Origin: Archangiaceae bacterium
GTDB taxonomy: Bacteria; Myxococcota; Myxococcia; Myxococcales; Myxococcaceae
Direction: 5' to 3'
DNA length: 32,963 bases
NCBI GenBank assembly: GCA_016879935.1
Contig: JAACJQ010000022.1
Location: 1-32,963, forward strand
In this document: piece after piece, positions 1 through 32,963 of the stretch
Layout of the letters: each line of letters starts with the position of its first letter
Numbering within the stretch: position 1 is the stretch's first letter
The notes under the pieces: model-generated
Databases searched by the model: none
Seen by the model: the letters and a program-made list of their open reading frames with translations, nothing else
Told to the model about the DNA's origin: nothing
Position numbers and translations under genes: made by a program

Positions 1-2
1 CC

Positions 3-827
3 GACCTCATCTCGGAGGGCGTCGGTGACTTGAACCGCGCGTTCGATGCCGCCTCCGTCGTCGAGGAGCGACCCTCGCGCCGCCGGGTGGTGCGTGAGTT
101 CGACGAAGACGGGCCCGCGGCGTCGCTCGGTCGCGTTCGCGTGTCGATGAACACCCCGTCGTCCATCGATGGCTCGCCGGCGGTGCTGCTCGAGCTGACG
201 CGCGTCGTCTTCGACGCTCCGGGGCTCGCGTCTTTTGGCGTCATCTGCCGCTCGGCCAACGGGCGTGCGCGCACCGAGTGGAGCACCACCGACGCCGTTC
301 GGGTCTCGGCCGGAGCGCTCGAGGCGCCAGCCTCCTTCAGCCTGCGGCACTCGACGCTCGCGCGCGCCGACGTGAGCCAGGGTCAGTTCGTGTGTCACGT
401 GGCGGTGTTCGATGGCCGCTCCGGCGTCGAGCTGGCGAGCACCGAGGTCGACGTCGAGCTTCCCCAGACGCGGGTGCGACGGCTCGACTGCGGCGCGGGG
501 TTCGACGACCCGGGCTGTGGGCTCGAGCGTGGCGGCCAACGCCCGATGGACGCGCGGGAATTCGAAGGCCTGCTCGCCGCGCTGCGCAGCACCTCGAGCG
601 ACCTGTCGAAAGAAGCGCAGGCGACGAAGGCGCTGCGGCGGTCGCTGCTCACCGCGGCACAGCTCGGGCTCGTGTTGGACCAGTTCTCGAGCGACCTCTC
701 TCGGCTGGCCGTGGTACGCGCCCTCGTTGGAAACGTCGTGAACCCGCGCCACGCGCTCGGCCACTCGGTGAAGTTCTCGAGTGCGCTCTCCCGAGAGGAA
801 TACGTCGACCTGCTCTCGCAGCAGTGA
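3..827 (+). CDS. DUF4476 domain protein, 5' end outside window
   Basis: The frame is open to the left edge of the window (codons from position 3), so the gene is probably cut at its 5' end. A TTG at 30 is the first in-window start candidate but is not convincing. The first half, up to about residue 160 counted from the TTG, is beta-rich, with three cysteines near DCGAGFDDPGCG. The last 90 residues look like a DUF4476 domain: an M-D-x-x-E-F opening, helices containing LRSTSSDLSKEAQ and AAQLGLVLDQFSSD, then a final SREEYVDLL. DUF4476 is a small helical domain of unknown function found in Bacteroidetes and myxobacterial proteins. The gene ends 12 bases before the kinase at 840 on the same strand, so the two are probably co-transcribed. 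The domain call comes from pattern recognition, and the role is unknown. Confidence 0.7.
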   Translation, partial: DLISEGVGDLNRAFDAASVVEERPSRRRVVREFDEDGPAASLGRVRVSMNTPSSIDGSPAVLLELTRVVFDAPGLASFGVICRSANGRARTEWSTTDAVRVSAGALEAPASFSLRHSTLARADVSQGQFVCHVAVFDGRSGVELASTEVDVELPQTRVRRLDCGAGFDDPGCGLERGGQRPMDAREFEGLLAALRSTSSDLSKEAQATKALRRSLLTAAQLGLVLDQFSSDLSRLAVVRALVGNVVNPRHALGHSVKFSSALSREEYVDLLSQQ

Positions 828-839
828 CGAAAGCGACCC

Positions 840-3506
840 ATGGCCTGCCTCGATGACGACACCCTGCTCGCGCTCTCGGGCGGCCACCTCGATGGGCCTG
901 CGCTGGAGACGGCCGAGCGTCACCTCGACGAGTGCGCGGCGTGCCGACGGGCCCTGGCGCTGGGGCTCGAGACGAGCGCGGCGCCGACCCGAGCGCCCGT
1001 GTTGACGGTGGGGAACACGATTGGCCGCTATGTCGTGCTCGAGCGCGTGGGCGCTGGCGCGATGGGCCAGGTGTTCGCCGCGTGGGACCCGCAGCTCGAC
1101 CGCAAGGTGGCGCTCAAGGTGCTCAAGAACGCCGCCTCGTCCGACGAGCACCAGGCGCGGTTGCTGCGGGAGGCGCAGACGCTGGCGCGCCTCTCACACC
1201 CGAACGTCGTCACCGTGTTCGACGTCGGCCGGTGGGAGGGCCAGCGCTTCATCGCGCTCGAGTTCGTCGACGGTGGCTCGGTGCGGGAGTGGCTCGGCGC
1301 CCAGAGCCGCGGCGTGAACGACGTCGTGGCGGTGTTCATTCAGGCCGGGCGTGGGCTCGCAGCGGCCCATCAGGCGGGCGTGGTGCATCGCGACTTCAAG
1401 CCCGACAACGTGCTCGTGCGTGGTGATGGCCGCGCGCAGGTGACCGACTTCGGGCTCGCGTCGGAGTCCGTCGGCCGAGTGGGTGACGGCCCGGTGCTCG
1501 AGCCAGGCGCGTCGCTCACGGGAACGGGCGCGCTGCTCGGCACGCCGGCGTACATGGCGCCCGCGCAGCTCGATGGAGAGCCCGCCACCGCCGCCTCCGA
1601 CCAGTTCGGCTTCTGCGTCGCGCTCTTCGAGGCGTTGACGGGTCAGCGGCCGTGGAGTGGCAACACCGTCGAGGCCCTGCGTCGCGCGATGCGAGATGGG
1701 CCGGCGCCGGCGTTCCCTTCGACGAGCGACGTGCCCGTGGCGATTCGCAAAGCGGTGCTGCGCGGCCTGTCGGTGCAGGAGGCGGCGCGCTGGCCGTCGA
1801 TGGTGGCGCTCGTCGAAGCGCTCGAGGCCGTCTCGCAGCGTCGTTCGTCGAGAGCCCTCGTCGTGGGGGTGGTGGCGGTCGTCGCGGGGCTGGCGCTGGT
1901 GTTCGGTCGCGCGAGCGTCGACACGGCGGCGAAGTGCCCTCCGAGCAGGGCGCGGCTCGCCGGCATCTGGGACGACGCCGTGCGCGGCAAGGTGAAGGCG
2001 GCCTTCGAGCCATCGACCGCTCCCTGGGCGCAGGCGCTGTCGGCCTCGGTGCTCACGGGTCTCGACGCCTACGCCGACGAGTGGGCACGGCTCCACACCG
2101 ACACGTGCGAGGCGACGTGGGTTCGCAAGGAGCAATCACCGCACGCGCTCGACCTGCGCATGCGCTGCCTCGACGAGCGTCGCAGTGAGCTCGCGGCGGC
2201 CACGCGGTACCTGAGCCAGTTGGAGCCAGGCGGCCTCGACCGCGCGCCGGGCGTGTTGCGTGGGTTGACCAGCCTCGAGCGCTGCAGCGACGCGATCCGG
2301 CTCGAGCGGCGCGCCGAGACGTTGTCTGCCGAAGCCGTCTCCTTCTCCGAGGCCACGCGCGCGAAGGTGCTCGAGGCGAAGGTGCTGCACGACAGCGGGC
2401 TGTTCCAGGAGGCCGAGGCCTCGTTGGCGCCCGTCACGCCGACGCTGTCTTCGGTGGCCGACCTCGCGGTTCAAGCCGAGGGCTGGTTCTGGGTGGGGAG
2501 CGTCGCGCTGAAGCGGGCGAACCACGACCTCGCCCGTGATGCGCTGAGCCGCGCCGTCACCACCGCGTCGGTCGGCGGGGTGAATGACGTGCTCTTGCGC
2601 GCGCTCTGTCAGCTCGTCGAACTCTCCACGCGTCTGCACGACGCCGAGCGCACGGCGGCTGCCCGCCAGCTCGTCACGCTCTCGCGACGGTCCATCGTGG
2701 GCGACGTCGAGCTCGAGGCCATCATCGAGAACCAGCTGGGGCTCGCCGCGTTCACCGAGGGGCACCTCGACGAGGCGCTCGAGCACTTCAGGGCGGCGCG
2801 CCGCGCCTACGAGGGCGTGAAGGGCCCGGGCGCGAAGAACGTGCTGCGCACCATCAACAACATCGGCGTCATCCTCTCGGAGCAGGGCAAGTCGGCCGAG
2901 GCGCTGGTCGAGGTGCAGGCGGCGCGTGACCTGCTCGTGGCCGAGTACGGAGACGCGCACCCCGACGTCGCCCGCGCCGAGGTGAACCTGGGCGTGATGT
3001 TCAACGACCTGTCGCGGTTCTCGGAGGCAGCGCCGCACTTCGAGCTCGCCGAGCGCATTCAGGTTCGCGCGCTGGGCGCCCGTCACCCCGAGCTCGCGGC
3101 AACGCACAACAACTGGGGCGACACCTGCATGGGCACGAAGGACTTCGCAGGAGCGCTGCGCCACTTCGAGACGGCCCTCTCGATTCGGGAAGAGGCGCTG
3201 GGCAAGAGTCACCTCCGGTTGATTGGCGATTTGAGCGGCGTCGCCTCGGCCCTGCTCGCGTTGGAGCGGCGGGAGGAGGCGGTGAGCGCCCTCGAACGAA
3301 TCGTCACGCTGCGCGCCACGGACGCAGCGCACCCGGTCGAGCTCGCGCGCGCCGAGGTGGAGCTGGCGAAGGCGCTCATCGTCACGTCTCCTGCACGTGC
3401 GCGCACGGTGTTCGGCTCGGCTGACGCGCACTTCGCGAAGGGTGGCACCGCGGCCGAGCCGGAGCGCCAGGCAGCGAAGGCATGGTTGAACGCCCGAGGG
3501 CAGTGA
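840..3506 (+). CDS. Ser/Thr protein kinase with N-terminal zinc-finger motif and C-terminal TPRs
   Basis: This 888-aa Hanks-type kinase has an unusual front end. Residues 3-35 contain Cys3 and an H-x3-C-x2-C motif (His28, Cys32, Cys35) like the zinc-binding anti-sigma (ZAS/zf-HC2) fold. The kinase domain spans about 62-330: glycine loop GAGAMG, ATP-binding Lys93 in VALK, catalytic Asp185 in HRDFKPDN, and Asp203 in DFG. A hydrophobic segment at about 338-358 should cross the inner membrane, placing the C-terminal half outside. Residues about 500-870 are helical TPR-type repeats, for example NNIGVILSEQGKSAEALVEV and NLGVMFNDLSRFSEAAPHF. The Glu of the APE motif is replaced by Ala242 (MAPAQL). 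The gene lies 12 bases after the DUF4476 gene. The substrate is unknown. The kinase assignment is firm, and a role in controlling a sigma factor is only an inference from the zinc motif. Confidence 0.92.
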   Translation: MACLDDDTLLALSGGHLDGPALETAERHLDECAACRRALALGLETSAAPTRAPVLTVGNTIGRYVVLERVGAGAMGQVFAAWDPQLDRKVALKVLKNAASSDEHQARLLREAQTLARLSHPNVVTVFDVGRWEGQRFIALEFVDGGSVREWLGAQSRGVNDVVAVFIQAGRGLAAAHQAGVVHRDFKPDNVLVRGDGRAQVTDFGLASESVGRVGDGPVLEPGASLTGTGALLGTPAYMAPAQLDGEPATAASDQFGFCVALFEALTGQRPWSGNTVEALRRAMRDGPAPAFPSTSDVPVAIRKAVLRGLSVQEAARWPSMVALVEALEAVSQRRSSRALVVGVVAVVAGLALVFGRASVDTAAKCPPSRARLAGIWDDAVRGKVKAAFEPSTAPWAQALSASVLTGLDAYADEWARLHTDTCEATWVRKEQSPHALDLRMRCLDERRSELAAATRYLSQLEPGGLDRAPGVLRGLTSLERCSDAIRLERRAETLSAEAVSFSEATRAKVLEAKVLHDSGLFQEAEASLAPVTPTLSSVADLAVQAEGWFWVGSVALKRANHDLARDALSRAVTTASVGGVNDVLLRALCQLVELSTRLHDAERTAAARQLVTLSRRSIVGDVELEAIIENQLGLAAFTEGHLDEALEHFRAARRAYEGVKGPGAKNVLRTINNIGVILSEQGKSAEALVEVQAARDLLVAEYGDAHPDVARAEVNLGVMFNDLSRFSEAAPHFELAERIQVRALGARHPELAATHNNWGDTCMGTKDFAGALRHFETALSIREEALGKSHLRLIGDLSGVASALLALERREEAVSALERIVTLRATDAAHPVELARAEVELAKALIVTSPARARTVFGSADAHFAKGGTAAEPERQAAKAWLNARGQ

Positions 3507-3567
3507 GGGCTGAGCTGCGACGAACGAAGACGTCGGCAGTCGCGATGGCGTGCGCGAGTGGGGACCT

Positions 3568-3586
3568 CCCGGGCAGCGAGCCCGGG
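3568..3586. terminator. GC-rich hairpin between convergent genes
   Basis: A perfect 7-bp inverted repeat, CCCGGGC / GCCCGGG, with a 5-base AGCGA loop. It lies between the stop of the plus-strand kinase (3506) and the stop of the minus-strand reading frame (3588), where a bidirectional terminator would be expected. There is no T-run on either side, so it may only be a weak or Rho-assisted terminator. Confidence 0.4.
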
Positions 3587-3587
3587 C

Positions 3588-4064
3588 TCAGGGGCCCTGG
3601 TCGCGCTCGATGCGTTTGAGCGCTGCTGCGGCCGCGCTCTGGCCGCACTCCTCTTCTTCGAGCCCCAGCACGCCGCCACGTTTGCGCGGCAGGCTTTTCA
3701 GCTTCGTCAGCGCTTCGATGGCCTCGGGGCTGCGGAGCTCTCCCAGCCGCTTCGCCGCGAGCGCGCGCCTGCCACAGTCCTTCGCGTCGAGCGCCTGCAG
3801 GTACATCTCTCCGATGTTCAGGCCCTGCCCGGCGTACTCGACGTCGACGAAGCGCAGCGCGCCCCACTGTGTCCACCCCTCTTCGCTCCGCGCGAGCTTC
3901 TGCATCACCGGCAGCACCTTCTGCTTCGGCCACCCGGCGAGCAGCTTGCGAACGCGCGTGCCTTCGGCGCGGCCCTCGAATTGACCGAACTCGTCGGCGA
4001 GCGCTTCGAGTGACGCCTGCTCGAGCTCGGCTTCGTTCGGAATCGACTCGAGCAGCTTGCGCGC
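3588..4064 (-). pseudogene. Distal part of the TAG-interrupted kinase (HEAT-like C-terminal region)
   Basis: This 158-codon stretch is in exactly the same frame as the kinase at 4065-5270 and is separated from it only by the TAG at 4065-4067. The protein sense continues smoothly across the stop: the helix ...ALHQVGRPE is followed by ARKLLESIPNEAELEQ, as in a TPR helix pair. Further on are helical pairs of the HEAT/armadillo kind (GRRALAAKRLGELRSPEAIEAL and a final CGQSAAAAALKRI). No Shine-Dalgarno site or well-placed start codon marks an independent gene; the first ATG in frame is at 3917, well inside the conserved region. It is best read as the detached C-terminus of a roughly 560-aa receptor kinase. 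A sequencing error turning a sense codon (for example GAG) into TAG is an equally simple explanation. Confidence 0.7.
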
Positions 4065-5270
4065 CTATTCTGGGCGGCCGACCTGATGCAGCGCCGCCGC
4101 GCGAAGCTGCTTCAGCGTGTTCGACGGCTTCTCACCCGACGCGTCATCGATGACCTGGAGCGCCTCGCTGCCGCGCCGCGCATCGATGAGCCGCCGTGCG
4201 ACGCGCTCGGGCCGCAAGAACCACACGAGGAAGGTCACCACGAGCGCGATGACCAGCGTCGACACGGCGCCGACCTTCCACTTCGGAATCGAGCGCGCCT
4301 GCGCGATGAGCCGGGTCTGCGCGTTCGCGACCCGCATCGCTCCGCTCACCGTCGAGGTGAGCTGAATCGGCTTGAGCGCGAGCCGTTCGAGAAACGCCGC
4401 GGCGGTGGGCGGGCGTGCGTCAGGGGCCTTCGCGAGACAGGCGGTGACGACGTCGACCAGCGCCGGAGCCGTCGCCAGGTGCGGCGCGACGTCGACGAGC
4501 GCGGGCGGAGCCTGATGAATCTGCTGAGAGACGAGCTCGCGCGGTGACGGCCCGGGGAAGGGCGCCTTGCCGGTGAGCATGCGGAACGCGATGAGCCCCA
4601 GCGCGTACAGGTCGCTGCGTGCGTCGAGCGTCTGTCCCATGGCCTGCTCGGGCGACATGTACTCGGGCGTGCCGACGACGAAGCCGGTCTGCGTCACCTG
4701 CGCGCGCTGGTCGGGCTCGGCGAGGCGCGCGATGCCGAAGTCGAGCACGCGCGCCTGCTCCTGACCGTCGGGCGAGCTGGTCAGCACCACGTTGTCGGGC
4801 TTGAGGTCGCGGTGAACGATGCCCTTGGCGTGAATGGCGGCGAGGCCCATGGCGAGCTGCCCGAGAATGCGCTCGGCGCGCTCGACCGACAGCGGCGCTT
4901 CGCGCTCGAGCAGTTGCTGCAGCGACTGGCCCTCGACGTACTCCATGACGAGGCACATCGACTGGCCGTGCTGGCCGAAGTCGATGACGCGCACGACGGC
5001 GGGGTGTTCGACCGACGAGAGCAGCAGCGCCTCGCGCCGAAACCGCTCGCCCATGCCCTGCGTGTTGAGCAGGTCGTCACGCAGCACCTTGAGCGCGACC
5101 TTGCGACCGAGCGAGACCTGCTCCGCGACGTAGACGAGGCCCATGCCGCCGCCGCCGAGCAGGCGCTCGACGCGAAAGCGGTCGCCCAGCACGAGGGAGC
5201 CAGGCGCAAAGGCTCCGCTGCCCGCCAGGTGGGTGTCGGCGACCGCTACGGGCTCTGAGTCCGTCGCCAT
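4065..5270 (-). CDS. Transmembrane Ser/Thr protein kinase, truncated by in-frame TAG
   Basis: The 401-aa product has a complete kinase domain at about residues 32-300: glycine loop GGGGMG, Lys61 in VALK, catalytic Asp155 in HRDLKPDN, Asp177 in DFG, and SPE at 206-208 in place of APE. A single transmembrane helix lies at about 333-352 (VGAVSTLVIALVVTFLVWFL). The sensor region outside the membrane stops after only about 50 residues at a TAG codon, although the same frame stays open for another 158 codons (3588-4064). The catalytic half should be intact, so the shortened protein may still work as a kinase that has lost most of its extracytoplasmic domain. It is divergent from the glycosyltransferase at 5417, with a 146-base gap that must hold both promoters. 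No strong Shine-Dalgarno is seen before the ATG. Confidence 0.88.
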   Translation of the reverse strand: MATDSEPVAVADTHLAGSGAFAPGSLVLGDRFRVERLLGGGGMGLVYVAEQVSLGRKVALKVLRDDLLNTQGMGERFRREALLLSSVEHPAVVRVIDFGQHGQSMCLVMEYVEGQSLQQLLEREAPLSVERAERILGQLAMGLAAIHAKGIVHRDLKPDNVVLTSSPDGQEQARVLDFGIARLAEPDQRAQVTQTGFVVGTPEYMSPEQAMGQTLDARSDLYALGLIAFRMLTGKAPFPGPSPRELVSQQIHQAPPALVDVAPHLATAPALVDVVTACLAKAPDARPPTAAAFLERLALKPIQLTSTVSGAMRVANAQTRLIAQARSIPKWKVGAVSTLVIALVVTFLVWFLRPERVARRLIDARRGSEALQVIDDASGEKPSNTLKQLRAAALHQVGRPE

Positions 5271-5416
5271 GCGTGCGTCGGTATCTACCGGGCCCGGTCT
5301 CGTCGAGGGGGACGAAAACGCACCTCTGGAGAAGTCGAGCGGTGCGAGCGTCGGGCGCGCATCGACGCCAACTTCGAGCCCCCACGCGCGGGCGAACGTG
5401 TTTTCACGTGGGGGCG

Positions 5417-6712
5417 ATGAAGCGCTTTCTGTTCGCCGCTCACCCGACGGTCGGCCACACCCAGGCGTTGCGGGCGATAGGCCGTGAGCTGCTGTCGCGT
5501 GGGCATCAGGTGCGGTTCGCAGTTCCGGTGATGAAGGCGGTGCCGTCGTTTCTGCCGGTGCCAGCGCCGCTGCGGTCGGCCGAGCACGTGACGGCGGGCA
5601 TTCGCGCTGATGGGTTCGAGCTGGTGCCGCTGACGCTGCGGCTCTCGTCGGGCATCGCGGCGTTCATGGTCGCGCGCAGCCGCGGCTACGACGAGCTCGA
5701 CTGGGCGATGAAGCTGTTCCTCGGTGAGACCGGTGGCTCGGCGGCGGCGCTGAAGCGCGAGCTCGAACGGGCTCCGGCCGACGTCGTGGTGGCCGATTGT
5801 TTTCACTTCGGCGCGTGGGTCGCGGCCGAAGCGTCGCGGGTGCCGTTCGTGCCGGTCTTTCACAGTGGGTTGCCGTTTCCAGCGCCGGGTGCGCCGCCGT
5901 TTGGCAGTCCGCTCTCGGGTGGAGACGAGGCCGAGAGTCATCGCCGCCTCTCGCAGCTCGCGGCGCGAATGGACTCGACGCTGAACGCGATTCGCAGGTC
6001 GCACGGGTTGAAGCCCGTCGAGCCTCGAATGCTGGAGCGCCCGTATGGCACTTCGCTCAACGTGCTGACGACGTTCGAGCAGTTCGAGCTGCCGCGGCCA
6101 GAGCTCTCGAAGACGGCGGCGGGCCCAATGGTGTGGGCCGGGCCGTGTCTGGGCACGAAGCGGCCGACGGTGGCGTTCCCGTGGGAGCGACTCGAGGGCT
6201 CGTCGAAGCCGCTCGTCTACGTGTCGTTGGGAACGGTGTTCAACGACCAACCCGACGTGTACCGGGTGCTCGTCGATGGCGTGCACGAGGCGGGAGCGCG
6301 GGCCGTCGTCGCGGCCGGCGTTTCGCTCGAGGCGATGCTGAAGCACGCGCACGCCGATGACGTGGTGGTGAAGTTCGCGCCGCAGGTCGAGCTGCTCGCG
6401 AAGGTGAACGCGGCCATCGTGCACGGCGGCAACAACTCGACGAACGAAGCGCTGCGTGCCGGCGTGCCGTTCGTCTCGGTGCCGTTCGGTGGCGAGCAGG
6501 TGATGAACGCGCGGCGTGCGGTCGCGCTCGGAGTGGCTCGTGCGCTCGACGTCGAGACGTTGTCGAAGGCGAACGTGGCCGAAGCGCTGAAGGCGCTGTT
6601 CTCGAGTGACGTCGTCGAGCGTTCACGAATGCTGGCGAAGCAGGTACCTGAAGCCGATGGCGCCGCCGTCGTCGCCGATGCGCTGGAGCGACTCCTCGAC
6701 GCGGCTACTTGA
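5417..6712 (+). CDS. GT1-family (UGT/MGT-like) glycosyltransferase
   Basis: This 431-aa protein is a GT-B fold glycosyltransferase of the UDP-glucuronosyltransferase/macrolide-transferase type, expected to move a sugar from an NDP-sugar onto a small hydrophobic acceptor in the cytoplasm. The N-terminal Rossmann half begins with MKRFLFAAHPTVGHTQALRAIG, a variant of the usual GHxxP opening. The C-terminal half holds the donor-binding signature: FAPQVELL, then HGGNNSTNEALRAGVP with His336, then PFGGEQ. The frame is open upstream to 5273, but the ATG at 5417 is chosen because a GGGGG stretch lies just before it and the family N-terminus starts there. The gene ends 8 bases inside the convergent gene at 6705. 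No aglycone-synthesis genes lie nearby, so the substrate cannot be told. Confidence 0.9.
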   Translation: MKRFLFAAHPTVGHTQALRAIGRELLSRGHQVRFAVPVMKAVPSFLPVPAPLRSAEHVTAGIRADGFELVPLTLRLSSGIAAFMVARSRGYDELDWAMKLFLGETGGSAAALKRELERAPADVVVADCFHFGAWVAAEASRVPFVPVFHSGLPFPAPGAPPFGSPLSGGDEAESHRRLSQLAARMDSTLNAIRRSHGLKPVEPRMLERPYGTSLNVLTTFEQFELPRPELSKTAAGPMVWAGPCLGTKRPTVAFPWERLEGSSKPLVYVSLGTVFNDQPDVYRVLVDGVHEAGARAVVAAGVSLEAMLKHAHADDVVVKFAPQVELLAKVNAAIVHGGNNSTNEALRAGVPFVSVPFGGEQVMNARRAVALGVARALDVETLSKANVAEALKALFSSDVVERSRMLAKQVPEADGAAVVADALERLLDAAT

Positions 6713-7037
6713 AGGCCCGCACCGCACGGAACCGCGCGAGAATCGCGTGCGCCCGTTCGAGCTTCACTGCGCGCTCGAGCTTCTTCTCGTCGCCAAACCG
6801 CGCGCGCCTGGTCGTCTCTTCGCCTCCGACCGTGCCGGTTCGAACCAGGAGCGTGGCGCCCGAGGTCGAGATCTCGATGAAGCTGCGCTGCTTCTGAAAC
6901 CGGGAGACCCTGGCGAGCGTCTTCGCGGTCGAGCGCTTCGCAGCCTCTTCACGTCTGCGACCGCGTTCACGGCCCGCTTCGAGCGCCTTCTCCAGCGCCT
7001 GGTACGTCATTCCCGTCGACTTCCGCTTCGAGGCCAT
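6705..7037 (-). CDS. Small basic protein with WGR-like C-terminal domain
   Basis: This 110-aa protein is strongly basic at its N-terminus (MASKRKSTGMTYQALEK, then an Arg/Lys/Glu-rich helix). From about residue 52 the pattern FIEISTSGATLLVRTGTVGG, followed by an alternating charged helix, resembles a WGR domain, a small fold found in PARPs and in bacterial proteins and linked to nucleic-acid binding. The namesake W-G-R is not conserved here (VRTGTVG), so the call is tentative. It follows the 149-aa gene at 7046 after only 8 bases, so the two probably form one transcript. Its last codons overlap the convergent glycosyltransferase by 8 bases. Confidence 0.6.
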   Translation of the reverse strand: MASKRKSTGMTYQALEKALEAGRERGRRREEAAKRSTAKTLARVSRFQKQRSFIEISTSGATLLVRTGTVGGEETTRRARFGDEKKLERAVKLERAHAILARFRAVRAFK

Positions 7038-7045
7038 GGACCGTT

Positions 7046-7495
7046 TCAGGCGGCGACGAGCGAGGCAGCGACGGTGAACTTGCGCGAGACCTTCTGCTCG
7101 TCGCGTCGCACCAGGCGGAGCAGGCTCGCGCGGTCGTGCAGCTCACCGGTGATGCGGTCTTCGATGGCCAGGTCGGAGCACACCTCGAGCAGCTGCAGGA
7201 AGAGCGCGTAGACGACATTCAACGAGGTCACGCCTTCGACGAAGAGGCTGCCGTCGCTGGTGAACCACACGTCGAGCTCACCGCGCTTGGCGAAGATGCT
7301 CCACGCGCGACGGCCATCGTGGGTGCGCTGCGCGAAGGGAAAGTGACCGACGGCGCGGTCCATCGCCTTGAGGAGCGTCTCGTCGAAGGCGCCCGCGAGC
7401 GGCGATTCGGAGCACTCGTCGAGCGACACGGGGAACTCCCAGGTCTGGCGAACGGAGGGCTTCACTTTCAAAACGGCGAACTCGCGGAAGAACAT
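7046..7495 (-). CDS. Conserved-looking hypothetical protein, 149 aa
   Basis: I do not recognise this family. The protein is soluble, with no signal peptide or membrane helix. It contains an aromatic-rich middle (RAWSIFAKRGELDVWFTSDGSLFVEG) that reads as paired beta strands, and a C-terminal helical part (FLQLLEVCSDLAIEDRITGELHD). Codon usage matches its neighbours. It is the first gene of a two-gene minus-strand unit with the WGR-like gene 8 bases downstream. It is divergent from the LOR gene, whose coding sense begins at about 7590, so both promoters must lie within roughly 100 bases. Confidence 0.65.
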   Translation of the reverse strand: MFFREFAVLKVKPSVRQTWEFPVSLDECSESPLAGAFDETLLKAMDRAVGHFPFAQRTHDGRRAWSIFAKRGELDVWFTSDGSLFVEGVTSLNVVYALFLQLLEVCSDLAIEDRITGELHDRASLLRLVRRDEQKVSRKFTVAASLVAA

Positions 7496-7698
7496 GGCGC
7501 CCTGAAGACCCGGCAGCCTGATTTCGTGAGCAAACTCCGAAGCGACCGAATTCGTTCAGGTCTTTCGTGCGGCCCTGACAGGAACGTCAGGGGTACAGTG
7601 CGCGGCTCCGGCAGGACCTGCTGTCGTTCGGTGACGATTTCACGATCAAGGACGAGAACGGCAAGTCGTGTTTCACCGTCGATGGCAAGGCGTTCACG

Positions 7699-8100
7699 GT
7701 GCTGCGCGAGAAGCTGTCGTTTCACGACGCGGGCGGCAAGGAGCTCGCGTTCATTCGCGAGAAGCTCATCGCGCTGACCCCGAGCTACGAGATTCTTCGC
7801 GACGGCAAGACGGCGGCGGTGGTGAAGAAGGATCTGATCAACGTCTTCCGCTGCGGGTTCACGGTCGACGTGCCCGGGCCTGATGACCTCGAGGCGCAGG
7901 GCAACCTGCTCGACCGCGAGTACACGTTCACGCGCGGGAAGACGGTGGTGGCGACGGTGTCGAAGCGCTGGTTCGCCATCACCGACACGTACGGGGTCGA
8001 GATCGCCGACTCCGAAGACCCGGTGCTGATTCTCGCGAGCGCGGTGGTCATCGACATGATCTGTCACGCCGACGCGAAGAAGCAGAAGAAGCCGGCATGA
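7699..8100 (+). CDS. LURP-one-related (tubby-like) family protein, start uncertain
   Basis: The protein matches the LURP-one-related/tubby C-terminal-like fold: a beta-barrel around one helix, built from repeated strands such as KLSFHDAGGKELAFIREKL, YEILRDGKTAAVVKK and TFTRGKTVVATVSKRWF, with a hydrophobic helix near the end (VLILASAVVIDMI). The GTG at 7699 is the first standard start in frame. However, the conserved N-terminus (RLRQDLLSFGDDFTIKDENG) is encoded upstream at 7603-7662 with no ATG, GTG or TTG after the TGA at 7576-7578. A GTG at 7598, preceded by AGGGG, would fit but is one base out of frame. The true gene is therefore about 35 codons longer, with a frameshift or a sequence error near 7600, or it uses a rare start codon. 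It overlaps the DUF2262 gene by 4 bases (ATGA). Bacterial members have no settled function. Confidence 0.75.
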   Translation: MLREKLSFHDAGGKELAFIREKLIALTPSYEILRDGKTAAVVKKDLINVFRCGFTVDVPGPDDLEAQGNLLDREYTFTRGKTVVATVSKRWFAITDTYGVEIADSEDPVLILASAVVIDMICHADAKKQKKPA

Positions 8101-8822
8101 GCAGGCTCATCGGGCTCATCGACGCGAGCGATGCAGGCGGCGTCGGCGGCGATGGAAACTGGAAGCTCGTCTTTCATCTCGCGGCATGGCGCGTTCCTGG
8201 TGAAGCCGTCGAGCGCGGAGAGCGGCGCTGCGAGCTGCCGGTGTCCGACTCTGCGTTGACGAGGTGGATGGTGCGGCTGCGGCCGTATCAGGTGGTCTCG
8301 CTCGACGTGGCGAAGGTCGCGCGTGGCTGCACGGTGGTTCGCAAGATTCTGCGCGCGGGTGTGAAAGACGCCGAGCTCGAGCGGGTGGCGAGCGAGCTCC
8401 GTGCGCCGGTGAAGGTGAAGACGAAGCGCTTCGGCACGCTCGCGCTCGACCGTCGCTACGGCTGGTACGAAGGCAACGCGCGCTGGAGCGGGAAGAAGAT
8501 CAAACTCACGCTCTCCACCCATGGTGACGCGCTGGCGACGGCGGAGAAGTTGTTCTCGGCCGAGAAGCGCTGGGCGAAGCAGGTCGGTGAGTTCACCGTC
8601 GGCAAGCTGCTCGAGCTGAAGAACGACGTGTGGCTGGGCGAAGGCGAGAAGGACGTGACGAAGCAGCAGTTCCTCTCGCGGCTGATGCTCGAGTCCATCG
8701 CCATCGACGAAGGTGGCCGGTTCACGTTCTGGTTCGGTGACGGAGACCTGTTCTGGGGCCACGCCATCGAGGTGTACGGCTCCATCACAGGCGGGCTGAA
8801 AGACGCGACGCTCGCTGGTTGA
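8097..8822 (+). CDS. DUF2262 domain protein
   Basis: The 241-aa product has a C-terminal domain, from about residue 110, with the DUF2262 pattern: FGTLALDRRYGWYEG, a tryptophan-rich strand pair, a helical stretch (KLFSAEKRWAKQVGEF), LELKNDVWL, then RFTFWFGDGDLFWGHAIEVYG. DUF2262 proteins are soluble and of unknown function, often found near toxin or contact-dependent loci in other bacteria. The N-terminal 100 residues are not recognised. The start ATG overlaps the stop of the LOR gene as ATGA, so translation of the two is probably coupled and they may act together. There is no signal peptide, so the protein is cytoplasmic. Confidence 0.75.
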   Translation: MSRLIGLIDASDAGGVGGDGNWKLVFHLAAWRVPGEAVERGERRCELPVSDSALTRWMVRLRPYQVVSLDVAKVARGCTVVRKILRAGVKDAELERVASELRAPVKVKTKRFGTLALDRRYGWYEGNARWSGKKIKLTLSTHGDALATAEKLFSAEKRWAKQVGEFTVGKLLELKNDVWLGEGEKDVTKQQFLSRLMLESIAIDEGGRFTFWFGDGDLFWGHAIEVYGSITGGLKDATLAG

Positions 8823-8833
8823 TGACACGCGAC

Positions 8834-8864
8834 GGTGTCTTGTGCTCGTCGGGCGCAAGACACC
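8834..8864 (+). promoter_or_regulatory. Perfect 9-bp hairpin downstream of the DUF2262 gene, upstream of a lipoprotein
   Basis: GGTGTCTTG (8834-8842) and CAAGACACC (8856-8864) form a perfect 9-bp stem with a 13-base loop. It starts 12 bases after the DUF2262 stop and ends 16 bases before the lipoprotein start at 8881. A competing 5-bp stem, GACAC (8824-8828) with GTGTC (8835-8839), would use part of the same left arm. No T-run follows, so it may be a terminator of the non-classical kind, or an RNA structure acting on the downstream gene. Confidence 0.45.
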
Positions 8865-8880
8865 TGAGAGAATTCTCCGC

Positions 8881-9213
8881 GTGAAACTCCCAATTCTTCT
8901 GTGCGTTCTCTTCGTCTCCTGCGCGACGGTGGGCAGCTCCACTGGAGCGTCCACCGCTCCCACGCCGCCGCCTGATGGGCTGTGTCTGACCGGGCGCGAT
9001 GGGCAAACCGTGTGCGGCTACAAGTGCATGCTCGGCACTGATGGACGTGTTGGCTGTGCAGAGACGAAGGCCGGCCAGTGCATCATGGGCAGTGATGGTC
9101 GGGTGGCCTGCGGGCTGTCGTGTGCGACGGGTTCCGACGGGATGACCGTGTGCACGGAGGTGCCTGGGCGTACCTGTTCAGCTGATGAGGGCTCGCACGC
9201 GCAGTGCCGGTAG
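8881..9213 (+). CDS. Small Cys-rich lipoprotein with DG repeats
   Basis: The frame is open from 8842, but the GTG at 8881 gives a clean 110-aa export protein. A short charged start (MKLP) and a hydrophobic run are followed by FVSC (Cys14), a weak but plausible lipobox. After a Ser/Thr/Pro linker there are four copies of a Cys unit of the form G-x-D-G-x3-C with a second Cys a few residues on: GRDGQTVCGYKC, GTDGRVGCAETKAGQC, GSDGRVACGLSC and GSDGMTVCTEVPGRTC. The regular cysteines suggest disulfide-bonded loops outside the cytoplasm. I do not know a function. A similar CSAGNGMAVCG stretch occurs in the neighbouring lipoprotein at 9382. The palindrome GAGAATTCTC (8868-8877) lies immediately before the start. 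Confidence 0.75.
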   Translation: MKLPILLCVLFVSCATVGSSTGASTAPTPPPDGLCLTGRDGQTVCGYKCMLGTDGRVGCAETKAGQCIMGSDGRVACGLSCATGSDGMTVCTEVPGRTCSADEGSHAQCR

Positions 9214-9381
9214 TGCTGCGTTCGAGGGCTCAAAGAAGCGAAGGGTGCTGCCGGTCGCTCGAAGCCTCGAGTGCGCGACGTGCCTCAGGAATGTGCACAA
9301 TCTGAGGTCCGCGGAGGTGACGGGAACTGGCCTCCTGTCTCGACGCTTCGGAGCGCCACCTTCGCGCTCGCTGAGCCGGTT

Positions 9382-10065
9382 TCAGAGCGCTGGAACCGGC
9401 GACACATCAGCAGGCGATCCACCGGGCGGCGGAGGCGGCTGCTGATACGCCGGCTGCTGATACGTCGGGGGAGGCGGTGGCGGACCTCCACTCATCGCAG
9501 GCGCCGGCGAGCCATCGACTCCACACACGGCCATTCCATTTCCCGCGCTGCACAGCCACCGCTGGCCACACGCCGACACGGCGTACCCCTTCGCGCCAGG
9601 CGTGGGCGACGCCACCTCATGGTCCACGTTCGCCTGCGGACACCCGCTGTTCTGAATCACCCAGTCGCGCGCCAGCCGCCACTCGTCACCCGACAACCGC
9701 ACCGTCGACGACGTGCGCGGCGTCTGCTCCACACATCGAAAATCGATGACGTGCTCGATGCTGGCCGTCGTCGTCGTGTTGTACCGGCTGTAGTTCGTCG
9801 TCATGCCGCGGTTCACGTCACGCTCGGCTGCAATCTCGTACGGCCCGCCGCAGTACGTGAACATCTCGCGGTACGCGTCATCACGTGACTTCGTGCCCTC
9901 GTAGTACCGCAGCGACCCGCCACGCTGCTCGTTCGCCGGCGCATACGCTCCACCGTTGCCGCGCCCTTCGATGGTCGACGACACGCACGCGAGCAGTGCG
10001 ATGCCCACGAGCGCGATGACGGTGTTCCACGTGCGGCGCGCTTCGATGCTGGTCGGTTCGCCCAT
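9382..10065 (-). CDS. Predicted lipoprotein with proline-rich tail
   Basis: The 227-aa product has an N-terminal hydrophobic segment ending in the lipobox ALLAC (Cys27), so it should be lipidated and anchored to an envelope membrane. The 15 residues before the hydrophobic run are long for a lipoprotein signal. The middle part has the pattern Y-C-G-G-x-Y-E-I-x-x-E, seen in several small outer-membrane lipoproteins, then HVIDFRCVEQ and a Cys pair region (CGQRWLCSAGNGMAVCG). The last 40 residues are low-complexity Pro/Gln/Tyr (PPPPPPTYQQPAYQQPPPPPG) and are probably disordered. It is divergent from the large repeat protein at 10135, with 69 bases between them. Function unknown. Confidence 0.75.
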   Translation of the reverse strand: MGEPTSIEARRTWNTVIALVGIALLACVSSTIEGRGNGGAYAPANEQRGGSLRYYEGTKSRDDAYREMFTYCGGPYEIAAERDVNRGMTTNYSRYNTTTTASIEHVIDFRCVEQTPRTSSTVRLSGDEWRLARDWVIQNSGCPQANVDHEVASPTPGAKGYAVSACGQRWLCSAGNGMAVCGVDGSPAPAMSGGPPPPPPTYQQPAYQQPPPPPGGSPADVSPVPAL

Positions 10066-10134
10066 GGCAGGCGCGAGTTAGAACACCGTATTCCCGGCGC
10101 ACAAGAGCGCGAACGGGTGACACACTGCCGCGCC

Positions 10135-13100
10135 ATGGCGGGGACGCGTCGTCGTTGGCTCAAGTGGGTCGGTCTGGGACTGCTGGTGGTGACGGTCGGC
10201 ATCGCGGGCCTCGTCGTTCGCGTGCTGTTGCTCCGCGCGGAGCATCAGAAGCTGCGTGAGGCCGAAGTCGGTCGCGCGCCCGTCGCTGCGCCGAAGCGCT
10301 CGAAGGTGCCCGGCATCGAGCGATTGCCCGCCATCACCAACCCGACCCAGTGTCTTCGCGGCCAGGTGCTCGACCACGGCCGGCCCGTCGTCGGCATGCA
10401 GGTCTCGGTGCCCGACGCGCTCCTCTCGGTCACTGGGCCGTGCGCCTGCCGCGCGTGTCAGTGCAGCGAAGGCCTCGACACCCTGCTCGCGAACCCGCGC
10501 GCCGGCCTCGTCGAAGCCGTGAAGAGCGTCACCACCACCACCGACGGCGCCTTCGAACTCTGCGGCATCGCTCCGCAGGTCGAGTACGTCTGGGGCGAAC
10601 ACCCCGACGGCCGCATCGCCATTCCCACGCCCGAGGTGGAGCAGCTCAAGCTCGGCGCCTCGGTGCCGCTCGACGTCATCACCGCGCACCCCATGAAGGG
10701 CCTGGTGCGCCTCGATGATGGAACGCCGCTCCCGGGCGCCCGCGTGCTCGCGTACTCGATGCCGGCGATTCTCGTTCGTGACGTGAAGACCGACGGCCGC
10801 GGCGCCTTCACCACCACGCTGCCCTTCGGCACCGTCACCTTCGTCGTCGCCGCGCCCGGCCACCGCCCCGTCTCGGTGCGCCGTGACGTCGAGCCGAATC
10901 AGCTCACGCTCCTCGAGGTGGCCGACCCGTTCACGCTCACCATTCGCGCACGCGCCAACGGGCAGAACGTCGAAGGCGCCGAGGTCACCGTGGGCAAGGA
11001 GCCCGCGCGCCTCACCAACGCGAAGGGCGAGGTGGTGCTCGAGCCCGTGCTCGACGACGAGAACTCGGTCTCGGTGCGCGTCGTCAAAGGCGGCCTCATC
11101 GGCAGCGCGTTGGTACGCCCGCAGTCGGGCAGGTCGCAGTCACTCGACGTCGAGCTGAAGCCCGGCGTGCGCGTGCGTGGCGTCGTCGTCGACGAGAAGG
11201 GCGCGCCCCGCATCGGCCGCGTGCAGGGCTTCGGCCCGCCGATGTTCCTCGACACCGACGCACAGGGCCGCTTCGAGAGCGAGCTCGTCGAGCCCACCCG
11301 TGAAGACAGCCTCCGCGGCGTGGTGCCCGACTGTGACTCCGAGCGCTCGCAGTGGGTCGAGCTCGCCGGCGCCGACGTGAACGTGGTGGTGAAGGTTCGC
11401 TGCGAGCCGACCGTGAACGGCCTCGTGCTCGACGGTGACGGCGCGCCCATCGCGAACGCCATGGTGTCGCTCCAGTCTGCGAAGGAGACCGAGACCGCCA
11501 CCACCGACGCGACCGGCCGCTTCGTGCTCCACCAGCCCGCGGGCGAGTACCGCCTCAAGGTCTCGCACGAGCGCTACCGCGAGGCCGAGCAGCCGCTGAC
11601 GGTGCCGGCGAAAGACGTCGTCGTCGTGCTCGACGCCGGCGGCAGCATCGCGGGCAAGGTCGTCGATGGCTCGGGCGCTCCGCTCGCGGGTGTCGAGGTG
11701 ATGGCGATTCCCGGCATGCTCGAAGACATGTTGCGCGAGCTCGAAGGCGGCTCGCGCGGCAAGGCGACGAGCGATGGAGAAGGGCGCTTTCAAGTCACCG
11801 GCCTGCTCGCGGGCCGCTGGGTGCTGGTCGCGACGGGCGCGGGTCACCCCTCGACGCCGGCCGACCCGGTGCTGCTGCAGCCGGGCTCGCATCAAGACGG
11901 CGTCATCATCACCATCGACGCGAAGGTCGACGTGAGCGGCACCGCGGTCGACGAGAAGCGCCAACCGATTCCCGGCGTGCGCGTCTCGTGGGAGCCCGCC
12001 GACGAGAAGGCTGCCATCTCGTCGCTGCTCTTCGACGCCGTGCAGGGCCGCATGGGTGAAGCCGCGCGGTTTCTGCCGTCGAACGTGTTCACCGATGCCG
12101 AAGGCCACTTCGAGCTGCGCGGCATTCCCGTCTCGTCGGTGCGGCTTACCGCCTCGGCCGAGGGCTTCGCGCGCATCGAACGCGCCGCCAGCCGCGGCGA
12201 CAAGGTCGAGCTCGCGCTCAAACGTGAAGGTGGGCGCATCACCGGCCGCGTGGTCGATGCCCGCGGGCAGGTCGTCACCTCGTTCTCGGCGAACGGCGCC
12301 GACTTCTCGTCTCCCGATGGCCGCTTCGACGTGAAGGCGTACAGCGAGAAAGACTCGGTGCGCGTGAAGGCGCGCGGCTTCGTGCCCACCACGAAGGACG
12401 TCACCATGGACGCTCCCGTGAAGGACGTCGGCGACGTGGTGATGGAGCAGGGCCTCTCGCTCGAGGCCGAAGCCAGCGGTGACGACGGCAAGCCGCTCGA
12501 GGGCGTGCGCATCGCTGCCGTGCAATCGGAGGCCGGCGACAGCTGCACCACCCGCGCAGACGGCACCTGCATCATGTCTCCCTTTCGCGACGAAGAGGTC
12601 GTCGTGAAGGCGCGCAAGACCGGCTTCTCTCCCGTCGAGACGAAGGTGGCGAAGGGCACGCTCGGCGACGGCGTGAAGCTCAAGCTCTCGGCCGCGGGCG
12701 GGCGCGTTCAGGGCGTGGTGTTCGGGGGCAAGGGCCGGCCTGCGGGCGCGCGCAGCATCTCGCTCTCGAGTGACACCGCCTTCGAGTCGGTGCTCTCGGA
12801 CGCGCAGGGAAGGTTCGAGGCCTCGGGGCTGCCCGAAGGCGCGTACTGCGCGTCGGTCGAGCTCTCGGGCATGTTGGGCACCGACTGGGCCGTGCCGGTG
12901 CAGGTGACGACGACGCCGTCGCCCATCGTGCTCGGCCCGGTCGAGACGGGCGCCACGCTCGAGTTCAGCTCGAAGCTGCCTGGCCGCATCGTCATGCTCG
13001 GCGGCGCGCAGGGGCCGTTGCCCGCGGGTGAGGTCGGCGCGAAGTCGGCGTCGTCGTTCTGCGCGAAGCTCACGGTGCCCGTCGTCACCGTCGTCAACAC

Positions 13101-13239
13101 CGGCTCGGTGCGCTTCGAGGGCCTGCCCCCCGGCAAGTGGTCGCTGTACGTGGTGCAGTTGCTCGACTCCGACGAGAACCAGCCCGTCAGCCCCAGGGTG
13201 CTCGACGTGCTGCCCGGCGAGACGAAGAAGGTGCAGTAG
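10135..13239 (+). CDS. Membrane-anchored carboxypeptidase-regulatory-like repeat protein
   Basis: This 1034-aa protein begins with a basic tail and one transmembrane helix (about residues 10-32) with no cleavage site, so the rest lies outside the cytoplasm. That part is a chain of roughly nine to ten beta-sandwich modules of the carboxypeptidase-regulatory/CnaB kind. Each has the pattern G-x-V-V-D-x-x-G-x-P-(L)-x-G-V-x-V followed by T-D-x-x-G-R-F. Clear examples are NGLVLDGDGAPIANAMVSL, AGKVVDGSGAPLAGVEVMA and SGTAVDEKRQPIPGVRVSW. A cysteine cluster, CACRACQC, lies at residues 103-110 in the first module. Such proteins act as structural or adhesive envelope proteins in myxobacteria; that role is inferred. 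The frame opens at GTG 10117, but the ATG at 10135 directly precedes the basic signal-anchor and is preferred. Confidence 0.88.
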   Translation: MAGTRRRWLKWVGLGLLVVTVGIAGLVVRVLLLRAEHQKLREAEVGRAPVAAPKRSKVPGIERLPAITNPTQCLRGQVLDHGRPVVGMQVSVPDALLSVTGPCACRACQCSEGLDTLLANPRAGLVEAVKSVTTTTDGAFELCGIAPQVEYVWGEHPDGRIAIPTPEVEQLKLGASVPLDVITAHPMKGLVRLDDGTPLPGARVLAYSMPAILVRDVKTDGRGAFTTTLPFGTVTFVVAAPGHRPVSVRRDVEPNQLTLLEVADPFTLTIRARANGQNVEGAEVTVGKEPARLTNAKGEVVLEPVLDDENSVSVRVVKGGLIGSALVRPQSGRSQSLDVELKPGVRVRGVVVDEKGAPRIGRVQGFGPPMFLDTDAQGRFESELVEPTREDSLRGVVPDCDSERSQWVELAGADVNVVVKVRCEPTVNGLVLDGDGAPIANAMVSLQSAKETETATTDATGRFVLHQPAGEYRLKVSHERYREAEQPLTVPAKDVVVVLDAGGSIAGKVVDGSGAPLAGVEVMAIPGMLEDMLRELEGGSRGKATSDGEGRFQVTGLLAGRWVLVATGAGHPSTPADPVLLQPGSHQDGVIITIDAKVDVSGTAVDEKRQPIPGVRVSWEPADEKAAISSLLFDAVQGRMGEAARFLPSNVFTDAEGHFELRGIPVSSVRLTASAEGFARIERAASRGDKVELALKREGGRITGRVVDARGQVVTSFSANGADFSSPDGRFDVKAYSEKDSVRVKARGFVPTTKDVTMDAPVKDVGDVVMEQGLSLEAEASGDDGKPLEGVRIAAVQSEAGDSCTTRADGTCIMSPFRDEEVVVKARKTGFSPVETKVAKGTLGDGVKLKLSAAGGRVQGVVFGGKGRPAGARSISLSSDTAFESVLSDAQGRFEASGLPEGAYCASVELSGMLGTDWAVPVQVTTTPSPIVLGPVETGATLEFSSKLPGRIVMLGGAQGPLPAGEVGAKSASSFCAKLTVPVVTVVNTGSVRFEGLPPGKWSLYVVQLLDSDENQPVSPRVLDVLPGETKKVQ

Positions 13240-13242
13240 CCG

Positions 13243-13524
13243 TCACGCGACGAGCGCGAACGCCGAGGCCGTCATGACGACGAGCCCGGCCGAGTGCACC
13301 ACCAGCAGCCGCGGCAGCGACGTGCCGACCCGCGACGCGACGAGCGTCGTCACCAGCGCGTCGACGAGGCCCGCGCCGATGGCGAGCAGCCCGAACAGCA
13401 TCGTCACCTGTGGCAGCCCACCGCCGGCGGTCGCCATCAGCCAGGCGCCGAAGGCCACCATGGGGCCCGCCGTGATGGCGAGCAGCGCCGCGTGCCAGCC
13501 CCAGCGAATTCGCGTCGAGGTCAC
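13243..13524 (-). CDS. Small three-helix membrane protein
   Basis: The 93-aa product is mostly hydrophobic and reads as three membrane helices: WHAALLAITAGPMVAFGAWLM, VTMLFGLLAIGAGLVDALVTTLV and LLVVHSAGLVVMTASAFALVA. No family is recognised. It is convergent with the large repeat protein, whose stop is only 3 bases away, leaving no room for a terminator hairpin between them. The upstream side faces 216 bases without a gene before the small protein at 13741. Support is the consistent membrane-helix pattern; there are no motifs. Confidence 0.6.
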   Translation of the reverse strand: MTSTRIRWGWHAALLAITAGPMVAFGAWLMATAGGGLPQVTMLFGLLAIGAGLVDALVTTLVASRVGTSLPRLLVVHSAGLVVMTASAFALVA

Positions 13525-13674
13525 GGCCTTCGAACCGACGCGCGGCGCCCGTATTCCGCCGGGCTTTCTCGCGCGCCGAGAACGCCGCTGGAGTGTCTAC
13601 GCTCGTCCGCTCCCGGAGATGTGACGGCTCCGACGGTTCGCCACAACCGCGCGCGCCGTCGACTGATCCACCAC

Positions 13675-13690
13675 TGGCACGTGCGCTGCT
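13675..13690 (+). promoter_or_regulatory. Candidate sigma-54 (-24/-12) promoter
   Basis: TGGCACG-TGCG-CTGCT matches the sigma-54 consensus TGGCACG-N4-TTGCW at every defined base except one (C for T at the first base of the -12 element). The invariant GG and GC are exactly 12 bases apart. Transcription would begin near 13702, leaving a leader of about 40 bases that contains the AAGGAGG ribosome site at 13728-13734, before the ATG at 13741. It is the only such match noticed in an intergenic region of this window. Confidence 0.5.
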
Positions 13691-13740
13691 CTGTCTGCTC
13701 CGCGTCGGCAATGACGCCGGCGAGCAGAAGGAGGGGCACG

Positions 13741-13977
13741 ATGAGTGGAAAGCGGTACCAGGTGTTCAGCATCAGAGAGACGAAGCAGAGCGACGGGAAG
13801 GTCACGTCGACGTGGGTTCGCGCAGGCTCGGCGTGGGTGAACCGCGACGGCAGCTTCAACGTGTACCTCGACGTGTTGCCGCTCGACGGAAAGCTGCACG
13901 TGCGTGAGGCCATCGACAAGCGTGACGCCGAGTCGCGCCCGTCGTCGGAGCAGGCGGCCGAACCCGTCGCAGCGTGA
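13741..13977 (+). CDS. Small conserved-type protein, 78 aa
   Basis: The frame is open further upstream, but the ATG at 13741 has an excellent Shine-Dalgarno (AAGGAGG, about 6 bases before) and gives the natural N-terminus MSGKRYQVFSIRET. The protein is a short antiparallel-strand design: YQVFSIRETKQSDGK, TSTWVRAGSAWVNRDGSFNVYLDVLP and LDGKLHVRE, with a polar, probably disordered tail. Similar short proteins with WVRxGxAxxNxDGSFNVYLD occur widely in proteobacteria and myxobacteria; I know of no function. The upstream sigma-54-like site suggests it is switched on by an enhancer-binding protein. The ComEA-like gene follows 107 bases downstream on the same strand. Confidence 0.8.
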   Translation: MSGKRYQVFSIRETKQSDGKVTSTWVRAGSAWVNRDGSFNVYLDVLPLDGKLHVREAIDKRDAESRPSSEQAAEPVAA

Positions 13978-14026
13978 ACGCAGCAACACAACTCCATGCA
14001 GTGCAGTCGCAGCACCGAAGACGAAG

Positions 14027-14052
14027 CGCAGTTCAACCCAACGCAGTTCAAC
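14027..14052 (+). repeat. Short direct repeat upstream of the ComEA-like gene
   Basis: CGCAGTTCAAC occurs at 14027-14037 and again at 14042-14052, a 15-base period, followed by a weaker related CGCAGCA at 14060-14066. It sits 32 bases upstream of the start codon at 14085. It could be a regulator-binding pair or simply a decayed tandem repeat. Confidence 0.4.
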
Positions 14053-14084
14053 TCACACAACGCAGCACAGATGGAGAAGACGAC

Positions 14085-14501
14085 ATGAAGACGGCAACGA
14101 AGGTGGTGGCGGTGGTGGCGGTGGCGTTCCTGGCCATGTCTGGCGAAGCACTCGCCGCCAAGAAGCAGTCGAAGACGAAGCTCCAGGTGTCGGGGCAGCT
14201 CAACCTGAACACGGCCACGCCGGCCCAGCTCGACCAGCTGCCCGGCGTCGGAGAGAAGGCCGCCAAGCGCATCATCGAGCACCGCACCAAGACGCCCTTC
14301 GCGAAGACCGAAGAGCTGATGAAGGTGAAGGGCTTCGGGAAGAAGAAGTTCGAGAAGCTGAAAGCGAACCTCACGGTCTCGGGCCCGACGACGCTCTCGG
14401 TGAAGCGCGTCTCGGCGAACGGCGCTGAGCTGCCCGCAGCGGCCGGTCTGCCCTCGGGCGCGCAGGAAGCGCAGGGTCGCGCCCCGCCCGCGCGTCGCTG
14501 A
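14085..14501 (+). CDS. Secreted ComEA-like helix-hairpin-helix protein
   Basis: The 138-aa product has a typical Sec signal peptide (MKTATKVVAVVAVAFLAMSG then EALA, cleaved near residue 25). It then has a single ComEA-type HhH module: LNLNTATPAQLDQLPGVGEK, with the first hairpin LPGVGEKAAKRI and the second VKGFGKKKFEKL. ComEA-family proteins bind double-stranded DNA outside the membrane and take part in natural transformation. This one is small, without the membrane anchor and SLBB domain of Bacillus ComEA, as in Gram-negative versions. The C-terminal tail is Ala/Pro/Gly-rich. The ATG at 14085 is chosen for the signal peptide and the GGAGA ribosome site about 9 bases before it. No other com genes are in this window, so a role in DNA uptake is family-based only. 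Confidence 0.85.
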   Translation: MKTATKVVAVVAVAFLAMSGEALAAKKQSKTKLQVSGQLNLNTATPAQLDQLPGVGEKAAKRIIEHRTKTPFAKTEELMKVKGFGKKKFEKLKANLTVSGPTTLSVKRVSANGAELPAAAGLPSGAQEAQGRAPPARR

Positions 14502-14526
14502 AGGAAACAGCCAAGAGCAGGCATGG

Positions 14527-14556
14527 CGGCCGGAGCGGGAGGACCTGCTCCGGCCG
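14527..14556. terminator. 10-bp hairpin between convergent comEA-like and ddl genes
   Basis: CGGCCGGAGC (14527-14536) and GCTCCGGCCG (14547-14556) form a perfect 10-bp stem with a 10-base loop. It lies in the 71-base gap between two convergent stop codons, as expected for a two-way terminator. No long T-run follows on either strand. Confidence 0.6.
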
Positions 14557-14572
14557 TCGTGTCTTCCGAAGC

Positions 14573-15589
14573 TCAGCGCGTTCGTGCGAGCTCGAGCTGC
14601 CACGCGAGGAACGCGCGAATGTCTTTTCCCGCCGCCGCGAGCTGCTGGGGAATGAACGACGCCTTCGTGAGCCCGGGGAGCGTGTTGATCTCGAGAAACA
14701 CCGGGCCCGACTCCGTGAGAATCATGTCGGTGCGCGAGTAGCCGCGGCAGCCGACCGTCGTGTGCGCGAGCAGGCCGAGCGCTTGAGCCACCTGGCGCTC
14801 CTGGTCGGTGATGGGCGCGGGCGTCAGCTCTTCGGTGCCCTTGCCCAGGTACTTGCCCGCGTAGTCGAAGGCGCCGCCGGGAATGAGCCGCACCTCCGAC
14901 ACCGGCAGCGCGACGGGCCCACCCGCTTCGTCCACCACGCCCACCGTCAGCTCGCGGCCGGTGATGAACGCCTCGGCGAGGTAGCGCAGCTTCGAGGCCG
15001 ACACCTGCTTCGCCGCTTCGGAGACGAGCTCCTTCGACGTCAGATGAAACAGGCCGACGCTCGAGCCATCGGCCACCGGCTTGAGCACCCAGCGCGGCGC
15101 TTCGTCGAACAACGCGCGCAGCTTCTGCTCCAGCGCCGCCGCCTCCATCGGCTCGAGCACGTGCGCCGGCGCCAGCTTCGCGCCCTTCGCGCCGACGAGC
15201 GTCTTCGTCACGGCCTTGTCGAACGCCCGCGCGCTCGCCGCCGAGCCCGAGCCCGTGAACGCGACGCCGTGTTTCTCGAAGCGCGCCTGCAGCGTGCCGT
15301 TCTCACCTTCACCACCATGCAGCGCGAGCAGGAACGTCTTGCCCTTCGTCGCTCCGTCGCTCAACGCCGCGTCGATGGACGCGAACGTCGCCGCCGCCTT
15401 CGGGAAGAACTCGTTCTCGAACGGCTTCGCGTGCGCCGACAGCTCCTCGCGCGACACGACGTGCACCGAGCCTGACTTCGAGAGAAACCAGCACGCGGCG
15501 TCGGGCAGCAGCGAGGCGACGTTCTGGGCTGAGGCGACCGAGACGAGGCGCTCCGAAGAGCTGCCACCAAAGAGAATGACGACGTCCAT
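14573..15589 (-). CDS. ddl: D-alanine--D-alanine ligase
   Basis: This ATP-grasp enzyme joins two D-alanines for peptidoglycan precursor synthesis in the cytoplasm. The 338-aa product has the expected landmarks: N-terminal GGSSSERLVSVASAQNV (the family's GGxSxE-x-VS), HGGEGENGTLQ (HGxxGExGxxQ), FTGSGS, the ATP-grasp strand WVLKPVADGSSVGL, the central EVRLIPGGAFDYAGKY, SRTDM, and the C-terminal metal site VFLEINTLPGLTKASFIPQQ. Length fits the family. The frame stays open to 15682, but the ATG at 15589 begins exactly where the family starts (MDVVILFGGSS). It is divergent from the cytochrome-type operon at 15663 with 73 bases between. It is not in a mur/fts cluster here, so it may be a stand-alone or second ddl copy. 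Confidence 0.93.
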   Translation of the reverse strand: MDVVILFGGSSSERLVSVASAQNVASLLPDAACWFLSKSGSVHVVSREELSAHAKPFENEFFPKAAATFASIDAALSDGATKGKTFLLALHGGEGENGTLQARFEKHGVAFTGSGSAASARAFDKAVTKTLVGAKGAKLAPAHVLEPMEAAALEQKLRALFDEAPRWVLKPVADGSSVGLFHLTSKELVSEAAKQVSASKLRYLAEAFITGRELTVGVVDEAGGPVALPVSEVRLIPGGAFDYAGKYLGKGTEELTPAPITDQERQVAQALGLLAHTTVGCRGYSRTDMILTESGPVFLEINTLPGLTKASFIPQQLAAAGKDIRAFLAWQLELARTR

Positions 15590-15662
15590 GTGGGTCTCGT
15601 ATCGCACCGCGCAACCCCTTTGAATCCCGACAAAAGACCCGAGCCGACGATTTCGCGGAAGG

Positions 15663-16664
15663 GTGGCGCGACGTCGCGGCATTCAGCACGTGCGCCCGTG
15701 GTGTGTCGTCATGGTGCTGTGGCCGCTCCTCTCGTGGGGGCAGGACTTCGACACGGCGACCGAAGACGCGCTCAAGGTTCGACGGTGCTGGGAGCGGACG
15801 GCGCTGTCGATGCTCGGCACCTCGTCGTTCCGTATTCCCACCGACCTGCCGTCGGGCGCGCCGTACTACGGGCCCGTTCCGCCAGCGCAGTTCAAGCCCG
15901 AGTGGGTCGCGCACTTCTTCGGCGACGAGAAGTACTTCGACGTCTTTCCCCAGCGCTTCGCGGCGTTCGTCAACGCGAAGTGGCAGCGCGACCAGTCGAC
16001 CTCGAAGGAGCGCAACGCGCCGTACCTCATCGCCCGCTACGTCGTCGGCAAAGGGCTGCCGTGGCGACAGACCTTCGTCGGGCGCTTCGACCTCGACCCG
16101 GTCGAGGGCCGCTTCACCGTCATTCCCAGCGACACGGGGCTTGGCTACTTCCGCACGAAGAAGTGGCTCGAGGTGAACGCGGGCAACGAGGCGCAGGGCT
16201 ACAAGCTGTCGACGGCCTACCGCATTCTCAACAACACGCTCGGCATCAAGCTGACGGCCGCGGCGAACAACACCTCGGTGCCTGACTCGTCGGCGACGGG
16301 CCGCGCCGCGCCGGGGTGCACGGGCTGTCACTTCACGGGGCCGTACCCGCTCGACACCGTCGCCCGCGTGCTCACGCGCCGCCAGGGCTCGGGCGCGATG
16401 ATGACGTTCACGCCGCCGACCGACGGGCCGCAGCAGCTGTGGGGTCACACGGTGAGCACCGACGAAGAGTTGGTGAACCTGCTCATCTCCTCCGAGCAGT
16501 TCACCTTCAACACCTGCCGGCTCGTCTTCGAGTTCATGTACGGCCGCAGCGAGTCGACGTGTGACGCGCCGGTGTTCGACGCGTGCGTGGCGGGCTTCGA
16601 GGCCGAGGGCACCATTCAAGGCGCGGTGATGGGCATGGTCCGTCACCCCGACTACTGCCGATGA
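15663..16664 (+). CDS. Secreted protein with one c-type heme motif
   Basis: The 333-aa product starts with a basic stretch and a hydrophobic signal sequence (CVVMVLWPLLSWG) and is probably cleaved before QDF. A single CxxCH heme-attachment motif is at Cys219-Thr-Gly-Cys222-His223 (PGCTGCHFTGPYP). The C-terminal part (FNTCRLVFEFMYGRSESTC, then a final CVAGFEAEGTIQGAVMGMVRHPDYC) recalls the end domains of the planctomycete/myxobacterial DUF1588/DUF1585-type cytochromes, but this match is loose. The heme would be bound in the periplasm; the redox partner is unknown. The stop overlaps the next gene as ATGA, the first link of a three-gene operon. The GTG at 15663 is the used start; a GTG at about 15690 is an alternative giving a shorter signal. 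Confidence 0.75.
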   Translation: MARRRGIQHVRPWCVVMVLWPLLSWGQDFDTATEDALKVRRCWERTALSMLGTSSFRIPTDLPSGAPYYGPVPPAQFKPEWVAHFFGDEKYFDVFPQRFAAFVNAKWQRDQSTSKERNAPYLIARYVVGKGLPWRQTFVGRFDLDPVEGRFTVIPSDTGLGYFRTKKWLEVNAGNEAQGYKLSTAYRILNNTLGIKLTAAANNTSVPDSSATGRAAPGCTGCHFTGPYPLDTVARVLTRRQGSGAMMTFTPPTDGPQQLWGHTVSTDEELVNLLISSEQFTFNTCRLVFEFMYGRSESTCDAPVFDACVAGFEAEGTIQGAVMGMVRHPDYCR

Positions 16665-17398
16665 AGGCGACCTGGCTCGTGCTGCTGCTCGCGGCGTGTG
16701 AAGGCACCATCGTCGGGGCGCGCCCCGTGCCCGAGTCGGTCGACCCGAACCCGAGCGGGCCCACCGTCAGCCACGTCGATGGGCCGCAGTACGCGACGGC
16801 GAAGTGTGAAGGCGTCGGCATGGCGCGCACGTTTCGGGGCCTCGATGGCCAGGTGCTCGAGGCAGGCCGCACCGACGCCGCCTTCGACCTCGACCGCCGG
16901 CAGACGCGCACGTGGGAGACGACCGCCGCGTGGGGCGCCGACATGAACCAGAAGCTCGGGTACTACCTGGCCTCCGACGGGCTGGCGCCGACCGCGCTCG
17001 TGCCGGTGCGCAGCCGCGGTGGTGTCGAGTACGCGTACACGAGCCCGCCGATGGGAGCGCTCGAGCTGTACTCGCAGTTCCGCCTCGGGTTTCTCATGTG
17101 CAGCCGGCTGCTGAAGTCGCCGCCCGTCGGCCAGCTCGAGCGCACCGCGTTCGTCATCGACCCGAAGATCGGCCAGCCGTTCGCAGACTTCCTCGCGGCG
17201 CCGACGCTGGAGTCGGGCATGCGTCGCTGCGAGAGCATGATGCGCCGCTTCTGGAAGCTGGTGCCGTCGGCCGAGCAGGTCGCTGCGTGTGCCGACTTCG
17301 CGGTGAACGACACCGCCGCCTTCGCCTCGGCGCCGCAGGAGCGCTGGGCCTACGTCTGCGCGGCGCTCCTCACCAGCTCTGGAGCCATCACCCAATGA
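16661..17398 (+). CDS. Predicted lipoprotein in the cytochrome/DUF1501 operon
   Basis: The 245-aa product begins MKATWLVLLLAAC with a good lipobox (LAAC, Cys13), so it should be lipidated. The rest is a soluble domain with five further cysteines, including KCEGVGMARTF, LMCSRLLKSPP, RRCESMMRR, AACADF and YVCAALL. No known family is recognised. The start ATG overlaps the stop of the cytochrome-type gene (ATGA), and its own stop overlaps the DUF1501 gene in the same way. The three proteins are therefore made together and all leave the cytoplasm. By position it could be an assembly or partner subunit for the heme protein. The frame is open from 16583, but only the ATG at 16661 gives the signal sequence. 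Confidence 0.75.
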   Translation: MKATWLVLLLAACEGTIVGARPVPESVDPNPSGPTVSHVDGPQYATAKCEGVGMARTFRGLDGQVLEAGRTDAAFDLDRRQTRTWETTAAWGADMNQKLGYYLASDGLAPTALVPVRSRGGVEYAYTSPPMGALELYSQFRLGFLMCSRLLKSPPVGQLERTAFVIDPKIGQPFADFLAAPTLESGMRRCESMMRRFWKLVPSAEQVAACADFAVNDTAAFASAPQERWAYVCAALLTSSGAITQ

Positions 17399-18582
17399 AC
17401 CCGTTCTCGCGTCGAAGCCTGCTGGGTGGAGCGGCTGCCCTCGCCGCCGGAGCTGCACTGCCCGCGCGCGCGCAACAGACGAAGCGCAAGGCCCTCGCCA
17501 TCGTCTTCTTTCACGGCGGCTTCAACGCGTTGCACGTGACGCCGAACACGTTGATGGGGAACTTCACGACGACGCCCGACTCGATGCTGCCGACCGGCAC
17601 GGGGCTGTTCGTCGACAAGGTGTCGCTCGGTGATTTGCCGGCTGCGGCGCTCCAGCGGTTGGCGGTGGTGGGCGTGGAGCACAGCATCACCGCGCACGAC
17701 CCGGCGCAGTCGGCCATCTTCACCGGCACCTCGAGCTACCCGCTCACCATCGCGGCGGCGATGCAGTCGAACGCGGCGCTCAAGTGCGCGCTGCTGGGCT
17801 CGTTCTCGTCGAACGTTCGCGCGGCGCCAGTGCCGGGAGCCTCGCTGACGAAGGTGTCAGACGTGCAGCCCGCGCTCGACGTGATGGTGGGCGCGAACCG
17901 GCCGGGCGAGCCGAACCGTCAGGCGATGGCGAAGAGCCTGCGCATGTCGTGGAGCGTGTCGAAGCCGCTCATCGAACGAAACCCGCGCACGCTGTCGGGG
18001 CACGCCACGGGGTTCGACAGCCTCATCGGCGCGCTCGAGCAGCCCGTGCGCCCCCTCGACTGGAGCAGCGTCGCCACGGCGTACGGCCTCGACCCGATGC
18101 GCACCGTCGTCGACTCCGATGCAGCGCAGTTCGCGGCGGCCGAGCTCGTCATTCAAGGTGGAACGCCCGTGGCCATCGTCACGCCGACACCCGACCAGGG
18201 CTGCGGTGAAGCCGGGTGGGACACGCACGGCGACGCGTCGGGAGCGTGTGCCCGCGCGATGTTCAAGCGCCGCGCGACCGCGCACCTGGCGAAGTTTCTC
18301 GAGCGCACGCTGGCGATGAACGACACCGAGGTGACGACGCTGGTGCTGGGAGAGTTCGGCCGCGACCCGTTCTTGAGCGACCACGCGACGTGCCTGTCGG
18401 CGGCGGTGTTCGGGCCGCGCGTGAAGCCCGGCAACACCGGGCCGGCGTTCAGTCGTGGTGGGAAGCTCGCGATGCCCGCGGGCACTCCGGGCATCGCCGG
18501 GCTGTGGTCGCTGGTGGCCGAGCTCGTGGGTGTGACGTCACGGCCGTTCGGCGCCAACCCGCACGCGTTGGTGACGAGCTGA
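17395..18582 (+). CDS. Tat-exported DUF1501 family protein
   Basis: The 395-aa product carries a twin-arginine signal (SRRSLLGGAAALAAGAALPARA, Arg6-Arg7), so it is folded before export. The mature part fits DUF1501, a family related to alkaline-phosphatase/sulfatase folds: an early IVFFHGGFNALH where the family has a strand-plus-Gly turn, GWDTHGD at about residues 274-280, and GEFGRDP at 319-325 (family GEFGRTP). DUF1501 proteins are often encoded with DUF1800 or cytochrome-like partners in planctomycetes, proteobacteria and myxobacteria, and their substrate is unknown. Here the partners are the CxxCH protein and the lipoprotein, joined by 4-base overlaps. The gene ends 31 bases from a convergent kinase, with no clear terminator hairpin between. 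Confidence 0.85.
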   Translation: MNPFSRRSLLGGAAALAAGAALPARAQQTKRKALAIVFFHGGFNALHVTPNTLMGNFTTTPDSMLPTGTGLFVDKVSLGDLPAAALQRLAVVGVEHSITAHDPAQSAIFTGTSSYPLTIAAAMQSNAALKCALLGSFSSNVRAAPVPGASLTKVSDVQPALDVMVGANRPGEPNRQAMAKSLRMSWSVSKPLIERNPRTLSGHATGFDSLIGALEQPVRPLDWSSVATAYGLDPMRTVVDSDAAQFAAAELVIQGGTPVAIVTPTPDQGCGEAGWDTHGDASGACARAMFKRRATAHLAKFLERTLAMNDTEVTTLVLGEFGRDPFLSDHATCLSAAVFGPRVKPGNTGPAFSRGGKLAMPAGTPGIAGLWSLVAELVGVTSRPFGANPHALVTS

Positions 18583-18613
18583 ATCGTGCTGACTCCTCGC
18601 GGCGCGGTGAAGG

Positions 18614-20416
18614 TCAAGCCCGGCTGCGGCGCCACATCGACAACAAGGTCACCACCACGGCGAGGTTCGTGAGCGTCTGCCAGATGAAGCGCGTCTCGGG
18701 GAACTTCAGCACCATCACCAGCGCGCCAAGGTACGCGAGCGGAATGGGCCAGGCCTGCTTCAACATCGAAACGGCGATGAGGCCCATCACGAAGCCCCAG
18801 TAGCCCATGAGAATGGGGCCCGAGTTGAAGCCCGCGCGGCCCGTCACGAGAACCCACGCAGTCAGCCCGGCTGCCTGCACGAGCCACGCGAAGATGAGCA
18901 CCGCCGAGAGCTGTCGATTGAGCGGCGTGAGAGACGCGCGGTAGCGGGTTCTGAGCGCGAGCAGCACGAGCCCCGAGACGAGCGCCATCGGCACCGACAG
19001 CACGCCTTCGAACTGCGGCAGACGCTGCACCGTGAAGGTGCCCATCATGGGCATCACGACCCAGATGACGCCGAGAATGGCAGCGGCGAGGAAGCGCGGC
19101 GTGCTGCCAGTGCGTGGATCCATCGCGAGCTCGAGCGAGTGGAGCCGCGTCTTGCGCAACTCTTCTTCCTCCACGGCGCGCGCGACCTCGGCGCTGAGCG
19201 TGTCATTGGTCGCGCCGAGCTCGGCGAGGTGCACCTGCGCCGCGTGAGGCGAACCACGGGCCAGCTCGAAGCGCACCATCGCCTCGATGGCGGTGCCCAG
19301 GCCCACGCGCGCGTCGTCGTTGTCAGGCCACTCGCGCAGGGCCTGCTGAAAACCGAAGCGGCACGCCGAGTACGCGCTCGCCACCGCCTCGATGTCGGGC
19401 GCTCCGGCGCGACACGCGTCCTCGAGTGAGCGCAGCCGGGCGGTGGCCTCAGCGGTGAGCAGCAGCGACCCCTGATGTGCCGCGAAGGCCTCGAGTGAGC
19501 GTCGAACCACCTCGGCGCTCGCGGGCCGCTTCGTCGCATCGGCGTGCATGCAGCGTCGAACGAGGTCAGCCAGCTCACGAGGTACCGAAGGTGAGAGCTG
19601 CGGCTCGGACTGCAGAATGCTCGCGAGCACTTCCGATGGAGTCGCGCGCAGGTGTGGCGGCTGACCGGTGAGCACCTCGAAGAGCACGGCGCCGAGCAGG
19701 TACACGTCGGTCGCGGCCGAGAGCACGCCGTCTCCGCCGAGCATTTCGGGAGCGGCGTACGCCGGTGTTCCCGCGAGCCCACGCGCAGGGCCGGGCGCCG
19801 TCGCGATGCCCCAGTCGACGAGGTACACCTCACCGAACGCACCGAGCATCACGTTGTCGGGCTTCACGTCGCGATGCACGAGCCCGCGAGCGTGGGCGAA
19901 GTGAAGCGCATGACAGACCTGGCCAAGCACGAGCAGGTGACGGGAGAGCGACTCCCGATGCAGCGTCGAGTCGACGAAGGCGGGGTTCTCGCGGAGCGCC
20001 TGCGACCACGAGCGCCCTTCGATGCGCTTCATCACCAACTCGGGCTGGCCATCGGGGAGCAGCCGGAGGCTGTAGACGGGAAGGATGTTGGGGTGCTCGA
20101 GGCGGCCCGTGCGCCACGCCTCGGCGACGAGCGCTTCGACGTCGGCTTCGTCTGCGCGGTCGGGACGGAGCGACTTCACCGCGACCTTCCGGTTCAGCGA
20201 CTGCTGTGTCGAGAGCCGAACCACGCCCATGCCACCTCGGCCGAGCAGGCCTTCGTCGGGGTACGTCTCGTGGCCGGCGAGGGCACGGAGTTGAGCGAGG
20301 GCACGAGCGCCTTCTTCTGCGTCACGTGGAGGCTCGACCGTCGAGCGTGGCCGACGAACGAGCGTCTCGGCCTGGTCTCCGAGCGTCGTCAGCAGCGCTT
20401 CGAGGGAGTCGCTCAT
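18614..20416 (-). CDS. Ser/Thr protein kinase with C-terminal multi-helix membrane domain
   Basis: The 600-aa product (numbered from the ATG at 20416; an ATG at 20431 adds five residues) has the kinase domain at about residues 55-320. Landmarks are GRGGMG, Lys81 in VAVK, catalytic Asp183 in HRDVKPDN, and a DWG (Asp201) in place of DFG, a known active variant in myxobacteria and related phyla, then APE at 222-224. A helical linker follows (about 340-450) and then about six hydrophobic segments to the end (for example AILGVIWVVMPMMGTF, LVSGLVLLALRTRY, AYLGALVMVLKF and LAVVVTLLSMW). The catalytic part is therefore N-terminal and cytoplasmic, with a membrane sensor behind it, the reverse of its neighbour at 20619. 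A TGCG microsatellite lies just upstream of the start. Neither ATG has a strong ribosome site. Confidence 0.9.
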   Translation of the reverse strand: MSDSLEALLTTLGDQAETLVRRPRSTVEPPRDAEEGARALAQLRALAGHETYPDEGLLGRGGMGVVRLSTQQSLNRKVAVKSLRPDRADEADVEALVAEAWRTGRLEHPNILPVYSLRLLPDGQPELVMKRIEGRSWSQALRENPAFVDSTLHRESLSRHLLVLGQVCHALHFAHARGLVHRDVKPDNVMLGAFGEVYLVDWGIATAPGPARGLAGTPAYAAPEMLGGDGVLSAATDVYLLGAVLFEVLTGQPPHLRATPSEVLASILQSEPQLSPSVPRELADLVRRCMHADATKRPASAEVVRRSLEAFAAHQGSLLLTAEATARLRSLEDACRAGAPDIEAVASAYSACRFGFQQALREWPDNDDARVGLGTAIEAMVRFELARGSPHAAQVHLAELGATNDTLSAEVARAVEEEELRKTRLHSLELAMDPRTGSTPRFLAAAILGVIWVVMPMMGTFTVQRLPQFEGVLSVPMALVSGLVLLALRTRYRASLTPLNRQLSAVLIFAWLVQAAGLTAWVLVTGRAGFNSGPILMGYWGFVMGLIAVSMLKQAWPIPLAYLGALVMVLKFPETRFIWQTLTNLAVVVTLLSMWRRSRA

Positions 20417-20494
20417 CGGCGCCCACAGCATGTCACGGCGCGCCCGGGCGAGATGTCAGCTCATGTGAGGTCGTTCGCGCGTCGTGACGAGGTG

Positions 20495-20569
20495 TCGTGC
20501 GTGCGTCCGTCGTGCGTGCGTCCGTCGTGCGTGCGTGCGTCCGTCGTGCGTCCGTCGTGCGTGCGTCCG
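20495..20569. repeat. TGCG-type microsatellite upstream of a kinase gene
   Basis: Five adjoining units of the form TCGTGCG-(TGCG)n-TCCG, with n = 1, 1, 2, 0 and 1, cover 75 bases. Unit lengths are 15, 15, 19, 11 and 15, so all differences are multiples of four bases, the footprint expected of replication slippage. The tract lies in the 187-base gap between two same-strand kinases, 63 bases upstream of the first possible start codon (20431) of the downstream one. It is in no supported gene. Confidence 0.9.
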
Positions 20570-20618
20570 TCCAATGCCTGTGCGCGACGGACGACGTGGC
20601 TCGCGTGCCGGTTCAACT

Positions 20619-22208
20619 TCAACGCGCGGCGCGGCCATCACGCGTGGTGCCATCACGATTCACCGTCACCGTCGCTTCATGACTCGCTGGTGCCGATGGT
20701 GCTTGTGCGGGCGCCGCTGACTTCACCGTCGCGAGCGCCTCGACGAGCGCCCGCTGGCCGTGCGGCCACGGAGCGTTCGGCCCTTCGAGCTGCCGCAGCC
20801 GCTGCGAGACCAGCCGCGCCGACGGGACCCGCTTCGCCACGTCGCGCTCGAGCAGCGACGAGACGAGCGCATCGACCTCGGGTGGAACCGAAGGCCGCTC
20901 GACGGACGGCGCGGGCAGCGGCGCTTCGAGCAGCGCACGCACCAGTGCCACGTCGTTCTCTGCCGAGAAGAGCCGCCGGCCGGTGAGAATCTCGAACGCG
21001 GTCGCGCCGAAGGCGAACAGGTCCCACGAGGGCAGGGGCTCCAGCGCATCGAGCTGCTCCGGCGCCATGTACGCGAGCTTGCCGCGCACCGTGCCCGTCG
21101 CCGTCAGGCCGCCCGAGGCCTGCCAGCGCGCCACGCCGAAGTCGCTGATCTTCACCTCTCCCGTACGCGAGAGCAGCACGTTCGGCGGGTTCACGTCGCG
21201 ATGCACGAGGCCCACCGAACGGCCATCGGGCGATGGCTTCTCGTGCAGGTACGCGAGCCCTTCGGCGACCTCCGCGATGATGAAGAGGCACGCTGGCAGC
21301 GGCACGAACTCGGCCCGCTCACGATGCGCGCGCAGCAGCGCCGACAAGGTGATGCCGTCGACGAACTCCATCGCGAGAAACCACGAGTCGAGGTGCCGGC
21401 CGAAGTCGAGCACCTGCACGAGGTTCGGGTGGGCCAGCGTCGCGCCCAGCTCGGCCTCACGGCGGAACAACGCCACGAACTGCTCGTCGCTCGCGTGCGA
21501 CGGCAGCACGCGCTTCACCGCCACCTTTCGCTCGAAGCCACCCTCGGGTGAGTAGGTCGCGGTGAACACCTCGGCCATGCCGCCCGCGCCGATGCGCTCG
21601 CCCAGCACGTACTTCCCCGCGAAGTCCTTGCGGCGTGACTCCTCGACGAGGGTGCGCACGCGCGAGACGAGGTACCCGCAGCCGATGCCCACGAGGGTCG
21701 TCGTCAGCGCGGGCCCGACGAACTCAGAGGTGGGCGCGTTCACCGCCGCGAGCAGCACGCCCAGGCTGATCAACGCCGAGACCGTCGCGAGCGCGATGGA
21801 GGCCAGGTCGAGCGCCACCGCCGCCAGCACGATGCCCGCGCAGAGCGCCGGAGCCAGGGAGCCAATCAGGTAGATGGGCTGGGCCATCGACGGAATCGCC
21901 GAGAGCGAGACGAGGCACAACGCAGGCAGGTCGAGCAGACCCACGGCAACGCCCGAGTACGGCAACACCGCCGGCCACTTTATGGTCAGCCCCAGTAGCC
22001 CGAGCGCGATGAGCGTGTAGACCGAGAAGAAGGGGAGCGTGGCGTTCCAGTCGGGCAGCTGCTCGACCTTCGCGTAGTACGCCGTCATCAGCAGGTACGC
22101 CGCCGCGCCGAGCGCCCGCAGCCGCACCAGCACCCGCGCCGTCTTGCCTCGCTCGTCTCGAATGAGCCGCTGAAGGTGCTCGCGCACCGAGCGGTTGAGC
22201 GTCGTCAT
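20619..22208 (-). CDS. Membrane Ser/Thr protein kinase with N-terminal multi-helix domain
   Basis: The 529-aa product begins with a basic helix and about six hydrophobic segments (residues 30-182, for example VYTLIALGLLGLTI, GLLDLPALCLVSLSA, GIVLAAVALDLASIAL and GPALTTTLVGIGCGYLV). The kinase domain follows at about 198-470. Landmarks are GAGGMA, Lys232 in VAVK, catalytic Asp338 in HRDVNPPN, Asp356 in DFG and APE at 382-384. The usual Lys two residues after the catalytic Asp is Asn340. This substitution is seen in a myxobacterial subgroup (HRDVSPxN and HRDVNPxN) and need not abolish activity. The last 50 residues are Ala/Pro-rich. A lipoprotein gene lies 40 bases upstream on the same strand, so the two may share a transcript. 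Confidence 0.92.
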   Translation of the reverse strand: MTTLNRSVREHLQRLIRDERGKTARVLVRLRALGAAAYLLMTAYYAKVEQLPDWNATLPFFSVYTLIALGLLGLTIKWPAVLPYSGVAVGLLDLPALCLVSLSAIPSMAQPIYLIGSLAPALCAGIVLAAVALDLASIALATVSALISLGVLLAAVNAPTSEFVGPALTTTLVGIGCGYLVSRVRTLVEESRRKDFAGKYVLGERIGAGGMAEVFTATYSPEGGFERKVAVKRVLPSHASDEQFVALFRREAELGATLAHPNLVQVLDFGRHLDSWFLAMEFVDGITLSALLRAHRERAEFVPLPACLFIIAEVAEGLAYLHEKPSPDGRSVGLVHRDVNPPNVLLSRTGEVKISDFGVARWQASGGLTATGTVRGKLAYMAPEQLDALEPLPSWDLFAFGATAFEILTGRRLFSAENDVALVRALLEAPLPAPSVERPSVPPEVDALVSSLLERDVAKRVPSARLVSQRLRQLEGPNAPWPHGQRALVEALATVKSAAPAQAPSAPASHEATVTVNRDGTTRDGRAAR

Positions 22209-22248
22209 CGCGACGCGAGTTGAGCACTCCTCGGCCCGCGATGCCTCT

Positions 22249-23091
22249 TCAGTGCGCGAGCAGCTTCACGCACGCCGCGTCGTCGCGGGCCCCGACGGTG
22301 GGAGGCATCGAGGCTCCGACCATGAAGCCCGTCTGGTCCTTGAAGAACTTCGAGCGCTCGTCCTTCTCGAAGTAGACGTAGGTGCAGGTGTCGCCCTCGA
22401 CGACGGCCCAGGCGAACTGCGTCTCGGTCGCGGCGGTCGGCTTGCCGAGCGACTTCTCGAACAGCGCGTAGGCCTTGTCGAAGTCGTCGAAGGGCTTCGC
22501 CTTGTTCTTCATCTTCAGCAGCAGCTTCGACGTCAGCGCTCCCGAGAAGGGCGGCGGCTCGGAGTTGTCGATGGCAGCGAGCGTGAAGTCGATGCCCGTC
22601 AGCGGCGCGCCCTTCAGCGACAGCACCTTCGCGTCTTTGCCCTCGACGCTCGCGGTGGGCGTGCCCGTGTAGAAGCCGGCGAAGTCGTACGACGGGTTCG
22701 GCGCCATCGTCGACTTGCCCGTCTTCTTGAAGTTCGCCTGCGCCTCGAGAATCTCCGCCTTCATCTTCGCCATCGTCTCGCTGCCGTACACGCGCGCCGA
22801 GATGGTGACGTCGCCGTCGGCGAGCCCCTTGATGACGAAGTCGAGCTTCTTCGCGTTGGCCGTGAGGTCGAGGGCCTTCATGCCGTTCGCGCCGTCGAGG
22901 TCGGGCACCGTGCTGCCGTACTTCGTCGACCAGGCCACCTGCACCCGCGCCCCGGCCTGCAGCTCCTGGGGGAACGTCACCGACCCCTGCACCGTGTTGG
23001 GCCCGGGCTGGAGCGTGTTCTCGAGGGTCAACACCTGCGGCTTCGCGCACGCAGCGAGGGAAAGCAGAGCAGCGACGGCCAGCGTCTTCAT
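22249..23091 (-). CDS. Predicted lipoprotein, unknown function
   Basis: The 280-aa product starts MKTLAVAALLSLAAC with a good lipobox (LAAC, Cys15). The ATG at 23091 follows a GGAAAG ribosome site. The mature protein looks mainly beta in its first 110 residues (VQGSVTFPQELQAGARVQVAW, then GLADGDVTISARVYG), which could be an immunoglobulin-like domain. It then has mixed segments ending in an aromatic-rich stretch (FAWAVVEGDTCTYVYFEKDE) and one Cys near the end. I do not recognise the family. It lies 40 bases upstream of the multi-helix kinase on the same strand, making it a possible sensor or cargo partner; this is position-based only. It is divergent from the fadN-like gene, with 198 bases between. 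Confidence 0.8.
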   Translation of the reverse strand: MKTLAVAALLSLAACAKPQVLTLENTLQPGPNTVQGSVTFPQELQAGARVQVAWSTKYGSTVPDLDGANGMKALDLTANAKKLDFVIKGLADGDVTISARVYGSETMAKMKAEILEAQANFKKTGKSTMAPNPSYDFAGFYTGTPTASVEGKDAKVLSLKGAPLTGIDFTLAAIDNSEPPPFSGALTSKLLLKMKNKAKPFDDFDKAYALFEKSLGKPTAATETQFAWAVVEGDTCTYVYFEKDERSKFFKDQTGFMVGASMPPTVGARDDAACVKLLAH

Positions 23092-23176
23092 CGGGTCTTT
23101 CCGCCAGGGCGAGGGGCCGAAGCTGCCGTCTCTGACCCTCCGCGCTCCCGAGGTGTGCAGATTCTCAGCGGTTATT

Positions 23177-23196
23177 GTCTCCGGTGGAGACTTTTT
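23177..23196 (+). promoter_or_regulatory. Terminator-like hairpin or operator in the fadN leader
   Basis: GTCTCC-GGT-GGAGAC-TTTTT: a perfect 6-bp stem with a 3-base loop, directly followed by five T. On the plus strand this has the layout of a small intrinsic terminator, yet no plus-strand gene ends here. The next start is fadN-like at 23290, and the lipoprotein diverges at 23091. It could be a leader attenuator, or the inverted repeat could be a repressor operator for the fatty-acid genes. Confidence 0.4.
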
Positions 23197-23289
23197 GCGC
23201 CAATCGTCTCGAAATGCCTGCCGACCGTGACTCGCTGCGCTATGGATCCGGCCGCTTCGCTCTCGTTTTCCACTCACCTGGAGCCGTTC

Positions 23290-25677
23290 ATGAAGATCCG
23301 CAAGGTGGCCGTTCTCGGCGCGGGCGTGATGGGCAGCGGCATTGCCGCGCACCTCGCCAACGCTGGTATTCCCGTTCTTCTGCTCGACATCGTGCCGCCG
23401 AAGGCCGAGCCGACCGACAAGACCGACTCGAAGGCGTTTCGCAACAAGTTCGCCAACTCTGCCGTCGCGAACCTCGTGAAGCAGAAGCCCGCGCCGCTGA
23501 TGACGCAGAAGGCGCTCGCGCTCATCGACGTCGGAAACTTCGAAGACGACCTCGCGCGCGTGAAGGACTGCGACTGGGTGGTCGAGGTCATCAAGGAAGA
23601 CCTCAAGCTCAAGAACGACCTCTTCCGGAAGCTCGAGAAGATCGTGCACCCCAACGCCATCGTCAGCTCGAACACGTCGGGCATGAGCATCAAGGGCATG
23701 ACCGAGGGCACCAGCGACGACTTCAAGAAGCGCTTCCTGGTGACGCACTTCTTCAACCCCGTTCGCTACATGAAGCTGCTCGAGCTCGTCGCGGGCGAGA
23801 AGACCGACCCGGCGATCTTGAAGCGCGTGCACGACTTCGGTGAGCGCACCCTCGGCAAGGGCATCGTCTACGGGAAGGACACGACCAACTTCATCGCCAA
23901 CCGCATCGGCACGTACGCGATGATGCGCACGCTCCAGCTGATGGATCAGCACGGCCTGTCGATCGAAGAGATCGACAAGATCTTCGGGCCCGCCATGGGC
24001 CGCCCGTCGTCGGCCGTCTTCCGCACCGCCGACCTCGTCGGCCTCGACACGTTCTTCCACGTGACGAAGAACTGTTACGACTCGCTGCCGAACGACGAGG
24101 CCCGTGAGACGTTCAAGGCGCCCGCGTTCCTCGAGAAGATGATCGAGAAGAAGATGCTCGGCGACAAGACGCAGGGCGGCTTCTACAAGAAGCAGAAGGG
24201 CGGCGAGGGCGAGAAGGAGATTCTCGTGCTCGACCTGAAGACCCTCGAGTACCGCGCGCAGAACAAGGTGCGCTTCGAGTCGCTCGGCGCCGCGAAAGAC
24301 GTCGAAGAGCTGCCCGAGCGCATTCGCACCGTCATGAACGGCAGCGACAAGGCCGCGAAGTTCGCCGAGCAGGTGACGCTCGATGCGCTGGCCTACGCCT
24401 CGCGCCGCCTCGGAGAGATCGCGGACGACTACGTGAACATCGACCGCGGCATGCGTTGGGGCTTCGCGTGGGACCTCGGGCCGTTCGAGACCTGGGACGC
24501 GTACGGCGTCGAGAAGGGCGTCAAGCGCATGAAGGAGCTCGGCATCGCCGTGGCTCCGTGGGTCGACGAGATGCTCAAGAGCGGCCGCACCAGCTTCTAC
24601 GGGCGCGACGGCCTCAACGACACGTACTGGGACGTGAAGACGAAGTCGTCGAAGCCGGTCGAGCGCATCGCGCGGCAGATCACCGTCGAGGTGCTCAAGC
24701 GCGGCAACAAGAAGGTCGACGGCAACGAGTCGGCCACGCTCTGGGACATGGGCGACGGCGTGCTGCAGCTCGAGCTGCACACCAAGATGAACAGCATCGA
24801 CACGCTGATCATCGAGATGATGAACAAGGCCGTCGACGTCGCCGAGAAGGACTACCGCGGCATCGTCGTCGGCAACGACGGCGCGAACTTCTCGGCCGGC
24901 GCGAACATCGCGATGCTGCTCTGGGCCATCAAGGACGGGCAGTGGGAAGACGTTCGCAAGCTCGTCGGAGGCTTCCAGCAGGCGAACCAGCGGCTGCGCT
25001 ACTCGTCGATTCCGGTGGTGACCGCGCCCTTCCAGCTCACGCTGGGCGGCGGCGCCGAGCTCACGATGGCGGGTAACTTCGTGCAGGCGGCGGCCGAGAC
25101 GTACATCGGCCTCGTCGAGGTCGGCGTCGGCCTGATTCCCGGCGGCGGCGGCAACCTGCAGATGCTCCGCAACCTCTACGGCATGCACCAGGGCTCGAAG
25201 GACATGGACGCGCTGCCCTTCCTCAAGAAGGCGTTCTTGAACATCGGCACCGCGAAGGTCGCGACCAGCGCCGAAGAGGCGAAGGAGGCCGGCTTCTTCA
25301 CCCCGAAGGACGGCATCTCGATGTCGCGCGACCACCAGCTCGCCGACGCCAAGGCCGTCGCCATCGGTCTCGCCGAGGGTGGCTTCCGCCCGCCGCGCGC
25401 AGCGACGTTCTACCTGCCCGGCAAGAGCGGCGCGGCCACCATCGACATGATGCTGTACGACATGCAGCTCAACCATCAGATCAGCGAGCACGACCGGCTC
25501 ATCGGCCGCAAACTCGCGAGCGTGCTGACGGGCGGAGACACCTCGGCGTCGGTGCCCACCACCGAAGCGCGGCTGCTCGAGCTCGAGCTCGAGGCCTTCC
25601 TCTCGCTGTGCGGCGAAGAGAAGACCCAGGCGCGCATCGAGCACTTGCTCACGAAGGGCAAGCCGCTGCGCAACTGA
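23290..25677 (+). CDS. fadN: 3-hydroxyacyl-CoA dehydrogenase/enoyl-CoA hydratase, FadN type
   Basis: This 795-aa bifunctional beta-oxidation enzyme hydrates trans-2-enoyl-CoA and oxidises the 3-hydroxyacyl-CoA with NAD, in the cytoplasm. The dehydrogenase comes first: the Rossmann motif GAGVMGSG begins at residue 10, and catalytic His153 lies in THFFNPVRYMKLLELV. The hydratase part comes last: catalytic Glu590 in GGGAE and Glu610 in LVEVGVGLIPGGGG, plus the oxyanion region NDGANFSAGANI. This order and length match Bacillus FadN (about 790 aa) and are the reverse of E. coli FadB/FadJ. The frame is open far upstream, but the ATG at 23290 has a GGAG ribosome site 6 bases before it and starts directly at MKIRKVAVLG. 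The thiolase gene follows after 100 bases, its functional partner. Confidence 0.93.
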   Translation: MKIRKVAVLGAGVMGSGIAAHLANAGIPVLLLDIVPPKAEPTDKTDSKAFRNKFANSAVANLVKQKPAPLMTQKALALIDVGNFEDDLARVKDCDWVVEVIKEDLKLKNDLFRKLEKIVHPNAIVSSNTSGMSIKGMTEGTSDDFKKRFLVTHFFNPVRYMKLLELVAGEKTDPAILKRVHDFGERTLGKGIVYGKDTTNFIANRIGTYAMMRTLQLMDQHGLSIEEIDKIFGPAMGRPSSAVFRTADLVGLDTFFHVTKNCYDSLPNDEARETFKAPAFLEKMIEKKMLGDKTQGGFYKKQKGGEGEKEILVLDLKTLEYRAQNKVRFESLGAAKDVEELPERIRTVMNGSDKAAKFAEQVTLDALAYASRRLGEIADDYVNIDRGMRWGFAWDLGPFETWDAYGVEKGVKRMKELGIAVAPWVDEMLKSGRTSFYGRDGLNDTYWDVKTKSSKPVERIARQITVEVLKRGNKKVDGNESATLWDMGDGVLQLELHTKMNSIDTLIIEMMNKAVDVAEKDYRGIVVGNDGANFSAGANIAMLLWAIKDGQWEDVRKLVGGFQQANQRLRYSSIPVVTAPFQLTLGGGAELTMAGNFVQAAAETYIGLVEVGVGLIPGGGGNLQMLRNLYGMHQGSKDMDALPFLKKAFLNIGTAKVATSAEEAKEAGFFTPKDGISMSRDHQLADAKAVAIGLAEGGFRPPRAATFYLPGKSGAATIDMMLYDMQLNHQISEHDRLIGRKLASVLTGGDTSASVPTTEARLLELELEAFLSLCGEEKTQARIEHLLTKGKPLRN

Positions 25678-25691
25678 GCCGATGACGACGG

Positions 25692-25717
25692 GCGCCTGCT
25701 GCCGAATGGGCAGGCGC
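25692..25717 (+). promoter_or_regulatory. Hairpin in the fadN-fadA gap
   Basis: GCGCCTGC (25692-25699) and GCAGGCGC (25710-25717) form a perfect 8-bp stem with a 10-base loop, 14 bases after the fadN-like stop. No T-run follows. It may lower read-through into fadA or protect the 3' end of the upstream message from decay. Confidence 0.45.
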
Positions 25718-25777
25718 TCTGGCTGCAATCACAGAAACCCTCACTACCTTTGCTGCTGAAGAAAGAAGGAGATCCTC

Positions 25778-26947
25778 ATGGCTGAGAGAGTCGTCATCGC
25801 CAGCACCGCCCGTACGCCGTTCACCCGCGCCAACAAGGGCGAGCTCAAAGACACGCGCCCCGACACGATGGCAGCACACGTCATCAACGCGGCCATCGAG
25901 CGCGTGCCGGGCCTGAAGAAGGAGCAGATCGAAGACGTGGTGCTCGGCTGCGCGATGCCCGAAGCAGAGCAGGGCATGAACGTGGCGCGCATCGCGACGT
26001 TGCTCGCCGGGCTGCCCGACAGCGTGCCGGCGATGACCATCAACCGCTTCTGCGCGTCAGGCGTGCAGTCGATCGCGCAGATCGCCGCGGGCATTCAGGC
26101 CGGGCACTACTCGGTCGGCATCGGTGGCGGCACCGAGACGATGACGCTCGTGCCCATGGGCGGCAACAAGGTCTCGGCGAACCCCGAGCTGATGGAGAAG
26201 TTCCCCGAGGTCTACACCTCGATGGGCGCGACGGCCGAGAAGGTGGCGGCGAAGTGGAACGTGACGCGCGCTGATCAAGACGCGTTCGCGCTCGAGTCGC
26301 AGAAGCGTGCGGCGGCCGCGCGTGAGACGGGCAAGTTCAAGGACGAGATTGCTCCCATCAAGGTGAAGTACTTCGACGACGGTGGCGCGGCGCGTGAAGT
26401 GACGCTCGCCGACGACACCATTCTTCGCCCTGAGACGACGCTCGACGGCCTGAACAAGCTGAAGCCGGCGTTCGACTCGAAGGGCACGGTGACGGCAGGG
26501 AACGCGTCTCCGCTGACCGACGGCGCTGCGGCGGCGGTGCTCATGAGCGAGTCGAAGGCGAAGGAGCTGGGCGTGAAGGCGCTCGGCTACTTCGTCGACT
26601 ACACGGTCGCGGGTGTTCCGCCCGACATCATGGGCATCGGCCCGGTGCCGGCGGTGCGCAAGCTGCTCGAGCGCAACAAGCTGACCGTGAAGGACATCGA
26701 CCTGTTCGAGCTGAACGAGGCGTTCGCGGCGCAGGGCCTGTACTGCGCGCGTGAGCTCGGCATTCCGGCCGACAAGCTGAACGTGAACGGCGGCGCCATC
26801 GCGCTCGGTCACCCGCTCGGCGTCTCGGGCGCGCGCCTGGTCGGAACGATTCTGCGTGAGCTCAAGCGTCGTGGCGGCAAGCGCGGCGTCGTCACCATGT
26901 GCATCGGTGGCGGCATGGGCGCTGCGGCCCTCATCGAAGTGGCCTGA
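25778..26947 (+). CDS. fadA: Acetyl-CoA acyltransferase (3-ketoacyl-CoA thiolase)
   Basis: The enzyme cleaves 3-ketoacyl-CoA with CoA to give acetyl-CoA, the last step of each beta-oxidation round. The 389-aa length is normal for the family. Catalytic residues are in place: nucleophile Cys92 in NRFCASG, the NEAFA loop, His345 in [11 protein letters not shown], and Cys375 in CIGGGMG. The ATG at 25778 has a strong AAGGAG ribosome site 7 bases upstream. It follows the fadN-like gene on the same strand after 100 bases that contain a hairpin, so the two form a fadNA unit. A strong intrinsic terminator follows the stop. It has no signal peptide and is cytoplasmic. Confidence 0.95.
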
Positions 26948-26967
26948 GTCGTCTCGCAGGCAGCGTG

Positions 26968-27004
26968 AACGCCGTCGGTTCCAGCTCGGAGCCGGCGGCG
27001 TTTT
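26968..27004 (+). terminator. Intrinsic terminator after fadA
   Basis: A 15-bp stem, AACGCCGTCGGTTCC (26968-26982) with GGAGCCGGCGGCGTT (26988-27002), pairs fully in RNA if two G-U pairs are allowed. The loop is 5 bases, and a run of four T (27001-27004) follows. It begins 21 bases after the fadA stop and is the best intrinsic terminator seen in the window. Confidence 0.8.
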
Positions 27005-27032
27005 CGTGTCTGACCTGTGCGAAGGAGCCGAC

Positions 27033-27662
27033 ATGCCGACGAGTCCAGACGAACAGCTGCGGCATCTGCTCGACGGTCGCTCCTTCGAAGACCAGACCTT
27101 CTCGAACCTCGCGCTCTCGTCACGCGCGCTCGAGGGCAAGGAGTTCTTCCGCTGTCGCTTCGAGCACTGCGTCGGCCAGGAGTCGCAGTGGCGTGATTGT
27201 CTGCTCGAAGACGTCGAGTTTCGCAGCTGCGACCTCACGCGGGCGACGTGGAAGCAGGTTGGCCTGCGGGGCGTGCGCTTCGTCGGCTCGAAGCTGATGG
27301 GCGTGTTCTGGTCGTCGGTGTCGCCGTTGCCCGAGGTGTCGTTCGACGAGTGCAACCTGCGCTACGCGACGTTCGAGCGGCTGAACCTTCGCAAGACGCC
27401 GTTCCTGAAGAGCGTGGTGCGCGAGGCGAACCTGCTCGAGTGCGACCTGAGCGATGCCGACTTCTCGGGCAGTGACTTGAGCGGCAGCACGATTCGCGGG
27501 TGCACGCTCGCGCGCGCCGACTTCAGCAGCGCGACGAACGTCTTCATCGACCCCGCGCAGAACAAGGTGAAAGACGCGCACATCTCGACGGAGGCTGCCG
27601 TGGCAGTGGCCGAGCAGCTCGGCTTCGTCGTTGGCGCTCCTCCGCCTCGCCGGAAGAAGTGA
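27033..27662 (+). CDS. Pentapeptide-repeat protein
   Basis: The 209-aa product is a right-handed beta-helix of pentapeptide type, with repeats of the form A(D/N)LxX. The clearest run is in the second half, from FERLNLRKTPFLKSVVREAN through the units LLECD, LSDAD, FSGSD, LSGST and LARAD. The first half is looser (FFRCRFEHC, LLEDVEFRSCDLTRATW). Size is close to Qnr/MfpA-type proteins, which mimic DNA and shield gyrase, but many family members of this size have other or unknown roles, so no resistance function is claimed. The end (KVKDAHISTEAAVAVAEQLGF) is typical of a capping helix. The ATG at 27033 has a GAAGGAG ribosome site. The fadA terminator ends only 28 bases before the start. Confidence 0.88.
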   Translation: MPTSPDEQLRHLLDGRSFEDQTFSNLALSSRALEGKEFFRCRFEHCVGQESQWRDCLLEDVEFRSCDLTRATWKQVGLRGVRFVGSKLMGVFWSSVSPLPEVSFDECNLRYATFERLNLRKTPFLKSVVREANLLECDLSDADFSGSDLSGSTIRGCTLARADFSSATNVFIDPAQNKVKDAHISTEAAVAVAEQLGFVVGAPPPRRKK

Positions 27663-27867
27663 GCCAGGCGCGCGCGAGGCGGAGAGGTTCCGGTTGCCTG
27701 GGGCACTGCGCCGGAGAACGAAACGGACCCGAAAACACGCGGTCGACGACGCGAGACGCCTGAGACGCGCGCGGAGTTCCTTCTCGCGAGTTCGCCACTT
27801 TTCGCGGAAGGTCCGTGGCCGACGTCGTGTTCGCGGTCCCGCTGAATCACCGTCCATTGGAGCCACC

Positions 27868-30800
27868 GTGCGCCTCCTGCTGCTCTCCGCACTCCTCGTC
27901 TCGGCCGTCGCCTCCGCCGCACCACCCTCAGACGAGCTGCCCGCCGCGCTGCGCGACTGGAGCGGCTGGGTGCTGCACGGCGAGAAGCAGGTCGGCTGCC
28001 CCTTCGTGAACGGCTCCGAGGTGCGGCTGTGCGCGTGGCCTGCGCAGCTCACGCTCTCGCTCGACGACAAGGGCGGCACGTTCAGCCAGCGCTTCCGCAT
28101 CTACCGCGAGGCCTTCCTCACCTTGCCCGGCGACGCGAAGCACTGGCCGCAGAACGTGAAGGTCGACGGCAAGGCCGCCATCGTCGTGCCGGGCGGCGAT
28201 GGGCTCCCGACGGTGAAGCTCGGCATCGGCGAGCGCTCCGTCACCGGCGACTTCTCGTGGGACACGCTGCCTGAGGCGCTGCTCGTGCCGCCCGCCACCG
28301 GCCTCGTCGCCTTGAAGCTCAAGGGCACCGACGTGCTGCTGCCCAACCGCGACACCGAAGGCCGCGTCTTCCTGCAGAAGGAGGGCGCCGCGCAGGAGGC
28401 CGAGAACCTCGACATCACCGTTCACCGTCAGCTCGTCGACGACATTCCAGCGCGGCTCATCACGCAGGTCTCGCTGCAGATTTCAGGCAAGAGCCGCGAA
28501 GTGGTGCTGGGCCGTGCGCTGCCCGCAGGCTTCTCACCGATGTCACTCACGAGCGCCTTGCCGGTGCGTCTCGAGTCAGACGGCAAGCTTCGCCTGCAGG
28601 TGCGGCCCGGCTCCTTCGTCATCGAGCTCGTGGCCCGCAGCGAAGGCCCCATCACCACGCTCAAGCGCCCCGCGCCCGAAGGCCCGTGGATGGAGGACGA
28701 CGAGGTGTGGACGTTCGATGCGCGCCCGTCGCTGCGTCAGGTGCTCGTCGAAGGCGTGAAGCAGGTCGACCCGCAGCAGACGACGCTGCCCGCGGAGTGG
28801 AAGCGCTTCCCCGCGTACGCGATGTCGCTCGACGACTCGATGCAGCTCACCGAGCGCCGCCGCGGAGACTCGGACCCGGCGCCCGACGCGCTCTCACTCA
28901 CGCGCACGCTCTGGCTCGACTTCGACGGCAAGGGCCTCACCGCGAACGACCGCATCAGCGGGCCGCTCCATCGCTCGTGGCGCCTCGACATGCAGGAGGG
29001 CACCGAGCTCGGCCGCGTCGTCACCGCGGGCTCCGACCAGTTCATCACGCGTATGCCCGGCGCTCAGGCAGGCGTCGAGCTGCGTGAAGGCCAGCTCACG
29101 CTCGAAGCCGACAGCCGCATCGTCACGCCGCTCTCGGCCATTCCCGCCGTTTCGTGGAACGCCGACTTCACCTCGGTGCGCACGACACTCCAGCTGCCGC
29201 CGGGGTGGACGCTGGTGAGCGCGTCGGGAGCCGACTCCGTGCCCGATACGTGGATGCAGCGGTGGACGTTGCTCGACCTCTTCCTCGTGCTCATCATCTC
29301 GCTCGCGATGGGTCGGCTCTTCGGCTGGCCCTTCGCCGGCCTCGCGCTCGTCGCGTTGACGCTGGGCTGGCTCGAAGACGACTCGCCGCGCTTCGTGTGG
29401 CTCGTGGTGCTGGTGCTCGAGGCCATCTTCCGGCTGCTGCCCGAGCACTGGCTCAAGTCGGTGTTCCGCTGGTCGCGCTTCGCCGCGTGGGCCGCGCTCG
29501 TCGTCATCACCGTCTCGTTCATGGTCGACCACGTGCGCCACGGCATGTACCCGGGCCTCGCGCGCGAGATGTCGTACGGCGGCGTGCAGAGCTGGTCCGA
29601 CTACTCGAGCGAGAACGAGGTGCAGTACCAGCGCAGCATGACGGTCGAGCCCTATGGCGGCGGCGGTGGGCCCGGTCAGAACGACGACCTCGAGCAGGAG
29701 GAGTCGGGCATGTTCGACCTGCAGAAGAAGGAGGCTGCTCCCGAGAAGCCGCGCGCCGCGTCGACGCCGCAGGCCCAGCAGTTCAAGCAGCAGCTCAACC
29801 GCAGAAAGGTCGCCACGCGCGACTACGACAAGACGGTGCTCGTGCAGACGGGCCCGGGCCTTCCGCGCTGGAACTGGAAGGAGATTCCCATTCACTACTC
29901 GGGGCCGGTGGAGCGCACGCAGACGTTGTCGCTCTTCCTGCTCGGGCCCGGCGCGAACCTGGTGCTCGCCTTCGTGCGCGCGCTGCTCTTCGCGTTGCTG
30001 GTGCTGACGGTGCTCGGCTTCCCCGGCTCGTTCTGGCCGTCGTTCTTCAAGAAGGCGCGTGGGCCGGCCGTCGCGGGGCTGCTCGTGCTCGGCGTGCTGG
30101 TGCCGACGCTCGCGCGCGCTGACGAGGTACCGAATGAGGCGATGCTGAACCAGCTCAAGGAGCGGCTGCTCGAGAAGCCCGCGTGCGCGCCGCAGTGTGC
30201 GTCGTCTCCGCGGCTCATGCTCGAGGCCACGCCGACGACGTTGCGGCTGCGCATCGAGGTGCTCGCAGGCGCCGCCACCGCCGTTCCCCTGCCCGGCAAC
30301 GAGAAGCACTGGCTGCCGCGCACCGTCGTCGTCGATGGAAAGCCGGCGAGCGGGCTCAGCCGCGGTGACGACGGCGTGTTGCTGCTCGCGGTCGACGAAG
30401 GCGCGCATCAGGTGCTGCTCGAAGGACCGCTGCCGCCGCGTGACACGGTGCAGGTGCCGCTGCCGTTCAAGTCGTATCGCGTGGAGTCGAAGGTCGACGG
30501 GTGGACGCTCGACGGCGTTCACGAAGACGGCGTCGCCGACGAGAACCTGCAGCTGTCGCGCAAGGCCGACAACGTGAAGGGCTCGGGCGCGGCGCTCCAG
30601 AGTGGAACGCTGCCGCCGTTCGTCGTCATCGAGCGCACGTTGTCGCTCGGGCTCACCTGGTCGGTCGAGACGCGCGTCGAGCGCCTCACGCCGACGGGCT
30701 CGGCCGTGGTGCTGGAAGTGCCGCTGCTCGCGGGAGAGTCGGTGACGTCGAGCGACGTGCGCGTGCAGAACGGCAAGGCGCTGGTGAACATGCCGGCGAG

Positions 30801-32010
30801 CGCGACCGAGCTGAGCTGGACGAGCGTGCTCGAGGCGAAGTCGCCCATCGCGCTCACCGCCGCAGAAGGCACGCCGTGGGTCGAGGTGTGGCGCGTCGAC
30901 ATCAGCCCCGTGTGGCACGCCGAGTGGTCCGGCATTCCCGTGGTGCATCAGCCGAACGAGGTCGGCCCGCGCGTGCCCGAGTGGCGCCCGTGGCCGAAGG
31001 AGTCGGTCACCCTCGAGGTCGTCAAACCCGACGGCGTGCAGGGGCAGACGCTCACCATCGACCAGTCGCGGCTCGAGGTGGCTCCGGGCGTGCGCGCGAC
31101 CGATGTGACGTTCACCGCGAACTTCCGCTCGTCACGCGGCGGCCTGCACCCGTTCACGCTGCCCGACGATGCGCAGCTGCAGAGCGTCACCATCAACGGG
31201 CAGACGCAGCCGATTCGGCAAGAGGGGCGTGCGGTGTCGATTCCGCTGGTGCCCGGTTCGCAGTCCATTCAGCTCGTGTGGCGTCAGACGAGCGGGCTGC
31301 CGGCTTCGTGGACGACGCCCGCGCTCGGGCTCGGGTTCTCGACGGTGAACGCCGAGCTGCAGGTGCGCATGCCGAGCGACCGGTGGGTGCTCTTCGTGAC
31401 GGGGCCGCGCATGGGGCCGGCGGTGTTGTTCTGGAGCTTCCTGCTCGTGTTGCTCGTCGTGTCGGTGGGCCTGGGCCGCTCGAGGTACGCGCCGGTGAAG
31501 ACGTACCAGTGGGTGCTGCTCGCGCTCGGGCTCTCGCAGCTGCCCATCGTCGCCATCGCGGCGGTGTTCGGCTGGCTGCTGCTCGTCGCGTGGCGTGAAC
31601 GCGTGACGGTCGACGGCGTGGCGAGCTTCAACTTCCGGCAGCTGGTGCTCGTCGGCGCGACCGGCATCGCGCTCATCATTCTCGGCGTGTCGGTGTACTC
31701 GGGCCTGCTCGGGCAGCCAGAGATGCAGGTGCAGGGCAACGGCTCGAGCGCGTCGTGGCTGCGATGGTTTCAGGACCGCACGACGACCGACTTCCCGCAG
31801 GCGTGGGTCTTCTCGGTGCCGATGCTCGTGTACCGCGGCGCGATGCTGGCCTGGAGCCTGTGGATGGCGCTGGCCCTGCTCTCGTGGCTCAAGTGGGCGT
31901 GGAAGGCGTTCTCGCTCGGTGGGTTGTGGAAGCAGTCGCCGCCGAAGCCGCCGAAGAGCCCGCCGGTCGCTCCGGCTCCGCCTGCTGCACCGCCCGCTCA
32001 GCCGAGCTGA
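27868..32010 (+). CDS. Large multi-pass envelope protein with internal duplication
   Basis: The 1380-aa product starts (GTG 27868, GGAG ribosome site 7 bases before) with a signal sequence MRLLLLSALLVSAVASA. Residues about 25-460 are beta-rich and periplasmic. A membrane cluster lies at about 467-560 (LLDLFLVLIISLAMGRLFGW and others), a polar Gln/Glu/Pro loop at about 590-650, and two more hydrophobic segments at about 690-751, the second ending like a signal peptide (VPTLARADE). A second beta-rich region spans about 760-1180, followed by a last membrane cluster at about 1184-1350 and a proline-rich tail. LPGDAKHW (residue 86) recurs as LPGNEKHW (808), each followed by a VDGK strand. Similar large proteins of unknown function exist in other proteobacteria. 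The frame is open from 27631, but only 27868 gives the signal peptide. Confidence 0.85.
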   Translation: MRLLLLSALLVSAVASAAPPSDELPAALRDWSGWVLHGEKQVGCPFVNGSEVRLCAWPAQLTLSLDDKGGTFSQRFRIYREAFLTLPGDAKHWPQNVKVDGKAAIVVPGGDGLPTVKLGIGERSVTGDFSWDTLPEALLVPPATGLVALKLKGTDVLLPNRDTEGRVFLQKEGAAQEAENLDITVHRQLVDDIPARLITQVSLQISGKSREVVLGRALPAGFSPMSLTSALPVRLESDGKLRLQVRPGSFVIELVARSEGPITTLKRPAPEGPWMEDDEVWTFDARPSLRQVLVEGVKQVDPQQTTLPAEWKRFPAYAMSLDDSMQLTERRRGDSDPAPDALSLTRTLWLDFDGKGLTANDRISGPLHRSWRLDMQEGTELGRVVTAGSDQFITRMPGAQAGVELREGQLTLEADSRIVTPLSAIPAVSWNADFTSVRTTLQLPPGWTLVSASGADSVPDTWMQRWTLLDLFLVLIISLAMGRLFGWPFAGLALVALTLGWLEDDSPRFVWLVVLVLEAIFRLLPEHWLKSVFRWSRFAAWAALVVITVSFMVDHVRHGMYPGLAREMSYGGVQSWSDYSSENEVQYQRSMTVEPYGGGGGPGQNDDLEQEESGMFDLQKKEAAPEKPRAASTPQAQQFKQQLNRRKVATRDYDKTVLVQTGPGLPRWNWKEIPIHYSGPVERTQTLSLFLLGPGANLVLAFVRALLFALLVLTVLGFPGSFWPSFFKKARGPAVAGLLVLGVLVPTLARADEVPNEAMLNQLKERLLEKPACAPQCASSPRLMLEATPTTLRLRIEVLAGAATAVPLPGNEKHWLPRTVVVDGKPASGLSRGDDGVLLLAVDEGAHQVLLEGPLPPRDTVQVPLPFKSYRVESKVDGWTLDGVHEDGVADENLQLSRKADNVKGSGAALQSGTLPPFVVIERTLSLGLTWSVETRVERLTPTGSAVVLEVPLLAGESVTSSDVRVQNGKALVNMPASATELSWTSVLEAKSPIALTAAEGTPWVEVWRVDISPVWHAEWSGIPVVHQPNEVGPRVPEWRPWPKESVTLEVVKPDGVQGQTLTIDQSRLEVAPGVRATDVTFTANFRSSRGGLHPFTLPDDAQLQSVTINGQTQPIRQEGRAVSIPLVPGSQSIQLVWRQTSGLPASWTTPALGLGFSTVNAELQVRMPSDRWVLFVTGPRMGPAVLFWSFLLVLLVVSVGLGRSRYAPVKTYQWVLLALGLSQLPIVAIAAVFGWLLLVAWRERVTVDGVASFNFRQLVLVGATGIALIILGVSVYSGLLGQPEMQVQGNGSSASWLRWFQDRTTTDFPQAWVFSVPMLVYRGAMLAWSLWMALALLSWLKWAWKAFSLGGLWKQSPPKPPKSPPVAPAPPAAPPAQPS

Positions 32011-32333
32011 CGCTTGATGGTCCTGATGTCGTCCTCGCACTGCTCGACGCGAGGGCGCAGGTCGTTCGTCTGTTTGAGGAACGACGTCAACTCACGCACG
32101 TTGCCCGCGAGGTCGGTGATGGCCGTCGCGGTGCGAATCTCGGACTCGACGATTCGGCGAGAGAGCTCTTCGCGCATCTGGTCGACGTGCTCCGAGAGGG
32201 AGTCGACTCGACCAGAGAGGGTCTCAGCGAGTGCATCGAGCCGGGCGTTCGTGTCGTCGATGCGCTCATTCGTCTTGCGACCCTCGTCGCGAATGCCCTT
32301 CAAGATCTCGATGGTGAGGTCGGTTGGTTCCAT
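31998..32333 (-). CDS. Small coiled-coil protein
   Basis: The 111-aa product is nearly all alpha-helical coiled coil: heptad-like NERIDDTNARLDALAETLSGR, VDSLSEHVDQMREELSRR, and a final LRPRVEQCEDDIRTIKRQLG. There are no membrane segments or signal. The start is taken as the ATG at 32333 because related small myxobacterial proteins begin MEPTDLTIEILK; ATGs at 32363 and 32375 would add 10-14 residues, and none has a strong ribosome site. The last 13 bases overlap the convergent end of the 1380-aa gene. The helix pattern suggests an oligomer or partner-binding protein; function unknown. Confidence 0.7.
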   Translation of the reverse strand: MEPTDLTIEILKGIRDEGRKTNERIDDTNARLDALAETLSGRVDSLSEHVDQMREELSRRIVESEIRTATAITDLAGNVRELTSFLKQTNDLRPRVEQCEDDIRTIKRQLG

Positions 32334-32404
32334 GACGAACGCTCTATCAGCCGGGTCTGACATCGAGTGGAGCACCCCTCAGACGTCGGATGCAACCGCG
32401 CCTC

Positions 32405-32962
32405 TCAGCGGGTGAACTGCTTTGCCAGACACTCGAGCGGCGCGTCAGTGAGGTTCGCGTACATCGCCTCGTTCCACTTCGTGAACGCGAGCTTCCACGT
32501 CGCGTGGTCCGTCGCGCACGTTGCGGCCAACTCACGCAGCGACTCGTCCTTCACGACGCCGAGCGCTGCCACCGCGTAGACGCGCGCGGCCTTGCCAGTG
32601 AGCTCGTCGGGGCACGCAGTGGGAGCACGCGCGACGTCGAGCAGCGCCTTGCGCGTCGAGGCCTCGGCAGTGCCCAGCGTCGTCGTGACGGCCGCGAGCC
32701 CCCACGTCACCTTGGCCGTGCTCCAGCACCCCGTGCGCTCGGTGGGAGCGCCTCGGGTGAGGACCTCGGCGAGCGCGTTCTGCACGGTGACGTCGTTGCT
32801 CTTCGCGAGTGACTCGGCCGCGAGCCCGACGCGCTCGGCGTCACGCTCACGAAGCACAGCCATGAGTTGGTCACGCAGCGCGGGCCGACGTGGGTCGAGG
32901 CACGCATTGAGCGGCTCCCGCTCGGAGTCGACGAGCGAGTGCTTCAGCATCTGCGTGATGGC
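32405..32962 (-). CDS. Hypothetical helical protein, 5' end outside window
   Basis: At least 181 residues from the ATG at 32950, but the frame stays open to the window edge (ITQMLKHS...), so the gene is probably cut. The visible part reads as helical pairs of the HEAT kind (RPALRDQLMAVLRERDAERVGLAAESLAK, VTVQNALAEVLTRG, KAARVYAVAALGVVKDESLREL) with cysteines at CWSTAK, ACPDEL, TCATDH and LECLAK. The pattern is reminiscent of the C-terminal HEAT-like region encoded at 3588-4064. Function unknown. Confidence 0.65.
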   Translation of the reverse strand, partial: AITQMLKHSLVDSEREPLNACLDPRRPALRDQLMAVLRERDAERVGLAAESLAKSNDVTVQNALAEVLTRGAPTERTGCWSTAKVTWGLAAVTTTLGTAEASTRKALLDVARAPTACPDELTGKAARVYAVAALGVVKDESLRELAATCATDHATWKLAFTKWNEAMYANLTDAPLECLAKQFTR

Positions 32963-32963
32963 G

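Follow-up and report, generated by a model that had tools for sequence, protein, structure and literature searches.

Bradyrhizobium FbcH is a cytochrome b-cytochrome c1 precursor, a single membrane polypeptide with an internal signal peptide, which is cut into two subunits that are unrelated to each other. The OST accessory subunit Ost1 (ribophorin I) comprises, according to an excerpt of one report, two similar luminal domains of mainly beta-sheet structure and a single membrane helix (PMC7226087), and part of another report places it in eukaryotes as well as in TACK and Asgard archaea (PMC11417166). Here, we describe a 1380-residue protein encoded in a 32,963-nucleotide stretch of DNA from an Archangiaceae bacterium (contig JAACJQ010000022.1; hereafter, the window), which consists of two ancient copies of one module arranged head to tail. 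The titles and abstract openings covered by a literature search contained no description of this family.

Gene and domain layout

Positions 27868-32007 translate into 1380 residues without a stop, beginning with GTG, and the frame is already open upstream from 27631. We take the GTG as the start because it is followed by a signal peptide and residue 1 is where the tblastn matches in L043-L045 start. Searches of Pfam, NCBIfam and PDB sequences gave no match above cut-off; Glucodextran_B and Anula_coat, two weak Pfam matches, fall below their cut-offs and were discarded. Half 2 drew no match among PDB sequences up to E 10, and for half 1, searched up to E 1, the sole match was a sodium channel (E 0.8). 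The metalloprotease motif HExxH occurs in 0/59 family members. Within its own genome, the sole candidate for a paralogue was a match at E 0.57, which we rejected.

The motifs named in the initial annotation were all located where it had placed them. LPGDAKHW occupies residues 86-93 of half 1 and LPGNEKHW residues 808-815 of half 2, followed by VDGK at 99-102 and 822-825, respectively; two LPG..KHW motifs in one protein arose in 0 of 20,000 shuffles. The corresponding WxL strands are W447-T-L and W1173-V-L, and the quoted helix strings span residues 466-486 and 1173-1193. Close to the start of D1, both halves carry cysteines that are invariant in a 24-row alignment (C44/C55 and C773/C777).

Table 1. 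Features of the 1380-residue protein, with positions in the window
Feature	Residues	Positions	Strand	Basis
Whole gene	1-1380	27868..32010	+	presumed GTG start
N-terminal signal peptide	1-19	27868..27924	+	hydropathy, alignment; putative cleavage
Half 1 periplasmic beta region: D1 (LPGDAKHW/VDGK), D2, D3	20-462	27925..29253	+	profiles, model, motifs
Half 1 membrane-helix cluster; model helices 468-485, 487-500, 508-523, 528-560	466-560	29263..29547	+	hydropathy, model
Variable linker, probably disordered; pLDDT <50 over 569-666	561-659	29548..29844	+	alignment, model
Half 1 conserved QTGPGLPRW segment; hairpin strands 671-676 and 686-692, last helix 694-716		29845..30021	+	alignment, model
Short charged inter-module loop, predicted cytoplasmic	719-732	30022..30063	+	sequence; presumed topology
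Internal signal-peptide-like helix (...VPTLARA)	731-751	30058..30120	+	hydropathy, joint statistics
Predicted signal peptidase I site	A751/D752	30118..30123	+	site conservation
Half 2 periplasmic beta region: D1 (LPGNEKHW/VDGK), D2, D3	752-1178	30121..31401	+	profiles, model, motifs
Half 2 membrane-helix cluster	1188-1281	31429..31710	+	hydropathy, model
Half 2 conserved PEMQVQGNGS segment; hairpin strands 1297-1305 and 1313-1318, last helix 1319-1349		31717..31914	+	model, fold match

Homology between the halves

The initial annotation had proposed that the protein joins two copies of one module. A BLASTP comparison of the halves yielded a single significant stretch of 27 residues (56% identity, E 5e-4). 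Profiles of residues 1-724 and 725-1380 were compared with the reversed profile and column shuffles as controls, and at this level a second diagonal is present with 14 rows (score 101.6 over 477 columns, P 1.2e-11; 23.5 for the reversed profile and no more than 28.8 in 100 column shuffles), 24 rows (score 130.2, P 4.1e-15; reversed 22.4) and 59 rows (score 125.7, P 2.5e-14; 25.5 for the reversed profile and no more than 27.6 in 60 shuffles). The alignment is collinear over about 480 columns and, with the controls scoring far lower, the second copy is real and beyond chance. A further test agreed: half-2 residues 776-849 found L101, a relative, within its half 1 (E 7e-4).

Most of the profile signal is carried by D1 (D1 against D1, P 7.5e-12 with 24 rows), while D2 and D3 also align with their counterparts (P 8.6e-5 and P 2.1e-4, respectively, with 59 rows). 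Upon removal of D1, the score with 14 rows was 28.4 (P 0.0055), not above the best shuffles, and the larger profiles improved P to 4.8e-4 (24 rows) and 3.3e-4 (59 rows). In these two larger profiles, neither the membrane helices nor the final hairpin gave a signal beyond the reversed control, and the half-half alignment did not improve when the hairpin was appended to D3. The two-copy proposal thus holds for the periplasmic halves, which are homologous, whereas the sequence profiles do not extend it to the membrane part, whose duplication is predicted from the structure models.

Predicted fold

Structure prediction, suggested in the initial annotation as a check, bears out the likeness of the halves: their AlphaFold2 models display the same order of strands and helices, including in the membrane part, and match the same solved folds, namely a chain of the OST complex and the N-terminal domain of M1 aminopeptidases. 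OST-complex chains rank first for both halves (8agb_E, Z 15.4, rmsd 23.8 over 310 residues; 6ezn_A, Z 12.1, rmsd 14.4 over 290) and tie in Z with the M1 domain in half 1, the domain arrangement being uncertain because of the low pTM of both models (0.46, 0.51). The structure search names the OST complex only, and we take these chains to be Ost1/ribophorin I. The M1 N-domain matches (4pw4, Z 14.0, rmsd 2.8, 149 aligned; 1z1w, Z 11.9, rmsd 3.1, 141 aligned) cover D3 plus the post-helix hairpin of each half, and both match ranges end past the membrane helices, within the hairpin. The N-terminal saddle sandwich of M1 aminopeptidase can thereby be recognized in the predicted models. In the predicted topology, the membrane helices are apparently inserted ahead of the last hairpin of the M1-N-like sandwich, and the half 1 hairpin appears to close the D3 sandwich.

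The joint resembles an internal signal peptide

The segment VPTLARADE (residues 745-753) had been described as a signal-like end, as if two secreted genes had fused. Among the 59 members, 57 end the helix before half 2 with [AVSTG]xA, the remaining two ending in PRA and VFG, and the joint alanine falls partly in column 751 and partly in column 752 of the 59-row alignment. AxA followed by D/E/Q is found at the joint in 44/59 members, compared with at most 21 in 2,000 shuffles within the joint window and 0-8/59 after nine other helices. AxA alone is weak evidence, since such windows are rich in alanine (shuffle mean 40.6/59); it is found in 42/59 members after TM1 and in 40/59 after the last helix. 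A conserved candidate signal peptidase I site is therefore located between the two products, and the retention of AxA in nearly all 59 members makes it probable that the signal-like end is not just a relic. Judged by this conservation, signal peptidase I probably cuts at the joint to give two subunits.

Distribution and genomic context

Matches were found in 34/195 Myxococcota genomes, two of them belonging to another family, and in 54/369 genomes of one gammaproteobacterial class. Both halves share one frame in 30/34 and 44/54 of these matches, respectively, including copies truncated at the end of a contig. A genome with the halves as separate genes, the kind of case that the initial annotation had suggested looking for, does exist: in G230 (1/54 gammaproteobacterial genomes with a match), they are two intact genes (L139:7443-9584 and L138:5852-7909), and half 2 starts with its own signal peptide. 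Since G230 is nested among fused proteins in the trees of both halves, the split looks secondary and does not demonstrate that the fusion arose from two older secreted genes. All three checks proposed in the initial annotation thus favour its reading of two joined copies.

Other candidates were set aside. G008 and G065 match in D3 only, in another family; the fragmented genome G056 has half 2 alone, with an abrupt start that lacks a signal peptide, which is read as chimeric or decayed; and the G184 copy is broken over several frames. The apparent splits in G385, G498 and G501 lie at contig ends, and overlapping frames in G430 (on one contig) and G226 (by coordinates) are read as frame shifts. 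G308, G377, G490 and G555 were judged from coordinates only. A viral or phage origin was rejected, given no pattern match in viral contigs and no match to the family in phages; among plasmids there was one match, in Azoarcus. One annotated record, Azoarcus WP_015452075.1, is labelled hypothetical. With neighbours grouped by similarity rather than named by family, and the family gene held fixed, no neighbour cluster occurs in more than 7/44 loci, some of which duplicate one another, and no conserved operon partner was found.

Discussion

We consider it rather probable that the protein is a duplicated inner-membrane module, which signal peptidase I cuts into two paired subunits of a non-catalytic periplasmic scaffold or client-holding complex. 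Each module would run from a signal peptide through periplasmic D1-D3 and about four membrane helices to a hairpin and a last helix, with the hairpin returning to complete the membrane-proximal D3 sandwich. Module 2 would open with the internal signal peptide, and cleavage of both AxA sites by signal peptidase I would convert one translation product into two homologous membrane subunits, in a 1:1 ratio and remaining together. Cleavage is suggested by the site itself and pairing of the subunits is presumed; the pair could act in the periplasm as a non-catalytic scaffold or hold client proteins, a role to which the predicted fold points and which is the most likely one given the Ost1/M1-N-like fold and the absence of a metalloprotease motif.

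It is possible, with a lower but appreciable likelihood, that the duplicated protein stays uncut and that the signal-like segment is an ordinary membrane helix within one 1380-residue chain. The maintenance of both halves in one frame in most genomes, not strictly required if the product is cleaved, and the frequency of AxA alone in alanine-rich helices fit such a chain, but it is at the joint helix alone that D/E/Q commonly follows AxA, and the two intact half-genes of G230 likewise speak against it. Convergence of two unrelated beta-rich proteins with a chance motif is hardly conceivable: the restriction of BLASTP significance to 27 residues, the dominance of D1 in the profile signal and the unaligned membrane parts would agree with it, yet the profile alignment is collinear and exceeds its controls, D2 and D3 still align when D1 is left out of the larger profiles (24 and 59 rows), the signal persisted as sequences were added (24, 59 rows), and both halves have the same fold matches.

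The first rank of OST-complex chains (presumably Ost1) for both halves, tied with the M1 domain in Z for half 1, could also point to a bacterial Ost1, an accessory subunit holding glycosylated protein for an STT3/PglB-type oligosaccharyltransferase. This is very unlikely, and the STT3 co-occurrence test disfavours such a role: STT3 is present in 4/34 genomes with a family match, the 34 including two other-family genomes, vs 16/161 without (Fisher P 0.76), and the own genome (95% complete) has no STT3 match at E 0.001. Moreover, the Ost1/ribophorin I Pfam model matched neither the window protein at E up to 10 nor 24 members at E up to 1, and each half has several helices rather than one. An envelope protein linked to the export of surface proteins by an exosortase/PEP-CTERM system appears unlikely as well. 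In the gammaproteobacterial set, exosortase is found in 27/54 carriers vs 100/315 non-carriers (Fisher P 0.013, in a test that ignores shared ancestry), which makes for a weak link; half of the carriers are without exosortase, and no neighbour of any kind is conserved.

This duplicated, probably cut protein of 1380 residues is conserved in two bacterial phyla and has no family model in Pfam or NCBIfam. Were the joint cleaved, a single bacterial gene would supply both members of a matched pair of membrane subunits that are homologous to each other. The occurrence of an Ost1/M1-N-like fold in bacteria would also bear on the origin of the OST accessory subunit, as the taxa named for Ost1 in the cited part of the literature are eukaryotes and TACK and Asgard archaea (PMC11417166). 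More tentatively, this unnamed, widespread polyprotein, with its Ost1-like fold, sandwiches interrupted by helices and predicted cleavage into a pair that would form a client-holding complex in the periplasm, may be the bacterial counterpart, by analogy, of the platform that Ost1 provides in the lumen.

D3 of half 2 is homologous to exported proteins in L158/L159 (P 1e-8; reversed 0.27), which differ in being about 390-440 residues long, in lacking a second half and in adjoining a separate CreD-like membrane protein. With the window protein, no CreD model was hit in Pfam, searched up to E 10, or in NCBIfam, searched up to E 1, and kinship of the halves with CreD-like proteins was rejected, hhalign scoring no better than the reversed control. 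Ost1/ribophorin I ranks first among the fold matches for both halves (by our assignment of the chains), whereas the present protein is bacterial and duplicated, has several predicted helices per half, apparently inside the last sandwich, and shows neither a sequence match to Ost1 nor a link to STT3. The N-terminal domain of M1 aminopeptidases and LTA4 hydrolase corresponds to D3 plus the post-helix hairpin of each half, but here membrane helices break up the domain, and HExxH and Pfam peptidase matches are absent. Compared with FbcH, finally, both parts of the protein are copies of one module.

Two related halves in one envelope protein

The 1380-residue envelope protein is encoded by a plus-strand frame with a GTG first codon (see the table). 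The only other match to it within its own 9.5-Mb genome has an E-value of 0.57, and copies that are 83-86% identical are found in three named MAGs labelled myxobacteria, which places the window within or very close to Myxococcota. A motif search located the motifs named in the initial annotation (LPG-x-x-KHW, VDGK and VPTLARADE) where they had been placed. The 3' end of the gene is overlapped by 13 bases by a 125-aa ORF. Elsewhere, the 33-kb window holds four Pkinase genes as well as the dehydrogenase/hydratase and thiolase genes listed in the table.

Coordinates of the family gene, its relatives and other genes considered
Feature	Location	Coordinates	Strand
Envelope protein, 1380 aa	window	27868-32010	+
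ORF, 125 aa	window	31998-32375	-
Pkinase gene	window	840-3506	
Pkinase gene	window	4065-5270	
Pkinase gene	window	18614-20431	
Pkinase gene	window	20619-22208	
3-hydroxyacyl-CoA dehydrogenase + enoyl-CoA hydratase domain gene, then thiolase gene	window	22195-26947	
Exported protein with CreD-looking protein	L158	1617-2780 with 2753-4042	both -
Exported protein with CreD-looking protein	L159	2760-4070 with 4066-5409	both -
Plasmid-borne family gene	L161	11911-16005	
Long-frame family gene (genome G332)	L151	7605-13784	-

Plain BLASTP between half 1 (residues 1-724) and half 2 (725-1380) returned just a 27-residue match (E 5e-4), and we therefore built profiles from full-length relatives, cut at residue 724/725, for comparison by hhalign. 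In line with the two copies of one module that the initial annotation proposed, the 14-row profiles aligned collinearly over about 480 columns (477; 52-560 versus half-2 columns 50-556; P 1.2e-11, score 101.6), with far lower controls (23.5 for the reversed second profile, at most 28.8 in 100 column shuffles). Cutting at 730/731 instead gave P 4.3e-11, and larger alignments scored 130.2 (24 rows, P 4.1e-15) and 125.7 (59 rows, P 2.5e-14, with no shuffle of 60 exceeding 27.6). Each of the three periplasmic beta domains (D1-D3) also matched its counterpart alone: D1 with P 7.5e-12 (24 rows; reversed control 0.59), D2 with 8.6e-5 and D3 with 2.1e-4 (59 rows; reversed controls 0.31 and 0.16). When D1 was left out, P was 0.0055 with 14 rows, a score not above the best shuffles, and 4.8e-4 and 3.3e-4 with 24 and 59 rows. 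The helix cluster, later hairpin and last helix gave no signal between halves beyond the reversed control with 24 or 59 rows; the sequence-level case for a duplication thus reaches the beta domains and stops short of these parts.

Predicted structure

AlphaFold2 models, one per half with 24-row alignments as input, had mean pLDDT 77 and pTM 0.51 (half 1) and 81 and 0.46 (half 2). Consistent with the two-module proposal, both show the same element order (short helix, D1-D3 strands, four membrane helices, two strands, last helix), except for low-confidence helices in the half 1 linker. Structure searches, including Foldseek, likewise returned the same kinds of best PDB match for both halves, namely an oligosaccharyltransferase (OST) complex chain and the domain found at the N-terminus of M1 aminopeptidases and LTA4 hydrolase (M1-N). 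The OST chains are 8agb_E for half 2 (Z 15.4, rmsd 23.8, 310 aligned) and 6ezn_A for half 1 (Z 12.1, rmsd 14.4, 290 aligned); the large rmsd indicates that the domains agree and their arrangement does not. We take these chains to be Ost1, the search output naming the complex only. The M1-N-type matches are 4pw4 for half 2 (Z 14.0, rmsd 2.8, 149 aligned) and 1z1w for half 1 (Z 11.9, rmsd 3.1, 141 aligned), the latter tying with the OST match.

The M1-N alignment of each half begins within D3 (335; 339) and runs into the hairpin that follows the membrane helices (last residues 593; 692). The membrane bundle thus appears to be inserted ahead of the last hairpin of the sandwich, which we infer from match end points since the comparison reports only the first and last aligned residues. 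Shared by both modelled halves, this apparent insertion is the strongest indication that the duplication took in the membrane part as well.

The joint and the distribution of the family

Between the halves, a charged loop is followed by a short hydrophobic stretch ending ARA-DE, the signal-like end of the initial annotation. From the loci collected, we examined 59 distinct, full-length members (frames no shorter than 1250 aa that reach both ends of the profile); truncated members were left out, as were duplicates showing no difference in the stretch compared. At the joint, [AVSTG]xA follows the hydrophobic stretch in 57/59, with D, E or Q next in 44/59; the corresponding counts are 49 and 12 at the N-terminal signal peptide, and 10-42 and 0-8 at nine other helices. 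For the motif, within-window residue shuffles (n = 2,000) averaged 40.6 and never exceeded 51; with D/E/Q added, they averaged 9.0 and never exceeded 21. On these counts, AxA is a weak sign of a putative signal peptidase I site by itself and a strong one when D, E or Q comes next. In the 24-row alignment, conservation of A751 is 90% or higher; gaps split its position over two columns in the 59-row alignment. The joint reads AQA-Q in the copy on Azoarcus sp. KH32C plasmid pAZKH (L161), which is annotated as a hypothetical protein and shares 4 bases with an overlapping isoaspartyl peptidase gene.

Of 369 genomes sampled from the class to which G195 belongs (a MAG labelled Gammaproteobacteria that holds locus L054), 54 contain the family, 44 of them with both halves in one frame. 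The separate genes that the initial annotation suggested looking for occur in one of the ten others, G230. Its two genes are both intact, lie on different contigs and do not touch the contig ends: one, of 713 aa, stops past the last helix of half 1; the other, of 685 aa, opens with a signal peptide and continues into half 2. Midpoint-rooted trees of each half place G230 in a clade of five with the fused proteins of L120, L123, L053 and L055 (support 0.999 and 0.997), and the split therefore appears to have happened later, at the joint. The family gene of G332 sits in a stop-to-stop frame of 2060 aa, in which about 670 residues precede the family part.

Of 195 Myxococcota genomes, 34 gave a match. 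In 30, one frame carries both halves, complete or truncated at a contig end, including four genomes (G021, G043, G052, G111) for which the search counted one internal stop. The remaining matches are G056, G184, and the D3-only G008 and G065; the pieces of the G184 gene (L102) lie in several frames, and this copy is either decayed or poorly assembled.

Possible function and relation to known systems

No Pfam or NCBIfam model or PDB sequence matched the family past the cut-off, no neighbour cluster was conserved beyond 7/44 loci, and the HExxH motif occurs in 0/59 members. STT3, of the oligosaccharyltransferase, gave no match at E 0.001 in the window's genome and is not commoner in genomes with a family match (4/34 versus 16/161 others). 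Exosortase is mildly commoner in carriers (27/54 versus 100/315, P 0.013, a statistic that ignores shared ancestry). From the modelled fold and the missing HExxH motif we infer, as the weakest step, that the protein probably serves a non-catalytic role in the periplasm, as a scaffold or as a holding complex formed by two matched modules. Ost1 is a non-catalytic subunit, for which PMC7226087 reports binding of glycosylated peptides.

Exported proteins at L158 and L159 carry a D3-like domain homologous to half 2 D3 (P 1e-8). Next to each lies an inner-membrane protein that looks like CreD, with a best CreD match (E 0.15) that falls far short of the cut-off; the L159 pair also adjoins genes rich in CxxCH motifs.

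Internal duplications and internal signal peptides are kinds already known. In the portions of the literature searched, we found no description of their combination, of the interrupted sandwich or of the family itself. PMC11417166 reports Ost1 in eukaryotes and in TACK/Asgard archaea; a fold resembling it in bacteria therefore deserves attention, even as a mere likeness.
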